Shown: piece after piece, positions 1-64,000 of the stretch
How positions within the stretch are numbered: the stretch's first letter is position 1
How the letters are laid out: each line of letters opens with the position of its first letter
From: Brevibacillus composti
Lineage (GTDB): Bacteria; Bacillota; Bacilli; Brevibacillales; Brevibacillaceae
Assembly: GCF_016406105.1 (NCBI RefSeq)
Contig: NZ_CP066308.1
Coordinates: 2,143,501 to 2,207,500, forward strand
DNA length: 64,000 bases
Direction: 5' to 3'
The notes under the pieces: model-generated
What the model was told of the DNA's origin: nothing
What the model saw: the letters and a program-made list of their open reading frames with translations, nothing else
The model's database searches: none
Position numbers and translations under genes: made by a program

Positions 1-221
1 GAATGATCTACTGGAAACAATGGAAACGAATAAGGACAAAATTCGAAAAGCTGATCTCGTTTGGAATCCCAAAGTTCAAGGCATGGGAATACGCAAATAC
101 AAGAAAGAGCTACTGGAGAATCTCCAATAGCCCCATCCTCGCGAAAGCCCTCGATAACAACACCATTAAAGGCCTCGGATTTCTTTTCTTCTCAGATTAT
201 TATCGACAAGTGACTGCGTGA
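1..221 (+). CDS. group II intron reverse transcriptase/maturase, C-terminal fragment (5' end outside window)
   Basis: The reading frame is open from the window edge to the stop at 219-221, so about 73 C-terminal residues are visible. They look like the end of the maturase (GIIM) domain of group II intron-encoded proteins: a YWKQWK opening, an IPKFKAWEYANTRKSYWRISNSP stretch (shortened here to its key words WEYAN, TRKSYWR and NSP) and the ILAKAL turn. This domain binds the intron RNA for splicing and retrohoming. The RNA domains V and VI follow within 10 bases of the stop, which supports the call. Whether the upstream RT domain is intact cannot be seen. Confidence 0.88.
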   Translation, partial: MIYWKQWKRIRTKFEKLISFGIPKFKAWEYANTRKSYWRISNSPILAKALDNNTIKGLGFLFFSDYYRQVTA

Positions 222-304
222 ACTAAGGAACCGCCGTATACCGAACGGTACGTACGGTGGTGTGGGAGGTCGGCTACTCAACTAATGGGTAGCCCCCTAC
301 CCGA
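222..304 (+). ncRNA. group II intron RNA domains V and VI (3' end of intron)
   Basis: About 229-262 folds as a domain V hairpin: ACCGCCGTA pairs with TACGGTGGT, an inner TACC/GGTA stem closes a GAAC loop, and a CG bulge lies on the 3' side. About 263-303 folds as domain VI: GGCTACTC/GGTAGCC closing a loop with the AACTAAT branch-point region, below which GTGGGAGG pairs imperfectly with CCCCCTAC. The intron should end near 304, so 305 onward is the 3' exon. The exact junction needs the matching 5' exon, which is outside the window. Confidence 0.8.
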
Positions 305-395
305 TTTGTTATTTTTAGTCAGATGGTGCCCAAAAAGTAACAAGATGAATATTCTAGAGGAGGACATGGACGATTTCAGGAGGGAAGAACATACC

Positions 396-3233
396 ATGGC
401 GAAGGTAAACCGTCGAAAACTGAGTAAAAGCGCAGGAAGAAGGTCCGGGAGGCTGGAATTTCCTTTGCTGCAAAGCGGAGCGGACATAGACTGGCTGGAA
501 GACCTGGAATCCGATCAACAGCTGGCGAGCGGGGGACAGAGAAGCATCCCTGTGCTGCAGCCCACCTCCCAACCCTCGTCCCCGCCATTGCCTCAATCCT
601 CACCCCAAGCATCACCTCAGCCACCGGCTCAAGCAGCATCCCAAGTCCTGCCCAATACGCCCAGGGCGAAAATGATTCCTCAACAAACCACGTTTTCCAA
701 GGTGATCAAGGAACGGCGAGACGAAAAGGATCATTCAATCGTGTACACAGATGATTTGACCGACCAGGCCGTAACCGCGGAGAAGATTGCCAACCGCGCC
801 ATCGATGCGACCAAAATCAAGCTCGGCAGCATCGACAACAATCTGTTGAAAGACTATGCGGTCGATAATGCCAAGCTGGCGGATCGAGCTGTCACTTCCA
901 GCAAAATCGCGCCGGACGCCATCCAGACACACCACATCGGCAGAAATGTCATTACCACAGATATGATCCAGGACCGGTCCATTACCGCAGACAAACTGCA
1001 AAATGGCAGCATTACGAGCGAGAAGCTGGCTGACAAAACGATCGATTCGATCAAATTCGCCGAAGGGGCGATCCAGTCCAAGCACATACAAGAGCAGGCG
1101 ATTACCAGCGAATTGATCGAGGATCAGGCCGTAACCGCAGAAAAAATCAAAATGGGCACGATCCAAACCAATAATCTGGCCAACTATATCATCAACTCTG
1201 TCAAGCTGGAGGATAACGCCGTCAGCAGCGAAAAAATCAGGGATGGCGCCGTTACTAGCAGCAAGATTGACGACGAGGCGATCGAAGCCCATCATATCAA
1301 GCGAGGCTCGATCCTGCATGAGCATCTGGCCGAAGGCGCAATCGATGCCGCGAATCTCTCTCCAGGCAGCATCACTGAACATCATCTCTCCTCCTACATC
1401 ATCCACTCGCAGCATCTGGCCCCTGAGTCCGTGACTGCCCAAAAGGTGGCCCCCTATGCCATCTCGACCGAACATCTCGATGACCATAGCGTGACTGCGG
1501 AAAAGCTGGCCCGGGAGGCCGTAAACGGCACGCATCTGCAGCCGGCGTCCATCCAGACGATCCACCTGCAAGACAACAGTGTGACTCATAAAAAGTTGGG
1601 GGATGATCAAGTCACGACAAGCAAACTGGCGGATAACGCCGTCGATGCCGACAAACTGGCACCGCGATCTGTGTCCAGCAAGCATCTGATTGAAGAATCA
1701 GTCGAAGCCAAGCATCTGGCCAGCGGCTCCATCAACAAAGATAAGCTGGCCAAAGGCGTGATCGACTCGATTCATCTGAGTGAGCGGGTCATCAGCAATA
1801 TCCATTTGAAGGATCACATCATTCACACCAATAATCTGGTCGATCATTCCATCACCACATCCAAGCTGGCAGCGGAATCTGTCTCGACGGACAAGGTGAC
1901 GGAACTGAGCATCGTCACCTCCAAAATCGCGGATGGTGCGATTACATCGCCCAAATTGGCCAGCGAATCCGTCAAGGCAAGACATCTCGCCAAAAACTCG
2001 GTATCCCATGACAAGCTGGTCGATAAAGCCGTACAGGCAAAGCATATCGCCCATGACACAATTCAGACCGAGCATCTGCAAAATTATGCGGTGACAGCCG
2101 ACAAACTGGCGGCGGGCAGCGTCACCCGCGACAAATTGGCCCCGCGCAGCGTAGACCGTACCCATTTGGACTTGCAATCGATATCAGGTGAGCATATCGA
2201 GAAGCAGACCCTGTCCGGAGAGCACTTGAATACGGGATCGATCACGGCCGAACACCTCCAGTCCGGCAGCGTCCGGGGGTCGCATCTGGCCCGAATGGCA
2301 GTGGATAGCCAGCACATCGCTCCGCAAGCGATCTGCTCCGAGCAGATTAAAGAAGAAGCCGTCCAGACTGCCCACATCGCCCCGCGCAGCGTAACCAGCG
2401 AAAAAATCGGCTTGTTTTCGGTAACCAATGACCATATTGCGGATCGGGCCATCACCCGGGATAAGATTGCGACTAGTTCGATTCGCTCCGAGCATTTGCT
2501 GGATCACGCGGTCAGCAGCCGCCATCTTTCCGAGGGCAGCGTCGCCCCCCGGCATCTGCAGGAGGGAAGTGTGGCGCCGCGCCATTTGCAAGAAGGCAGC
2601 GTGGCTTCCAGGCATATCCAGGAAGCGAGCATCCGGAAACAGCATATCGCGCCGGAGGCGGTCGCTACCCATCATCTCGCCAACGGAGCCGTAACCGCTG
2701 ATAAACTGGCTTTTTCCCCGATCGAAACGGCCAACCAGCAAGGAACCACCCTGCAACAGTACGGCTTTCAGACTTTCCGGATGGCAGCCAGCAAAAAGGC
2801 GGTAGACGTGACGATCCGTCTGGAAATTCCTTTTGCCAACACAGACTATTGCCTGGTCGCGATGACCAACCGGATGGGCTGCCAGGTGTCCTTTAAATAC
2901 GGCAACCAGTCTGCAGCCGTCGTGACCGTATTCCGAAACCGTTCCGGCCAGGAAGAGAAGGGCATCATTCAGTGGATCGCGATCGGCGTAAAAGGCGATG
3001 GGGCTTCCGAAGAGTCCGGGGAACCAAATGATATTGAGGACGCGCGGGAAGCCTTCGCGGATCAAGCGAATAAGGAAGGAAAGCCGGAAGCTGAAGCGGC
3101 GGATCAAGTCGTACTGGATGAAGATGAGGACGCGATGGACGAAGATGAACTCCTTCTGCTGAATATGGCGGAAGAGGAAGAAGATGACTTCGCCGATTTC
3201 GATCTGGCGGAGGAGCAGGAAGGCGAGCGGTAG
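396..3233 (+). CDS. decapeptide-repeat surface-type protein with WIAG-like tail
   Basis: 945 residues. The start at 396 is chosen over upstream ATGs at 345 and 366 because AGGAGGG lies at 378-384; an ATG at 285 is inside the intron. Order of parts: basic N-terminus (KVNRRK...), Pro/Gln/Ser-rich linker (about 65-110), 65 uninterrupted 10-residue repeats (residues 127-776), a compact domain ending in IIQWIAIG (about 795-875), and a very acidic C-terminal tail. The IIQWIAIG end resembles the so-called WIAG-tail domain of Brevibacillus/Paenibacillus repeat proteins (from memory, not searched). The repeat (roughly T-A-x-K/H-L/I-A-x-x-S/A-V/I) resembles those of phage tail fibres and bacterial surface filaments. 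There is no signal peptide, so a spore-surface or intracellular structural role is possible. Function is unknown. Confidence 0.85.
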   Translation: MAKVNRRKLSKSAGRRSGRLEFPLLQSGADIDWLEDLESDQQLASGGQRSIPVLQPTSQPSSPPLPQSSPQASPQPPAQAASQVLPNTPRAKMIPQQTTFSKVIKERRDEKDHSIVYTDDLTDQAVTAEKIANRAIDATKIKLGSIDNNLLKDYAVDNAKLADRAVTSSKIAPDAIQTHHIGRNVITTDMIQDRSITADKLQNGSITSEKLADKTIDSIKFAEGAIQSKHIQEQAITSELIEDQAVTAEKIKMGTIQTNNLANYIINSVKLEDNAVSSEKIRDGAVTSSKIDDEAIEAHHIKRGSILHEHLAEGAIDAANLSPGSITEHHLSSYIIHSQHLAPESVTAQKVAPYAISTEHLDDHSVTAEKLAREAVNGTHLQPASIQTIHLQDNSVTHKKLGDDQVTTSKLADNAVDADKLAPRSVSSKHLIEESVEAKHLASGSINKDKLAKGVIDSIHLSERVISNIHLKDHIIHTNNLVDHSITTSKLAAESVSTDKVTELSIVTSKIADGAITSPKLASESVKARHLAKNSVSHDKLVDKAVQAKHIAHDTIQTEHLQNYAVTADKLAAGSVTRDKLAPRSVDRTHLDLQSISGEHIEKQTLSGEHLNTGSITAEHLQSGSVRGSHLARMAVDSQHIAPQAICSEQIKEEAVQTAHIAPRSVTSEKIGLFSVTNDHIADRAITRDKIATSSIRSEHLLDHAVSSRHLSEGSVAPRHLQEGSVAPRHLQEGSVASRHIQEASIRKQHIAPEAVATHHLANGAVTADKLAFSPIETANQQGTTLQQYGFQTFRMAASKKAVDVTIRLEIPFANTDYCLVAMTNRMGCQVSFKYGNQSAAVVTVFRNRSGQEEKGIIQWIAIGVKGDGASEESGEPNDIEDAREAFADQANKEGKPEAEAADQVVLDEDEDAMDEDELLLLNMAEEEEDDFADFDLAEEQEGER
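774..2723 (+). repeat. 65 tandem 30-bp coding repeats (decapeptide array)
   Basis: The interval is exactly 1950 bases, or 65 units of 30, with no indel. Each unit encodes ten residues ending in V or I, with K or H at position 4 and L or I at position 5. Most units have diverged at DNA level; two neighbouring units (residues APRHLQEGSV twice, 2544-2603) are identical in protein. The phase is fixed by the first unit TAEKIANRAI and the last TADKLAFSPI. Confidence 0.92.
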
Positions 3234-3253
3234 CGTGAGCTATGAAGAGATAG

Positions 3254-3290
3254 GGAAGGCCTCGATCGACAGAGAAGGGCCTTTCTTTTT
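3254..3290 (+). terminator. rho-independent terminator of the repeat-protein gene
   Basis: GGAAGGCC (3254-3261) pairs with GGGCCTTTC (3278-3286) and runs into a T-rich tract, starting 20 bases after the stop. Confidence 0.7.
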
Positions 3291-3569
3291 GTTTGTGGCA
3301 GAGCCTCTCTGCTTGCATGAAAAAGCGGTCGTTTGTCTTTCTTTTGCTTTTAAGGGTTCTGTATTCCCCGGTCACGTCTGCGGATCTTCATCGGCCCGCG
3401 GGCGTTTTTGTATGAGAGTTTGAAAACGAATCAGTAGACATAACGATATTACGGTAAATTTCTTTCGGAGAGTCTTTCATTGAATTCAGATGCGCTCTGA
3501 TAGTATAATGAGATCGGTATCAAGATTGAGGATATTGTTGTGTAGTGGCAAATGGAGGGAAACAAGCCG
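3291..3569 (+). promoter_or_regulatory. intergenic region with asnS promoter
   Basis: The region holds a vegetative-type promoter, TTGAAT (3480-3485), 18 bases, TATAAT (3504-3509). The leader to the asnS start is only about 55 bases, too short for a T-box riboswitch. No other feature is seen in the AT-rich remainder. Confidence 0.6.
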
Positions 3570-4859
3570 ATGATGACAACCATTGCCCAAGTCGGGCAGC
3601 ATGTGGGACAAGAAGTACGGATTGGCTGTTGGCTGTATAACAAGCGCAGCAGCGGGAAAATACAATTTTTGCAGCTTCGCGACGGCTCGGGATTCATTCA
3701 GGGCGTCGTCGTCAAAGCAGAAGTGCCGGAAGCGGTATGGGAAGCGGCTTCCCAATTGACCCAGGAAAGCTCGTTATACATAAACGGCATCGTTCGGGCA
3801 GATGAGCGTGCCCCGAGCGGCTACGAACTGACAGTGACCGGTATTGAAATCATTCAAATTTCTCATGAATACCCGATCTCTCTGAAGGAGCATGGCGTTG
3901 ATTTCCTCATGGACCACCGTCATCTGTGGCTGCGCAGCCCCCGTCAGCGGGCGGTGATGGCGATCCGCTCCGAGGTGATTCGGGCCGTGAATGAATATTT
4001 CTACCAAAACGGCTTCTACAAGGTAGATCCGCCGATTCTGACTCCTACTTCTGCGGAGGGGACGACGAACCTCTTCCACACGAAGTATTTTGACGAGGAC
4101 GCCTATCTTTCCCAGTCGGGTCAGCTGTATATGGAAGCCGCAGCGATGGCGCTCGGCCGCGTCTATTCGTTTGGTCCCACTTTCCGTGCGGAAAAATCGA
4201 AAACCCGCCGCCACTTGATCGAGTTCTGGATGATCGAGCCGGAGATGGCCTTCGTGGATCACGAAGAAAATCTGCGCATTCAGGAGGAATTCGTCTCCCA
4301 TGTCGTACAATCCGTCCTGAAAAATTGCCAGCGAGAGCTGAAAACGCTGGAGCGCGATACGACGAAGCTGCAAAATGTAGTGGCGCCGTTCCCGCGCATC
4401 ACTTATGACGATGCGATCAAGCTGCTGCAGGAAAAGGGCAGCGAGATTAAATGGGGAGATGACTTCGGAGCTCCCGATGAGACGCTGATCGCAGAGCATT
4501 ACGACAAGCCGGTATTCATCACCCATTATCCGACCGAGATCAAGGCATTTTACATGAAGCCGCATCCAGAGCGTCCGGAAGTGGTGCTCTGTGCCGACCT
4601 GATCGCACCGGAAGGCTACGGCGAGATCATCGGAGGCAGCCAGCGTATCGACGATCCCGTCCTGCTGGAAGAGCGCTTCCGTGAGCATGAGCTCTCTGAA
4701 GAGGCCTACCAATGGTATCTCGACCTGCGCAAATACGGTACGGTTCCTCACTCCGGATTTGGATTGGGGCTGGAGAGAACGATTGCCTGGATTTGTGGAC
4801 TGGATCACGTCCGCGAGACGATTCCGTTCCCGCGCATGCTTTACCGTCTGTACCCGTAG
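3570..4859 (+). CDS. asnS: asparagine--tRNA ligase
   Basis: 429 residues, the usual AsnRS length. It charges tRNA-Asn with asparagine in the cytosol. The N-terminal OB-fold anticodon domain (about 1-110, with [14 protein letters not shown]) is followed by a class II catalytic core with motif 2 ([19 protein letters not shown]) and motif 3 ([15 protein letters not shown]). Start: the ATG pair at 3570/3573 sits 9 bases after GGAGGGA (3554-3560); an in-frame ATG at 3552 lies within that ribosome site and is less likely. It is followed by dnaD, the usual Bacillales order. Confidence 0.96.
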
Positions 4860-4874
4860 TACCTGCTTTTTTAC

Positions 4875-4911
4875 ACCCTGCTGCTGGAGGGCGGCAGGGT
4901 ATTCTATTTTT
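4875..4911 (+). terminator. terminator between asnS and dnaD
   Basis: ACCCTGC (4875-4881) pairs with GCAGGGT (4894-4900), followed by ATTCTATTTTT. It may only partly separate asnS from dnaD, since no clear promoter is seen before dnaD. Confidence 0.65.
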
Positions 4912-4972
4912 CCCGTACACACCCAAACAAGCTCGCCAACTGGCAATGAGGGCGATGAGGTGAAGAAGTCTC

Positions 4973-5668
4973 ATGGATACAGAAATTTTACAAATACTGC
5001 AAGAAGGTGCCACATCGATCTCCAATCTCCTCCTGAAAAGATACAAGCAGACGTCTCTGTCTGATGAAGAAATGATCCTGATCATTCATATATTATCGTT
5101 TCAACAGGAGGGGAATCGCTTCCCGACCATACAGGAGCTGGAAGACAGGATGTCCATGCCTTCCACCAGATTGATCCAAACGCTGCAAAAATTAATCAAG
5201 GAAGAATGGATCAGCATCGACGAATACACCGATCCGCAGACCGGGATGCGGCATGAGCTCTACAATCTGACGCCGCTCTACCGAAAGCTGTATCAAAGCT
5301 GGCGGGAACAGCGGCACGCATCGCGGAGAATCGACGCACTGGCCGAACCGTACGCCGAGATCGCCAGTGCGGCGGAGTCGGAGCAAATGGGCTTGTACGC
5401 CCGGTTTGAACAGGCGTTTGGCCGACCGCTGTCGCCTTTCGAAATCGAGACAATCCACATCTGGACGGCCCAGGACGGCTACTCGGACGAACTGATCCTG
5501 ACCGCCTTGCGCGAAGCCGCTACAGTCGGCAAGCTGCATATCCGCTACATCGACCGCATTCTCCTGGAATGGCAAAAGCAGCAGATTTCCAGTGTCGAAG
5601 AGGCTCGCCATTACAGCCTTCGCTTCCGGCGCCATCAGCCGGCGGGCGATCAGCGCCAACCACTTTGA
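4973..5668 (+). CDS. dnaD: DnaD-type primosome/replication initiation protein
   Basis: 231 residues. DnaD helps load the replicative helicase during initiation and restart at oriC in Firmicutes. The N-terminal part (about 1-100) carries a winged helix (LSDEEMILIIHILSF, IQELEDRMSMPSTRLIQTLQKLI). The C-terminal DnaB/DnaD domain spans about 130-215 and contains the YxxxFE...P-x-E-x-E...I-x-x-W region (YARFEQAFGRPLSPFEIETIHIW, key residues only). The ribosome site GAGGTG precedes the ATG. The nth gene that often follows dnaD in Bacillus is absent here. Confidence 0.92.
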   Translation: MDTEILQILQEGATSISNLLLKRYKQTSLSDEEMILIIHILSFQQEGNRFPTIQELEDRMSMPSTRLIQTLQKLIKEEWISIDEYTDPQTGMRHELYNLTPLYRKLYQSWREQRHASRRIDALAEPYAEIASAAESEQMGLYARFEQAFGRPLSPFEIETIHIWTAQDGYSDELILTALREAATVGKLHIRYIDRILLEWQKQQISSVEEARHYSLRFRRHQPAGDQRQPL

Positions 5669-5693
5669 GATCATCCTCAAGGTGGTTTTTCTT
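5658..5693 (+). terminator. dnaD terminator
   Basis: AACCACTTTGAG (5658-5669) overlaps the dnaD stop and pairs with CTCAAGGTGGTT (5676-5687), followed by TTTTTCTTTT. Confidence 0.85.
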
Positions 5694-5708
5694 TTCTCCC
5701 TGTACATG

Positions 5709-5737
5709 TACCTATCCCGATGATGATTCATACCATA
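5709..5737 (+). promoter_or_regulatory. candidate sigma-K promoter for the coat-glycan cluster
   Basis: The -10 region CATACCATA (5729-5737) fits the sigma-K consensus CATANNNTA exactly. A TACC with the expected AC core (5710-5711) lies 17 bases upstream. It is about 75 bases before the GTG start at 5815, between the dnaD terminator and the cluster. The link to sporulation is inference. Confidence 0.6.
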
Positions 5738-5814
5738 TTAGGAGCGAAAGCACTCTTTTTTGTGCGAGTCAGTCATCCTTACCAGATGTCGGAATAGTCG
5801 GGAGGTCATGTGAC

Positions 5815-6144
5815 GTGGAAAAACGTAAAAAAGCCGAAGGCAATCATTGGATTACGCCGATTCCTGGGGTATTCTCCGGACAGTTCGTCGTGGAAGAGGC
5901 GGTAGAGCGCGTCACTTCCATGAAGCGGGAAGACTTTCAGACGAGCGAAGGCTCTGCTGGGCGAATGCAGACAGAGCAGTTTCAGCAGCAGCTGGATGCG
6001 TTGAAAGAGGCCGTGGCCCGCTGGGAAGAGCGCTTCAAAACGCTGCAAGAAGAGCAGAAACGGGAGCGCGAATACCTGTATCAAGTGGTCCTTTCCTTGA
6101 AACAGGAGTGGGAGAGGGAGCGAAATGAGAATCGCGATCATTAG
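5815..6144 (+). CDS. hypothetical coiled-coil protein heading the glycan cluster
   Basis: 109 residues; I do not recognise it. The GTG at 5815 is taken as the start because GGGAGGT lies 10 bases upstream and the sigma-K-like promoter stands before it; the open frame extends further upstream without a ribosome site. The N-terminal third has a proline/aromatic stretch (HWITPIPGVFSGQF). From about residue 50 to the end it is rich in Glu, Gln, Arg and Lys with heptad-like spacing, so a coiled coil is likely. It overlaps the next gene by 20 bases, implying co-translation. It could be a scaffold or coat component. Confidence 0.65.
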   Translation: MEKRKKAEGNHWITPIPGVFSGQFVVEEAVERVTSMKREDFQTSEGSAGRMQTEQFQQQLDALKEAVARWEERFKTLQEEQKREREYLYQVVLSLKQEWERERNENRDH

Positions 6145-7303
6145 TCCGGGTCCGTTCTCTGTCCCCCCTGTCAAGGGAAGCTCCGTGGAGCATGATATTG
6201 ACGAAGTGAGCAAAATGTTCGGCCCTCACCATGAGGTGACGATCTACACGAGAACCTGCAAAACCTATCCGCGCTCGAGCGAAGAGGAGGGCAGGCGCAT
6301 CGTCCGCTTTCCGTACAAGGGACCAGGCCCCTATCTGAAAAAGATCCTTTTCGATTTAAAAAAGCGGCGGCCCGATGTCATCATGGTCGAGAACCGGCCC
6401 AACTTCGTGCCGGCACTGCGAAAAAAGTTTCCCCGCACGCCGATTTATGTCAATATGCACTCGCATGTGTATGCGGCCAAGTGGTTTATCAGTCCGGAAA
6501 AAATGAGGAAAATCTGCCGCATGGCAGACGGCTTTCTGACGAACAGCGAATACCTGCGCCGCCATTTCATCCGCAAGCACCAGATGTCTCCGGAAAAAGT
6601 CCATGCCGTCCACCTGGGCGTAGATGTGGGGCCCTATCAGCAGGCGAAGCTGGAGGTTCCCGCCCGACAGCTGCGGCAGAAGCTGGGGCTGAAGCCGGAG
6701 CATCGCGTCATCTTTTACGCAGGCAGACTGATCCCAGCCAAAGGCGTGCACGTTCTCTTGCAGGCCTTTCGCGAAGTGAGTCAGCAGGATCCCCAAGCGC
6801 GGCTCGTCATCGTGGGAGGGACCGGGTACGGGAGCAATCGCCTCAGCCCCTACGTGCGACGCTTGCACGAGATGGCCAAACCGCTGGGAGACAAAGTCCG
6901 CTTTGTCAAATTTATTCCCAGCAAGGAGATGCCGCTGTACTATCAGATCGGTGATGTCGTCGCTACGCCGTCGGTCTGGCAGGAGCCTTTTTGCCGCGTC
7001 AATCTGGAAGCGATGGCCGCCAGCAAGCCGGTCATCACCACGCCTCGGGGCGGGATAAGCGAGGTCGTGGCGCATGCGGAGACCGGCTTTGTGATTCCAC
7101 CAGCGGAATGGAAGGAGAAGCTGCCGGAGATATGGGAGGTGCTGTGGGGAGTGCCCCATCTGCGTCAGCGATTGGGCAAGCAGGCCCTGCAGCGAGCCAA
7201 GCAGTTCTCCTGGTACGCCACGGCGCAAGGCTATCTGCAGGTCTTTGAAAAAGGCGTAGAGGAACGGGCGAAATCGCCGTCCCCGCTAAAAAAAGCAAGC
7301 TAA
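6125..7303 (+). CDS. glycosyltransferase family 4, CotSA-like
   Basis: 392 residues, GT-B fold. The N-terminal half (PGPFSVPPVKGSSVEHDI) is the acceptor domain. The C-terminal half holds the donor site with the retaining-GT4 E-x7-E motif (E287 and E295 in QEPFCRVNLEAMAASKP). It transfers a sugar from an NDP-sugar to an unknown acceptor in the mother cell or cytosol. The nearest kind I recall is B. subtilis CotSA, a spore-coat glycosyltransferase. It is first in a run with a nucleotidyltransferase, epimerase and UDP-sugar dehydrogenase that could make its donor. Confidence 0.85.
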   Translation: MRIAIISPGPFSVPPVKGSSVEHDIDEVSKMFGPHHEVTIYTRTCKTYPRSSEEEGRRIVRFPYKGPGPYLKKILFDLKKRRPDVIMVENRPNFVPALRKKFPRTPIYVNMHSHVYAAKWFISPEKMRKICRMADGFLTNSEYLRRHFIRKHQMSPEKVHAVHLGVDVGPYQQAKLEVPARQLRQKLGLKPEHRVIFYAGRLIPAKGVHVLLQAFREVSQQDPQARLVIVGGTGYGSNRLSPYVRRLHEMAKPLGDKVRFVKFIPSKEMPLYYQIGDVVATPSVWQEPFCRVNLEAMAASKPVITTPRGGISEVVAHAETGFVIPPAEWKEKLPEIWEVLWGVPHLRQRLGKQALQRAKQFSWYATAQGYLQVFEKGVEERAKSPSPLKKAS

Positions 7304-7370
7304 AGAAAATAGGTGGCTGCCTTTTCTGCCCCAGTTGTGGACTTCTGCCCTGTCCTGATGTTGCAGGACG

Positions 7371-7379
7371 CATACCTTA
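7371..7379 (+). promoter_or_regulatory. possible second sigma-K -10 element
   Basis: CATACCTTA fits CATANNNTA, but no AC core is found at the right distance upstream. It sits in the only sizeable gap (111 bases) inside the cluster, 36 bases before the TTG start at 7415. Weak. Confidence 0.25.
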
Positions 7380-7414
7380 TAAGTATCGAGAAGCACAACT
7401 GGGGGGTGATATGT

Positions 7415-8461
7415 TTGAAGGGGTTAATCTTATGCGCCGGACGTGGTACGAGACTGCACCCTTTTTCTTATTCGCAACCCAAAACCCTGCTCCCTGTGGC
7501 GAATCAACCGGTTCTGTTCCACTGCATCCGCAAACTGCTCGAAGTGGGTGTCACGGACATCGGCATCGTGATCAATCCTTCCCACGTGCAAATACCTGAA
7601 TGTGTCGGCAATGGTAGTCAATTTGGGGCTACTATTACCTATATCCATCAGGATAAACCGATGGGGATCGCCCACGCCGTCCGTATGTCGCAAGCGTTTT
7701 TGCAAAAAGAACCGTTTATCCTTTTATTAGGCGACAATCTGTTGATGGATTCGCTGACTGAACTGGTTCGTGGCTTTCAGGAGAAGCGATCAGACGGAGT
7801 CGTCATGTTGAGTGAGGTTAAGCGGCCGCAGGACTTCGGCATCGCCGAAGTGCGCGAAGGTCGACTCATCTCCGTGGAAGAAAAACCTGCCCGACCGAAA
7901 AGCAATCTGGCAGTAATCGGAGCCTATTTATTTACGACGCCGATCTTCGAGGCAATCGACTCACTGCAACCCTCCGCTCGCGGAGAGTACGAGATAACGG
8001 ATGCGATCCAGGCGATGATCGATCGCGGTTTGGTCATTGCACACAGGACGGCAACAGGGAAATACACCGACGTAGGAACGGTTGAGCGTTGGCTGGAGGC
8101 GAATCGGTGGATGCTAGCCCGCGAGCTGGGAAAAGAGGTTGAGATCGGAAAAGACAGCGTCGTCCTCAATTGCGAGATCATTGGTCCCGTCTTGATCGGA
8201 AACGGCTGCCGCCTGGAGAATTGCAGGATTGGGCCGTACGTTTCGATTCAGAACGGTGTTCAGCTATTAAACTGCGCTCATATCGAGAATAGCATTTTGC
8301 TAGAAGAAAGCTGCCTGCAAGATGTGAAATGGAAGCTAAAGGACAGTGTCTTTGGCCGTTCTTCCCATCTCAAGGGAGAGCTGGAGAAACACATGGCGTC
8401 TGTCATTCTCAGTGACAAATCTTCTATTCACCTGCCCGCCGGGGGAGGTGACGAGGCGTGA
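7415..8461 (+). CDS. sugar-1-phosphate nucleotidyltransferase with beta-helix tail
   Basis: 348 residues from a TTG start, chosen because GGGGGGTGAT lies 6 bases upstream and the protein then opens directly with KGLILCAGRGTRLHP, the nucleotide-binding G-x-G-T-R loop. Residues about 1-235 form the nucleotidyltransferase domain (SQPKTLLPVANQP, LGDNLL). About 245-340 look like left-handed beta-helix turns (IGNGCRLENCRIG). This is the long RmlA-like form, making dTDP- or UDP-hexose from hexose-1-phosphate. It occupies the place that ytdA has in the Bacillus coat-polysaccharide set. Its stop overlaps the next start (GTGA). Confidence 0.85.
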   Translation: MKGLILCAGRGTRLHPFSYSQPKTLLPVANQPVLFHCIRKLLEVGVTDIGIVINPSHVQIPECVGNGSQFGATITYIHQDKPMGIAHAVRMSQAFLQKEPFILLLGDNLLMDSLTELVRGFQEKRSDGVVMLSEVKRPQDFGIAEVREGRLISVEEKPARPKSNLAVIGAYLFTTPIFEAIDSLQPSARGEYEITDAIQAMIDRGLVIAHRTATGKYTDVGTVERWLEANRWMLARELGKEVEIGKDSVVLNCEIIGPVLIGNGCRLENCRIGPYVSIQNGVQLLNCAHIENSILLEESCLQDVKWKLKDSVFGRSSHLKGELEKHMASVILSDKSSIHLPAGGGDEA

Positions 8462-9276
8462 ACCAGGATACGCCCATGTTTACCGTCGTCATCCCCACCT
8501 ACAACCGGGCCAGGTACATTCGCAAAGCCATCTCTAGCGTCTTGAAACAGACCTGCAAGGATTGGAAGCTGCTGATCATGGATGATGCCTCTACGGACAA
8601 GACGCGGCAGAAGGTAGAGCGCTACCTGTTTCATCCGAATGTGGAATATTACCGATTGGAGGAGAATTCGGGAATCTCCAAAGTCATGAACCAGGCATTG
8701 TCCATGGTGGAGACGCCGTACCTGGTTCAGCTGGATTCGGATGACTGGCTTCCCAAGAAGGCGTTGGCGGTCTTGAAAAAACGAATCCGAAAAGACAAAA
8801 AACGAAAAGTGGCCCTCTTTTACGGAAACGTCAAGATTTGGCGGGTAAAACGGGGACGTTACGTCAATCCCTTTTTGGTGAAGCACAAGCAATTCCGCAC
8901 CAAGTATCAGTTCCTGAAATACAACCATTGGATGGTGGCTCCGCGCTGCTACCGCGTTTCGGCTCTGCAAAAGGTAGGCGGATGGGACACCTCCGACAAG
9001 TACCAGGGCCGGATCATGGAAGACAGGCGGATCATCTTGCGTCTGATCGAGCGTTATCCCGTCAAATACATCAATAAAAAATTGTACAATCGCACAAAGC
9101 ACAAGGGTCAGCTCACGGACAACAAGATGAAGCGCAAGCGAAATCATCTGCGCAAAATAACCTTTCGTTATTACCTGAAACGCTGGGGCGATAAATACAA
9201 GGCCGTATACGGATACAAAAACGGGTACCTGATCATACGGCGTCTGAAAAAGAAAAAGGGGAGGAGGCGGCGATGA
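8458..9276 (+). CDS. glycosyltransferase family 2 with polybasic tail
   Basis: 272 residues, GTG start overlapping the previous stop. GT-A fold: FTVVIPTYNRARYI at the N-terminus, a DDASTD loop, and DSDD (about residues 95-98) as the metal-binding D-x-D. The C-terminal 60 residues are strongly basic and end in KKKKGRRRR. That tail is unlike the catalytic domain and could bind an anionic polymer, membrane or spore surface. It probably adds one sugar of the glycan made by this operon. Confidence 0.85.
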   Translation: MNQDTPMFTVVIPTYNRARYIRKAISSVLKQTCKDWKLLIMDDASTDKTRQKVERYLFHPNVEYYRLEENSGISKVMNQALSMVETPYLVQLDSDDWLPKKALAVLKKRIRKDKKRKVALFYGNVKIWRVKRGRYVNPFLVKHKQFRTKYQFLKYNHWMVAPRCYRVSALQKVGGWDTSDKYQGRIMEDRRIILRLIERYPVKYINKKLYNRTKHKGQLTDNKMKRKRNHLRKITFRYYLKRWGDKYKAVYGYKNGYLIIRRLKKKKGRRRR

Positions 9277-10244
9277 GAAAGGTCCTGATCACTGGTTGTG
9301 CCGGATTTATCGGCTCCCATCTCGCGGAACGCTTGCTGCAGGATGGCATGGACGTCATCGGGATTGACGGCTTCGTAGACAATTACGATGCTTCGGTCAA
9401 ATTGCGAAATCTCTCGGCGATCAGGAGCCATCCCCGGTTTGCCTTTCACTCGTCTCTGCTCGCCGATAAACTGGGGGAGCCCTGGCTGGATGAAGTCGAC
9501 CTGATCTTTCACCAGGCTGCCCTGCCCGGTGTCAGGTCCAGTTGGGGCACCGCTTTTGCAGACTATGTCGCCCATAACCTGACCGCCACCCAATCCCTGC
9601 TGGAGGCATGTACACGGCTCCAGAAGCCCCCTCGCATTGTCATCGCTTCCTCCTCATCCGTCTACGGATCGATGAAGGAAGGGGCGCTGGATGAGAGCGC
9701 CCCGCTTCATCCGGTCTCCCCGTACGGAGTGACGAAGGCCGCGATGGAGCAGATTTGCCGTGTGTATGTCGAGGCGCATGGCCTGCATGTCGTCATGCTG
9801 CGCTATTTTACGGTATACGGTCCGAGGCAGCGGCCGGATATGGCGTTTCACCGCTTCTTTCGTCAGATGCTGCGGGGAGAGCCGATTACGATCTATGGCG
9901 ACGGTCAGCAGAGCCGCGATTTTACCTATGTCAGCGATGCGGTGGAAGCCAACCTGCTCGCCGCCCGTCACGCCGCCCCCGGCGATGTGTTCAACATCGG
10001 AGGGGACCGGGAGATCAGCGTCCTGGAAGTCCTGCATTTGATGAGTCAGCTCGCAAACGTCACGCCGCACGTAGTCCATCTGCCAGCGGTCGCAGGAGAC
10101 TCCCGCCGTACCAAGGCAGACATCAGGCAGGCCCAGGCGAAGCTGGGATATCAGCCGCGGGTCCGGCTGGAAGAAGGATTGCGTTTGCAGCTGGCGGATC
10201 TACGCGCCCATATAGATGGGCCGTCCGACGAGAGGGGGCAATGA
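9273..10244 (+). CDS. NAD-dependent sugar epimerase/dehydratase (extended SDR), YtcB-like
   Basis: 323 residues. The N-terminal GCAGFIGSHLAE Rossmann motif, SSSSVYG and the catalytic Y151-x3-K155 (SPYGVTKAA) identify an extended SDR acting on NDP-sugars. The VYGPRQRPDMAF segment is typical of UDP-glucuronate/glucose 4-epimerases. With the UDP-glucose dehydrogenase at 11333 it could convert UDP-glucuronate to UDP-galacturonate, matching B. subtilis ytcB beside ytcA. Its ATG overlaps the previous stop (ATGA). Confidence 0.87.
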   Translation: MRKVLITGCAGFIGSHLAERLLQDGMDVIGIDGFVDNYDASVKLRNLSAIRSHPRFAFHSSLLADKLGEPWLDEVDLIFHQAALPGVRSSWGTAFADYVAHNLTATQSLLEACTRLQKPPRIVIASSSSVYGSMKEGALDESAPLHPVSPYGVTKAAMEQICRVYVEAHGLHVVMLRYFTVYGPRQRPDMAFHRFFRQMLRGEPITIYGDGQQSRDFTYVSDAVEANLLAARHAAPGDVFNIGGDREISVLEVLHLMSQLANVTPHVVHLPAVAGDSRRTKADIRQAQAKLGYQPRVRLEEGLRLQLADLRAHIDGPSDERGQ

Positions 10245-10245
10245 C

Positions 10246-11328
10246 TTGCATCGGGTGCTCGTCTACCGCCGCAAATTCCTCCCGAAAAGCGAGACCTTTA
10301 TCTACGAGCAGCTGCTCGGGCATCAACGGGTAAAAACAGCCGTGCTCGCGCGCCAGAAGCCTTTTCACCGCAAGCAGTTTCCGTTTTCGCCCGTATACGT
10401 GCGCAGGCGGTTCCGTGGCCTGGCGGGATGGCTCAAAAAAAAGAAATTCAGCTGTCTCCATGCCCGGTTTGGGCCGGCGGGCGTGGAGCTGCTTCCCCAT
10501 GCCCGCAAGGCGAAGCTGCCGCTGATCACGTCCTTTCACGGGTTTGACGCCACCAAGCGGGTGCGCGAGAGCAAGGGATACCGGAAACAATTGAAAAAGC
10601 TCTTTCGCAAGGGAAAGGCCTTTACGGTCGTCAGCGATCACATGAAAAAACGGTTGGTGCGGCTCGGCTGTCCGAAAAAGAAGATTACGCTGATCCGATC
10701 GGGGATTGATCTGAGAAAGTTTCCCATGCTCCCGCAGCAGCCGGTAAAGGACGGCGCCTACCGCCTGCTGAGTGTCGGCAGGCTGACCGAGAAAAAAGGG
10801 ATGGATACGCTGATCAAGGCATTCGCTCGCGTCGGGCGCCAGTATCCCCAGGCGACCCTCACCATCGTCGGTGACGGCGAAGAGAAGAAAAAGCTGAAAC
10901 GAATGATCAAAAAATACGGACTGACCGATCGCGTGAAACTGCGCGGGGCCCTTACGCATAAAGAGGTGCAGCGCGAACTGGCGAAATGCCATCTCTTTGT
11001 CATCGCCTGCAAGACAGCCAAAAACGGCAATCAGGAGGGCATTCCCAACGTACTGATGGAGGCGATGGCCACCGGGCGGCCGGTGATCTCGACCTACCAT
11101 GCGGGCATTCCCGAGCTGGTGGAGCACGAGGTGAGCGGTTATCTCGTGCCGGAGAAATCGCCGGGCAAACTGGCGAGAATGATCAGCCGCGTCCTGGCCA
11201 ATTCCGGGGAATGGCAGAGGGTGGCGCAACGGGCGAGAGTAAAGGTGGAAACCAATCACGATATCGAAAAGCAGCGCGCCAAGCTGGAAGACCTGTACCT
11301 GCGCGTTGCTAAAAAAACGATGAGGTGA
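10246..11328 (+). CDS. glycosyltransferase family 4, YtcC-like
   Basis: 360 residues from TTG at 10246, one base after the previous stop, with AGAGGGGG about 8 bases upstream; the ATG at 10216 has no ribosome site. GT-B fold with LSVGRLTEKKGMD, VGDGEEKKKL and the donor E-x7-E (E264/E272 in QEGIPNVLMEAMATGRP). It transfers a sugar to a growing glycan. Position between the epimerase and UDP-glucose dehydrogenase mirrors ytcC. Confidence 0.86.
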   Translation: MHRVLVYRRKFLPKSETFIYEQLLGHQRVKTAVLARQKPFHRKQFPFSPVYVRRRFRGLAGWLKKKKFSCLHARFGPAGVELLPHARKAKLPLITSFHGFDATKRVRESKGYRKQLKKLFRKGKAFTVVSDHMKKRLVRLGCPKKKITLIRSGIDLRKFPMLPQQPVKDGAYRLLSVGRLTEKKGMDTLIKAFARVGRQYPQATLTIVGDGEEKKKLKRMIKKYGLTDRVKLRGALTHKEVQRELAKCHLFVIACKTAKNGNQEGIPNVLMEAMATGRPVISTYHAGIPELVEHEVSGYLVPEKSPGKLARMISRVLANSGEWQRVAQRARVKVETNHDIEKQRAKLEDLYLRVAKKTMR

Positions 11329-11332
11329 AGGA

Positions 11333-12622
11333 ATGAACGTAGCCGTAATCGGAACGGGATATGTCGGGTTGACCACGGCAGTCTCGCTGGCCTTGCACGG
11401 TCATCGCGTCATCGGGATTGATGTGGATGAGGAAAAAGTAAAACAGCTCCGAAAAAAGAAGTCGCCCATCTACGAGCCGGGGCTGGAAGAAGCCTTGGAA
11501 ACAGTTGTCGAACAGGGGACTTTGTCGTTTGGCAGTTCCTTGGCGGACGAAGCGGCAGAGGCAGAGATCTTGTTCATTTGTGTCGGCACGCCCGAGTCGG
11601 AGGATGGCACAGCCGATCTCCGCTATCTGTTTGCCGCTGTCGAGGAGTTGCGCCTCCTCCAGCAGCATGACCCCCGAAAGCGGGCCGTCGTCGTAAAAAG
11701 CACGGTGCCGGTCGGGACGGGAGACCGTGTGGCTGATCTGCTGCGGGAATTTGCGTCGGTTCACGTAGTTTCCAACCCGGAGTTTTTGCGGGAAGGAAGG
11801 GCGCTCCGTGATGCGCTGAACCCGTCCCGTATCGTGATCGGCGCGGATCACGCGGAGGCGTTTGCCCTGATGGATCAGCTGTACGAAAGGTTGTCTGCAG
11901 AGTGGGTCCGCACCACCCGTGCCAATGCCGAGATGATCAAATACGCGTCCAATGCCTTTCTCGCCACCCGTATCTCTTTCATGAATGAACTGTCTCGTCT
12001 GAGTGCCGCGTTGGGTACGGATATCGAAGTGATTGCACGCGGAATGGGCTTGGACAGTAGAATCGGTCCGGAGTTTTTGCGAGCCGGTCTGGGCTACGGG
12101 GGCTCCTGTTTCCCCAAAGACACCATCGCGCTCTTGCAGGTAGCCAAAGAGCAGGGGGTGTCGCTGGGTATATTGGAACAAGTCAGGGAGGTAAACCGCA
12201 CGCAGCCGTCATGGTACGTACAGCTCATGCGCGAGCGGCTGCAAGGCCTGGTCGGCAAGCGCATCGCGGTCCTCGGACTTTCGTTTAAGCCGGATACGGA
12301 CGATATCCGCGAGGCCCGCTCGCTGCCGGTCTTGGCGGAGCTGCTGGAAGCAGGCGCGCTGGTGTCGGCCTATGACCCCGTTTCCGCGGAGGCGGTCGCG
12401 AGGCTCTATCCGCAGGTTCGCTATGCCCAAGACGTCTACGAGACATTGACGGACGCGGATGCGGCACTGCTCGTCACAGAGTGGAAGGACTGCGTGGAGC
12501 TGCAATGGGACCGCGTAAAAGAAGTCATGGCAAGTCCGGTCCTGTTTGACGGCAGAAACGCCTGGCCGACACAAATCGTCAAGCGGCATGGCTTTACCTA
12601 CTGCGGCGTTGGCAAAAGCTGA
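11333..12622 (+). CDS. UDP-glucose 6-dehydrogenase family, YtcA-like
   Basis: 429 residues, full length. It oxidises UDP-glucose (or a related NDP-sugar) to the uronate with two NAD. Visible: N-terminal NAD-binding GTGYVGL, the SPIYEPGLEE loop, KSTVPVGTG, catalytic C259 in GYGGSCFPKDT, and the C-terminal LSFKPDTDDIREA. It is the last gene of the cluster and supplies an acidic sugar donor. GDP-mannose dehydrogenase activity cannot be excluded. Confidence 0.92.
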   Translation: MNVAVIGTGYVGLTTAVSLALHGHRVIGIDVDEEKVKQLRKKKSPIYEPGLEEALETVVEQGTLSFGSSLADEAAEAEILFICVGTPESEDGTADLRYLFAAVEELRLLQQHDPRKRAVVVKSTVPVGTGDRVADLLREFASVHVVSNPEFLREGRALRDALNPSRIVIGADHAEAFALMDQLYERLSAEWVRTTRANAEMIKYASNAFLATRISFMNELSRLSAALGTDIEVIARGMGLDSRIGPEFLRAGLGYGGSCFPKDTIALLQVAKEQGVSLGILEQVREVNRTQPSWYVQLMRERLQGLVGKRIAVLGLSFKPDTDDIREARSLPVLAELLEAGALVSAYDPVSAEAVARLYPQVRYAQDVYETLTDADAALLVTEWKDCVELQWDRVKEVMASPVLFDGRNAWPTQIVKRHGFTYCGVGKS

Positions 12623-12648
12623 CCGTCCCTCGGGATGCGTCAGCTTTT
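12614..12648 (+). terminator. hairpin at the end of the glycan cluster
   Basis: AAAAGCTGAC (12614-12623, across the stop) pairs with GTCAGCTTTT (12639-12648). The T tract is short. Confidence 0.65.
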
Positions 12649-12707
12649 GGGCTTGGAGCGAGGGGGATCGCCGTCTCGCGCGGACGAAGAAAGTCGAAGA
12701 GATAGAT

Positions 12708-12736
12708 TTGAACCGCGGAGCAGAATGCGCTAGGAT
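12708..12736 (+). promoter_or_regulatory. candidate pepF promoter
   Basis: TTGAAC (12708-12713), 17 bases, TAGGAT (12731-12736), 50 bases before the start. Confidence 0.45.
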
Positions 12737-12786
12737 ACTCATATGGATTGTTTTCCCACCGATACGCATGCGAGGAGTGAGTAAGA

Positions 12787-14595
12787 TTGAATAAAAGCAA
12801 AACCTTGCCAAAACGAAGTGAAGTCCCAGCCGAGTACAAATGGCGACTGGAAGACATGTACGCCAGCAACAGCGATTGGGAGAAGGACCTGGAAAAGGTC
12901 AAGCAGCTGGCAGAAGAAATTTCCCGCAAAAAAGGGCAGCTGGGCCAGTCCGGCGAGCAGCTGCTGGAGACCCTGCGGCTGCAAGACGAACTGCTGAAAA
13001 CGTTGGACCAGGTCTACGTCTACGCGCGAATGCGCCGAGATGAAGACAATGCGAACAGCACCTATCAAGCCCTCACAGACAGAGCCACCTCGCTCAGCAC
13101 GCAGGTCTACGGGGCCATCTCATACATACAGCCGGAGATCCTGCAAATCCCTACCGATCAACTGGAAAAGTGGATGGGGGAAGTGCAAGGACTGGATCAC
13201 TACCGCATCCTTTTGGACGAGATCACCCGGTTTAAACCGCATACCCTCTCAGCCGAAGAAGAGGCGATTTTGGCGAATGTTAGTGAAGTCGCTTCGGCTC
13301 CTTCCAAAATTTTTGGCATGCTGAACAATGCCGACCTCAAATTCCCGATGATCCGGGACGAGAACGGGGAAGAAGTAGAGCTCACCAAAGGACGCTACGT
13401 CCAGTTCATGGAGAGCAAGGATCGCCGCGTGCGGCGCGAAGCCTTTGAAGCGCTGTATGCGACATATGGAAAACACCGCAACACGATTGCGGCATCCCTG
13501 ACCTCCTCGGTGAAGACGGATGTGTTCTACTCCCGCACCCGCAGATACCCGTCTGCTCTCTATGCGGCGCTGTTCGCCGACAATGTGGACCTCTCCGTCT
13601 ACGACAATCTGATCGCAACCATCCATGAGCATCTGCCGCTGATGCATCGCTACATCGCCTTGCGCAAAAAGATGCTGGCTGTCGATGAGCTGCATATGTA
13701 CGATCTGTACGTGCCGATCGTTCCGGAAGTCGAGATGAACATCCCGTACGATCAAGCGGTGGCAACCATCAAGGAAGCGCTCAAGCCGCTGGGAGAGGAC
13801 TACGGCAAGGTACTGGAGGAAGGCTTCTCCAACGGCTGGATCGATGTCTACGAAAATGAGGGAAAAACCAGCGGAGCCTATTCCTGGGGAGCGTACACGT
13901 CCCATCCTTACGTGCTGATGAACTACCAGGACAATGTTAACAACATGTTTACCCTGGCGCATGAAATGGGGCACGCCCTGCACAGCTATTACTCCCACAA
14001 GGAACAGCCGTATACCTACGCCGACTATAAAATTTTCGTGGCGGAGGTGGCTTCTACCCTGAATGAAGCGCTGTTGATGAACCACCTGCTCAAAACCACG
14101 ACGGACAAAAAGCAGCGCATGTATCTGATCAACTACTACCTGGAGCAATTCCGCGGAACGGTTTTCCGCCAGACCATGTTTGCGGAATTCGAAAAGATCA
14201 TTCACGCGAAAACCGAGCAGGAGGAGCCGCTCACAGCCGACAGCCTGAGCGAAATCTACCGAGAGCTGAATGTCGCCTACCACGGCCCTGACATGGTGGT
14301 GGATCAGGAGGTCGATATGGAGTGGGCGCGCATTCCCCATTTCTATCGCAATTTTTACGTCTACAAGTACGCGACCGGTTTCTCCGCCGCCACTTCATTG
14401 GCCAAGCAAATCCTCGAGGAAGGACAGCAGACGGTTGATCGCTATCTGCAGTTCCTGAAGAGCGGCAGCTCCGACTATCCGCTGGAATTGCTGAAAAAAG
14501 CGGGGGTGGACATGACCTCCCCAGAGCCGATCCGCGAGGCGCTGGCTGTTTTTGAAGAAATGCTGGCGGAGATGGAAAAGCTGACAGCAGAATAA
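12787..14595 (+). CDS. pepF: oligoendopeptidase F
   Basis: 602 residues, the normal M3B length. A cytosolic zinc peptidase that cuts peptides of roughly 7-17 residues. The zinc motif HEMGH is at residues 392-396, with the downstream glutamate in the EVASTLNEALL segment. The start is TTG at 12787, about 10 bases after GAGGAGTGAG; the protein opens NKSKTLPKRSEVP as in other PepF. It is a single gene with its own promoter and terminator. Confidence 0.95.
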   Translation: MNKSKTLPKRSEVPAEYKWRLEDMYASNSDWEKDLEKVKQLAEEISRKKGQLGQSGEQLLETLRLQDELLKTLDQVYVYARMRRDEDNANSTYQALTDRATSLSTQVYGAISYIQPEILQIPTDQLEKWMGEVQGLDHYRILLDEITRFKPHTLSAEEEAILANVSEVASAPSKIFGMLNNADLKFPMIRDENGEEVELTKGRYVQFMESKDRRVRREAFEALYATYGKHRNTIAASLTSSVKTDVFYSRTRRYPSALYAALFADNVDLSVYDNLIATIHEHLPLMHRYIALRKKMLAVDELHMYDLYVPIVPEVEMNIPYDQAVATIKEALKPLGEDYGKVLEEGFSNGWIDVYENEGKTSGAYSWGAYTSHPYVLMNYQDNVNNMFTLAHEMGHALHSYYSHKEQPYTYADYKIFVAEVASTLNEALLMNHLLKTTTDKKQRMYLINYYLEQFRGTVFRQTMFAEFEKIIHAKTEQEEPLTADSLSEIYRELNVAYHGPDMVVDQEVDMEWARIPHFYRNFYVYKYATGFSAATSLAKQILEEGQQTVDRYLQFLKSGSSDYPLELLKKAGVDMTSPEPIREALAVFEEMLAEMEKLTAE

Positions 14596-14605
14596 GAAAG
14601 AGAAA

Positions 14606-14634
14606 AAACCAGGGTGATTCGCCCTGGTTTTTTT
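14606..14634 (+). terminator. bidirectional terminator between pepF and tetR
   Basis: AAACCAGGG (14606-14614) pairs with CCCTGGTTT (14622-14630), followed by TTTTTTT. The A run on the left gives a T run for the minus-strand gene. Confidence 0.9.
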
Positions 14635-14655
14635 GTTGGAGGAGCCCTGTCGAGC

Positions 14656-15252
14656 TTAGCTGCGAGGACTCAGCGTTTCTTTCAAAAAAGCAGCGAAATC
14701 GTCCACCTGAAAGGAGCTTCCCTCCACCGGCAGAAAGGAGCGCATACGCAAGCCCAGCGAAATCAGCACGAACAGCTCGCCCATTTTTTCCATATCGACC
14801 GAAGCGGGTATGACGCCATGGTCCTGTCCGGATTTGATCCACTGGCGGGACAGGCATACCGATTGGTCGTAAAACTGCTTGAGCACGTCTTCGATCTCCG
14901 GCCTTCCTGTTTTGGACAAGAGATAGACCAGGATCTGATTGACCACGTCCTTCGGATCGTCGAGGAAGGGGAAACGCTTGGTCAGCTCCAGCAGGGGGCC
15001 ATCCAATTCCTTTCCGGAGGATTTGACCCGATTCTGGAATCGTTGGTCCACTTCTTCCAAGCTCTCCTGCAGCACCCAGGCGTATATCTGGTCTTTGCTG
15101 TTTACGTAATGAAAGATGGCTCCTTTTGACAAGCCGGAGCGTTCCATGATGTCCTTCATCGTGACGGCATCGCAGCCTTTTTCCCGGATCAAGTCTTTGG
15201 TCGTGGAGAGAAGCAGCTGGATGGTCTGTTGCCGACGTTCTTCCTGTTTCAA
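14656..15252 (-). CDS. TetR family transcriptional repressor
   Basis: 198 residues from a TTG start at 15252. An ATG at 15282 overlaps the -10 box, whereas GGGAGG lies 8 bases before the TTG, and KQEERRQQTIQLLL is a normal TetR beginning. The HTH is at about residues 25-50 (MKDIMERSGLSKGAIFHYV). The rest is a helical ligand domain. It faces the RND efflux genes across an inserted IS, so it probably controlled them. A palindrome in its own promoter suggests self-control. Confidence 0.85.
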   Translation of the reverse strand: MKQEERRQQTIQLLLSTTKDLIREKGCDAVTMKDIMERSGLSKGAIFHYVNSKDQIYAWVLQESLEEVDQRFQNRVKSSGKELDGPLLELTKRFPFLDDPKDVVNQILVYLLSKTGRPEIEDVLKQFYDQSVCLSRQWIKSGQDHGVIPASVDMEKMGELFVLISLGLRMRSFLPVEGSSFQVDDFAAFLKETLSPRS

Positions 15253-15283
15253 CGGATATGCCTCCCAAACCGTATTCATCATC

Positions 15284-15312
15284 AGTATACATACAAACTG
15301 TCGGTTTGCAAA
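15284..15312 (-). promoter_or_regulatory. tetR promoter with built-in operator
   Basis: On the minus strand TTTGCA (15312-15307), 17 bases, TATACT (15289-15284). The spacer holds the inverted repeat CAAAC-N5-GTTTG (15294-15308), well placed for a TetR dimer to block polymerase. Confidence 0.65.
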
Positions 15313-15345
15313 TGGAGCAAGAGGACAAAGTGTGAGTCAAGCCAT

Positions 15346-16918
15346 AGTGGGCAGGATTTTTTTGTCTCCAAAATAAGACTTCTGGTTTCCTCTTCTTGAA
15401 AGCGCTTTATTTTTGTATGATTCCTTTCTTCCACTCGATTTTTGCCTCATCCGCGAAGGGCTTTTAAGGCCAGCCCGGTAGGGCTGCTTTGATATGGCCC
15501 GTGCAACAGGCGGATCGTCCCGTTTATATAGCCTTTTGCCTGCTCTTTCACTTCCCGTAGCAAGTCCTTCACTCGGACCATTGGGTTGGGCTGTAACACT
15601 TGCTTCTTCGCTATCGCCTGGCCGCTCAAACGACTTCCCTCTTGTCGTGCCATAATGGCTCGCAACATCGCTTGTACTCCCCGTACACTCCAACTGTAGC
15701 CGCCTCGTTTGGTCCTTTTTGCCATCACCCGCATTTGCGCTTCCGCACTCCCCATTGGACGCATGCCCGTCGTGTCGATACCAGCTTCACCCAGAACCTT
15801 TCGATAGTCGATAAGATGCCTTCGATGCCGCCGTAAATAGGCCACGTATTTCCGCCATTCGTTCCGGTGCTCTTCCAGAATCTTTTCCTCCGGTACGGAC
15901 TCTACTGTCGCCAGCAAGATATCCGCTTCAAAGGCCGCCAACGCCTGCCTTACCGTCTGCCACGTCTCTGGCAACTGACCCAGGAATCGGCGCAATTCTC
16001 GCGCCACATGAAAGCGATCCAGTGTGTAAATACAGCGGTGAAAGTAGGATTCGCATTCTCCAATCCAATTGGCCCCATCCCCATTGACTACGATCCATGT
16101 GTTTTCATCCATGTCGTAATGACGAACCAGAAAGTCGCCAAACCCTTCCCAGAACTCTCCCTTCGTCGTATGCAGGTAATGGCGTTTCGACCTAAGCCGC
16201 ACTCGGTCCCCCTCTTGTTCCCATCCTTCGTGCACAATCGCCATTCGATTTTCCATTCCCCGCTGGCGTTGCCTCTGCAATGAGGTGTAAAGTCCATCCA
16301 CTTCCACAAACAATACGCGAACCGACCTTCGGGTCGCTTTCGACACGATGGTTGATGCTTGTTCAACCCGCGTGATTAGTTTGTCCCGAATGGCCTCATG
16401 GCTCAGTACCCGATACCCCAGTAACGCTTCCAAGCGTTTTGCGCTGTCCCGGTACGAGGGGCCTTGGCTAGCAAATTCGATCGCTATCTCTTCCAAAAAC
16501 GGGCTTAGCTTCTCCCGCCCGTCAAAGGCCAGCATACGATCCAACAAATACACATGTTGACCCTTCACGCGATCCTGATACAATCGCCGTTTGAATCGAA
16601 CCGTACCAAAGAGCGTGTCGATCTGGACTTCTCGTTGGTCCTTTAGCCGAAAGCGTGAATGATCCCGTTGATGCATCAGATACTCGTCCAACGCTTCCAA
16701 AATATAAGCCATACCGGCAGCGAACTGTTCCTGCAACGTTCGAAACAACAACGTTTCAAGCTCTTTCATTGTGGGAAATTCCGTGGTAAACTTGCTCACA
16801 GGGTTTCTCCTCCTTGGTGTGTTTGGTTTTGGCGCTTTACACTTTACCAAGAAGAGAAGCCCTTTTCTATACCCTCCAACTGATTTTTCTTCAAAAATTT
16901 CTTTTCGGTTTGCCCACG
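15346..16918. mobile_element. ISLre2-family insertion sequence (ends approximate)
   Basis: The element is defined by its transposase (15447-16799). The ends are not fixed. One short matched pair, GTGGGCA at 15347-15353 and its complement at 16911-16917, would give about 1.57 kb. Another weak pair is CTCTTCTTG near 15390-15400 and its complement near 16848-16858. No convincing target-site duplication was found by eye. Confidence 0.45.
15447..16799 (-). CDS. ISLre2 family transposase
   Basis: 450 residues. The GTG at 16799 is the start: GGAGGAG lies 8 bases upstream and the protein opens SKFTTEFPTMKELE. Features of the ISLre2/UPF0236 family: FGTVRFKRRLYQD (about 77-90), LFVEVDGLYTSLQRQR, YHLDRFH-like IYTLDRFHVARELR, and the C-terminal GGYSWSVRGVQAMLRAIMARQ. 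It looks complete, so the IS may be active or recently active. Confidence 0.9.
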   Translation of the reverse strand: MSKFTTEFPTMKELETLLFRTLQEQFAAGMAYILEALDEYLMHQRDHSRFRLKDQREVQIDTLFGTVRFKRRLYQDRVKGQHVYLLDRMLAFDGREKLSPFLEEIAIEFASQGPSYRDSAKRLEALLGYRVLSHEAIRDKLITRVEQASTIVSKATRRSVRVLFVEVDGLYTSLQRQRQRGMENRMAIVHEGWEQEGDRVRLRSKRHYLHTTKGEFWEGFGDFLVRHYDMDENTWIVVNGDGANWIGECESYFHRCIYTLDRFHVARELRRFLGQLPETWQTVRQALAAFEADILLATVESVPEEKILEEHRNEWRKYVAYLRRHRRHLIDYRKVLGEAGIDTTGMRPMGSAEAQMRVMAKRTKRGGYSWSVRGVQAMLRAIMARQEGSRLSGQAIAKKQVLQPNPMVRVKDLLREVKEQAKGYINGTIRLLHGPYQSSPTGLALKALRG

Positions 16919-17163
16919 AACATTTTACTCATACGAGGACAAATTTCCGCTCGCGTTTCTTTCGATTGTCACATTTTTGCAACATTTTTTCCGGATTGCG
17001 GTAATTTTTCCCGGTACAAATTCGTACTCACTGATATCCAACAGGGATATTGTGCCATCCGTCCTCAGACGGAGAGGAAGTTCCTTCCGCTGACGGTTTT
17101 ACAGCGACTGGAAAAATTGCACAATACACTTGGGAATGATCGTTACGACTTGGAGGAATTTTT
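16800..17163 (+). other. IS flank and upstream region of the efflux operon
   Basis: The left part is the non-coding IS end. Beyond it stand the palindrome ATATCC-N5-GGATAT (17034-17050), a small CCGTC-N4-GACGG hairpin (17059-17072), and a weak promoter candidate TTTACA (17098-17103), 17 bases, ACAATA (17121-17126). The tetR-type CAAAC/GTTTG operator is not repeated here. Confidence 0.4.
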
Positions 17164-18387
17164 GTGAAAAAACATGCAACCATTTTACTAGCCCTGGTCG
17201 TCCTCGCGACTGCCGGGTGTGGCCCCGGCGCCGCCGAACCAGAAACCCAGCAAGAAACCAAAGCAAAAGTAGTGGAGGTGTACCGGGTCCAAAAAGCGGC
17301 AGCTCCCGTCGCATTGACGGCGACGGGGCTGGTTCAGGCCAGCCGGGAAGCGGTGCTGCCGTTCGGAGCCGGGGGCACGGTATCGTCCATCGCCGTGAAA
17401 AAAGGAGATCAGGTAAAGCAAGGCCAGCTATTGGCCAGCCTGGATGCCCGCTACTATCAAACGGAAGTAGAGGCGGCTGCCAGTCAGGTAGAAGAGGCGG
17501 CCGCCCGAAAGGCTAAGACATTGAAAGGCGCTTCCTCCGAGACGATTCAAAAGCAGCAGCTGCAGGTGCAAAGCGCGCAGCAGGATTTGGACAAAGCCAG
17601 CGAGGATGTCGTGGTGGGAGAAAAACTGTTCGCGGGCGGGGCCATCTCGCAAAGCGAGCTGGATGATCGGAAGCGTGCGAGGGACCAGGCGGCCATACGC
17701 CTCCGCGACCATAAGCTGGCGCTGGAGGAGCTCCTCCGCGGCGCCGAGCCGGAGGATGTGGCGATGGCCAACGCATCGATCAAACAGGCAGCCGGACAGG
17801 TAGAGCTGGCGAAAAAGAGCCTGGGCGAAACCAAAATCGTGGCTCCCTTCGCAGGGACGATCGTCGATGTGACCAAACAGGTCGGGGAGCTTGCTTCTCC
17901 GGGCGAACAGGTCATCCACATCGTAGACCTCTCGGAAGTCAAGATTACCCTGGATGTCACGAATGACGTGATCAATCAGTACCGCGAACAGGCAAAGGTC
18001 CAGATTAGCGGGGGAGACGGCATGAAACACGAGGGGACGATCAGCTTCGTCTCGCCTGTGGTGGATAAACAGACCGGGAAATACCGGGTGGAGCTAGTGG
18101 CCGCCAATCCGGACGGCCAGTGGAGGGGCGGCATGGTCGCCACGGTAGAGCTGCCGCGCCAGCTGAACGGATATCTCGTCCCGCTGGAGGCGGTCGGCGT
18201 CTCGCAGTCCGAGCACTACGTGATGGCGATCGAAAACGGACTCACGGTGAAACGACCGGTCAAGACGGGTCAAATGGTGGGAGACCAGATCGAGATTCTC
18301 AGCGGACTGCATGAAGGCGATCAGCTTTTGCGCTCCGGCATCACGTTCTACGTCGAGGGGCAAAAAGTGGAGGCGAAAGGGGAATAA
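17164..18387 (+). CDS. RND efflux adaptor subunit (HlyD/MFP family lipoprotein)
   Basis: 407 residues, GTG start after TTGGAGG. The signal sequence ends in a lipobox (LATAGC, Cys about 19), so it is anchored on the outer face of the membrane. Then the biotinyl-lipoyl-like half (GGTVSSIAVKKGDQVKQGQLLA), a helical hairpin with many Gln/Glu (about 95-200), the second lipoyl half (IVAPFAGTIVDVTKQVGELASPGEQV) and beta-barrel. It couples to the RND pump directly downstream (2-base gap). Confidence 0.92.
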   Translation: MKKHATILLALVVLATAGCGPGAAEPETQQETKAKVVEVYRVQKAAAPVALTATGLVQASREAVLPFGAGGTVSSIAVKKGDQVKQGQLLASLDARYYQTEVEAAASQVEEAAARKAKTLKGASSETIQKQQLQVQSAQQDLDKASEDVVVGEKLFAGGAISQSELDDRKRARDQAAIRLRDHKLALEELLRGAEPEDVAMANASIKQAAGQVELAKKSLGETKIVAPFAGTIVDVTKQVGELASPGEQVIHIVDLSEVKITLDVTNDVINQYREQAKVQISGGDGMKHEGTISFVSPVVDKQTGKYRVELVAANPDGQWRGGMVATVELPRQLNGYLVPLEAVGVSQSEHYVMAIENGLTVKRPVKTGQMVGDQIEILSGLHEGDQLLRSGITFYVEGQKVEAKGE

Positions 18388-18389
18388 CC

Positions 18390-21300
18390 ATGGAAAAGCT
18401 GATTCACTCTTTGCTCAAGCGCCGCCTAATCGTCTACCTGCTGACGTTTCTCATCGTTGTGGCCGGTCTGGGTTCCCTTTTCAGCTTCCATATCGAGCTG
18501 GTCCCGAAGACAAATCTGCCGATGATTAACGTACAGATATCCGGCGGTTCGCTCCCTCCCGAAGAGATGGAGGAGAAGGTGACCAAGCGAATTGAGCAGG
18601 AAATCAAATCGCTTACGGGGATCAAAGAGCATTCCTCCACGACCGGCACCGGTTCCGTCCGCATCAACATCACCGCCGAGGAAGGGCAGGGCGAGCAGGT
18701 GAAGCAAGACGTGCAAAACGCCGTCAACCGCCTGCGCAATTCCTTTCCCAAAAGCGTCGATACCGTCAACATCGTACAGGGGAACCTCGGGGACGAGGAA
18801 ATGATCGATTACGCCCTGGTCGGCGCGGATCCCAAAACGATGCTCAGCCTGGCGAAGACATCGATCAAAGAGCGCATTGAAGATGTGCCGGGCGTCAAGG
18901 AAGTAGAAGTATCCAGTCGCAGCTTCGAAAACAAGATTGCCGTCACCCTGCAGCCGGACCGCATGAACGCGTATCGCGTCACGCCGTCCGAGGTCGTCGA
19001 GCAGCTGCAGTCGACGAATTGGAAGCAGGCGGTGGGGACGCTGGTGAATACCGGCTTTGACACCGTCGTCATGATCGATCATTCCTATTCGACACCGCAG
19101 GAACTGAGCCAGCTGCCGATTGAGACGCCGGAAGGCACCGTCACCCTGGACCAATTAGCCGCCGTCGATGATCTGCGCGGCAAAGTGAAGGATTCGGTGG
19201 CGTTGACGGATGGCCAGGTGTTCGTCCACCTCAGCGTCAAGCGTGCCCAGGGCAGCGACTTGATCACGACCCAGGGCAAGGTCGAAGAGGTGGTTCGCGA
19301 AATTAACGCGGAAGCCAATGGCCAGTACCAGCTGAAGGTCATGTTTGAGGCAGTCTCCTACATCGATCATGCCGTGACCAACCTCAGCCGCGACGTCATT
19401 ATCGGGGGAGCGCTGGCCATCCTGGTCCTGCTCATCTTTTTGCGAAACTGGCGGGTCACCCTGGTAATCGCCACGACGCTGCCGCTGTCGGCGATGATGA
19501 CGTTTATCGCGATGAAGGTGGGCGGCTACAACATTGATATGATCAGCCTCCTCTCCCTCAGCTTGTCAGTCGGGCTGATCGTGGACGCGGCCATCGTGGT
19601 GCTGGAGAGCATCTATCAATTCCGGGAAAAAGGGGAGCCGCTCTCCTCCGCCATCGTCAAAGGGACCCGGGAGGTCATGACACCCGTATTCACCTCCCAG
19701 CTGACAATCATCGTCGTCTTTTTGCCGCTGGTACTGGCCGACTTCGAGGCTTGGCTGAAACCGATCCTCGGAGCGATCGCCTTTACGGTGACGGCTGCGA
19801 TCACGGCTTCAACGATTGCTGCATTTTTCTTCGTACCCGTCTTCTCCGACCGCTTTTTGAAGAATGACAAAAAAGTGATGCTGGAGAGCGAAGCCAAGGA
19901 GCATGCGATCGTGCGCGGCTTTACCAGACTGCTGCAAAAAGCGCTGCGGCACCGCGTCAAGACCGTTATGCTGGCGGTCGGCCTGTTTGCCGGTTCCTTT
20001 TTCCTGATGCCGATGATGAAAATGGGGCAGGGAATCAATCCGAATGAAAATATGGTGTTTGCCACCATCAGTATGCCGGAAGGTTCGACCCTGGAGAATA
20101 CCCAGCGGGCTGCATTGGAAGCGGAAAAATCGCTGCGCGACATCTCCGATGTGAAAGACGTGTTCTTCTTTGCAGGAAAATCAAACGCGGAGCTGTTTCT
20201 GCTGCTGAAAGGAAAGAGTGAAAGAGAGCGGGACAAAGAGGAACTGACGCTCGAGATCAATCAAATTCTTCAGGCGCTTCCAGGTGTCGACCGGATCACG
20301 ACGGAGTTCGGCGGCCAGGGCGGCAGCGCGCCGATCGAATTGGATATTACCGGCGAGGATATGGACAAGATGCGCGAGATCGCTGGCGATGTCGAGGAGA
20401 TGCTGGCGACCGTACCGGGCGTCATAAATATTCGCAATGACTTTAAAGAAGGCAAAGAAAAGGTAACCCTGCATCCGAAGCCGGATGCGCTGGCACAGAT
20501 GCAGGTGGATCACCGCTCGCTCTTGCAGCAGATCACCACGATGATCGGGGAGCAGCCCGTGACGACCATCTCATCGGATGGCATCGAAGTAGATGTAGTG
20601 GCGATGATGCCGGAGGGGTGGCTGAAGCATCCGGAGCAGCTCAGGCAGATCATGATCACATCGAAGACGGGCGCGCAGGTGCCGCTCGCCGATCTGGTCG
20701 AATGGCAGTACAGCAAATCTCCGGTGTCCATCACACATGAAAAAGGGAATCGTATCGTGACGGTATCGGCCGAGCTTTTGGGCAGCGACCTGGGCACAGT
20801 GGGAAGGCAAATTGGCGAGAAACTGCCGCAGCTGGCTGTTCCGGCTGGCTATCAAGTCGAGATCGCGGGCAAATTGAAAGAGCAAAGCTCTACGATGACA
20901 CAGGGGATCTTCGTCTTTTTGGGCGTCATCGCACTGATCTACGTCATCATGGTCGCGCAGTTTGGCCGCTTGTCCCAGCCGTTTATCATCATGCTGACCA
21001 TTCCGATGGCATTGGTCGGGGTCGTGCTCGGCTTCGTCCTGACGCAGCGCGTCTTCGGCGAGATGGCGATGATCGGGATGATCATGCTCGTCGGGATCGT
21101 GGTGTCCAATGCGATTTTGCTGATTGACCGGATCAATCTGCTGCGGTCGCGCGGCATGATGATGGGCGAGGCGATCATTCAAGGGACCAAGGACAGGGTG
21201 CGCCCCGTCATCATGACCAAGCTGACGGCGATCCTCGGCATGCTCCCGATGGGGCTGGCCGTGGCCGAAGGCTCCGATCTGGAAGCGCCGCTCGCCACCG

Positions 21301-21473
21301 CCGTCATCTCCGGTCTGATCTTCCACACGATCGTGACATTGGTGCTAGTGCCGGTGCTGTACTCCCTGTTTGAGACGGCCAAGGAAAGAAGAATGGCGAA
21401 GCGGGAGGCAAGAGCCGCGAAGCGATTGGAAAAGCGTCTGGCGAAAGCGGAAATTCGTCCGTCCGATCTGTAA
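18390..21473 (+). CDS. RND family efflux permease (AcrB/SwrC type)
   Basis: 1027 residues, full length for the HAE1-type pump. Twelve membrane helices are expected: one near 10-30, two large extracellular loops, and helix clusters around 335-490 and 850-1000. The proton-relay aspartate lies in GLIVDAAIVVLESI. Likely substrates are drugs, detergents or lipopeptides; B. subtilis SwrC is the Gram-positive example, but which substrate applies here is unknown. Co-transcribed with the adaptor. A basic tail (RMAKREARAAKRLEKRL) ends the protein. Confidence 0.94.
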   Translation: MEKLIHSLLKRRLIVYLLTFLIVVAGLGSLFSFHIELVPKTNLPMINVQISGGSLPPEEMEEKVTKRIEQEIKSLTGIKEHSSTTGTGSVRINITAEEGQGEQVKQDVQNAVNRLRNSFPKSVDTVNIVQGNLGDEEMIDYALVGADPKTMLSLAKTSIKERIEDVPGVKEVEVSSRSFENKIAVTLQPDRMNAYRVTPSEVVEQLQSTNWKQAVGTLVNTGFDTVVMIDHSYSTPQELSQLPIETPEGTVTLDQLAAVDDLRGKVKDSVALTDGQVFVHLSVKRAQGSDLITTQGKVEEVVREINAEANGQYQLKVMFEAVSYIDHAVTNLSRDVIIGGALAILVLLIFLRNWRVTLVIATTLPLSAMMTFIAMKVGGYNIDMISLLSLSLSVGLIVDAAIVVLESIYQFREKGEPLSSAIVKGTREVMTPVFTSQLTIIVVFLPLVLADFEAWLKPILGAIAFTVTAAITASTIAAFFFVPVFSDRFLKNDKKVMLESEAKEHAIVRGFTRLLQKALRHRVKTVMLAVGLFAGSFFLMPMMKMGQGINPNENMVFATISMPEGSTLENTQRAALEAEKSLRDISDVKDVFFFAGKSNAELFLLLKGKSERERDKEELTLEINQILQALPGVDRITTEFGGQGGSAPIELDITGEDMDKMREIAGDVEEMLATVPGVINIRNDFKEGKEKVTLHPKPDALAQMQVDHRSLLQQITTMIGEQPVTTISSDGIEVDVVAMMPEGWLKHPEQLRQIMITSKTGAQVPLADLVEWQYSKSPVSITHEKGNRIVTVSAELLGSDLGTVGRQIGEKLPQLAVPAGYQVEIAGKLKEQSSTMTQGIFVFLGVIALIYVIMVAQFGRLSQPFIIMLTIPMALVGVVLGFVLTQRVFGEMAMIGMIMLVGIVVSNAILLIDRINLLRSRGMMMGEAIIQGTKDRVRPVIMTKLTAILGMLPMGLAVAEGSDLEAPLATAVISGLIFHTIVTLVLVPVLYSLFETAKERRMAKREARAAKRLEKRLAKAEIRPSDL

Positions 21474-21513
21474 ATGGCGAGGATTGGCGCATCGCCACGG
21501 CCATCCGCTCTTC

Positions 21514-21550
21514 AGAGAAGCAGAGACCCCCTCTGCTTCTCTATTTTTTT
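21514..21550 (+). terminator. terminator of the efflux operon
   Basis: AGAGAAGCAGAG (21514-21525) pairs with CTCTGCTTCTCT (21531-21542), then ATTTTTTT. Confidence 0.92.
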
Positions 21551-21662
21551 GGCGGGCTTAAAGCCTGCGGCATCCTCTATGCGTTTGTCAGATACTTCTG
21601 TAGAATAGAAGACAAGCAAATAACCAAAAACTGTACAGGAAAGCTGAAGGGAGATAGGAGAC

Positions 21663-22451
21663 ATGGACTTACATTTGCAGGGAAAAGTAGCCATTGTCCT
21701 GGCTTCGACGAAAGGTCTTGGCAGAGCGACCGCTTTCTGCCTGGCAAAAGAGGGTGCCGATGTCGTGCTCAGCGGGCGCGACGAAGCCGCTTTGAACGAG
21801 GCCAAGGCGGAGATCCTGCAAGCGACTGGCAGAGAGCCCCTGGCGCTGGTGACAGACGTGACCAAGGCGGAAGATATTGAGCGGCTGGTGGCTGAAACGG
21901 TCAACCGTTATGGACGAGTGGATATTTTGATCAATAATGCGGGCGGGCCGCCGGCAGGCACATTTGATCAGCTGAGCGATGAACAGTGGACGAATGCCTT
22001 TGAATTGAACCTGCTCAGCTTTGTCCGCTCGATCAGGGCCGTTCTGCCGCATATGCGCCGGCAGCAATTCGGGCGGATCGTCAATTTTGCGTCGTCTTCT
22101 TTTAAACAACCGCTGGAAAATCTGATTTTATCCAATACCTTTCGTACGGGGATCGTCGGACTGGCGAAAAGTTTGGCGACGGAGCTGGGGCCGGACGGCA
22201 TTTTGATCAATACGATCGGACCCGGCCGGATCGCGACGGATCGGGTCGCAGCACTGGATCAAATCAGAGCGCAGAACCTCCAAATCGATGCGAGCGAAGT
22301 GCGCAAAAACGTAGAGGCCGCCATTCCGCTTGGCCGCTACGGCGAGCCGGAAGAGTTCGCCCGGATGGCGACATTCCTCGCGTCCCCGGCTAACAGCTAT
22401 GTGACCGGCCAAGCTTTTCTCGTAGACGGCGGACTGGTCAAGGCAATCTGA
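21663..22451 (+). CDS. SDR-fold protein with altered active site
   Basis: 262 residues. The classical SDR scaffold is clear: LASTKGLGRATA in place of TGxxxGxG, NNAGG, NFASSS, IGPGRIATDR and a C-terminal GQAFLVDGG. At the place of the catalytic Y-x3-K there is S157-N-T-F-R161, so both Tyr and Lys are replaced. It may be a divergent reductase group with a different mechanism, or a binding/regulatory protein. It is usually annotated as 3-oxoacyl-ACP reductase, which I would not assert. It is monocistronic, with AGGGAGATAGGAG upstream. Confidence 0.85.
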   Translation: MDLHLQGKVAIVLASTKGLGRATAFCLAKEGADVVLSGRDEAALNEAKAEILQATGREPLALVTDVTKAEDIERLVAETVNRYGRVDILINNAGGPPAGTFDQLSDEQWTNAFELNLLSFVRSIRAVLPHMRRQQFGRIVNFASSSFKQPLENLILSNTFRTGIVGLAKSLATELGPDGILINTIGPGRIATDRVAALDQIRAQNLQIDASEVRKNVEAAIPLGRYGEPEEFARMATFLASPANSYVTGQAFLVDGGLVKAI

Positions 22452-22535
22452 GAAAAGTTTCGCTTCTATCTCTCTTTCTTCCCGCGTATGCATGTACTAA
22501 TAGGTGACAAGCATTTGCGAAAGGGAGAGTAGAAA

Positions 22536-23009
22536 ATGAAGGTTGTAATCGTCAGTTTGCGAAACCTCATCTTGGGCGGCATTGTCTTATTGATCGTGCT
22601 GGTCGCCGGAATTTTTCTGCTGGTGAAGGATCCGTTGAACGTTTCCGACTCCTACCGACAGCAAGAGTCCAGCGTTCCCGCTTCGGCCATGCCGATGGTG
22701 CAGCCCGAAGGCAAAGAAAAACCCTCGCTCAATCTGGATGTCAAAGTAGAGGGGAATACGGCGGAAGTGTCGCTGCTCACGCAAAATTTCCAATTTGTAA
22801 GCGACAACGGCGAGATGGATCTGCAGGCAGTATACGGCGAAGGGCATGCCCATCTATACCTGAACGGCGAGCCGAAGGGGATGATCTATCAGCCGGAGTT
22901 CCTCTTGAAGAAACTCCCAAAAGGGGAGCACGAGCTGCGCGTGGAGCTGAACTACAGCAATCATCTGCCCTACAAGATCGAAGCCGTACAAAAATTTGTC
23001 GTAGAATAA
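22536..23009 (+). CDS. membrane-anchored protein of unknown function
   Basis: 157 residues. One N-terminal membrane helix (about 9-29, LILGGIVLLIVLVAGIFLLV) leaves the rest outside the cell. A linker rich in Pro, Ser and Gln (about 38-62) leads to a beta-rich domain with GHAHLYLNGEPKG and LPKGEHELRVELNYSNH, reminiscent of small Ig-like or copper-binding folds with HxHLY motifs. I do not recognise the family. AAGGGAGAG precedes the ATG. Confidence 0.7.
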   Translation: MKVVIVSLRNLILGGIVLLIVLVAGIFLLVKDPLNVSDSYRQQESSVPASAMPMVQPEGKEKPSLNLDVKVEGNTAEVSLLTQNFQFVSDNGEMDLQAVYGEGHAHLYLNGEPKGMIYQPEFLLKKLPKGEHELRVELNYSNHLPYKIEAVQKFVVE

Positions 23010-23043
23010 AAGGGCGTTCCAATGGGGACGCTTTTCTTTTTTT
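23008..23043 (+). terminator. terminator
   Basis: AAAAGGGCGT (23008-23017) pairs, with one bulge, with ACGCTTTT (23028-23035), then CTTTTTTT. Confidence 0.75.
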
Positions 23044-23123
23044 AACCGGAAGGAATAAGCTGGAAGAGGGCGAATGAAGAAAAATGAGACAGAATAGTCA
23101 GAAAGAATTGGAGGGCTGAACAC

Positions 23124-24782
23124 ATGCTGCGTTCCATCACGATTGGAGATTTGCTCGATGAGACAGCGGAGCGGTTTCCTGACCGCGAGGCTGTCGTGTA
23201 CCATGAGCGGGGGCTGCGTTACTCCTACTCCCAGTTCCAGATGATTTGCAATCAGGCAGCCAGAGGATTTCTTTCGCTCGGCATCCAAAAAGGGGAGAAT
23301 ATCGCCATCTGGGCGACGAATGTGCCGGAATGGGTGATCAGTCAGTTCGCCACGGCGAAAATGGGCGGCGTGCTGGTCACGGTGAATACGAGCTACCGCG
23401 TCCACGAGCTGGAGTACCTGCTGCGCCAGTCGGAGTCGACGACGCTCCTCTTGATTGATTCGTACCGAAACGCCAGCTATCTGGACATGATCAGGGAAAT
23501 CTGCCCCGAGCTGGACGAGTGCGAGCCCGGTCAGCTGCGCTCAGCGCGTTTGCCGCATCTGCGGAATGTGATCTACCTGGGCGAGGAAAGACAGCCGGGG
23601 ATGTTTCTCTGGCGTGACCTGATGGAGCGTGGAGTGGAATACCCGGATGAAGAAAGAGTCGCCCGGCAAAAGTCGCTTCACCCTGACGATGTCATCAATA
23701 TGCAGTACACCTCGGGTACGACGGGCTTTCCCAAAGGAGTCATGCTCTCCCATGTCAACATCGTCAACAATGCGATCAAAGTGGCAGAATGCCAGCGGTT
23801 GGATGAGACGGATCGCGTCTGCATACCCGTCCCGTTTTTCCATTGCTTCGGCTGTGTCATGGGGACGCTGGCTTCAGTGGCGACAGGGGCCGCGATGGTT
23901 CCGGTCATCGCCTTCGATCCGCAGGTGGTGCTCGATGTCGTCGAGGCGGAGCGATGCACGGCCCTGTACGGCGTGCCGACGATGTTTATCGCCGAGCTGA
24001 ATCACGAGAGCTTCCCCGAAAGAGACCTGAGCTCGCTGCGCACCGGCATCATGGCAGGATCGCCCTGCCCGATTGAAGTGATGAAGCGGGTCGTGGAAAA
24101 AATGGGCATTCGGGACATCACGATCGCCTACGGGCAGACGGAATCGTCTCCGGTGATTACGCAGACCAGGCCCGATGATTCGATTGAGCGGCGGGTGACA
24201 ACCGTCGGGCGGGCGCATGACGGCGTGGAAGTGAAAATCATCGATCCCGCCACCGGCGAGAGCTTGCCGCCAGGCGTGCAGGGGGAGCTCTGCACGAGGG
24301 GCTACCTGGTGATGAAAGGGTACTACAATATGCCGGAGCAGACCGCCAAGGTGATTGACCACGAGGGCTGGCTGCATACCGGCGATTTGGCCACGATGGA
24401 TGAGCACGGCTATTTCCGCATCACGGGAAGGCTGAAGGACATGATTATCCGCGGCGGGGAGAATATCTACCCGCGGGAGATCGAGGAGTTTCTCTACACG
24501 CATCCCAAGGTGCTGGATGTGCAGGTCGTCGGCGTTCCGGATGCCAAGTACGGCGAGCAGGTGCTGGCCTGCATCAAGGTAAAGCCGGGAGAAACGCTGA
24601 CGGAGGAGGAGCTGCTCGCCTACTGCGAGGGAAAAATCGCCCGGTTCAAAATCCCGCGCTACATCCAGTTTGTCACGGACTATCCGATGACGGCGTCCGG
24701 CAAGATTCAGAAATTCAAGCTGCGCGAACAAGCGATCGAGCTGCTCGGGCTGAGCGAGGAGGGCGGGTATTCGACCGCATGA
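23124..24782 (+). CDS. AMP-binding acyl-CoA synthetase (FadD-like)
   Basis: 552 residues. It activates a carboxylic acid as acyl-AMP and then acyl-CoA. Motifs: P-loop [46 protein letters not shown], and the C-terminal catalytic lysine in [14 protein letters not shown] medium- or long-chain fatty acid is likely; the exact substrate cannot be read. GGAGGGC precedes the ATG. No fatty-acid genes are adjacent. Confidence 0.9.
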
Positions 24783-24858
24783 GCACGGCGGCGAAGGCGG
24801 GGGAGGGTAGCGGCATCCCTTTACTTTCTCCCGGGACTCTTCTATGATGATGAGGATA

Positions 24859-24906
24859 AAAAAAAGCGAAGGCACGGATCCGTCCATGCCTTCGCCCTCT
24901 TTTTTT
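24859..24906. terminator. bidirectional terminator between acyl-CoA synthetase gene and leuD
   Basis: GCGAAGGCA (24866-24874) pairs with TGCCTTCGC (24887-24895), flanked by an A run on the left and a T run on the right. Confidence 0.92.
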
Positions 24907-24914
24907 GCCATGGC

Positions 24915-25505
24915 TTATGCCTGTTGTTTGGCTTCGTAAGCGGCAATTTTGTCTTCGTATTGAAGGGTAATGCCGATGTCGTCGAGGCCGTTGAGCAGGC
25001 AGTAGCGGCGGTAGGAATCGACCTCGAAGGGGTAGGAGAGGCCTTCGCTGTCTTTCACCACTTGTTCCTGCAGATCAATCGTCAGTTCGTAGTTGTCGCG
25101 GCTTTCGGCACGCGTGAACAGCTCCTGCACCTGCTCTTCGCTCAGCTTGATCGGCAAGATGCCGTTTTTAAAGCAGTTGTTGTAAAAAATATCGGCAAAG
25201 GACGGCGCGATGACGGCGCGGAAGCCGTAGTCGAGCAATGCCCAGGGTGCGTGTTCGCGGGAAGAGCCGCAGCCGAAGTTATTGCGGGCCAGCAGAACTG
25301 TCGCCTGTTGATATTTCGGCTGATTCAGCACAAAGGATTCGATCGGCTGTCCATCAACCGTAAAACGCCACTCATAGAAGAGGAATTGACCAAATCCGGT
25401 GCGCTCGATCCGCTTCAAAAACTGTTTGGGGATGATGGCATCCGTGTCCACATTTACGCGGTCCAAAGGTGCTACCAATCCGGTGTGGATGACAAACGGG
25501 TTCAT
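24915..25505 (-). CDS. leuD: 3-isopropylmalate dehydratase small subunit
   Basis: 196 residues, typical length. With LeuC it isomerises 2-isopropylmalate to 3-isopropylmalate in leucine synthesis. [17 protein letters not shown] and [14 protein letters not shown] are the aconitase swivel-domain signatures. Start at 25505: AGGAGGT lies 6 bases upstream, and its ATG overlaps the leuC stop by four bases (ATGA), so the two are translationally coupled. Confidence 0.96.
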
Positions 25506-26932
25506 TGGAATACCTCCTTGTTCACGCCTTCGCGCTTCCATTCGCGCACGTCTACAAAATGACCGGCAATCGCAGCGGCAGCTGCCATTTCAGGGCTGAC
25601 CAGATGGGTGCGGCCACCACGTCCCTGACGGCCCTCGAAGTTGCGGTTGGAGGTAGAGGCGCAGCGCTCACCTTCTTGCAGGATGTCCGGGTTCATCGCG
25701 AGGCACATGGAGCAGCCCGACTCGCGCCATTCAAAACCGGCTTCTTGGAAAATCAGGTGCAGACCTTCTTCTTCCGCTCTCTGCTTGACTGCCTGAGATC
25801 CGGGTACGACCATGGCATGTACATGGGCGGCTACCTTGCGTCCTTTTGCCACCTCGGCAGCGCGGCGCAGGTCTTCGATCCGGCCATTGGTACAGGAGCC
25901 GATAAAGACGCGGTCGATTTTAATCTCGCTCATCGGCGTGCCAGGTTCCAGGCCCATGTAGGCGAGGGCGTCCTGAGCGGCTTTGCGCTGAGCAGTTGTC
26001 TCAAACGAGTCGGGATGCGGCACGGTGCTGGTGATGTCGGTACCCATGCCCGGACTGGTTCCCCACGTCACTTGCGGAGCGATTTCGCTCGCATGGATTT
26101 CTACGACGTGATCGTACGCGGCGCCCGGATCGGTGCAGAGCTGCTTCCATTTTTCGACGGCAGCCAGGAAGTCTTCGCCTTGCGGAGCGTAGCGTCTGCC
26201 TTTCAGGTAAGCGAATGTCGTCTCATCCGGTGCGATCAGACCGGCGCGGGCACCTGCTTCGATGGACATGTTGCAGACCGTCATGCGCTCTTCCATCGTC
26301 AGCTTGCGAATCGCTTCTCCGGTGTATTCAATGACATACCCGGTGGCGAAGTCCGTGCCGTACTTGGCGATTATCGCCAGAATCAGGTCTTTTGCGGATA
26401 CGCCGTAGGGGAGATCACCGACTACGCGGACTTCCAGCGTTTTGGGTTTGGACTGCTGCAGACACTGGGTCGCCAGCACATGCTCCACCTCGCTGGTGCC
26501 AATTCCAAAGGCAAGTGCGCCAAAAGCGCCATGCGTGGAGGTGTGGCTGTCGCCGCAGACGATCGTTTTGCCCGGAAGCGTCAAGCCCAGTTCAGGCCCG
26601 ATGACGTGGACGATTCCCTGGTCGGGGCTGTTCAGGTCGGCGAGCGTGATGCCGAACTCTTGGCAGTTGGTCGTCAGCGTCTCCATCTGCTGGCGGGAGA
26701 TCGGATCTTTTACATTGAAGCGATCGGCTGTCGGCACATTGTGGTCCATCGTGGCAAATGTCAGGTCAGGGCGGCGTACTTTGCGTCCTGCCAGGCGCAG
26801 ACCTTCAAAGGCTTGCGGTGAGGTAACCTCGTGGACGAGATGCAAATCGATGTAGAGAAGGCTCGGTTTGCCGGGTTCCTCGTGGATGACATGCTGATCC
26901 CAGATTTTTTCAAACATCGTGCGAGGTTTCAT
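25502..26932 (-). CDS. leuC: 3-isopropylmalate dehydratase large subunit
   Basis: 476 residues. It carries the 4Fe-4S cluster: one ligand in the [10 protein letters not shown] segment and two in [39 protein letters not shown] is the family signature region. The ATG at 26932 follows AAGGAGGAG; the longer frame upstream lacks a ribosome site. It is divergent from a LysR gene, a usual sign of regulation. leuA and leuB are not next to it. Confidence 0.96.
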
Positions 26933-26961
26933 GGGGATACTCCTCCTTCGTTCAAAAACTC

Positions 26962-26976
26962 TTATACAGGTTGTAA
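26962..26976. promoter_or_regulatory. candidate LysR-type binding site between leuC and the LysR gene
   Basis: TTATACAGGTTGTAA fits the T-N11-A shape with partial dyad arms, in the 115-base divergent gap. A TATAAT (27002-27007) for the LysR gene lies nearby. Confidence 0.4.
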
Positions 26977-27047
26977 CATGGCAATGAAAATAGTTCAAAG
27001 ATATAATTATTATGAGATGGATAGTTTTTGCCTATTGGGAGGTTTGC

Positions 27048-27935
27048 ATGGAATTACGACAGATACGTTATGTACTCGCAGTAGCGGAGGAGAGGAGCTT
27101 TTCCCGCGCTGCCAACCGCTTGCATCTGGCTCAGCCGTCTCTGAGCCAGCAGATTGCCAAGCTGGAAAAATTGCTGGGCGTGAACCTGTTTCACCGACTC
27201 CCGCAGCATGTAGAGCTGACAGACGCCGGCCAACGCTTTGTGCAAGTGGCGCAGACGCTGGTGGATCTGGCTGAGGGGCTCGAGCGGGAGATGCGTTCGT
27301 ACGCCGTAGGCGAGAGCGGCAAGCTGTTGGTTGGCAGTCTCCCGATTACCGGAGCCTATGTGCTCCCGCGCGTGATTCCCGATTTTACCCGTCAGTTTCC
27401 CGGGGTGGAGCTGCAGCTTCTGGAAGAGACCTCCAGCAATCTGGAACAAATGCTCGTGCGCGGAAAAATCGATATCAGCCTGCTCACGATGCCCATCTCC
27501 GATCCGACATTGGAGGCGATTCCGGCGATTCATGAAGAGATTTTTCTCGCGGTGCCGCCGCAGCATCCCATTGCGCAAAAAGAAGAGGTGGACCTCGCTG
27601 AACTCGCCGATCAGCCTTTTATTCTATTAAAAGAAGGGCAGGGTTTTCGCACCATTTCGCTGCGCCTTTGCGATGAGGCCGGCTTCCGTCCGCGCATCGT
27701 GTTTGAGAGCACCAACATCCAGACGGTCCAGTCCTTGGTGGCGACGGGAATGGGACTTTCGTTTGCGCCGCGGATGATTACCCTGGCACCGGGAACGACA
27801 GAACCGCCTGTCTATGTGCGCATAGCAGGCCGTCCGTTCCGCACGCTCGTCGTGGCCTATCGCAAAGATCGTCCGTTATCCCGTCCGGCGGAGGCCTTTG
27901 TCAATTGGCTGGTGGATCAGAAAAGTCATTTCTGA
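27048..27935 (+). CDS. LysR family transcriptional regulator
   Basis: 295 residues. The winged HTH is at about 1-60 (MELRQIRYVLAVAEERSFSR, LHLAQPSLSQQIAKLEK), with a periplasmic-binding-protein-like effector domain at about 90-290. Start at 27048, after GGGAGG (27039-27042); an upstream ATG at 27012 adds residues that do not fit the family. Divergence from leuCD suggests it controls them in response to a leucine-pathway metabolite; this is inference. Confidence 0.92.
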   Translation: MELRQIRYVLAVAEERSFSRAANRLHLAQPSLSQQIAKLEKLLGVNLFHRLPQHVELTDAGQRFVQVAQTLVDLAEGLEREMRSYAVGESGKLLVGSLPITGAYVLPRVIPDFTRQFPGVELQLLEETSSNLEQMLVRGKIDISLLTMPISDPTLEAIPAIHEEIFLAVPPQHPIAQKEEVDLAELADQPFILLKEGQGFRTISLRLCDEAGFRPRIVFESTNIQTVQSLVATGMGLSFAPRMITLAPGTTEPPVYVRIAGRPFRTLVVAYRKDRPLSRPAEAFVNWLVDQKSHF

Positions 27936-28016
27936 CAGCCGCCCCATCAGCCGCGACAAGCGAGGCAGCATGTGCTACACTAATGCCAAAATGACACCTG
28001 AGGAGGCGTTATCCCG

Positions 28017-28364
28017 ATGAGAGAAATCAAGACAGAAGCAGAATTCACACAGGCCATCTCCCAAGAGAAGCCGGTTGTCGTCAAATTTTATACAGACTGG
28101 TGCCCGGACTGCCATCGGATCGATCCGTTTATGCCCGCAGTAGAGGAAGCGTACCGCGAAAAAGTGGAGATGGTGGCCGTCAACCGCGATACCCTGCCGG
28201 AGCTGTCCCAACAGCTGGATGTTTTTGGCATCCCCAGCTTTATCGCTTTCGCGAACGGCAAGGAACTGATCCGCTTCGTCAGCAAGCTGGGCAAAAGCCG
28301 GGAAGAGATCGAGCATTTTCTCGACCGTGCCATCCAGGTCAGCGAATCGTTGAAGCAGGCGTAA
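28017..28364 (+). CDS. thioredoxin-fold protein with WCPDC active site
   Basis: 115 residues. Thioredoxin fold with redox pair C29/C32 in DWCPDC and the cis-proline in FGIPSF. The WCPDC centre differs from the WCGPC of housekeeping thioredoxin and is shared by YtpP-like small thioredoxins of Bacillales. A cytosolic disulfide or bacillithiol-linked reductase is likely. GAGGAGG precedes the ATG. It is 7 bases from the pseudouridine synthase. Confidence 0.88.
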
Positions 28365-28371
28365 CCCTCTG

Positions 28372-29298
28372 ATGATACGCATGGAGAAGCAAGGAGAATG
28401 GCTGGTCGGCACCATCCCGGACGAGGCCGACGATATGCCGGTGGGCACGCTGCTCCGGGAGCAGTGGAAATGGCCCAAAAAACTGGTGCATTTGCTGTTT
28501 CAGCAAAAAGAGGTGTGGCTGGATGAAAGCCCGGTCCCGCAGCATCGCAAAGTGAAAAGCGGGCAGGCGATCCGGGCAAAAGTATGCACCCCCGAACCGC
28601 ACGGGGTCGAACCGTCCGGGGCAACCCTCGATGTCCTCTATGAAGACGATCATCTGCTGATCGCAAACAAGCCCGCCGGCGTGCTTCTGCATCCCACGGA
28701 AAAGCATCACCGCGGGACGCTGGATCACCTCGTAGCGGGGCATTTTCAGCGGACGGGCGTCCAGGCGAGGGTACGCCATGTGCACCGGCTCGATCTGGAG
28801 ACGTCAGGGGCCGTGATGTATGCGAAGCATTCGCTGGCCTCCGCTCTGTTGGACGAAGCCCTGCGACAGAGGCACATCAAGCGGCATTACGTGGCTTACG
28901 TGCAGGGAACCCTGTCAAAGGACAGCGGAACCATCGCGGAACCGATCGGCAAGGACCGCAATCATCCGAGCCGCCGGCGCGTGACGCCGAATGGCGATCC
29001 GGCGATTACCCATTTTCGCGTAACGGAGCGATACGCGGGTGCGACCCGGCTGGAATGCCAGCTGGAGACCGGGCGCACACACCAGATTCGCGTCCATCTC
29101 AGCTATCTCGGCCACCCGCTGCTGGGCGATACCCTCTACGGCGGGAAAGCGGGATTGATCCAGAGACAGGCGCTGCACGCGTTTGCCCTGCGCTTTACCC
29201 ATCCGTTCGGCGGGGAGATGCTCGACGTGCTGGCTTCCATCCCGCCCGAGCTGATGCAGCTCGAAGAGAAGCTGCGTCAATCGCCAATCCGGCGGTAG
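28372..29298 (+). CDS. RluD/RluA family pseudouridine synthase
   Basis: 308 residues. It isomerises uridine in structured RNA. The catalytic Asp is D141 in HRLDLETSG; RTHQIRVHLSYLGHPLLGD and the N-terminal S4-like segment (LLFQQKEVWLDES) support the RluA class. The start has only a weak ribosome site; an ATG at 28381 is an alternative. Which uridine it targets (23S rRNA or tRNA) cannot be told. Confidence 0.9.
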   Translation: MIRMEKQGEWLVGTIPDEADDMPVGTLLREQWKWPKKLVHLLFQQKEVWLDESPVPQHRKVKSGQAIRAKVCTPEPHGVEPSGATLDVLYEDDHLLIANKPAGVLLHPTEKHHRGTLDHLVAGHFQRTGVQARVRHVHRLDLETSGAVMYAKHSLASALLDEALRQRHIKRHYVAYVQGTLSKDSGTIAEPIGKDRNHPSRRRVTPNGDPAITHFRVTERYAGATRLECQLETGRTHQIRVHLSYLGHPLLGDTLYGGKAGLIQRQALHAFALRFTHPFGGEMLDVLASIPPELMQLEEKLRQSPIRR

Positions 29299-29338
29299 CT
29301 GAATAAACTGCCAGGGAAGAAGCAGAGAGGGTGGTACG

Positions 29339-30427
29339 ATGAAACGACCCATCATCGGCATTTTAACCTGGCGGGAAGGCAAGCGATTCGCTGAGCCTGC
29401 CTATTTTCGCAAGCTGATTCGAGCCGGAGAAGAGCTGGGCTGCACGCTCTTTTTGTTCTCCCCGCCCGATGTCTTGGCCGGCGGGAGTCGCGTTCGCGGC
29501 TTCATTCCCACCTCAGGCGGCTGGCAAGCGCGGATGTTTCCACGGCCGGACGCCGTGATCGACCGCTACCGCTATTCGCCCGGCGAGGCATTCAAGCGGT
29601 ACGTGGCCTTTCGCAAGTCCAGCGACTTCCTCTATGCCAACAACCGCCTGGCGAACAAGTGGAGGGTGCATGAGGTGCTGTACAGCGACAGCCGGATGCA
29701 CCCGTGGCTGCCGGAAACCGTCCTGTACAGCCGGGCCAATTTGCACAAGATGCTGACTCGTCACGCCACCATCTACGTCAAGCCTGTCAACGGGACGGGC
29801 GGGCGCAACATCCTGTCCGTGGAAAAGCGCGCCAATGGCTATCATCTCTTGGGACGAGACCGTCAGCGGGCGCGGGTCTCCCTCGTCTTCAAGCAGCTGG
29901 AATCCGTCCAGAGCAGGGTGAAAAAATGGGCGACAAAGGACAAGTACATCGTGCAGCAAGGACTTCATCTGGACCTCGTTCCTGATCGGGCTGTCGACAT
30001 GCGCCTCCTCATTCAAAAGGACGGGGCCGGACGCTGGAGCATCACGGGTGCGGGCATGCGCGTCGGCGGGGCGATGAGCGCCACCTCCAACCTGCATGGA
30101 GGGGGAAAGGCCGTTTCGGCAGAGACCTTTTTGCAGCGGCGCTTCGGGGAAGCGAGAGCACAGGAAATCATGCAAGACTGTGAACGTTTGGCCTATCAGA
30201 CGATGGATACGCTGGAGGGCCACTTTGGCCGGATGATGGAGATGGGATTGGACATCGGCATCGACATTCACGGCCGGCCCTGGCTGATCGAAGTGAACCC
30301 CAAACCGGGACGGGAGATCTTCCGAGAGATGGGGGCCATGCGCAAGTACAAGGAAGCGATCCAGAAGCCCGTCCAGTACGCGCTCTATCTGGCACGGACG
30401 GAGTCGGGAAAAAAAGCGACGGGGTAA
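29339..30427 (+). CDS. YheC/YheD family ATP-grasp protein (spore coat-associated type)
   Basis: 362 residues. ATP-grasp fold with KPVNGTGGRNI (about 142-152) as a nucleotide-binding loop and GIDIHGRPWLIEVNPKPG as the metal/ATP end. The family includes endospore coat-associated YheC and YheD, thought to ligate peptides or sugars; the reaction is not established. GAGAGGGTGG precedes the ATG. Single gene with its own terminator. Confidence 0.88.
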   Translation: MKRPIIGILTWREGKRFAEPAYFRKLIRAGEELGCTLFLFSPPDVLAGGSRVRGFIPTSGGWQARMFPRPDAVIDRYRYSPGEAFKRYVAFRKSSDFLYANNRLANKWRVHEVLYSDSRMHPWLPETVLYSRANLHKMLTRHATIYVKPVNGTGGRNILSVEKRANGYHLLGRDRQRARVSLVFKQLESVQSRVKKWATKDKYIVQQGLHLDLVPDRAVDMRLLIQKDGAGRWSITGAGMRVGGAMSATSNLHGGGKAVSAETFLQRRFGEARAQEIMQDCERLAYQTMDTLEGHFGRMMEMGLDIGIDIHGRPWLIEVNPKPGREIFREMGAMRKYKEAIQKPVQYALYLARTESGKKATG

Positions 30428-30437
30428 TCAGGCGAAG

Positions 30438-30462
30438 CGGCGCATGGAAAGCGCCGTTTTTT
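30438..30462 (+). terminator. terminator of the YheC/D gene
   Basis: CGGCGC (30438-30443) pairs with GCGCCG (30451-30456), then TTTTTT. Confidence 0.88.
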
Positions 30463-30618
30463 CCTGCGCAGGTCCAACGTTTTGCATTCCTTTTGGTCGG
30501 GGTGGGGTGAGCGCGTCCAGCGGGAGCGGTGTGAAACAGAAAGCGGCTTGATTCGTAATACATCATGATTAGACGATGCTCCCTTTTGGCCACAATGGGG
30601 AATGAAGGAGTTGATAGT

Positions 30619-31068
30619 GTGGAGCAGCTAATCCAATTGGCAACCGATTACTGGCCGATCGTCGTCGGGGCGATTCTCTTGATTATTATCTTGCAGTTGA
30701 TCGTGAAAAGTCTGTTTCGCATCATTTCTATTTTTATCGTGATCGGTGTCGTGCTGGTGCTAGTCTTCGAATTTTCGCCGGAACAGGTCATTAACATGGG
30801 GCGCAGCGCTGTGCAGACCACGCAGGACGCCTTGGAGGGCACCGTCGTTCCTTTGTTGGACAAGGAACTGAAGGATGCCACGATCACCTTCCATGAGGAT
30901 GGAAGCTACGAAATGAAGACCAAGAGCATCCGGATTACGGGCAAAAAGGGAGATACGCGAGCAACGGTTCACTACGGAGACAACAGCTGGGACGTAGATG
31001 TAAGCATACTCGGACAGCTGTTTGAGGAGAAGCTGAAAAAGGCGGAGGCTTCCGCCCAATCTTTGTAG
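30619..31068 (+). CDS. small membrane protein of unknown function
   Basis: 149 residues from GTG at 30619, 8 bases after AAGGAG (30605-30610). A long hydrophobic block (about 12-55, with one polar break KSLFR) forms one or two membrane helices. The C-terminal half is soluble and beta-prone (TITFHEDGSYEMKTKSIRITG). I do not recognise it. Confidence 0.7.
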   Translation: MEQLIQLATDYWPIVVGAILLIIILQLIVKSLFRIISIFIVIGVVLVLVFEFSPEQVINMGRSAVQTTQDALEGTVVPLLDKELKDATITFHEDGSYEMKTKSIRITGKKGDTRATVHYGDNSWDVDVSILGQLFEEKLKKAEASAQSL

Positions 31069-31115
31069 TACGGCTTTGGCGAGAGTACACCATCGTGGCC
31101 GGTTAAGCAACCGCG

Positions 31116-31172
31116 ACAGGGCAAGAAGGGAAGGGAGGCAACGCCTCGCAAACCGTCTTGCCCTGTTTCTTT
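31116..31172 (+). terminator. terminator with nested hairpin
   Basis: ACAGGGCAAGA (31116-31126) pairs with TCTTGCCCTGT (31156-31166), then TTCTTT; GAGGC/GCCTC forms an inner hairpin. Confidence 0.8.
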
Positions 31173-31188
31173 GGGGAAAGGCGACGGT

Positions 31189-32631
31189 CTACAGCTGCGG
31201 CGGCTTGCGCAGCAAGCTCGCCTGTTCATAGGCATGCCCGATGCGAATCAGCGACGGCTCGCTGAAGGCTCTTCCCGTGAACATAATCCCAAACGGCTTT
31301 CCCGACGATTCAAAGCCGGCGGGTACCGTGATGGAGGGATACCCGGCTTTTGCCGCGATCCCGTAGCCAAAATCATGGGGATAGAGCAGACAGTCCAGCT
31401 GGTGCTGCTCCAGGACGGCGTCCAGTCCTTCCGTCCGGGACCATCTGAGATCGCGCAGCCTGCTGAGTAGATACGTAGGCTCCGTCAGGGTGCCGCTGGT
31501 CTCTTGCGACTGCTCCAGGATATCCTGGCTATAGCGGAGCGCCACATCCGCATGCGCTTTGTTCCAGGCGATGACATCGGCCAAGGTGCGCAGTGGGAAA
31601 GCGGAAGGAAGACGGGAGAGATAGGCATTTACCCCTGTTTTAAACTCGTAGTAGAGAACGGCTGAATCGGTCGGCTCCGATTCGGAGGGGATCCGGACAT
31701 CGTCCACCAGGACCGCACCGAGCTCCTCCAGGACGCGCAGGGCCGTTTGGAACAAGGAAAGCTGATCGGCATTCATCTGCTCCCCCTGAAAGCTGCGGAC
31801 GATGCCCACTCTCGTCCCCTGGAGCCCGCGCCTATCCAGAAACGGGGTATAGTCGCTGAAAAAATGTCCCTCACTGGCCGCAGTAGCTGGATCTTCCTCG
31901 TCGATCCCGGTCATCGCGCCGAGCAGGATCGCTGCATCTTCGACGGTACGGGCCATCGGACCCGGCGTATCCTGGCTGATGGCGATCGGGATGACGCCGG
32001 AGCGGCTGATCAGTCCCACTGTTGGCTTGATTCCTACCAGCGCGTGGTTGGCAGAGGGGTTCAGGATCGAGCCGGAGGTTTCCGTGCCGATGGCGCCCGC
32101 GGCAAATCCGGCGGCAGCGGCGGCTCCCGAACCGGAGCTGGAGCCACCCGCGTCAAAGAGACCCGGTCCGTAGGGATTGCGCACTTGGCCGCCGCGCGAG
32201 CTGTAGCCGTTGGGCATCTCATGCGACATGAAGTTCGCCCATTCCGTCATATTCGTTTTGCCCAGGATGACCGCACCCGCACTCCGCAGTCGCTGCACCA
32301 GGAAAGCGTCACGGCTGGCATAGGCATGAGCGAGTGCCAGAGAGCCAGCGGAGGTGTGCATTTGGTCCGCTGTGGCGATGTTGTCCTTGAGCAAGACAGG
32401 AATGCCGTGCAGCGGCCCGCGCTCCCCGCGGATTTGCCGCTCCCGGTCCAAAGCCTCGGCAATTTGCAGAGCCTGCGGATTGATCTCGATGATGGCATTG
32501 AGCCCGGCTCCTTGCTTATCGTGCTGCATGATGCGCTCCAGGTAAGCAATCGTAAGCTCCCGGCTGGTGATTTTTCCTGTTCGCATCGCCAACTGCAATG
32601 TGCGAATGCTCGCTTCCGTGTAGTGATCCAA
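31189..32631 (-). CDS. amidase signature family enzyme
   Basis: 480 residues. Ser-cisSer-Lys amidase fold: K82 (LLKDNI), GGSSSGSG at 162-169 with the cis-Ser, and nucleophile S188 in TETSGSI. It hydrolyses an amide; as a stand-alone gene it is not the GatA subunit, since no gatB or gatC is near. The start is TTG at 32631 with GGGGGAAG upstream. Substrate unknown. Confidence 0.9.
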   Translation of the reverse strand: MDHYTEASIRTLQLAMRTGKITSRELTIAYLERIMQHDKQGAGLNAIIEINPQALQIAEALDRERQIRGERGPLHGIPVLLKDNIATADQMHTSAGSLALAHAYASRDAFLVQRLRSAGAVILGKTNMTEWANFMSHEMPNGYSSRGGQVRNPYGPGLFDAGGSSSGSGAAAAAGFAAGAIGTETSGSILNPSANHALVGIKPTVGLISRSGVIPIAISQDTPGPMARTVEDAAILLGAMTGIDEEDPATAASEGHFFSDYTPFLDRRGLQGTRVGIVRSFQGEQMNADQLSLFQTALRVLEELGAVLVDDVRIPSESEPTDSAVLYYEFKTGVNAYLSRLPSAFPLRTLADVIAWNKAHADVALRYSQDILEQSQETSGTLTEPTYLLSRLRDLRWSRTEGLDAVLEQHQLDCLLYPHDFGYGIAAKAGYPSITVPAGFESSGKPFGIMFTGRAFSEPSLIRIGHAYEQASLLRKPPQL

Positions 32632-32944
32632 CGAGACTTCCCCCTTTATGATGAGAAATAGAAAGCAAACTGTTACCGTTAGGGTTCAAGAATAAGCAGG
32701 GAAACCCTCTTTGCGGGGAAGAATTGTTTGTTTGCAGTACCACCGTTCTGCATATTAGCCTTCGCAGAAATGCGAGCGGACCTGGTATCCTGTCGCAGAG
32801 TACGGGGGATGAAACAGTTTGATGTGGCTCTTTTTTTTCGGAGTAACAATATACCCCCAATTTCTCCACGATCAATCGGGAAATTGGGGGTAGTAACAGT
32901 GAAATTTCCTAGACGTTCTCTATCCTTTTCCTATATGTCCGAGC
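32632..32944. other. amidase-trhO intergenic region with large palindrome
   Basis: A perfect 12-base inverted repeat, ACCCCCAATTTC (32853-32864) and GAAATTGGGGGT (32880-32891), stands 54 bases downstream of trhO. It may end trhO transcription, though no strong T tract follows on either strand. The 7-base direct repeat AGTAACA flanks it (32842-32848, 32892-32898). No gene is supported here. Confidence 0.6.
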
Positions 32945-33886
32945 TTACTTGTTCGCCACGGCCGTTTGCAGTTGGGATGCTTCTCCCTCTACATAGCGGT
33001 TGCGCGGGTGCTCGCGGCATTCGTCGGAGCATGAGCGCTTGTATTTTACCTCGCATTCCGGGCAGCAGAAGTGCTGCTTGTTGCAGAAGGGATTGGCGCA
33101 GTTGAGATAGCGGTCTTCCGGCTTGCCGCAATAGTAACATTTACTGATGACGACGTCTTCCTCCGTATGGTTGATCTTCACCGAAATCCGTTCGTCAAAG
33201 ACGTAGCACTTGCCATCCCACAGTCGTCCTTTTACTTCCGGGTCTTTTCCGTAGGTCACGATGCCGCCGTGCAGCTGATACACATCCTGGAAGCCTTCCT
33301 TCAGCAGGATGCCGGTCAATTTTTCGCAGCGGATGCCGCCGGTGCAGTAGGTGAGGACCTTTTTGTCCTTAAACTGGCTCAGGTTTTCGCGAATCCACTC
33401 GGGGAATTCTCGGGAGGACTCGACACCCGGGCGAATCGCTCCGCGGAAGTGACCCAGATCGTATTCATAGTCGTTGCGGCCGTCGATCACGACGACATCA
33501 TCGCGTTGCAGCATTTCATAAAACTCTTTGGGTTGCAGGTATTTGCCAGTCAGTTCCGTCGGATGGAAATCATCCTCCAGGCGCCAGGTAACCAGTTCTT
33601 TTTTCGCGCGAACGAACATTTTTTTAAAGGCATGTCCGTCTGCCTCATCTATTTTAAACCAGATATCCGCAAAACGCGGGTCTTTGCGTACGAACTCCAT
33701 GTAAGCATCGGTCTGTTCCACCGTACCGGAGACGGTGCCGTTCAGCCCCTCCGGAGCGACGATAATTCGTCCTTTCAGACCGAGTTCCTTGCAGAACTGC
33801 AGATGTTCAGCAGCATACTCCTCGTAATTGTCGAGGTGGACATACTTGTAGTAAAGCAGAATACGATACGGTTTTTGTACTTGCAA
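32945..33886 (-). CDS. trhO: tRNA uridine(34) hydroxylase (rhodanese-like)
   Basis: 313 residues from TTG at 33886, which has AAAGGGTG 8 bases upstream; a GTG at 33898 is the alternative. TrhO makes 5-hydroxyuridine at tRNA position 34 using oxygen. Parts: N-terminal UPF0176 domain ([18 protein letters not shown]), rhodanese domain with active Cys in [12 protein letters not shown], and a C-terminal Cys-rich zinc-type segment ([21 protein letters not shown]). Confidence 0.92.
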
Positions 33887-33965
33887 TGTACAATTCACCC
33901 TTTCTTGCTATTTGGTTTTACTAAAACGCACACGCTATTATAGCACAGGTAAAAAGTTTTTGCAG

Positions 33966-34006
33966 AAAAAAATAGATCCAGCACGGTAAACACTTCGTGC
34001 CGGATC
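33966..34006 (-). terminator. terminator of the DUF3419 operon
   Basis: On the minus strand GATCCGGCACG (34006-33996) pairs with CGTGCTGGATC (33985-33975), then TATTTTTTT. It also closes the space between this operon and trhO. Confidence 0.88.
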
Positions 34007-34047
34007 GGATTTTGGCCAGACTGACCTGTCGACGAGACGGGGTCTTC

Positions 34048-34749
34048 TTAAGGGGCCGAAGAGACGGCCATATCTTCCACATGCTGCAGGATGTCTGTAT
34101 AGAGGCGGGTGTGGTAGTACATGCCGAGCTCCATTCCTCGCTCGATCAGCGCCTTGTTCTCTCCTTCATAGAGGCGAGCGGTCACTTCGTAGATTTCGTC
34201 CGCATGGGTGATATCCAGCGTTTCATGGTCGGTAAAATGAGCGAGATCGGCATGGTCCCCGTATTCGGCCGATGCGTAGGCCCCGACCAAGGGGGAGACG
34301 CGGGCGACGATTTCCTCGATCACGCCGAGCGCTGCCAGCCCCTCCGGGTAGGGATGGTGCAGGCAGAGGTCCATGATGGCCCGGTTGTAGGCGATCACAC
34401 CGACGCACGGCTTGCTATGCAGCCGCTCCTCCTCCGTGACGCCCAGTCCGTACAGGAACTTCTTGTAGGTCTCCACGTGAACCAGCGCGGTATTCATGCG
34501 CCCGTGCTCCTCAAACAAATTTTCCACCAGCGGCATCCGCAGCCGGTAGTCGGGGATGGCGGTCAGGATCGCCGCCAAAAAGCGCGGAAAGTGCTCGACG
34601 ACATGATACGTCTGAAGAGCGGCTTCCTTGGCTTGCCCCGGCGACACCTTTCTGTTTTTCATCGCTTGAAAAAGCGGGTGCTGCTCTACCTTGGCCCGCG
34701 TAAAAAGCGCGCGGGCGCGCTGCTTGATTTGGTCGTAAGGCGTTGTCAT
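34048..34749 (-). CDS. haem-oxygenase-like diiron protein (CADD/PqqC-like)
   Basis: 233 residues, all-helical. The putative metal set is well preserved: E80/E81 in ENLFEEHG, H91, E145/E146 in VIEEIV, and H175-x3-D179-x2-H182 (HETLDITH). This is the pattern of HDO enzymes such as Chlamydia CADD, which use two irons and oxygen for oxidations or C-C cleavage. PqqC and TenA share the fold but lack this full set. It is last in a four-gene operon, 10 bases after the GNAT gene, so it probably oxidises a product of the upstream transferases. Substrate unknown. Confidence 0.82.
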   Translation of the reverse strand: MTTPYDQIKQRARALFTRAKVEQHPLFQAMKNRKVSPGQAKEAALQTYHVVEHFPRFLAAILTAIPDYRLRMPLVENLFEEHGRMNTALVHVETYKKFLYGLGVTEEERLHSKPCVGVIAYNRAIMDLCLHHPYPEGLAALGVIEEIVARVSPLVGAYASAEYGDHADLAHFTDHETLDITHADEIYEVTARLYEGENKALIERGMELGMYYHTRLYTDILQHVEDMAVSSAP

Positions 34750-34759
34750 ACATGCCCTC

Positions 34760-35761
34760 CTACATCAATGTGATTTCGTGTGCCGCCAGCGACAGGTCGC
34801 GAGGCGGATCGCCGTATGCATAGGTGGTGGAGCGGAGCTTGATGGCCAGCGGGTTGCGGTAGGCTTTCGCTTCCTCGGGCGATAGGCCCGTAAATGCATA
34901 CGCGTACCGCCTCTGCCATCTGCGTGCCAGGTAGGCAAAAAATGCGGGCCGGTGGTCACGCGGCTCGGCGCTGGCGTAATGGGCGAGATAGAGATGGGGA
35001 AAAACGTTCCGCTTCGCCGGCAGGGCGATTGCTCCCCGCAAGCGAAAAGGGGCGTGGAGCATCCGCAGCAGCGGGGGAAGGGAGCGGGAGGCGATCAGCT
35101 TTCGAACAGGCGTCTGATCGACCAGCTTGCAAACAGCAAGCAGCCCATCCGCGCTCCGCAGGCCGAGAAAGACGCCCCCCTCCGCAAACCGCTCCCGATC
35201 TGCAAAGGCAAAGGAGAGCGGAACTGCCCACTGTTCGTAGTGCTTCCAGGCTTCGCCCGCAGAAATCTCCTCCACCTGTTTCCAGTCTCCCGCCAGGGGC
35301 AAAAACAGCGGCATGCCGAGATGAACCGACTGGCCGATGGGAGCGGCGGCCGGAAACAGCCGGTCCCCCCGCAAGAGAGAAGGCCGGTGTGAATTGCTGT
35401 CCCAGACGATCCCGTAGGCCCAGCGGCTTTCTCCCTGCAGCGCTTTGACCGCCTCGTGCACCAGGCGAAAGTAGGCGCGGGTCCCCGTGAACGCCGGATG
35501 CAAACGGAAATCATGCAGGTAGAGCGCGGGCGTCTTTTCTCCCGCGAGGAAGCGATCGATTCGCGTGACGCCGAGGCAGCCGATCAGCCGCTCCCGCCGC
35601 CATAGGCCGTAATAGCGCGACTCTCCCCATGTCCGGCCGAGCGCAAAAAAGTCGGGAGATCGGTCGATGACGAACAAGTCGCTCCCCGTGTCCGAAGTCG
35701 CGGCCAGATCGAGCAGGGCCTGATTATGCTCTTCCGTCAAAAGAGTAACCGCATAGTTCAT
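34760..35761 (-). CDS. GNAT-like acyltransferase, two-domain
   Basis: 333 residues. The N-terminal half (about 20-155) resembles a GNAT fold: GLWRRERLIGCLGVTRI, LYLHDFRLHPAFTGTRAYFRLV (acyl-CoA loop region, key words RLHPAF and GTRAYF). The C-terminal half may be a second, degenerate GNAT unit (KRNVFPHLYLAHYAS). Its ATG overlaps the DUF3419 stop by four bases, so it is translationally coupled. Acyl donor and acceptor are unknown. Confidence 0.7.
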   Translation of the reverse strand: MNYAVTLLTEEHNQALLDLAATSDTGSDLFVIDRSPDFFALGRTWGESRYYGLWRRERLIGCLGVTRIDRFLAGEKTPALYLHDFRLHPAFTGTRAYFRLVHEAVKALQGESRWAYGIVWDSNSHRPSLLRGDRLFPAAAPIGQSVHLGMPLFLPLAGDWKQVEEISAGEAWKHYEQWAVPLSFAFADRERFAEGGVFLGLRSADGLLAVCKLVDQTPVRKLIASRSLPPLLRMLHAPFRLRGAIALPAKRNVFPHLYLAHYASAEPRDHRPAFFAYLARRWQRRYAYAFTGLSPEEAKAYRNPLAIKLRSTTYAYGDPPRDLSLAAHEITLM

Positions 35762-36831
35762 GCCAAACGCCCGACCGTAAGCTGACGGTACATCATGGAG
35801 CGCTCCAGCGCGGTCATCTCCTGTGAAAGTGATTCATCCAATGTGAACCGGTCCTGCAGGAGCGCGGGGAGCGCGGGAGAAGCCAGCATGTTCCGATAGA
35901 GCAGGACCGCTTCCGGGGCTTTCGTCTGCAGGAGCGTGCGTGCGATCGCATCGCGCTGCGGAGCCGTTGCCCAGTCAAATACATTGGACAGGTAGAAGGC
36001 ATCAATCGCCTGCAGCTCGGGTTCGGCGTCCTGCAGGGCGACAGGCAGAACCGCCAGTTTGTGCAGATTCCGCCTCGCAGCTGCATACCCCTCTTCCGTC
36101 AGGTAGGCCGGTGCCCCGTCCGGATGCTCCCAGGCGTACGCAGCGTACAAGAGTTGGGTAAAAAAGTAATTGCCCGCCAACGGGCGCGCCTGCAGTTCCC
36201 GCTGAAACATCGACTCAAAAAACAAACCGAAATCCTGCTCGCCGGCCTGAGCGAACATGAACGCCGGAAAGAATTGCAAATGCGTCGTTTTGCTCAGCAG
36301 AATTCTCACGGCTGTGCGCCAGGTTTCGCTTTGCAGATACCGCCGGGAAAAGGCAATCTGCTCCTCGACGGTCCGGCAAGACAAAAGCTCCTGCCAGACC
36401 TCATCCCCGTAGACGTTATGGCGAAGATTATCCCCGATAAAGCGGTAAAAGCGCTCGGTGGCACCGCAATGATTCAAGCCTTGAGCGATCAGTCCGGGGT
36501 GCTCGTCCCAAAAGGAGCGCGCGTACGGAGGCAGCTCCACTCGCAGCCGGGCGTACGTTTCCAGCCGATCCGCCCCTTTGGTTTCACCGAGAAAGGCGAG
36601 GTACTCTTCGCGGGTGAGTACCGCAAGCGCGGCCTTTTTGCATTCGATCAGCGCCGCTTGGGCTGGATTCTGGTCGATGGCGTAGATTATATCCACGTCA
36701 TCGCAGAGCAGAGAAAAGGCTGTGCAGCCGCCAGATCCGATGGCGGCGATGCGGCGCGGGGAAAAACGCTCCGACAGGGCGAGCTCGACCCGGCTGTCTT
36801 CGCGGATTTGGGCAAAGTAAATGGCGGTCAT
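35758..36831 (-). CDS. DUF3419/BtaA-like SAM 3-amino-3-carboxypropyl transferase
   Basis: 357 residues from ATG at 36831, with GAGGAGGGA 10 bases upstream. The IAAIGSGGCTAFSLL glycine loop (about 28-42), AIDQNPAQAALIECKKAAL (about 50-68), YLAFLGE and ERFYRFIGDNL match BtaA-type (DUF3419) proteins. BtaA moves the 3-amino-3-carboxypropyl group of SAM to diacylglycerol in betaine-lipid synthesis. Its partner BtaB (N-methyltransferase) is absent, so another acceptor is likely. It overlaps both neighbours by four bases. Confidence 0.82.
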   Translation of the reverse strand: MTAIYFAQIREDSRVELALSERFSPRRIAAIGSGGCTAFSLLCDDVDIIYAIDQNPAQAALIECKKAALAVLTREEYLAFLGETKGADRLETYARLRVELPPYARSFWDEHPGLIAQGLNHCGATERFYRFIGDNLRHNVYGDEVWQELLSCRTVEEQIAFSRRYLQSETWRTAVRILLSKTTHLQFFPAFMFAQAGEQDFGLFFESMFQRELQARPLAGNYFFTQLLYAAYAWEHPDGAPAYLTEEGYAAARRNLHKLAVLPVALQDAEPELQAIDAFYLSNVFDWATAPQRDAIARTLLQTKAPEAVLLYRNMLASPALPALLQDRFTLDESLSQEMTALERSMMYRQLTVGRLA

Positions 36832-37574
36832 CGCGGGATTCCCTCCTCGAACTTTTTCAGCATGACATCGCGAAAGCGGGACCAGTGCTTCAGCATGAAC
36901 AAGCCCCGGTTCAAATCGTGCTTCACGCGCTTGCGCAGGGCGGGGGCGGGCGGGGAGGAGTGCAGGAGAATTTGGCTCCCGCCTTCCTCGGGATATATGC
37001 CTCTGGCTCCGAGCCAGGAGAGCAGCACAGGTGATGCCGCTTTCTTGCGGTATAAGGTATGCCGGCTGCACGTGCTCAGCTTTTGCAAATCAAGCTGTTC
37101 GATATGCTTCAGTCGATCAGCGAAGATGCGGGCGGTCTCTCGGGCTTTCTCCGGAATGGCCTCCCCCGTGAGTGCCGGATAGGAGGCGCGGCGGAACAGC
37201 GTTTTGAATATTATCATCAGCTCCGGGTTTTGCAATTCGGCCATGAGATGAAACGTCTCGGCAGGATACGCCTTTTGCAAAGATTCATAGAAATGAAGAA
37301 ACATTCGCAAATAGGCCCCTCGCTCCGAGAACAGGGGACCCAGGTACAAATAGTGCTCGCCATTGCAAGCGAAAGCGTGCAGCAGCTGAAAGGCTGCCAT
37401 TCCGTGTTCGCTTTTCGCCATGAGGATCTGCGGGTATGCCTCCCATTTGGAGGAAAGGTAGCGGGCCAGATCAAGAGAGTTCGGTTCATGCAGAGCCTTC
37501 TCTGCCAGACGGAGACAAGCTTGCCTCTGCTCAGAGGTCAGCTCGGAGACGGCGAATTGGTGATAGGTAAGCAT
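36828..37574 (-). CDS. acetyltransferase-like protein, first gene of the DUF3419 operon
   Basis: 248 residues; family not recognised with certainty. The layout QILMAKSEHGMAAFQLLHAF then HYLYLGPLFSERGAYLRMFLHFYESLQKAYP resembles GNAT strands 2-4 and helix 3, including a possible acyl-CoA loop (LFSERGAY). The C-terminus is basic. GGGAGGGAGCACC precedes the ATG. Its stop overlaps the DUF3419 start (ATGA), so the two act together. Confidence 0.68.
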   Translation of the reverse strand: MLTYHQFAVSELTSEQRQACLRLAEKALHEPNSLDLARYLSSKWEAYPQILMAKSEHGMAAFQLLHAFACNGEHYLYLGPLFSERGAYLRMFLHFYESLQKAYPAETFHLMAELQNPELMIIFKTLFRRASYPALTGEAIPEKARETARIFADRLKHIEQLDLQKLSTCSRHTLYRKKAASPVLLSWLGARGIYPEEGGSQILLHSSPPAPALRKRVKHDLNRGLFMLKHWSRFRDVMLKKFEEGIPR

Positions 37575-38083
37575 CGTCAGGTGCTCCCTCCCGTCACGGC
37601 ATGCGTAAATAGCGGAATCAAGATGTTTGCCATCAGGCGGACATGCCGGCGACCGCTATGCAAGATTATTCTGATGATACTCCAAATGCGCCTCTTGCAG
37701 AAAGCCCCATCTGCAAGGGGGAGGTTTTTGAGAGAGCCAATCCAGAATAATAGACGCTCGAAACGGGTAAAAAGTCATGTTGCGTCGCGAAAAGAAATGG
37801 ACACCGGTGCGCGTATTTACCACGACGCTTTTGGGAGACTTGGTTGGCAGAAATGAGACTCTTGTCCTGTTTCCTTTTTCCCTCTCTTGTGGTAATTACA
37901 CGTTCGGTTCGTTCGAATCAATATATAGTGGTATCTTTGTCGAAAAAATTATTGCCTTGCTAGATATAGTGGTGTCTAGTACACTGGAGGAAAGTTTTGA
38001 AACGCAAAATCTACCAAATATAGATCCCGTCATTGTACCCAATCGGCTGGCATAAACACACGGGGCGACGAAGGAGTTGCGGT
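37575..38083. other. divergent intergenic region between the DUF3419 operon and nrdA
   Basis: About 509 bases without a supported gene. It holds a hairpin CTTGCAGA (37694-37701)/TCTGCAAG (37710-37717) followed by GGTTTTTG. The NrdR-box pair lies at 37916-37972, and a promoter candidate TTGCCT (37952-37957), 17 bases, TCTAGT (37975-37980) lies before nrdA. A small open frame at 37777-38055 lacks a ribosome site and protein-like composition. No firm promoter for the minus-strand operon was found. Confidence 0.5.
37916..37972. promoter_or_regulatory. pair of NrdR-box candidates
   Basis: Box 1 (37916-37931) contains CAATATATAGTG and box 2 (37957-37972) contains CTAGATATAGTG, close to the consensus acaCwAtATaTwGtgt. 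They are 41 bases apart, about four helical turns, and box 2 lies in the nrdA promoter. NrdR represses ribonucleotide reductase genes when dATP is high. Confidence 0.65.
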
Positions 38084-40333
38084 ATGAACGCTGTAAGCAC
38101 GATTCAGATTCTGAAACGAAACGGAGAGCCGGAAGAGCTGCGGATCGACAAACTGAAAAAGGTGATCGGGTATGCCTGCAAGGATTTTCCGGCATGTGAC
38201 CCGCTTGAGCTGGAGATGGATGCCTGCATCCAGTTCCGCGACGGCATGACGACGAAAGAAATCCAGCGCATCGTCATGCAGACGGCTGTGGAAAAAACGA
38301 GTGTGGACACACCTGATTGGCAGTACGTGGCGGCCCGGCTGCTTGCATATGATCTGTACAAAGACGCCGCCATCAATCGCGGCTATCGCGGGCACTTCGG
38401 TTATGGTGATTTTACCGCGCTCGTCCATACATTGACGGAACAAGGCTTGTACGGCACGTATTTGACGGAGACATACAGCGACGAAGAGCTTGCGCAGCTG
38501 CAGGCGTACATCAAACCGGAGAGGGACGAGCTGTTCAACTACGCAGGGCTTCGGCTGCTGGCGGACCGCTACCTGATCAAGAACTATGACAAAGGCGTGA
38601 TGGAGCTGCCCCAAGAGCGGTTCATGATCATTGCGATGCATTTGGCGATGAAAGAACAGGACAGACTCAAGCATGCCAAGGATTTCTACGACGTGCTCTC
38701 CAAGCTGGAGATTACGGTGGCTACTCCGACACTGGCGAATGCGGGCACACCTTATCATCAGCTCTCCTCCTGCTTTATCGATACCGTGGACGACTCGCTG
38801 ACGGGCATCATGAATACGGCAGGTGCGACTTCGATGGTCTCCAAATACGGCGGCGGCGTCGGAATCTACCTGGGCAAGGTTCGCAGCCGCGGCTCTTCCA
38901 TTCGCGGCCACAAGGGCGCTTCCGGCGGCATCGTTCCCTGGACCAGGCTGTATAACCAGATTGCGATCAGCGTCGACCAGTTGGGTACCCGGGCGGGAGC
39001 TTTTGCCATCTACCTGGATGTCTGGCACGCGGACATTCTCGACTTCCTCCTGCTCAAGACGAATAACGGGGACGACCGGATGAAGGCGCATGACATCTTC
39101 CCGGGCGTATGCATACCGGATCTGTTCATGGAGCGGGTGAAGGAGCGGGGCAGCTGGTATCTCTTTGATCCGCATGAAGTGCGCGAGGTGATGGGCTTCT
39201 CCCTGGAGGACTCCTATGGCGAGGAATTTGAGCGCCGCTATGAGCTTTGCGTACAGGAGGAAAAGTTGACGATCAAGACGGAGATTCCGGCGATTGAGAT
39301 CATGAAGCGAATCATGGCCAGCGCGTTTGAGACCGGCACACCGTTTCTCTTCTTCCGCGATACCGTTAACCGCGCCAATCCGAACAAGCACAAAGGCATG
39401 ATCTACTCTTCCAATCTCTGCACGGAAATCATGCAAAACATGAGTCCCACCGTGTTCATCAGCGAAGAACTGGAGGACGGGGAAGTCGTCCATCGCTACA
39501 GACCAGGCGACTTCGTCGTATGCAACCTCTCCTCGCTGAACCTGGGACGCGTCCATTCCGCTGCGGATATCGCCCGGATCGTACCGATTCAGATGAGAAT
39601 GCTGGACAATGTGATCGATCTGAATTACTATCCGGTAAAGCAGGCCGAAGTGACGAATCAGAAATACCGCGCTGTCGGTCTCGGCACGAGCGGTTACCAT
39701 CAATACCTCGCGCAGAACGGAATCAAGTGGGAGAGCGAGGAGCATGTGGAAACAGCGGACAAGCTGTATGAGGAGATCGCCTACCATGCGATCAAAGCCT
39801 CGATGGAACTGGCCAAGGAAAAGGGAAGCTACCCGCTGTTTGCAGGCAGCGAGTGGGAGACGGGCGAGTATTTCGAGCGGCGCGGCTACTCGGACGAGCG
39901 CTGGATGACGCTGATGGCGGAGGTGGCGGAAAGCGGCATGCGCAATGCCTGGACCTTTGCTGTCGCTCCTACGGGGACGACCAGTCTGATCGCCGGCTCT
40001 ACCGCATCGACCGACCCGGTCTACGCGAAGTATTTCGTCGAGGAAAAACGAAGCGGCAATATCCCGCAAACGGCCCCCAACCTGAATGAAAAGACATTCT
40101 TTTTCTACAAGGAAGCGCATCGGATTGATCAGCAGTGGTCCATCCGGGCAGCGGGAGCCAGACAGCGGCATATCGACCAGGCCCAATCGTTTAACTTGTA
40201 CATCACCCCGCATATTTCTGCCCCCGATTTTCTCAACCTGTACATTCAGGCTTGGGAAAACGGGTTGAAAACCATCTACTACGTGCGGAATCAATCCGTA
40301 GAGGTGGAAGATTGCGTCAGCTGCTCGGCGTAA
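38084..40333 (+). CDS. nrdA: ribonucleoside-diphosphate reductase, alpha subunit (class Ia)
   Basis: 749 residues from ATG at 38084, 8 bases after AAGGAG. It reduces NDPs to dNDPs. An N-terminal ATP-cone (ILKRNGEPEELRIDKLKKVI) gives dATP feedback control and marks class Ia rather than the NrdE type. The core has TPTLANAGTP, LSSCFIDTVDDS and CNLSSLNLGR. The C-terminal CVSCSA is the swinging redox pair. nrdB and dut follow. Confidence 0.93.
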   Translation: MNAVSTIQILKRNGEPEELRIDKLKKVIGYACKDFPACDPLELEMDACIQFRDGMTTKEIQRIVMQTAVEKTSVDTPDWQYVAARLLAYDLYKDAAINRGYRGHFGYGDFTALVHTLTEQGLYGTYLTETYSDEELAQLQAYIKPERDELFNYAGLRLLADRYLIKNYDKGVMELPQERFMIIAMHLAMKEQDRLKHAKDFYDVLSKLEITVATPTLANAGTPYHQLSSCFIDTVDDSLTGIMNTAGATSMVSKYGGGVGIYLGKVRSRGSSIRGHKGASGGIVPWTRLYNQIAISVDQLGTRAGAFAIYLDVWHADILDFLLLKTNNGDDRMKAHDIFPGVCIPDLFMERVKERGSWYLFDPHEVREVMGFSLEDSYGEEFERRYELCVQEEKLTIKTEIPAIEIMKRIMASAFETGTPFLFFRDTVNRANPNKHKGMIYSSNLCTEIMQNMSPTVFISEELEDGEVVHRYRPGDFVVCNLSSLNLGRVHSAADIARIVPIQMRMLDNVIDLNYYPVKQAEVTNQKYRAVGLGTSGYHQYLAQNGIKWESEEHVETADKLYEEIAYHAIKASMELAKEKGSYPLFAGSEWETGEYFERRGYSDERWMTLMAEVAESGMRNAWTFAVAPTGTTSLIAGSTASTDPVYAKYFVEEKRSGNIPQTAPNLNEKTFFFYKEAHRIDQQWSIRAAGARQRHIDQAQSFNLYITPHISAPDFLNLYIQAWENGLKTIYYVRNQSVEVEDCVSCSA

Positions 40334-40352
40334 AAGACATACCCATTCTGCT

Positions 40353-40373
40353 CCCCGGTCGCTCTGGCCGGGG
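40353..40373 (+). other. GC-rich stem-loop between nrdA and nrdB
   Basis: CCCCGG pairs with CCGGGG around a 9-base loop, without a T tract. It may stabilise or process the nrdAB message and set subunit ratios. Confidence 0.5.
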
Positions 40374-40402
40374 ACGTTACTTGGTTAAGGAGCGTGAATA
40401 GC

Positions 40403-41434
40403 GTGCGACTGGAAAAAAACCGTTTATTCAATGAAGAGGGACAGCGCGGCACACAGCGTCTGATCGGAGGCAACACGACCAATCTGAGAGAGTGGAACCG
40501 GATCAAATACCCATGGGCGGCGAAACTATACCGGACGATGCTGAACAACTTCTGGATTCCGGAAGAAGTGCCGCTGGCCAATGACGCCAAGCAGTTTGAT
40601 TCGCTTTCTCCTGCGGAACGGCGGGCATTTGACAAGACGATCTCGTTTCTCAACTTTCTGGACTCACTGCAATCAGTCAATTTGCCCAATATCTCCGACT
40701 ACGTGACCGCCCCGGAGGTATGCTCGCTTTTGAACATCCAGACCTTCCAGGAGGAGATCCACGCGCAGTCGTACAGCTACGTGCTGGATTCGGTCTGCTC
40801 GCCGCAGACTCGCGACAACATCTACGACGAGTGGCGCAATGACGAGCATTTGCTGGAGCGAAACAAATTTATCGCCGACCTGTACCAACAGTTTGTAGAC
40901 AATCCCAATGACGTCAACTTCGTCAAGACCGTGATTGCCAACTACCTGCTGGAGTCGCTCTATTTCTACTCGGGCTTCTCGTTCTTCTACACACTCGCAC
41001 GCCAAGGGAAAATGACAGGGACGGCGACGATGATCAAGTACATCCAGCGGGACGAGCTGACACATGTGGTGCTGTTCCAGAATATGTTCCGCGAGCTGCG
41101 TGCGGAAAATCCGGATGTGTTCACCCCGGCGCTGCTGGAGGAGATTCGCGGGATGTTCCATACGGCGGCCACCCATGAGATCCGTTGGGGACAGTATGTG
41201 ACCAACAACGAAATTCTCGGCATCAACAACGACATTTTGGAGCGGTATATCAAATACCTGGCAAATCAGCGCTTGAAAGGGCTGGACCTGGAGATCCTCT
41301 ACCCCGATCACACCGAACATCCGATGAAGTGGGTGGACAGCTTCGCCAATCTGAACCAGACCAAGACGGACTTCTTTGAGCAAAAAGTGACCAACTATAC
41401 GAAATCCAGCGGACTGAACCTGGGTGATTTGTAA
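40403..41434 (+). CDS. nrdB: ribonucleoside-diphosphate reductase, beta subunit
   Basis: 343 residues from GTG at 40403, 10 bases after AAGGAG; the GTG at 40394 is too close to it. It carries the dimetal-tyrosyl radical cofactor: D87, E117 and H120, radical tyrosine Y124 (HAQSY), then the glutamate in LLESLYFYSG and E-x2-H in RDELTHVV. All expected ligands are present. No nrdI is nearby, as expected for class Ia. Confidence 0.93.
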   Translation: MRLEKNRLFNEEGQRGTQRLIGGNTTNLREWNRIKYPWAAKLYRTMLNNFWIPEEVPLANDAKQFDSLSPAERRAFDKTISFLNFLDSLQSVNLPNISDYVTAPEVCSLLNIQTFQEEIHAQSYSYVLDSVCSPQTRDNIYDEWRNDEHLLERNKFIADLYQQFVDNPNDVNFVKTVIANYLLESLYFYSGFSFFYTLARQGKMTGTATMIKYIQRDELTHVVLFQNMFRELRAENPDVFTPALLEEIRGMFHTAATHEIRWGQYVTNNEILGINNDILERYIKYLANQRLKGLDLEILYPDHTEHPMKWVDSFANLNQTKTDFFEQKVTNYTKSSGLNLGDL

Positions 41435-41477
41435 AAAAAGAGTAGAACCGCGTCACCCGAAAAAGGAGAGACATGAC

Positions 41478-42020
41478 ATGACGACGAACAACACGACAAC
41501 CAAACGGCCGACAGCAGCGGTGAAAATCAAACGCCTCCATCCGGACGCGGTCATCCCCCAATACGCCCGCGCTTTTGATGCGGGATTTGATCTGGTCGCG
41601 GTGGAGGATGTGCTGATCCTCCCGGGGGAGACGGCAAAAATTCCGACGGGCCTTGCATTTGCCCTGCCTGACGGCTACGAGCTGCAAGTGCGCCCGCGCT
41701 CGGGCATCAGTGCCAAATCCAAGCTGCGGATCAGCAATTCGCCCGGCACCGTAGACGCAGGCTACCGTGGAGAAGTATGCGTGCTGATGGATAATATCCG
41801 CCAAGCTGCCGGGGAGACGGGAACGATCTGCCTGGATGTAAGCGACAAGCCGGTTGAGTCGGCGCAGCCCGTGGACCGGCATGCTTATCTCATTCGCAAG
41901 GGCGATCGGATCGCCCAAGGCGTGCTGGCGATCGTCCCCATCGCCGACTTTGAAGAGGTGGATGAATTGGACGAAACGGAGCGCGGCGCAGGCGGCTTTG
42001 GCAGCAGCGGCGTGCAGTAA
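41478..42020 (+). CDS. dut: dUTP diphosphatase
   Basis: 180 residues from ATG at 41478, after AAGGAGAG. It hydrolyses dUTP to dUMP, keeping uracil out of DNA. The trimeric dUTPase motifs appear in order: DAGFDL, RPRSGIS, GTVDAGYRGE, GDRIAQ and the C-terminal RGAGGFGSSG. The N-terminus has a short Thr/Asn-rich extension. It is 43 bases after nrdB, so it is probably in the nrdAB operon. Confidence 0.94.
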   Translation: MTTNNTTTKRPTAAVKIKRLHPDAVIPQYARAFDAGFDLVAVEDVLILPGETAKIPTGLAFALPDGYELQVRPRSGISAKSKLRISNSPGTVDAGYRGEVCVLMDNIRQAAGETGTICLDVSDKPVESAQPVDRHAYLIRKGDRIAQGVLAIVPIADFEEVDELDETERGAGGFGSSGVQ

Positions 42021-42030
42021 GAGTGGACTG

Positions 42031-42091
42031 AAAAAGACCCGGCAGGAGAGAACCGAGTTGTTCGCGGTTCCCCGTGCGACGGGTCTTTTTT
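42031..42091 (+). terminator. terminator of nrdAB-dut
   Basis: AAAAAGACCCG (42031-42041) pairs with CGGGTCTTTTTT (42080-42091); GAACC/GGTTC makes an inner stem. Confidence 0.85.
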
Positions 42092-42138
42092 GCGCTTTTC
42101 GAAGATTTCAGGAAGTCTACGTTTGTCTGTGCAGCTCG

Positions 42139-42444
42139 TTAAAGCTGCGCGGCAAGATATGCGCGAATCGCATCCCTATCCGATTCGCTCAGGGAGGTGC
42201 CGTCAGATTTGACAAAGACACAGGTGCCGTACACCCAATCGCGGTAGCCGTCCGTCGTGATAGGGAAGTTGTTCGCTTCCACGCCGCGCAGCTCCTCGTT
42301 TACCAATAGCGAGATGCCCTCCAGCCGGTCATCGGACAAAAGCTCATACTCTCCGCCGACCAGTTCGTTGATCTCGTCCGTCCCGCGTATCTCCAGAGGG
42401 TACGCCTCTTCATGCGGCCGTTTGACCAGTACCGTAATCACCAT
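42139..42444 (-). CDS. small DUF3846-like protein
   Basis: 101 residues with AAGGAG 7 bases before the ATG. ELVGGEYELL, ISLLVNEELRG and DWVYGTCVFVKSDG resemble the DUF3846 type, a small domain of unknown role seen in Firmicutes and phages. The final LSESDRDAIRAYL is helical. Single gene between dut and the sulfate transporter. Confidence 0.72.
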   Translation of the reverse strand: MVITVLVKRPHEEAYPLEIRGTDEINELVGGEYELLSDDRLEGISLLVNEELRGVEANNFPITTDGYRDWVYGTCVFVKSDGTSLSESDRDAIRAYLAAQL

Positions 42445-42612
42445 CGATCACTCCTTCTTTTCTCATCATATACGAAACCGTCCCCGGAAAGCGAGAGAGG
42501 ACCTTTTACAAAATAATTTGCCTGAATCGTTGAACCGCCCTCCCTCCACAGACATACGGTAAATGGGCGGGTATTTACAGAAAAGAAGCGATTAACGGGA
42601 GGGATTAACCAG

Positions 42613-43671
42613 TTGATTTTAGGGAATCGATCGCCTTGGCCTGTTCGCTGGATGACGCTCATCCTGACTATGGCTCTGGTGGGGTGCTCGACGGGGGCTG
42701 CCGATCCTCCGTCGGACGGTCACACGGCCGCTAAGGTAGAACTGCTCAATGTCTCGTATGATCCGACGCGCGAATACTACAACGAAGTCAACGAGCGATT
42801 TGCGGCGGAATGGCAGAAAAAGACGGGTCAAACCGTTGCCATCAAGCAATCGCACGGCGGCTCGGGGAAACAGTCCCGCTCCGTCATCGACGGATTGGAG
42901 GCAGACGTCGTTACGCTAGCGCTCGCCTACGATATCGATGCGATTGCCGCGCGCGGGTATTTGCCGGCGGATTGGCAAAGCCGCTTGCCTGACAACAGTT
43001 CGCCTTACACCTCCACCATCGTGTTCTTGGTGCGCAAGGGGAATCCCAAACAAATTAAGGACTGGGATGATCTCATCCGGGATGACGTGGCCGTCATTAC
43101 CCCGAACCCGAAGACATCGGGGGGTGCCAGGTGGAATTATCTGGCTGCCTGGGGATACGCGATCAAGAAATACGGGGGAGATGAGGCAAAAGCGCAGGAT
43201 TTTATCACCAAGCTGTTTCGCAACGTACCCGTACTCGATTCCGGCGCACGCGGGGCAACGACCACCTTCGTCGAGAGGGAGATCGGAGACGTGCTGATCG
43301 CCTGGGAAAATGAAGCGTACTTGGCCATTCATCTACTCGGCAAAGACAAATTTGAGATCGTCAATCCCTCGCTCAGCATCCTGGCCGAACCGCCAGTCAC
43401 GATCGTCGACAAAAATGTCGACAAGCACCAAACGCGTGAAGTCGCCACGGAATATCTGAAGTTCCTCTACACCAAGGAAGCGCAAGAGATTGCCGCCAAG
43501 CACTATTACCGGCCGCGCTCCGAAGAGGTCCGATTGGCGCATCAGCCGCCGTTTCCAGAGATAGAGCTCTTTACCATTGCAGAGCTTTTCGGGGGCTGGG
43601 ACAAGGCACAGCAAGTTCATTTTTCTGATGGCGGCATCTTCGATCAGATCTATCAGCCCGCAAAGAAGTAA
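42613..43671 (+). CDS. sbp: sulfate ABC transporter substrate-binding lipoprotein
   Basis: 352 residues from TTG at 42613, after GGGAGGG. A signal peptide ends at the lipobox LVGC (Cys about 25). [36 protein letters not shown] (key: SHGGSGKQ) and [19 protein letters not shown] are sulfate/thiosulfate-binding signatures. It delivers sulfate to the CysTW channel encoded next. No S-box riboswitch is seen upstream. Confidence 0.93.
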
Positions 43672-43709
43672 AAAAGTCGAGAATCTGCAAATCTTTGGGG
43701 GAGCCAGCC

Positions 43710-44546
43710 ATGAAAAAACGAATCAGTTCCAGAGGAATTTTGCCAGGCTTCGGCCTTACCATGGGGTATACCCTCATCTACCTGAGTCTGCTCGTATTGA
43801 TCCCTTTGTCCATCCTGTTCCTGAAGACGTCGAGCATGACCTGGGAGCAGTTTTGGACGACGGTGACCGATGAGCGCGTGTTGGTATCCTTTCGCGTCAG
43901 CTTTCTGACCGCGTTTTTCGCCGCCTGCGTAAATGCCGTCTTTGGCGTACTGGTCGCTTGGGTGCTGGAGCGGTACCAATTTCCCGGCAAGCGGATTCTC
44001 GATGGCATCGTCGATCTCCCGTTTGCCTTGCCTACCGCCGTCGCCGGGATTGCTCTCGCTTCGATTTACTCGCAGAATGGCTGGATCGGGCAGATTTTCG
44101 CCGCATGGGGAATCAAGATTGCCTATACGCCTGTCGGCATTTTTATCGCCCTCACCTTTATCGGGCTCCCCTTTGTCGTCCGGACAGTTCAGCCGGTCCT
44201 GCAGGATTGGGATCAGCAGGTGGAGGAGGCGGCCCGGACGCTGGGTGCGACGAGGCTTCAAACCTTTTTGCGCGTCATCGTGCCCTACCTGCTGCCGGCG
44301 ATCATGACCGGATTTGCCTTGGCATTCGCGAGAGCTTTGGGTGAGTATGGCTCCGTGGTCTTCATCTCCGGGAACATGCCGCTGCAAACCGAGATCGTCC
44401 CGCTGTTGATCATGACCAAGCTGGAGCAATTCGACTATCTCGGGGCGACCGCCATCGCATCGGTGATGCTTATTGCCTCTTTTCTCATGTTGCTGCTGAA
44501 CAATTTCTTGCAGTGGAAAACGAATAAATTTGACGCTGCTCGCTAA
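43710..44546 (+). CDS. cysT: sulfate ABC transporter permease
   Basis: 278 residues; ATG at 43710 with GGGGGAG upstream. Six membrane helices and the EAA loop ([21 protein letters not shown]) that contacts Cys[13 protein letters not shown] and [16 protein letters not shown] are typical of CysT. Confidence 0.94.
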
Positions 44547-44560
44547 GGGGGGAAGCGTAC

Positions 44561-45424
44561 GTGACAGACACGAGCGAACCGGGTTACATTCGCTGGCTTT
44601 TGATCGGGATCGCGCTGCTGTTCATGGGACTGTTTCTGATCGTACCCGTGATCGCCGTTTTTGCCGCAGCGTTCAGTGATGGGCTGGATCTGTTCGTCCA
44701 GGCGATAACCGAAGAAGAGACGCGCTCGGCAATCAAACTGACCCTGCTCACGGCGGCGATCAGTGTTCCGGCGAATGTGATCTTTGGTGTGGCTGCCGCA
44801 TGGGCCATCGCGAAGTTTTCCTTTCGCGGAAAAAATATCCTTTTGACGTTGATTGACCTGCCTTTTGCCGTCTCCCCCGTCATTTCCGGTTTGATTTTTG
44901 TGCTGCTTTTTGGCAGTCAGGGAGTGCTCGGTCCATGGCTCGAAGCATATGATATCAAGATCATCTTCGCAGTACCGGGCATCATTCTCGCGACGACCTT
45001 TGTCACCTTTCCCTTTGTCGCCCGAGAGTTGATTCCGGTCATGGAAGCGCAAGGGAAAGATGAGGAAGAAGCCGCAATCTCGCTCGGGGCCAGCGGTTGG
45101 CAAACGTTCCTGAAAATTACGCTGCCCAATATCAAGTGGGGCCTTCTCTACGGCATTATCCTGTGCAACGCGAGAGCGATGGGAGAATTCGGCGCGGTCT
45201 CGGTCGTCTCCGGCCATATCCGGGGATTAACCAATACACTGCCGCTGCATGTAGAGATTTTGTACAACGAGTATCAGTTCGTCGCGGCATTTGCTGCGGC
45301 TACCTTGTTGGCTGTGTTGGCGCTGGTGACTCTCGTCTTGAAGAGTCTGATCGAATGGAAGACGGAGCGTCAACAGAAAGAGGAGAGAGCGGTGTCAGAA
45401 GTCATCGGGGAGGCTCGCGCATGA
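44561..45424 (+). CDS. cysW: sulfate ABC transporter permease
   Basis: 287 residues, GTG start after GGGGGGAAG. Six membrane helices; EAA loop [42 protein letters not shown] is the CysW signature. Pairs with CysT. Its stop overlaps the cysA start (ATGA). Confidence 0.94.
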
Positions 45425-46497
45425 GTATAGAGATCAGAGGAATCAGCAAGACGTACGGCAATTTTACCGCATTGCGAAACGTCGATCTGGACATTCCCAC
45501 TGGAGAGCTCGTCGCTTTGCTCGGTCCGTCCGGATCAGGCAAGACTACGCTCCTGCGGCTGATTGCCGGGCTGGAAGCAGCCGATCAAGGACAGGTGTTT
45601 TTCAATGGCGAAGACAATACGAATCGGGATGTGCGAGAGCGCGGAGTCGGATTTGTCTTCCAGCATTACGCGCTGTTCAGGCATATGAATATTTTTGAAA
45701 ACATCGCATTTGGTTTAAAGGTCCGGCCGCGAAAAGTCAGGCTCAGCAAGGCGGAGATCAAGGAACGAGTCTACTCGCTGCTTCGGCTGGTTCAGCTGGA
45801 TGGACTCGCGCATCGCTACCCTTCGCAGCTCTCGGGAGGGCAGAGGCAGCGAGTCGCATTGGCCAGAGCGCTGGCGGTCGAACCCAAATTCCTGCTGCTG
45901 GATGAGCCGTTTGGCGCCCTGGACGCGAAAGTGCGTCAGGAACTGCGCCGCTGGCTGCGGCGGCTGCATGAAAAGCTGGGACTGACCATCGTCTTCGTCA
46001 CCCATGACCAAGAGGAGGCGCTGGAGCTGGCGGATCGCGTGGTGGTCATGAACGAAGGGCGCGTCGAGCAGGTCGGCTCTCCGCAAGAAGTCTACAATGC
46101 ACCGGCCAATCCTTTTGTCTACAGTTTTCTCGGACGCGTCAACTTCTTCCGCGGGCGGATCGACGACGGCAAGGTAAAGCTGGGCGAGGCCGAATTTAAG
46201 GCGGATTGGGCGGCGCAGGCGGAAAACCTGCCCGCTGTCGGTTACGTCCGTCCACATGACATCGAAGTGAGCCGCGTCCCGCAAAACTCCCAGTCTGTCT
46301 TGTCGGAGCTGTGTTATGTATACGATCTCGGTTCGGTGGTCAGACTGGAGCTGAAGCGTAAGGATACGGGAGAAATATTGGAAGCCGAGCTTAGTCGGCG
46401 CAACTATGACGAACTGTCCCTCAGGCCTGCCGATACGCTCTACGTCACCTTGCAGCATGTGGCCTTTTATATCGATGGCCAACTGATACGGGGATAA
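45421..46497 (+). CDS. cysA: sulfate ABC transporter ATP-binding protein
   Basis: 358 residues. Walker [11 protein letters not shown]-loop FQHYALF, signature [15 protein letters not shown], Walker [12 protein letters not shown] and the switch histidine in [10 protein letters not shown]-terminal TOBE-like domain (about 240-355) may take part in control. It powers CysTW. Last gene of the operon. Confidence 0.94.
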
Positions 46498-46506
46498 CAG
46501 AGGGCA

Positions 46507-46538
46507 GCCGGTCGCGTATGATGCCGACCGGCTTTTTT
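46507..46538 (+). terminator. terminator of the sulfate operon
   Basis: GCCGGTCG (46507-46514) pairs with CGACCGGC (46525-46532), then TTTTTT. Confidence 0.9.
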
Positions 46539-46570
46539 GCATTCCCCGCTTTTTTGCATTCCTTGCGCGA

Positions 46571-46687
46571 TCACTCGCCGCGCTGCTTGGAGCGGGTCTC
46601 CTCTTTGCTCAGTGTGTTGGAAGCCCTGGTTTGCGAAGGGTTCTCTTTGTTTCCCATTTCATTTTTTACGCCGTTTTTCTTCGACAT
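46571..46687 (-). CDS. 38-residue hydrophilic peptide
   Basis: MSKKNGVKNEMGNKENPSQT begins the peptide, which ends KSKQRGE-like (RSKQRGE). AGGAGAG lies 7 bases before the ATG at 46687. It is rich in Lys, Asn, Glu and Ser with no hydrophobic core, a composition seen in minor small spore proteins. I do not recognise it; it could be spurious. Confidence 0.45.
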   Translation of the reverse strand: MSKKNGVKNEMGNKENPSQTRASNTLSKEETRSKQRGE

Positions 46688-46798
46688 GTCCATCTCTCCT
46701 ATGACTGATCTGTATCCGTCTTCCATAGGGTTCCCGCGCGCGGGCTGTTCTATCAAATTTTGCGAAAAGTCGCCTTATCTGATATGATTAATGATTGA

Positions 46799-48436
<1,638 letters not shown>

Positions 48437-48450
48437 TCGAGCAGGAACAC

Positions 48451-48491
48451 AGAATCCTCTGGTCTGAGCCAAAAACCAGAGGATTCTTTTT
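48451..48491 (+). terminator. terminator of the ABC-F gene
   Basis: AGAATCCTCTGG (48451-48462) pairs with CCAGAGGATTCT (48476-48487), then TTTT. Confidence 0.92.
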
Positions 48492-48588
48492 ATTTGAGTC
48501 CGCCAGAAGTTCTCTACTTTTCGGGGGACAAACCGAATAGAATCTAGGTAAGGCAGTATTTGCTACATAATATAAAGGGGGCAATGGC

Positions 48589-49848
48589 ATGAGCATGCAA
48601 ACGAGGCACCTCGAAATTAATGCGGAACGGCTCAAAACGCGAATCGACACCCTCGCGCAAATCGGGAAAATCGGCGAGACGGGCGTTTGCCGGTTGGCAC
48701 TGTCCAAGGAGGATCGTGCAGGAGTGGATCAGGTCAAGAGCTGGATGGAGGAAGCGGGTCTTGCGGCCAGGATCGACCAATTTGGCAATCTGATCGGGCG
48801 GCTCGAGGGGGAGAATCCGGACGCACCGGTGCTGATGATCGGCTCCCATATCGACTCCCAGCCTTACGGGGGACGATTCGACGGCGCCATCGGCGTGCTA
48901 GGCGGGTTGGAAGCGCTGCAAACCTTCCGTGAAAAAGGACTGCGCGCCAAACAGCCCATCGAGGTCGTGGCCTTTTGCGACGAGGAGGGCAGCCGGTTTC
49001 AGAAGGGTCTCTTCGGCTCGCGCGGGATATTAAATCGGCTCGAGGAGGGGGAGCTGGAGCGGACCGACAAAAACGGCGTCACCCGCAGAGAGGCTTTGCG
49101 CGAATTTGGCTGCGACCCGGATCGCCTGCACGAATCCGTCTACCCGGAGGGGGCGATCGGCGCGTTTTTGGAGCTGCATATCGAACAAGGACCGATCCTG
49201 GATCAGCTCGAGCAGCCAGTGGGCATCGTCAGCGGCATCTCCGGACCGCTGTGGTGGACCGTGGAATTTGTCGGCTTCGCGGGACATGCCGGCTCCGTGC
49301 CCATGACGATGAGGAAGGACGCGCTGGTCGGGGCGGCGCAAGTGATTACGGCGCTGCATGAGATTGCCAAAACGGATCCCGACGCCCCGACGGTCGGCAC
49401 AGTCGGCCATCTGCAGGTGTTTCCCGACTCGCGCAACATCATTCCGGAGCGGGCGCGGTTCACCGTCGATCTCAGAGACATCGACCTAGAGCGGCGCGAC
49501 GAGCGGGAAAAGGCGCTGCGGGCCGCTATCGAAAAGGCGGCCAGGGATAACGGACTGACCTACACGATTACCGAGGACACCAACAGCGAACCGCGTTATT
49601 GCGCGGATTGGATCAAAGGGATCATGCGAGAAGAGAGCAGCGCCCTCGGACTCAATCCTCCCGAACTGATGAGCGGTCCTTTTCACGATGCGCTGGCACT
49701 CTCCTATGTATGCGACTACGGCATGATTTTCGTTCGCTGCAAAGACGGCATCAGCCACAATCCGCAGGAGTTTTCTACGCACGACGATATCGCACTGGGG
49801 ACAGAGCTGCTCTATCGCACGATCGTGAGAATGGGTGCGGACCGGTAG
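48589..49848 (+). CDS. M20 family hydantoinase/carbamoylase-type amidohydrolase
   Basis: 419 residues. Metal ligands H87 (GSHIDS), D98 (FDGAIG), E132/E133 (DEEGSRF), a His in LELHIEQG and one in ISHNPQEF; dimerisation domain at about 215-330. This is the group of N-carbamoyl-L-amino acid hydrolases, allantoate amidohydrolase and beta-ureidopropionase. The substrate cannot be chosen from sequence, and no purine or hydantoin genes are adjacent. Confidence 0.9.
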   Translation: MSMQTRHLEINAERLKTRIDTLAQIGKIGETGVCRLALSKEDRAGVDQVKSWMEEAGLAARIDQFGNLIGRLEGENPDAPVLMIGSHIDSQPYGGRFDGAIGVLGGLEALQTFREKGLRAKQPIEVVAFCDEEGSRFQKGLFGSRGILNRLEEGELERTDKNGVTRREALREFGCDPDRLHESVYPEGAIGAFLELHIEQGPILDQLEQPVGIVSGISGPLWWTVEFVGFAGHAGSVPMTMRKDALVGAAQVITALHEIAKTDPDAPTVGTVGHLQVFPDSRNIIPERARFTVDLRDIDLERRDEREKALRAAIEKAARDNGLTYTITEDTNSEPRYCADWIKGIMREESSALGLNPPELMSGPFHDALALSYVCDYGMIFVRCKDGISHNPQEFSTHDDIALGTELLYRTIVRMGADR

Positions 49849-49965
49849 CGGCGGTTGCTGCCAATGCGGGTACGCGGGTTCGAGCTAGTCCAAGTCTGAG
49901 TGTGACCGATGCGTATGTAAAAATACCTGCCTTCGAGCAAGCTAGCCAGTGGCAGATACATGATC

Positions 49966-49997
49966 GTCTTTCCCGGTGGTGAGGGAAAGACTTTTTT
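49966..49997 (+). terminator. terminator before the nitrilase gene
   Basis: GTCTTTCCC (49966-49974) pairs with GGGAAAGAC (49983-49991), then TTTTTT. Confidence 0.9.
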
Positions 49998-50109
49998 GTT
50001 GGGCTCCGATACAATTTACACCAAATTGAAGCAAGACTTCGCCCCCGTTTTTTGTTATTATTTATTTTATATCTGCAAGTGCAGTAACCAGGTTCCTAGG
50101 AGGTTGCCC

Positions 50110-50967
50110 ATGAAAATGCGCGTATCCGCCGTGCAGTACCATCTGCACACGATTCATAGCTTTGAGGAATTTGCCCATCAAGTCGAGCATTACGTCAAAA
50201 CGGCAGAAGAGTACGAAACCGAGTACCTGCTGTTCCCAGAGCTGTTTACGACTCAGCTCATGTCGATTGGCGATGAAAAGGGACAGGCTCTCTCGATCGG
50301 CGATCTCCCGTCTTTTACCGACGCTTATCTCGACCTGTTCACGACGCTGGCGAAACGCCATCGGATGCATATCATCGGCGGGACGCACATCATCGAAGAA
50401 GAGGGACGGCTGTACAACACCGCCTTTCTGTTCTATCCGGACGGCCGGGTCGGCAGACAGAAGAAGGTCCATATTACGCCATGGGAAATCAAGGGCTGGA
50501 ATATGGGCGCGGGCAATGAGCTGCAGATTTTTGAGACGGACAAAGGGAAAATCGCGATGATCATCTGCTATGACATCGAGTTTCCGGAGCTGGTGCGCAT
50601 GGCCAAAGCTCGCGGCGCCGATGTGATTTTCTGTCCATCCTGCACGGATGACCGCCACGCCTTCCATCGGGTGCGCTATACCAGCCACGCCCGGACGATT
50701 GAAAATCAGGTATACGTCGTCCTGACCGGTACTGTAGGCTCGCTTCCGACCGTCGACTTTATGCGGGCCAATACCGCACAGGCAGCCGTCCTGACGCCCA
50801 ATGACATTCCCTTCCCGCCGCGCGGGGTGCTGGTCGAAGGGGAAATGAACAACGACATGATCGTCACCGCCGATCTCGATCTTCAATTGCTATACGACGT
50901 GAGAGAAAAGGGCTCCGTCACGACCTGGCGCGACCGTCGGATCGACTTGTATCCCGACTGGAAATAA
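50110..50967 (+). CDS. carbon-nitrogen hydrolase (nitrilase superfamily)
   Basis: 285 residues from ATG at 50110, after CTAGGAGG; a longer frame from 49960 crosses the terminator. Catalytic Glu-Lys-Cys: E44 (FPELF), K118/K119 (RQKKVHITPWE) and C153 (IICYDIEFPE). It cleaves an amide of unknown identity. With the GNAT directly after it, it matches the two halves of a fused GNAT/nitrilase protein common in other bacteria. Confidence 0.9.
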   Translation: MKMRVSAVQYHLHTIHSFEEFAHQVEHYVKTAEEYETEYLLFPELFTTQLMSIGDEKGQALSIGDLPSFTDAYLDLFTTLAKRHRMHIIGGTHIIEEEGRLYNTAFLFYPDGRVGRQKKVHITPWEIKGWNMGAGNELQIFETDKGKIAMIICYDIEFPELVRMAKARGADVIFCPSCTDDRHAFHRVRYTSHARTIENQVYVVLTGTVGSLPTVDFMRANTAQAAVLTPNDIPFPPRGVLVEGEMNNDMIVTADLDLQLLYDVREKGSVTTWRDRRIDLYPDWK

Positions 50968-50984
50968 TCGAGGGGGTGCAGCCA

Positions 50985-51662
50985 TTGTATCGCAAGGAAT
51001 TATTCGTGTTTCACGGAGACAAGCCTGCCAGGGCTGTGATCCGCAATTACACGCGGGAGGATTTCCCCGAGCTGATCCGCATCCAGCAGGAAAGCTTCCC
51101 GCCGCCCTTTCCATCCGAGCTGTGGTGGAACGAGGAGCAGCTGACCAACCATGTGACGCTGTTTCCCGAAGGCGCGATCTGCATCGAGGTCGAAGGGGTG
51201 CTGGCCGGCTCCATGACCGGTCTGCTGGTCGATTTCGACCCCGCCCATCCCGACCACAAGTGGGAAGAGGTCACCGATTCGGGGTATATCCGCAATCATG
51301 ACCCGAACGGGAACACACTCTACGTCGTGGATATCTGCATCCGTCCAGCCTATCGCAAATGGCGCCTGGGGATAAGCATGATGCAGGCGATGTACGAGTT
51401 GGTCGTACATAAGGGGCTGGAGCGTCTGCTCGGCGGCGGCAGGATGCCGGGCTACGGCCAGTATGCGGCGGAGCTGTCAGCCGAAGCCTATCTGGAAAAG
51501 GTCGTCTCAGGCGAGCTGAAAGATCCAGTCATCAGCTTTTTGATGCGGGCGGGACGCACTCCTGTAAAAGTGGTCCAAGACTACCTGGAGGACGAAGAAT
51601 CACGCAATTACGCCGCTTTGATGGAATGGAAAAACCCTTTTCGATCCCACCCTGGATCGTAA
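50985..51662 (+). CDS. GNAT family acetyltransferase, partner of the nitrilase
   Basis: 225 residues from TTG at 50985, with GAGGGGGTG 7 bases upstream; a GTG at 50976 is inside that site. GNAT fold: AVIRNYTREDFPELIRIQQ, LYVVDICIRPAYRKWRLGISMM (acyl-CoA loop RPAYRKWRLG). In fused homologues this domain precedes the hydrolase; here it is separate and downstream, 17 bases away. Confidence 0.85.
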   Translation: MYRKELFVFHGDKPARAVIRNYTREDFPELIRIQQESFPPPFPSELWWNEEQLTNHVTLFPEGAICIEVEGVLAGSMTGLLVDFDPAHPDHKWEEVTDSGYIRNHDPNGNTLYVVDICIRPAYRKWRLGISMMQAMYELVVHKGLERLLGGGRMPGYGQYAAELSAEAYLEKVVSGELKDPVISFLMRAGRTPVKVVQDYLEDEESRNYAALMEWKNPFRSHPGS

Positions 51663-51696
51663 GGAAACGACATAACCAAGAGAGTTGGAGGAAGCC

Positions 51697-52371
51697 ATGA
51701 TGCAATACGTACGCATTCAAAATATTCAAGACCCGTTGTTTGTGCAGATGCACCAGCTGATGCAGGAAGTGTTTCCGCCGGAGGAAGTCCTCGACTTTGA
51801 CCTGTGGAAAGAACCGCTGGAGGATCCGGGCATCCGCGTATTTGTCGCCGTTCACGAGGGAAAAGTCGTAGGTGCGACCGAATATCGCTATTATCCAGAC
51901 ATGAATGTAGCCATGACCGATTTCACGATTATCGGACGGGAAGGCATGGGCATCGGCCGCTTCCTCGCCCGCGAGCGGCAAAAAGATTTGCTCCGCCTGG
52001 CAGAACAAAACGGCAAGGTGCTCTACGGAATGTTTGCCGAGATCTACGATCCGTACAAAGCCCAAGACCATGCCTTCGGCGGCATCAAGCCGATGGATCC
52101 GTTTGTCCGCAGAGAAGTGCTTTCCCACCTGGGCTACAAACGCATTGATTTTCCGTACGTGCATCCGTCCTGGCAAAATGACGGAGAAGCCGTTTCCGGG
52201 CTCGACCTGTGCTTCATGCCGACCGACGAAGACCAGGATCAGCTGGAATCTTCGCTGGTCAAGACTTTCCTGACGCGCTACTACGCCGTTCTGCCGCAAA
52301 AGCCCCAGACGTGGCTGGACATGGTCGATGGATTGGCCAAACAAGACAAACTGGCGCTTTTACCCATCTAA
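51697..52371 (+). CDS. GNAT-like protein
   Basis: 224 residues from ATG at 51697, after GGAGGAAG; a TTG at 51685 is part of that site. VFVAVHEGKVVGATEYRYYP, AMTDFTIIGREGMGIGRFLARERQ (acyl-CoA loop REGMGIGRF) and a long C-terminal part. It is 34 bases from the preceding GNAT and likely co-transcribed. Acceptor unknown. Confidence 0.75.
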   Translation: MMQYVRIQNIQDPLFVQMHQLMQEVFPPEEVLDFDLWKEPLEDPGIRVFVAVHEGKVVGATEYRYYPDMNVAMTDFTIIGREGMGIGRFLARERQKDLLRLAEQNGKVLYGMFAEIYDPYKAQDHAFGGIKPMDPFVRREVLSHLGYKRIDFPYVHPSWQNDGEAVSGLDLCFMPTDEDQDQLESSLVKTFLTRYYAVLPQKPQTWLDMVDGLAKQDKLALLPI

Positions 52372-52699
52372 CATCTATAGCGGCATCGCGCAAAAAAGCC
52401 AGGCTGTCTCTTCTGTGATACAAGCAGAGCCGCAGTCTGGCTTTTCGAATGCACAGGGAAATACGGCAACCATGTAGCCGGCCGGTGGTACAATAGAAAC
52501 ACCGGCCGCTGCGCCTGTCATCCCGCGATCAGCGTGGTGCCGGGTGTCCTCTTTATACCGTTCCCGGCGAGAAGGATTCCGCGCGAACCGGCACGAAGAA
52601 GTCTGAGTAAGCTGGCACGAACATTCAATGAAGGCAGCAGGATAAAGATGAGTCTGGCGAGCGATCGGACCGGAGAAAATAGCAGTGGAGGCGATCAAG
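52372..52699 (+). other. intergenic region with terminator and possible msrAB promoter
   Basis: A long hairpin, AAAAGCCAG (52394-52402) with CTGGCTTTT (52437-52445), ends the upstream operon. An extended -10 like TGGTACAAT follows near 52485-52493; no good -35 is seen. Nothing else is supported. Confidence 0.5.
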
Positions 52700-53656
52700 A
52701 TGCTAGAGAAGGCAACGTTTGCAGGTGGGTGCTTTTGGTGCATGGTCAAACCATTTGATGAGCTGCCCGGCATCCACGGCGTTGTGTCAGGGTATACCGG
52801 CGGATTTACCGAGAATCCCACGTACGAGGAAGTCTGCACCGATCAGACAGGGCATCGGGAGGCCGTACAAATTACCTTTGACCCTGACATTTTCCCCTAT
52901 GAGAAGCTGCTTCACATCTTCTGGATGAACATCGATCCGACAGATGCAGGCGGACAGTTCCACGACCGCGGCGAGCATTACAAGACCGCGATTTACTACC
53001 ATAACGAACGGCAGAAGGAACTGGCGGAGAAATCAAAACAGGAGCTGGAGGCAAGCGGCCGTTTTTCCGCACCGATCGTGACGGATATTTTGCCCGCGAA
53101 GCCGTTTTATCCGGCGGAGGAAGGGCATCAGGCCTACTACAAGAAGAACCCGTTCCACTACAACCGCTACTATGCCGGTTCCGGCCGCAAACAGTTCACC
53201 GAAGAACATTGGCGCGCACAAAAAGACCCGGCAGAACTGAAGAAGAGACTGACGCCGATCCAATATGAGGTGACGCAAAACAACGGAACGGAGCGTCCCT
53301 TCACAGGCGAATACTACAACAATACGAGAGACGGCATCTATGTCGACATTGTTTCCGGCGAGCCGCTTTTCAGTTCCCGGGATCAATACGATGCGGGCTG
53401 CGGCTGGCCCAGCTTCACTAAGCCCTTGCACAAGCACCATATCAACGAGCTTTTGGATACGTCGCACGGGATGATTCGGACGGAGGTCCGCAGCAAATAC
53501 GGCGACTCCCATCTCGGCCATGTGTTCCCTGATGGACCCGGACCAAACGGCTTGCGCTACTGCATCAATTCAGCCGCCTTGCGATTTATTCCCAAGGAGG
53601 AGCTGGAAGCAGAGGGGTACGGGGAGTATCTCAGTCTGTTTGAGCAGGACCAATAA
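52700..53656 (+). CDS. msrAB: bifunctional peptide methionine sulfoxide reductase MsrA/MsrB
   Basis: 318 residues from ATG at 52700, 8 bases after GGAGG. The MsrA half (about 1-160) has catalytic C11 in GGCFWC and repairs methionine-S-sulfoxide. The MsrB half (about 175-318) has [10 protein letters not shown] and catalytic C288 in [11 protein letters not shown] for the R form. The CxxC zinc pairs of many MsrB proteins are absent. The fusion covers both stereoisomers in one cytosolic protein. Confidence 0.95.
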
Positions 53657-53765
53657 TTACTCGCATTCCCGTCATGTCGGGCCGATTCCGTAATAGCTGC
53701 GCTGCCTGCGGCGGGAGTGCTTTTCCAACCCGGAGAGGGATAAGCAGGAAAAGGGGGCAGGGCAA

Positions 53766-54011
53766 GTGAAGACGCAAATGTGGACCTCCAGCATCCTCTG
53801 CCTGGCCGTATTGCTCCATCTGCTGGTGATGAGCGGCTGGGCAGAAGCGGCGCTGACGCAGCCGTTGCAGCTCGCGACACTGACGCTCATGCTGACGGCG
53901 GTACTACTCTTGCGCAAAAAGAAGCGCAAGCGAAAAAAAGCAGCCAGGAAGCCTCCGGCCACTGTCCATAAAATGCTGGAAAAGGCTGAGGGAGGGGAGA
54001 CCATCCAGTGA
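53766..54011 (+). CDS. small two-helix membrane protein preceding the sigma-54 activator
   Basis: 81 residues, GTG start. Helix 1 about 7-28 ([18 protein letters not shown]), helix 2 about 31-49 ([19 protein letters not shown]), then a dense basic run ([13 protein letters not shown]). Both ends probably face the cytosol. Its stop overlaps the next start (GTGA). It may tether or signal to the activator, or be a transport-linked sensor. Not recognised. Confidence 0.6.
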
Positions 54012-55339
54012 GAGACTATACCCTCATTCAGGCGATACTGGATGCCTCCCATGACGGCATCATCGCGGTGGATCGGGACTCGACGGTGATCTGGGTGAAT
54101 AAAAACGCTCTGGAGATTCTCGGCCTCCCTCCCCATGTGGTCGGAGAAAAAATTACCCGCTACATTCCCCAATCCGACTTGCTGCGCATTCTGGCCACGG
54201 GCAAGCGGGAGATCGGGGACATCGCGACCGTCTTGAACCGCCAAATTATCATAAACCGCCTGCCGATCGTCATCGACGGGCAGACGGTGGGTGCCGTCAG
54301 TACATTCAAGGAATTTACCGATATTCAAAAAATGGAACTGCGGATTCGCAAGCAGAGCATGGAAAGCGGCCTCGAGGCCAAATACAGGCTGGAGGATATC
54401 GTCGGCCATTCCGACGTCATCCGGGAGGCAAAAGAGCTGGCGGAAACCTTTGGCCGCACAGAGGCCACCGTCCTGATTCTGGGAGAAACGGGGACGGGAA
54501 AGGAGCTGTTTGCGCAGGGCATGCACCTGTGCAGCCAGCGTGCAGCAGGTCCCTTCGTCGCCGTCAACTGTGCCGCTTTGCCGGGAAATTTGCTGGAGAG
54601 CGAACTCTTCGGTTACGAGGATGGCGCCTTTACCGGAGCGCGCAAGGGAGGAAAGCCCGGCTTGTTTGAACTGGCGCATGGCGGCACGCTCTTTTTGGAT
54701 GAGATCGGCGAGATGTCTCTGCCCATCCAAGCGCTGCTGCTTCGGGTGCTGCAGGAGAAAAAGGTGAGACGGATAGGCGGAGAGCGCGTCATTCCGGTGG
54801 ATGTGCGCATCATTGCGGCCACCAACCGCGATGTGGAAGAACGAATCCGGATGAGCCAATTCCGTTCGGATCTTTATTACCGGCTGAATGTTCTGACTTT
54901 GGAGCTCCCGCCGCTGAGGCAAAGACTGGAGGACATCCCCGCCCTCACCTGGGCGATCATCCGCGAAATCGCCGAGAGGGGCGACAAGACGATCGAGAGC
55001 GTGAGCGAATCCCTTTTTAAGCTGTTCACCCAGCATGATTGGCCGGGCAACGTGCGGGAGCTGCGCAATGTCGTGGAACGGATGGTGCTGCTGAGCAAAA
55101 CGGCGAGGCTGGAGCGGCGGGATGCCGCCTTTTTTGAAAAGAAACTGCAGAAACGCCGCCAGACGGACGGGGCTGCTGCTGTGGCGGGGACGATTCCTGC
55201 CGCCGAGGATGAGGCGGAGATGATCCTGCGCGTTTTGCAACAGACGAGAGGGAATCGACAGGAGGCGGCGAAGCTGCTCGGCGTCGACCGGACGACGCTA
55301 TGGCGGAAGCTGAAAAAATACGGGCATGGCTCGACATGA
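54008..55339 (+). CDS. sigma-54-dependent activator with PAS domain
   Basis: 443 residues. PAS domain at about 5-115 ([22 protein letters not shown]), AAA+ domain at about 130-365 with Walker A GETGTGKE, the sigma-54-contacting [14 protein letters not shown] and [11 protein letters not shown], and a Fis-type HTH at the end ([20 protein letters not shown]). No receiver domain, so the PAS or the overlapping membrane protein probably senses the inducer. A sigma-54 promoter lies 104 bases after its stop, making the 55501 operon the obvious target. Confidence 0.94.
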
Positions 55340-55342
55340 TGA

Positions 55343-55382
55343 TGTTGCAAATGCAACAACAAATGCAACGGTGTGCAACACC
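55343..55382 (+). promoter_or_regulatory. upstream activator sites for the sigma-54 promoter
   Basis: A perfect palindrome TGTTGCA-AA-TGCAACA (55343-55358), a further ATGCAAC copy (55363-55369), and the palindrome GGTGT-GCA-ACACC (55370-55382) stand 60-100 bases before the -24 box. This is the usual place for an activator of this type. Confidence 0.7.
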
Positions 55383-55442
55383 AGTGCGCTCGTGAAAAAA
55401 GAGCAAAGCCCGCAAATAACTGAATATTGAAAACATATCATT

Positions 55443-55458
55443 TGGCACAGCTTTTGCA
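55443..55458 (+). promoter_or_regulatory. sigma-54 (-24/-12) promoter
   Basis: TGGCAC (55443-55448), 5 bases, TTGCA (55454-55458): matches the sigma-54 consensus at every conserved position. Start of transcription is expected near 55470, about 30 bases before the first gene. Confidence 0.92.
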
Positions 55459-55500
55459 ATAAGCATAGAGTAGAAAACTTATTGCAAAGGAGTCGCTTGG

Positions 55501-56577
55501 ATGAAATATTTCTCGGCTGCGGTTATACCCGGGGACGGCATTGGCCCGGAGGTGATGGAGGTCGGGATGTCGCTGCTCCAGGCCATCGGAGACATTCATG
55601 GCGGTCTGTCGTTTGAGGCGGAGTCGTTTCCGTGGAACTGCCGTTATTATCTGCAGCACGGGCGGATGATGCCAGAGGATGGACTGGAGCGGCTGCGGCC
55701 GTTTGACGTGATTCTGCTCGGGGCCATCGGCGCGCCGGGCGTGCCCGACCACATCTCCGTCTGGGAGCTGATCCTCCCGATCAGAAGAAGCTTTCAGCAG
55801 TACGTCAACCTGCGCCCGATCAAGCTCCTGCGGGGCCTGGAGAGCCCGCTGCGCGGCAAAGGGCATGAGCATCTGGATTTCGTCGTGGTCCGGGAAAATA
55901 CAGAGGGTGAATACTCCAATATGGGTGGAAGGCTTCACGTCGGCACCCCTTATGAGATGGCGATGCAAAACAATGTTTTCACCCGATACGGCACCGAGCG
56001 GATTATCCGCTATGCCTTTGAATTGGCCCAAGCTACAGGCAAAACGAGGCTGACCGCCGCCACCAAATCAAATGGCATCAACCACTCCATGCCATTTTGG
56101 GATGAGATCGTCAAAGAAATCAGCCTCCATTATCCGAATATTCAAACCAGTCTAATCCACATCGACGCGCTTGCCGCTTTTTTTGTCAGCAGGCCCGAAG
56201 CGTTTGATGTGGTCGTCGCAAGCAACCTGTTCGGCGATATCTTAACCGATCTCGGTGCGGCGGTGGTGGGGGGGCTCGGTCTGGCTCCGTCGGGCAACAT
56301 CAATCCGGAGAAAACGTATCCCTCCATGTTCGAGCCGATTCACGGCTCTGCTCCCGACATCGCGGGACGGGGCATCGCCAATCCGATCGCCACCATCTGG
56401 AGCATCAGCATGATGCTGGATCACCTGGGGGAGAGAGAACTGGGCAGGCTGGTGCTGGACTGTATTGAGGAGGTACTGGTAGAGGGAAAAGTACGTACGC
56501 CTGATATCGGCGGCAAGGCGACGACACAGGAAATGGGGAAAGCCATCTTGGCGCAGCTCTATCGAAGAGGAGGATGA
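55501..56577 (+). CDS. tartrate/D-malate-type decarboxylating dehydrogenase
   Basis: 358 residues of the isocitrate/isopropylmalate dehydrogenase fold. PGDGIGPEV, VVRENTEGEYSNMGGR, the Lys-containing AATKSNGINHSMPFWDE, the Asp segment FGDILTDLGAAV and EPIHGSAPDIAGRGIANP. The tartrate/D-malate subgroup is indicated by NTEGEYSNMGGR. It oxidises and decarboxylates an (R)-2-hydroxy acid with a neighbouring carboxylate, using NAD and a divalent metal. In this operon (R)-3,3-dimethylmalate is my preferred substrate; D-malate or tartrate are alternatives. AAAGGAG precedes the ATG. Confidence 0.88.
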   Translation: MKYFSAAVIPGDGIGPEVMEVGMSLLQAIGDIHGGLSFEAESFPWNCRYYLQHGRMMPEDGLERLRPFDVILLGAIGAPGVPDHISVWELILPIRRSFQQYVNLRPIKLLRGLESPLRGKGHEHLDFVVVRENTEGEYSNMGGRLHVGTPYEMAMQNNVFTRYGTERIIRYAFELAQATGKTRLTAATKSNGINHSMPFWDEIVKEISLHYPNIQTSLIHIDALAAFFVSRPEAFDVVVASNLFGDILTDLGAAVVGGLGLAPSGNINPEKTYPSMFEPIHGSAPDIAGRGIANPIATIWSISMMLDHLGERELGRLVLDCIEEVLVEGKVRTPDIGGKATTQEMGKAILAQLYRRGG

Positions 56578-56580
56578 CAG

Positions 56581-58026
56581 ATGGATCGTGCAGAGCTCAA
56601 AACGAAGGATTACCCGCTGTATATCCACGGGGAATGGATCCATACCGAAGAGAGAATTCCGGTTGCGCATAAATACACAGGGCAGGTCATTGCCACGATT
56701 GGGAAAGCGTCTCGCCATCACGTGGAGGAGGCCGTCACCTGGGCGCTGCATACCTTTCGCACGCAAAAGCTGACCCCTTCGGAGAGGAGCGATATCCTGC
56801 TTCGGGCCAGTCAGATCGCGAGCAGCAGGCGGGAAGAGCTGGAACTGTCGCTCGTGCAGGAAGTGGGCAAAACCAGAAAGGACGCGCGTGGGGAACTGGA
56901 TCGGGTCATTCATACACTGCGCCTCTCGTCCGAGGAAGCCAAACGAATCTGCGGCGAAATGGTCCCGCTCGGTGCCGCCCCGGGTTCTGAAAATCGCCTG
57001 GGCTTCGCCATTCGCGTGCCGAAAGGAGTGATTGCGGCGATCACGCCATTCAATTATCCGCTCTTGCTGAGCACGCACAAAGTGGCGCCTGCCTTGGCTG
57101 CGGGAAATACCATCGTCCTGAAGCCGGCCACTGCCACGCCGATCGCCTCCTATTTGCTGGTCGAGATTCTCGAGCAGGCCGGCTTGCCCAAAGGATTTGT
57201 GAACATCGTAACCGGTTCCGGCAGTCAGGTAGGCAACTGGCTCTTGGAAGACCCCCGCATCGCGATGTACACCTTTACCGGTTCGGCGGAAGTGGGGACA
57301 GAGATCAAGCAGAGGAGCGGATTGCGCCCGGTCGCCTTGGAGCTGGGCAATAATTCGCCCAATATCGTACACGAGGATGCCGACTTGGAGCAGGCAGCCA
57401 AGCTGATCGCACAGCGGAGCTTTCACAATGCCGGGCAGGCGTGCATTGCGGTGCAGAGAATCTTCGTGGCAGAAGCGGTCCGCGAGGCATTTACCGAGAA
57501 GTACCTAAGCGAAGTGAGAAGCCTCCGCGTAGGGGATCCGGAAGACGAAGCGACGGATGTCGGCCCGATGATCAGCGAAGCGGAAGCGATGCGGGCAGAA
57601 GCATGGGTACAGGAAGCCGTCCAGCAGGGGGCTGAGCTTTTGCATGGCGGACATCGAGAGGGGAGCATCATGCATCCGACGGTGCTGGCGAAGACGACGC
57701 CGGAGATGAAAGTAAACTGCCTGGAGGTGTTTGCCCCCATCGTCACGATCATTCCCTATCAATCGATTGACGAAGCGTTTGCCGCTGCCAACGCATCCGC
57801 CTACGGGCTGCAAGCCGGCATCTTTACCAATGATTTGAATCTGGCGATGAGAGCGGCCCGCGAGCTGGAATACGGCGGTGTCATCATCAATGACGTATCC
57901 ACGTATCGCAACGATGTCATGCCTTACGGCGGCATCAAGAACAGCGGACTGGGAAAAGAAGGCCCTCATTACGCCATCGAAGAGATGACCGATCTGCGGA
58001 TGGTCGTCATGAATCTGAAGCAGTAG
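56581..58026 (+). CDS. aldehyde dehydrogenase family protein
   Basis: 481 residues. NAD(P)-dependent oxidation of an aldehyde to a carboxylate. Base E254 (LELGNN) and nucleophile C288 (AGQACIAVQR), with FTGSAEVG, ITPFNYP and LEVFAPIV in the usual order. It is 3 bases after the dehydrogenase gene. Aldopantoate is a candidate substrate in the proposed pathway. Confidence 0.92.
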   Translation: MDRAELKTKDYPLYIHGEWIHTEERIPVAHKYTGQVIATIGKASRHHVEEAVTWALHTFRTQKLTPSERSDILLRASQIASSRREELELSLVQEVGKTRKDARGELDRVIHTLRLSSEEAKRICGEMVPLGAAPGSENRLGFAIRVPKGVIAAITPFNYPLLLSTHKVAPALAAGNTIVLKPATATPIASYLLVEILEQAGLPKGFVNIVTGSGSQVGNWLLEDPRIAMYTFTGSAEVGTEIKQRSGLRPVALELGNNSPNIVHEDADLEQAAKLIAQRSFHNAGQACIAVQRIFVAEAVREAFTEKYLSEVRSLRVGDPEDEATDVGPMISEAEAMRAEAWVQEAVQQGAELLHGGHREGSIMHPTVLAKTTPEMKVNCLEVFAPIVTIIPYQSIDEAFAAANASAYGLQAGIFTNDLNLAMRAARELEYGGVIINDVSTYRNDVMPYGGIKNSGLGKEGPHYAIEEMTDLRMVVMNLKQ

Positions 58027-58039
58027 GGGAGGGGAGTGC

Positions 58040-58798
58040 ATGTTGTTAAAAGGAAAGACCGCGTTCGTCACCGGCGGCGGCTCGGGGATGGGAAAAGCCA
58101 TCAGCAAGCTGTTCAATAAGCAGGGAGCTCAGGTGGCCATCGTCGACTGGATTGGGGAGGCTGCTGCCCATACGGCTGCTGAATGCGGCACAGCCGTGAT
58201 GCCCCTTACAGCGGACATGTCCCGGGAAGAAGAGGTAGCCGCAGCAGTCGCCCGCACCGTGGAGGAGTTCGGCAGTATCGACATCGTCGTCAACTCCGCC
58301 GGGGTGCCGATGGCCTTCACCCCGGTTGAGGAAGTGTCGCTGGAGCAGTGGCATCGGACGATGGATATCAATTGCACATCGATTTTCCTCACGGCGAAGT
58401 ACGCTGTCCCTCATATGAAAGCAAAACAGAGCGGCTCCATCCTCAACATCTGCTCAATTGCGGGTGTCCGGGCGCGCCCCGGATTGAACGCGTACTGTGC
58501 GTCAAAAGGGGCGGCCATCATGCTGACGAAGGCGCTGGCGATCGAGCTGGCGCCGTACCGGATTCGCGTCAACGGCATCAATCCCGGACCAGCCGAAACC
58601 CCGATGCTCAGCCAATTTTTGCAGGGCGACGCCGAACAAAAAGAACGGGATACCAAGGAAATTTTTCTCAGTAGTGTGCCGCTCGGCATGCTAATCCAAC
58701 CGGAAGATATTGCCGAGGCCGCGCTCTACCTGTGCAGCGATCTGGCCAAGATCGTCACGGGGGAGATCGTCAATGTCGATGGCGGGCGAGGAATCTGA
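58040..58798 (+). CDS. SDR family oxidoreductase
   Basis: 252 residues, classical SDR. TGGGSGMG cofactor motif, D37 after the second strand (VAIVDW) favouring NAD, NSAG, and catalytic Ser with Y152-x3-K156 (YCASKG). It oxidises or reduces an alcohol/carbonyl. Together with the aldehyde dehydrogenase it could take a primary alcohol to an acid in two steps, such as pantoate to dimethylmalate. GGGGAGGGGAG precedes the ATG. Confidence 0.92.
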   Translation: MLLKGKTAFVTGGGSGMGKAISKLFNKQGAQVAIVDWIGEAAAHTAAECGTAVMPLTADMSREEEVAAAVARTVEEFGSIDIVVNSAGVPMAFTPVEEVSLEQWHRTMDINCTSIFLTAKYAVPHMKAKQSGSILNICSIAGVRARPGLNAYCASKGAAIMLTKALAIELAPYRIRVNGINPGPAETPMLSQFLQGDAEQKERDTKEIFLSSVPLGMLIQPEDIAEAALYLCSDLAKIVTGEIVNVDGGRGI

Positions 58799-58817
58799 GG
58801 AGACAGGGGGAGACGGC

Positions 58818-59687
58818 ATGACGAAAGAACCCATCATTCGTGTGGACAATGTCACGTTTTCTTATCAAGTGAACCAGGAACAGGTCATCCCCGTTTTGCA
58901 TGGCGTCTCTATGGAAGTTTTTTCAGGTGAGTATCTGGCGATTATCGGGCATAACGGCTCGGGCAAATCGACGCTTTCGAAACATCTGAACGGGATCTTG
59001 ACGCCACATCAGGGAGACGTCTGGGTAAACGGGATCAATACGAGGGAAAAAACGCGCATCCATGAGATTCGCAGTCAGGTCGGAATGGTCTTTCAGCATC
59101 CGGACAATCAGCTTGTGGCGACCATCGTCGAGGATGATGTGGCCTTTGGTCTGGAAAACATCGGCGTTCCGCCGGATGAGATGAGCGCACGGGTGAATGA
59201 TGCCCTGGACGCGGTCGGGATGAGCGCGTTCCGGCATCGGCCTCCGCATCATTTGTCGGGCGGTCAAAAGCAGCGGGTGGCGATCGCCGGAATTTTGGCG
59301 ATGAAGCCGCGCTGTCTGGTCCTGGATGAAGCGACCAGCATGCTGGACAGCTATGGCAGACAGGAGATTTTGCAAGTCGTTCGCCAGCTCCATCGGGAAG
59401 GGATGACGATCGTCACCGTCACGCATCACATGTCCGAGGTGGCAGAAGCCGACCGCGTGCTGGTGATGGAAGGGGGACAGATCGTGATGGAGGGGACTCC
59501 GCGGGAGGTGTTTGCCCGGCAGGATCGCCTCCGGGAGCTCCATCTCGACGTGCCGGACGCGAGCCGGATCGCCCAGTTGGTCCATGCGCAAAACAGGGCC
59601 TTTTCTCCCGATCTGATCCACAATCACGAAATTGTGGACGAAGTACGGCGGCTGCACGTCAGACGGGCGGAGGCGAGCGGCACATGA
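58818..59687 (+). CDS. ECF transporter ATPase A
   Basis: 289 residues from ATG at 58818, with GGGGGAGA upstream. Walker A GHNGSGKST, Q-loop FQHPDNQ, signature LSGGQKQRVAIAGILA, Walker B CLVLDEATSMLD and VTHHMSEV. HPDNQ is typical of EcfA1/CbiO. It drives uptake with the A', T and S proteins that follow. A second, general ecfA1A2T set normally lies in the ribosomal region, so this one is dedicated. Confidence 0.92.
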   Translation: MTKEPIIRVDNVTFSYQVNQEQVIPVLHGVSMEVFSGEYLAIIGHNGSGKSTLSKHLNGILTPHQGDVWVNGINTREKTRIHEIRSQVGMVFQHPDNQLVATIVEDDVAFGLENIGVPPDEMSARVNDALDAVGMSAFRHRPPHHLSGGQKQRVAIAGILAMKPRCLVLDEATSMLDSYGRQEILQVVRQLHREGMTIVTVTHHMSEVAEADRVLVMEGGQIVMEGTPREVFARQDRLRELHLDVPDASRIAQLVHAQNRAFSPDLIHNHEIVDEVRRLHVRRAEASGT

Positions 59688-60544
59688 CCCAACCGATTCT
59701 GAAGACGGAGCGTCTCTCGCATGTGTATATGAGCGGAACCCCGCTGGAGCACCGGGCGCTGGACGATGTAAGCATCCAAATCGAGGCGGGGGAATGCGTC
59801 GCCATCATCGGCCACACCGGTTCGGGCAAATCGACGTTGATCCAGCATTTTAACGGGCTCATTCGGCCCCAATCAGGAGACGTGATCATTGAGGGGAAAC
59901 ACGTCTCCGATTCGAAAATCGATGTAAAGGCTCTCCGCCGGCAAGTGGGACTGGTCTTTCAAAACCCGGAGGACCAGATCTTCGAAAAGCTGGTTGGTGA
60001 CGATATCGCCTACGGTCCGTTTAAGATGGGGCTTGCGTTGGATGAGGTTCGCCGCCGCGTCCAGTGGGCGATGGAACTGGTCGGCCTCTCCTTTGACGAG
60101 ATGAAGGATCGTCCTACCTTTGCGCTCAGCGGCGGGCAAAAACGGAAAGTCGCCCTGGCTGGCGTCCTGTCGCTGCAGCCAAAGATACTGGTCTTGGATG
60201 AACCGACCGCCGGACTCGACCCCCGCTCCCGTCAGGAGCTCTTGGGGCGGATCAAGCATTTGAATGAAACGGAGGGGCTTACCGTCATCTTCGTCAGTCA
60301 CAACATGGAGGAGGTGGCGGAGCTGGCCGATCGCGTCTATGTCATGGGACAGGGGAAAGTCGTCTGCGAGGGGACGCCCCGTGCGATTTTCAGCAATCAG
60401 GAACTGCTCCGCACCCATCAAATCGGAACGCCCGAGAGCGTCGATATCCTGTATCGGCTGCAAGCGGCCGGCTATCCGGTCAATCCGGGCGCCTATCTGG
60501 CCGAAGAAGCGGCAGAGGAAATCATCACGATCATCGGGCGATGA
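59684..60544 (+). CDS. ECF transporter ATPase A'
   Basis: 286 residues; its ATG overlaps the previous stop (ATGA). Walker A GHTGSGKST, FQNPEDQIFE, signature LSGGQKRKVALAGVLS, Walker B ILVLDEPTAGLD and VSHNMEEV. NPEDQIFE marks EcfA2. Forms a heterodimer with the upstream ATPase. Confidence 0.92.
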   Translation: MTQPILKTERLSHVYMSGTPLEHRALDDVSIQIEAGECVAIIGHTGSGKSTLIQHFNGLIRPQSGDVIIEGKHVSDSKIDVKALRRQVGLVFQNPEDQIFEKLVGDDIAYGPFKMGLALDEVRRRVQWAMELVGLSFDEMKDRPTFALSGGQKRKVALAGVLSLQPKILVLDEPTAGLDPRSRQELLGRIKHLNETEGLTVIFVSHNMEEVAELADRVYVMGQGKVVCEGTPRAIFSNQELLRTHQIGTPESVDILYRLQAAGYPVNPGAYLAEEAAEEIITIIGR

Positions 60545-60560
60545 GAGGAGGGATCTACAG

Positions 60561-61397
60561 GTGTCACAAGAATTTGAATTGACGCGAAATATAACGATTG
60601 GCCAGTATCTGCCCACGGGATCGGTTATCCATCGTCTGGACCCGCGGTTTAAATTGGCCTCATTTGTCATCATGATCATCGCGATTGCGATCTGCGGCAC
60701 CTATATCGGCAATCTGTTCGCTTTGCTCGTCTGCCTGCTGATGTTTGCACTGGCGCGCATCCCGCTTCACTACGGAATCTCCGGCGTGAAGCCGGCCGTG
60801 CCGTTCATTATCATATTGGCGCTGATGCAGCTGCTGTTTTACGGAGAAATCGCGCAAGGTGGCACGATTTTCTTTCAATACGGCTTCGTCACCATCTCCA
60901 GCGAAGTGATCAGGCTGGTGGTCGTCTCCGCCATGCGGTTTGTCGAAGTGATTTTCCTCTCCAGCGTGCTGACGCTGAGCACTTCGACGACGGAGCTGAC
61001 GCATGGGATGGAGCGCCTCCTGGGACCGCTTGAGAAAGTAAAATTTCCCGTCCACGCTTTTGCCTTGATCATCACCATTTCGATACGCTTCGTGCCGACC
61101 TTTGCCATGGAAATGGAAAAAATGATGAAAGCGCAAGCCTCGCGGGGGGCCGAGTTTGGCACCGGCCAGTGGTGGCGGATTATCAAGCGGACGAAGGACA
61201 TGTTTCCGATCATCGTCCCGCTGTTTAACGTCGCGCTGTCCCGGGCGGAAGACCTGATCCTGGCGATGGAAGCGCGCTGCTATACGCCGGGCGCTGTCCG
61301 CACGCGCTATGCCCACTACAAGGCCGCTCCCAAGGATTTCGCCGCGATTGGCGCAAGCGTGCTGCTCTCCGCCGTGATATTGGCAATACCGTGGTAG
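60561..61397 (+). CDS. ECF transporter transmembrane protein T
   Basis: 278 residues from GTG at 60561, 9 bases after GAGGAGGGA. Several membrane helices. Two coupling helices with the A-R-G type motifs (QASRGAEF and MEARCYTPG) contact the ATPases. HRLDPRFKLASFV is the family's N-terminal signature. Confidence 0.92.
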   Translation: MSQEFELTRNITIGQYLPTGSVIHRLDPRFKLASFVIMIIAIAICGTYIGNLFALLVCLLMFALARIPLHYGISGVKPAVPFIIILALMQLLFYGEIAQGGTIFFQYGFVTISSEVIRLVVVSAMRFVEVIFLSSVLTLSTSTTELTHGMERLLGPLEKVKFPVHAFALIITISIRFVPTFAMEMEKMMKAQASRGAEFGTGQWWRIIKRTKDMFPIIVPLFNVALSRAEDLILAMEARCYTPGAVRTRYAHYKAAPKDFAAIGASVLLSAVILAIPW

Positions 61398-61460
61398 TTT
61401 GCGCAGGGAATTCTCCCTATCACCGGGGATTCCAATAAAAGGTACAAAGGAGGAAGAAGC

Positions 61461-62018
61461 ATGGAAAAAGGCTTGACCGTACGCAGGATTGTCATCGCGG
61501 GTGTGCTCGGAGCCATCGCCATTCTGCTGGGAGTGACGCGGCTCGGTTTTATTCCCGTCCCCACAGCGGCAGGCAATGCAACGATCATGCATATCCCGGC
61601 CGTCATCGGCGGGATTATGGAGGGGTGGGGCGTCGGGTTAATCATTGGTCTTATTTTTGGTGTCTCTTCCTTTTTGAATGCGACCGTCCCCCTCTTTAAA
61701 GATCCGCTGGTAGCCATCCTGCCGCGCCTGTTCATCGGGGTCACGGCCTATTTCACCTACGTCGGCTTGAAGCGGTTTAACGAGTATGCGGCGATCGGTG
61801 TGGCAGGATTTGTCGGCTCGATGACCAACACCATCCTGGTTCTCTTCATGGCGGTCGTGCGCGGCTACATGCCTGCAGGGGTGGCGGCATCAGTCGCCGT
61901 CATGAGCGGCTTGCCGGAAGCGATCGTGTCCGTCATCGTGACGCTCGCGGTCGTGGTCGCCTGGAAGAAGCTCGGCTCCTCGGGAAAACAAAAGTCAAAA
62001 ATTTCTGGAGGTTTGTAG
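61461..62018 (+). CDS. ECF transporter substrate-binding (S) component
   Basis: 185 residues, about six membrane helices, with AGGAGG before the ATG. RIVIAGVLGAIAILLG is the usual S-component start that docks on EcfT; IPVPTAAGNATIMHIPAVIGGI and LFKDPLVAILPRLFIG belong to the general ECF S family that includes pantothenate, folate and thiamine-precursor binders. The vitamin cannot be assigned by eye. No riboswitch precedes it, unlike most vitamin-scavenging S genes, which fits catabolic rather than salvage use. Confidence 0.88.
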   Translation: MEKGLTVRRIVIAGVLGAIAILLGVTRLGFIPVPTAAGNATIMHIPAVIGGIMEGWGVGLIIGLIFGVSSFLNATVPLFKDPLVAILPRLFIGVTAYFTYVGLKRFNEYAAIGVAGFVGSMTNTILVLFMAVVRGYMPAGVAASVAVMSGLPEAIVSVIVTLAVVVAWKKLGSSGKQKSKISGGL

Positions 62019-62019
62019 C

Positions 62020-62985
62020 ATGTCAGGCACCATTACGGACGTGCCCGGGATTCGCGTAGGGCATGCAGAAGACACGAATGCTTGGACCGGGTGTACAGTG
62101 GTGATCGCGGAGGATGCGGCCGTATGCGGCGTGGATGTCCGGGGCTCGGCCCCGGGCACCCGCGAAACGGATTTGCTGGACCCGGTCAATCTGGTAAGCC
62201 ACGTGCACGCGATCTGCCTGTCGGGAGGCAGCGCCTACGGTCTGGATGCAGCCAGCGGCGTCATGGCTTACCTGGAGGAACAGGGCATCGGGCTTGATGT
62301 CGGCTTTGGCGTCGTGCCGATCGTTCCGGCTGCTGTGCTGTTCGATCTCTCCATCGGCAATCCCAAGGTTCGTCCGACGCGGGACATGGGGTATGCCGCT
62401 GCCAGCCTTGCCAGCAAAGAGCCAGTGGCACAGGGGAATGTCGGCGCTGGGGCGGGAGCAACTGTCGGCAAGCTGAACGGCTTTTCGCAAGCGATGAAAA
62501 GCGGGATCGGTTCGGCATCGCGGGTGCTGCCAAACGGCTTGGTTATCGGAGCGCTCGTCGCCGTCAATGCGGTCGGCCATGTCAAAGACCCGGACAGCGG
62601 GGAGATTCTCGCGGGTCCGCGAGATGAAGAGGGCGGGATTGTCGACAGTCTCGAACTGATGCAGCAGCATGCCTTCAACCTGATTCCGCCAGGCACCAAT
62701 ACCACCATTGGCGTAGTCGCCAGCAATGCAGTCTTGACCAAGGCGGAGGCCAAGAAAATTGCCCAGATGGCCCATAATGGGCTGGCTCGCACCATCTGGC
62801 CCATCCACACCATGTACGACGGCGATACGTTGTTTGCGATGGGAACCGGGCAAGTCAAGGCGTCGATTGATCTGATCGGGACTTTGTCCGCGGAGGTGCT
62901 GGCCGAGGCCGTCGTCCGGGCGGTGCGCACTGCCCAACCGGCGGGAGGGCTGCCCGCTTGCAGCAGCATGCAGCGCACAGAATGA
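62020..62985 (+). CDS. P1 (DmpA) family peptidase/amidase
   Basis: 321 residues. Members are made as inactive precursors that cut themselves before a Ser/Thr, which becomes the N-terminal nucleophile. Visible: TDVPGIRVGHAED, CLSGGSAYGLDAASGVM, GNVGAGAGATVGK and PGTNTTIGVVASNA, where an N-T bond is the likely cleavage site. The family includes DmpA (L-aminopeptidase/D-esterase) and BapA beta-aminopeptidases, which free beta-amino acids such as beta-alanine. It starts 1 base after the S gene. Confidence 0.9.
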   Translation: MSGTITDVPGIRVGHAEDTNAWTGCTVVIAEDAAVCGVDVRGSAPGTRETDLLDPVNLVSHVHAICLSGGSAYGLDAASGVMAYLEEQGIGLDVGFGVVPIVPAAVLFDLSIGNPKVRPTRDMGYAAASLASKEPVAQGNVGAGAGATVGKLNGFSQAMKSGIGSASRVLPNGLVIGALVAVNAVGHVKDPDSGEILAGPRDEEGGIVDSLELMQQHAFNLIPPGTNTTIGVVASNAVLTKAEAKKIAQMAHNGLARTIWPIHTMYDGDTLFAMGTGQVKASIDLIGTLSAEVLAEAVVRAVRTAQPAGGLPACSSMQRTE

Positions 62986-63000
62986 GAAAGGAGCGATCGC

Positions 63001-64000
63001 ATGGTCCACCAAGTGATTTCCAGCGTCGATGAAAAAGAAGTGGTTCGTCTGACTCAGGAGTTGGTTCGCATCCCCAGCGTCTACCGGCCGGGTATGACTG
63101 ACGGCAATGAAGAGAGAGTCGCCCGGTTCGTCGCTGATTATTTGCGCCAGATGGGGCTTCAGGTGCATTACGAGGAAGTGGTGCCGGGGCGGCCCAATGT
63201 AATCGCCTTCTACGACTCCGGCCGTCCGGGCAAGACGCTCCTCTTTGAAGCGCATACCGATGTCGTCACCGAGGGAGACCGCGAAGCCTGGAGCTACGAC
63301 CCCTTTGGCGGACAAATAGCCGGCAATCGCATCTACGGACGGGGCTCCTGTGATACCAAAGGCAATCTGGCGGCAGCGATCTGCGCGGTGAAAGCCATAC
63401 AGCGGGCGGAAATCCCTTTCTACGGCAAAATCCTGCTCTGCATCCCCTGTGACGAGGAAGGCATGATGATCGGGATCAAGGATTTTATCCGCAGGGGCTG
63501 GGCCAAGGGCGTGGACGCGGCGATCATCTGCGAACCGGAGGAGAATCAGCTGTGCATTACGCAAAAAGGAGCCATCCGGGCGATCCTCCGCACGTACGGC
63601 AAAATGGCCCACGGGGCAATGCCCCTCACTGGCATCAATCCCAATACGCGCATGGCCCGCGCGATCGTGGCACTTGAGGAGCTGGAGCGAAAAGAGATGG
63701 CCCGGCTGGGAAATCACCCGATGCTCGGCTGGCCCAGCATCACGCCGACGATCCTGCAAGCGCCGGTGAAGGGAGACGCCCAGATCAATGTCGTGCCTGA
63801 TCAATGCATGACGACGCTGGACATCCGTACCGTGCCGGGACAGGAGCACCAGGCCTTGGTTGGGGAGATGAATCAGATCCTGGAGATGCTGGCCCGCGAG
63901 GATGAGCACTTCAAAGCGACGCTGGAAGTCATCGAGGAGCGGCCGTGGACCCTGACCGCGATGGAGGAGCCGATTGTGACCGCTGTCGCCGACGCCTACC
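63001..64000 (+). CDS. M20 family amidohydrolase, ArgE/DapE type (3' end outside window)
   Basis: 333 codons are visible and the frame is open at the edge. GAAAGGAG lies before the ATG at 63001. Metal ligands: H85 and D87 (EAHTDVV), D118 (GRGSCDTKGN) and E152/E153 (CDEEG); the dimerisation domain starts near 185. This group removes N-acyl groups from amino acids (aminoacylase, ArgE, DapE). Pantothenate is an N-acyl-beta-alanine, so it could be the hydrolase that opens the proposed pathway. Last visible gene of the sigma-54 operon. Confidence 0.9.
   Translation, partial: MVHQVISSVDEKEVVRLTQELVRIPSVYRPGMTDGNEERVARFVADYLRQMGLQVHYEEVVPGRPNVIAFYDSGRPGKTLLFEAHTDVVTEGDREAWSYDPFGGQIAGNRIYGRGSCDTKGNLAAAICAVKAIQRAEIPFYGKILLCIPCDEEGMMIGIKDFIRRGWAKGVDAAIICEPEENQLCITQKGAIRAILRTYGKMAHGAMPLTGINPNTRMARAIVALEELERKEMARLGNHPMLGWPSITPTILQAPVKGDAQINVVPDQCMTTLDIRTVPGQEHQALVGEMNQILEMLAREDEHFKATLEVIEERPWTLTAMEEPIVTAVADAY

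Follow-up and report, generated by a model that had tools for sequence, protein, structure and literature searches.

DUF3419 enzymes are known for betaine lipids, and in the BtaA/BtaB pathway BtaA is reported to form a homoserine ether of diacylglycerol together with methylthioadenosine (MTA) (PMC6302742). Release of MTA accompanies transfer of the aminocarboxypropyl arm of SAM (PMC10491745, PMC6302742), and both cyclisation of this arm and its transfer into metallophores are documented (PMC10491745). Heme-oxygenase-like diiron oxidases (HDOs) form another superfamily, represented in the CADD, PabS, BesC, PolF and MboA pathways, of which many members act on amino acids and only about a dozen have been functionally validated (PMC13108848). 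In the open-licence literature, which mostly leaves out subscription papers and so does not prove absence, DUF3419 and heme oxygenase-like proteins are not named together among the matches listed, no HDO pathway turned up in which DUF3419 is a partner, and the four-gene set presented here is not described; papers on DUF3419 and biosynthesis concern, by their titles, algae, plants and a fungus. This agrees with the preliminary description of the locus, whose author knew of no described pathway with this set.

The window, that is, the whole stretch of 64,000 nucleotides of Brevibacillus composti DNA that was analysed, carries a four-gene unit at 37574-34048, with all genes on the minus strand and transcribed in the order GNAT1, DUF3419, GNAT2 and HDO (Table 1). 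The sequence reads as ATGA overlaps at both the GNAT1/DUF3419 and the DUF3419/GNAT2 junctions, whereas 10 bases separate the stop of GNAT2 from the start of HDO, whose ATG is preceded by GGAGG. The overlaps and the spacing had been proposed previously and were confirmed at the junctions, and this anatomy supports the earlier claim that the four genes form one transcription unit. Scanning positions 33900-38300 with Rfam gave no family at or above its gathering score.

Table 1. Genes of the DUF3419-HDO unit in transcription order (positions within the window).
Gene	Coordinates	Strand	Description
GNAT1	36828..37574	-	248 aa; single GNAT-fold acyltransferase (predicted model)
DUF3419 (BtaA superfamily)	35758..36831	-	357 aa, start ATG at 36831; PF11899 match
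GNAT2	34760..35761	-	333 aa; tandem-GNAT, N-myristoyltransferase-like fold (predicted model)
HDO, heme-oxygenase-like diiron oxidase, CADD-like	34048..34749	-	233 aa; PF14518

Gene order is identical in 12/12 Bacillota loci examined from the clade of the operon DUF3419, with a short GNAT1 frame in L025. These loci were found with the motifs YF[AS]QIRED and [IV]YAID[QVF]NP, a search that reaches near relatives only, so that the count is valid for that clade; L012 and L014 belong to the genomes of L019 and L020, and G299 is the L027 genome, each counted once. A single draw of 398 Bacilli genomes contained 11 with DUF3419 and 84 with PF14518 (E up to 1e-6). All five genomes with an operon-type DUF3419 had a PF14518 gene 1.1-1.3 kb away, in contrast to none of the other six DUF3419 genomes with such a gene adjacent; the operon itself is rare (5/398). 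Divergent DUF3419-HDO-GNAT sets were found in both genomes of a Mycobacterium-type genus that carry this kind of DUF3419 (148 genomes searched), with an MMPL exporter beside the set or 5 kb from it, and in another actinomycete, G531, an HDO gene directly adjoins DUF3419. Outside the Bacillota version, no GNAT1 relative was seen. The constant order in the 12 Bacillota loci and the recurrence in actinomycetes indicate a pairing beyond chance, and the possibility raised previously, that the genes rarely co-occur elsewhere, does not apply to this clade. Occurring together in distantly related bacteria, the four genes resemble a small, as yet undescribed assembly line. The clade can nevertheless do without the HDO, which is absent from the L029 and L030 loci. 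L029, whose DUF3419 is 44% identical and falls in the operon clade, has four notable neighbours: a protein resembling amino acid:[carrier protein] ligases (4h2w/3mey matched at E about 1e-11), a carrier protein, a P450 and an L-amino-acid-ligase-type ATP-grasp protein; an L-amino-acid-ligase-type ATP-grasp protein is also encoded near L030.

The DUF3419 protein matches PF11899 with 143.5 bits (cut-off 28.2), and its residues E11, D12, G35 and D53 are invariant in a 23-sequence alignment. It shares with the BtaA/BtaB pathway the family, the conserved residues of the SAM-binding half and the predicted aminocarboxypropyl transfer with MTA release. However, in the tree (alignment and tree without L017, L024, L031-L034, L036 and L063) the four BtaA-type rows form a clade of their own with support of 100/99, outside which the operon clade falls, and the operon protein has QIRED where BtaA has QIWED. 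Among these four rows, a BtaB-like gene adjoins L056 and a class I methyltransferase accompanies L037, while the other two were typed as BtaA by score. The partners also differ, since the operon combines its DUF3419 with an HDO and acyltransferases and lacks a clear BtaB. A search of the window's genome, made without a positive control, gave only partial methyltransferase matches of 25-36% identity (best E 1.9e-9), in line with the earlier remark that BtaB is missing. Against solved structures, the sequence profile of the DUF3419 protein found no convincing relative; its best match, to a methyltransferase, covered 39 positions at E 0.035.

The genes for methionine salvage offer a further indication of the type of transfer. 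In 3/3 actinomycete genomes of one draw, mtnA-B-D-C sets lie near a non-BtaA DUF3419, with mtnC 5.4-8.1 kb off; mtnC occurred in only 28/394 genomes of the same draw and in 0/3 of those with BtaA-strength DUF3419 scores. G401, the centre of the draw, was already known to carry DUF3419, so that only the other two cases are unselected. Those actinomycete genes on which claims rest were verified with tblastn or a family search, and others were named by eye. The proximity of the otherwise rare mtnC speaks for a transfer of the aminocarboxypropyl group from SAM that releases MTA. This link belongs to the actinomycete relatives; the examined stretches around the Bacillota operons yielded no mtn genes. 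Also weighing against it, the mtnA of the window genome lies far from the operon, the BtaA-type genome G582 has mtnA far from its DUF3419 and no mtnC, and the genome of L030, the neighbour of L029 in the tree, lacks mtnA. Taken from sequence, the family match, the conserved residues and the mtnC neighbours support the prediction that the operon DUF3419 is a SAM 3-amino-3-carboxypropyl transferase; from the initial label of a BtaA-like aminocarboxypropyl transferase, the type of transferase is therefore retained, whereas placement with BtaA is not.

Assignment of the two GNAT proteins rests mainly on predicted structures, which gave GNAT folds for both and so bear out the preliminary description of two acyltransferase-like proteins. 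GNAT1 matched no acyltransferase family in Pfam or NCBIfam up to E 1, and its profile found nothing among solved structures and did not match the Mycobacterium-type GNAT (alignment without L025, whose frame is short). Its AlphaFold2 model (pLDDT 92.3) has a GNAT fold with a best Z of 11.2, and LasI (Z 10.7, rmsd 3.7, 158 residues) is one of many structures tied for the best match. For GNAT2, the Acetyltransf_1 match stayed below threshold (20.0 vs 20.7), no N-myristoyltransferase (NMT) model appeared among Pfam/NCBIfam matches up to E 1, and the sequence profile found no convincing solved relative (best E 0.59). The AlphaFold2 model of GNAT2 (pLDDT 85.6), however, superposes on NMT structures, entries of which crowd the PDB, with Z 21.0 and rmsd 4.2 A over 288/333 residues, which refines the second protein to a predicted tandem-GNAT, NMT-like acyltransferase. 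NMT uses its terminal carboxylate as catalytic base. In human NMT1, removing the last two or three residues is reported to move this role to a different carboxylate (PMC7048800). The C-terminus of the GNAT2 model is aligned with that of NMT, although its last three residues are of low confidence (pLDDT 47), and GNAT2 ends at one common point in 12/12 orthologs whose full ends were read. The likeness to the eukaryotic enzyme thus covers the whole-length tandem-GNAT architecture and the aligned C-terminal ends, whereas GNAT2 is only 9-12% identical, bacterial and part of a biosynthetic operon. Its profile (alignment without L024) matches the Mycobacterium-type GNAT (E 8.9e-7) and none of the GNATs of L060, L029 and L018, so that GNAT2 is tied only to the Mycobacterium-type proteins. 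Given the predicted fold, the acyl step is more likely to be N-acylation of an amine, and GNAT2 is accordingly described as a predicted amine N-acyltransferase.

The HDO matches PF14518 with 79 bits (cut-off 28.9) and TENA_THI-4 with 48.1 bits (cut-off 22), and among solved structures it is closest to CT610/CADD and the 4-aminobenzoate synthases (1rcw and 8va9 at E about 2e-14). Residues E81, H91, E145, H175, D179 and H182 align with the metal ligands of CADD (CT610, 1rcw). All are invariant in 14 aligned HDOs (L024 left out) except E81, which is nearly so. The full E/H/E/H-D-H set noted in the preliminary description is thereby recovered, supporting a putative dimetal oxidase of the same superfamily as CADD, PabS, BesC, PolF and MboA, from whose pathways the operon differs in pairing its HDO with DUF3419 and in lacking the pABA-synthase residues discussed below.

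Taken together, the operon slightly more probably than otherwise encodes a short pathway whose product would be a SAM-derived amino-acid metabolite, both N-acylated and oxidised. The DUF3419 enzyme would load a small amino-acid-like acceptor with the 3-amino-3-carboxypropyl arm of SAM, most likely at a hydroxyl, following BtaA, or at an amine, and would release MTA. Using acyl-CoA, GNAT2 would then acylate a primary amine, probably the one on the amino-acid unit just added; the C-terminal carboxylate of GNAT2 may serve as base. GNAT1 would add a second acylation in Bacillota only. Finally, the HDO would activate O2 at its dimetal site and oxidise the amino-acid unit by desaturation, oxidative C-C cleavage or N-oxygenation. 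Of the sequence of aminocarboxypropyl transfer, acylation and oxidation suggested at the outset, the enzyme types are supported by the mtn neighbours, the predicted folds and the aligned ligands; the acceptor, the acyl donor, the HDO reaction and the order of steps we infer. Oxyvinylglycine and rhizobitoxine-type amino acids are oxidised homoserine ethers, and BtaA-like chemistry followed by a desaturating HDO would give such a compound, a chemical analogy only, with no shared genes shown. More tentatively, and with less than even confidence, the operon could make new lipo-amino-acid natural products of Gram-positive bacteria, in which a non-BtaA DUF3419, N-acylation by an NMT fold using its C-terminal carboxylate and a diiron HDO would act on a homoserine-type ether or amine, for example by desaturation to an oxyvinylglycine-like warhead. 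If the proposed pathway is correct, DUF3419 enzymes would represent a wider toolkit using the SAM carbon chain in specialised metabolism, an NMT-like acyltransferase would operate in bacterial small-molecule biosynthesis, and the locus would be a compact four-gene system in which a new HDO reaction could be sought. With so few HDOs validated (PMC13108848), a minimal operon present across several bacterial families is a good target.

Other products were considered. The relationship of the HDO to CADD and the 4-aminobenzoate synthases, together with its 69.1-bit match to the CADD subfamily TIGR04305, would fit a self-sacrificing pABA synthase with the other genes as unrelated passengers, but this match lies below the subfamily cut-off of 200, and Tyr27 and Lys152 of CADD, the residues consumed in that synthesis, align with Phe27 and Pro153. 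Neither Tyr nor Lys occurs at these columns in the 14 HDOs (the placement of L060 there being uncertain), and the four genes are co-conserved. CADD-type pABA synthesis was therefore rejected, the passenger reading is contradicted and extremely improbable, and "CADD-like" holds for the sequence and not for these residues. A homoserine-type membrane lipid, in which DUF3419 would act as BtaA on diacylglycerol and the lipid would be N-acylated and oxidised instead of trimethylated by BtaB, appears unlikely. The family membership of the operon protein, the BtaA reaction itself (PMC6302742), the MMPL exporter of the mycobacterial version and the predicted NMT-like fold of GNAT2, which suits long acyl chains, are consistent with it, as is a phosphate-transporter gene divergent from the operon in L022, L025 and L026 (family tested for L022 only); no such neighbour was seen, however, in L021, L027, L028 or the window. 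The exclusion of the operon clade from the BtaA group, the lack of a clear BtaB and the carrier protein and carrier-protein-ligase-like protein neighbouring L029 count against a betaine lipid, which in its proper form was rejected on the first two grounds, and the ATP-grasp protein near L030 likewise argues against the membrane lipid.

It is more doubtful still that the DUF3419 protein makes a unit of the homoserine-lactone, azetidine or nicotianamine type, which the GNATs would acylate to an acyl-homoserine-like signal or an MMPL-exported metal-binding lipid. LasI among the matches of the GNAT1 model and the documented use of the SAM arm in metallophores (PMC10491745) would agree with this, but the GNAT1 matches are generic and the Bacillota operon contains no receptor or regulator. 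In L059, mtnC and the MMPL gene flank a siderophore-interacting reductase, which would also suit a metallophore, although it was found in this locus only. In the 300 bases upstream of 12 operons, consensus strings of Fur, PhoP, MntR, Zur and PerR were not enriched, and the Fur and PhoP results weigh against the metal-related and the membrane-lipid product, respectively. Because the 12 regions are mutually related, no weight is placed on CodY strings, which were slightly above shuffles (mean of 10.08 matches vs at most 9.75 across 30 shuffles).

The four-gene layout first noted for the operon was reproduced in all its particulars, with ATGA overlaps at the GNAT1/DUF3419 and DUF3419/GNAT2 junctions and a 10-base gap between GNAT2 and HDO (heme-oxygenase-like diiron oxidase) carrying a Shine-Dalgarno-like GGAGG. 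The genome holding the window (G000, 4.47 Mb) has a single DUF3419 gene and a single PF14518 gene, both in the operon. About 10 kb from the operon, an AMP-ligase-like frame is present at window positions 23577-24731 (+), with 26% identity to the AMP-ligase of actinomycete locus L060 (E 7e-18).

Genes of the operon in the window and the basis of their family assignment
Gene	Position	Strand	Assignment
GNAT1	37574-36828	-	no acyltransferase family match; GNAT from predicted structure
DUF3419	36831-35758	-	PF11899, 143.5 bits, well over cut-off
GNAT2	35761-34760	-	marginal GNAT family match only
HDO	34749-34048	-	PF14518, 79 bits, well over cut-off

DUF3419 relatives were found in nine of the 39 genomes of the window's family, of which G000, G003, G021, and G025 have all four genes in unchanged order (DUF3419 65-67% identical). 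A species-genome scan returned 15 loci with DUF3419 relatives; all ten from Bacillota (L019-L028), labeled as Brevibacillus, Anoxybacillus, Paenibacillus, Fredinandcohnia (three records), Bacillus (two), Shimazuella, and Alkalihalobacillus, showed the order GNAT1-DUF3419-GNAT2-HDO, with a short GNAT1 frame (157 aa) in L025, while no HDO or GNAT match was found beside DUF3419 in the other five (L029-L033). Of these ten, two belong to family genomes counted before, and the operon is therefore present, in the same order, in 12 distinct Bacillota loci. Within the window's genus, trhO is present in 26 of 26 genomes and adjoins HDO in all four that bear the operon; in G004, which lacks it, trhO (93% identical) and nrdA are separated by one small ORF. 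The operon is therefore a cassette that some genomes have beside trhO and others lack. The sequence record named Anoxybacillus sediminis PCH 117 (L020) has the same contig as G003, placed in the window's genus, so that its name looks wrong. Upstream of the operon in L022, L025, and L026 stand a divergent gene for a phosphate transporter of the PHO4 family, an assignment tested in L022, and a divergent DUF47-like gene (named by eye).

Of 398 Bacilli genomes in one draw, 11 contained DUF3419 and 84 contained PF14518, and the operon was rare (5/398). All five genomes having the operon-type DUF3419, that is, the non-BtaA clade of the window protein, carry a PF14518 gene 1.1-1.3 kb from it; among the six having only other types, PF14518 occurs in one (G008), far from its DUF3419. 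The HDO pairing is a property of the operon-type clade.

The preliminary description had assigned the HDO a metal set like that of CADD. Alignment with CADD (1rcw) supports this for six positions, E81, H91, E145, H175, D179, and H182, corresponding to residues that we take to be the CADD metal ligands; all but E81 were invariant among 14 aligned HDOs. However, the likeness does not extend to Tyr27 and Lys152, residues of its own from which CADD is described as building 4-aminobenzoate (pABA) (PMC13108848). These positions are Phe27 and Pro153 in the window protein, which scores 69.1 bits on the CADD model against a cut-off of 200, and a CADD-type pABA synthase was rejected on both grounds. Given the PF14518 family, the aligned ligands, and the absence of the CADD residues, the protein is therefore an HDO but not a CADD-type pABA synthase. 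HDOs are described as acting on fatty or amino acids, by N-oxygenation, C-C cleavage, desaturation, or rearrangement (PMC13108848).

The GNAT1 model (pLDDT 92.3) is a plain GNAT, with a best Z of 11.2 and LasI tied at 10.7. The predicted GNAT2 structure (pLDDT 85.6) resembles N-myristoyltransferase (NMT) along the full chain (Z 21.0, rmsd 4.2, 288/333 residues), and 50 of 50 among the matches listed were NMT; in Foldseek, Eis-like and other tandem GNATs reached query TM values of 0.49-0.55, and NMT mostly 0.58-0.65. The catalytic base of NMT is described as its C-terminal carboxylate (PMC7048800). The GNAT2 model aligns as far as the NMT end, and 12 of 12 orthologs terminate in E-[LI]-[TI]-[LIY]-[ILMV]. 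An NMT-like role of this carboxylate as base is suggestive only, because the last three model residues have a pLDDT of 47.

Residues E11, D12, G35, D53, P241, and D277 were invariant among 23 aligned DUF3419 sequences. In a 24-sequence tree, one clade (support 100/99) comprised the four BtaA-type (betaine-lipid enzyme) rows, and the 13 rows with an HDO neighbor fell on one side of a branch supported at 91/90, with four ungrouped rows set aside; the branches of L059 and L060 are long and their placement unsure. L029 and L030, both without HDO, lie inside the operon clade. The L029 DUF3419 shares 44% identity with the window protein and is accompanied by a phosphopantetheine (carrier) protein, a P450, an L-amino-acid-ligase-type ATP-grasp, and a protein resembling amino acid:[carrier protein] ligase, with matches to 4h2w and 3mey at E about 1e-11. 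Because of these neighbors, an amino-acid-like acceptor or product is likelier than a glycerolipid. The L029 cluster (Micromonospora alfalfae, 1-12231) also has an MFS gene, and L030 (Cellulomonas) has DUF3419, ATP-grasp, and GNAT genes in common with it.

In the best-supported scheme, which we consider on balance probable, DUF3419 would move the aminocarboxypropyl group of SAM onto a small acceptor, GNAT2 would N-acylate, GNAT1 would carry out another acylation in Bacillota only, and HDO would oxidize; substrates, products, and step order are those we infer. What the data show directly is which genes are present, how they are ordered, that the set recurs, and which folds are predicted. A homoserine-lipid version of the pathway is unlikely. 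All four enzyme families are already known, and no description of the four-gene set was found in the open-licence papers searched; what is new is that these families are combined, that the DUF3419 belongs to a branch other than BtaA, and that an NMT-like bacterial acyltransferase is predicted to take part in a pathway.

Independent pairings occur in actinomycetes. A Mycobacterium riyadhense plasmid (L034) has consecutive genes for DUF3419, HDO, a GNAT, and an RND transporter of the MMPL family, with DUF3419 27% and HDO 26% identical to the window proteins. Its DUF3419 (8851-9990) is broken near the N-terminus, the first part lying in another frame with a stop; G491 holds an intact homolog in a DUF3419-HDO-GNAT trio (78, 75, and 63% identical to the riyadhense proteins), and 5 kb further, on the opposite strand, lies a gene related to that of the transporter. 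This DUF3419 type was found in two of 148 genomes of the genus of G491, namely G491 itself and G858, where the gene has the same coordinates as on the riyadhense plasmid. In profile comparison, the riyadhense/G491 GNAT is a match for GNAT2 (hhalign, probability 91%, E 8.9e-7) and not for GNAT1. In G531 (L060), a DUF3419 gene is immediately preceded by one for HDO; the locus also has an AMP-ligase, an amidase, an acyl-CoA dehydrogenase, and a GNAT without a profile match to GNAT2.

Transfer of the aminocarboxypropyl arm of SAM is described as releasing methylthioadenosine (MTA) (PMC10491745, PMC6302742). The methionine-salvage genes mtnA, mtnB, mtnD, and mtnC lie near DUF3419 in L029 (G401), L059 (G491), and L060 (G531), mtnD of the latter two being supported by tblastn only, and L029 additionally has an MTA phosphorylase. 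In one draw of 394 actinomycete genomes, DUF3419 was present in six and mtnC in 28. The three genomes with weaker, non-BtaA-type DUF3419 scores showed DUF3419-mtnC distances of 5.7 (G401), 5.4 (G491), and 8.1 kb (G531), and mtnC was absent from the three with BtaA-strength scores (G582, G647, G689), of which G582 has mtnA far from its DUF3419. Since G401 was the draw center, with its DUF3419 known beforehand, two of the three mtnC cases are free of selection. No mtn genes were found in the stretches examined around Bacillota operons; G000 has mtnA away from the operon, and mtnA was not found in G402, the Cellulomonas genome of L030.

In another clade, the DUF3419 of L015 (gene set at 1556-8953), a second type in the genus, stands alongside a class III aminotransferase (908 aa) and a ribonucleotide-reductase-R2-like protein (298 aa), as do L016 and L017 by eye, in similar order; this is another DUF3419 set with a probable diiron protein. 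A dehydrogenase of the Glu/Leu type also belongs to it, as does an MFS exporter named by eye. With HDO, R2-like protein, or P450 near different DUF3419 clades, an O2-using oxidase is therefore a recurring theme, its type varying. A third context, from a further clade (L018, 3338-13525), combines a GNAT with genes named by eye as AMP-ligase, P450, PEP-synthase-like, and UbiA-like. In Neorhizobium, a BtaA-type gene has a BtaB-like gene beside it (L056), and a second DUF3419 (L031, 9001-10239) is 47% identical to that of the window, the similarity ending after about 218 residues.
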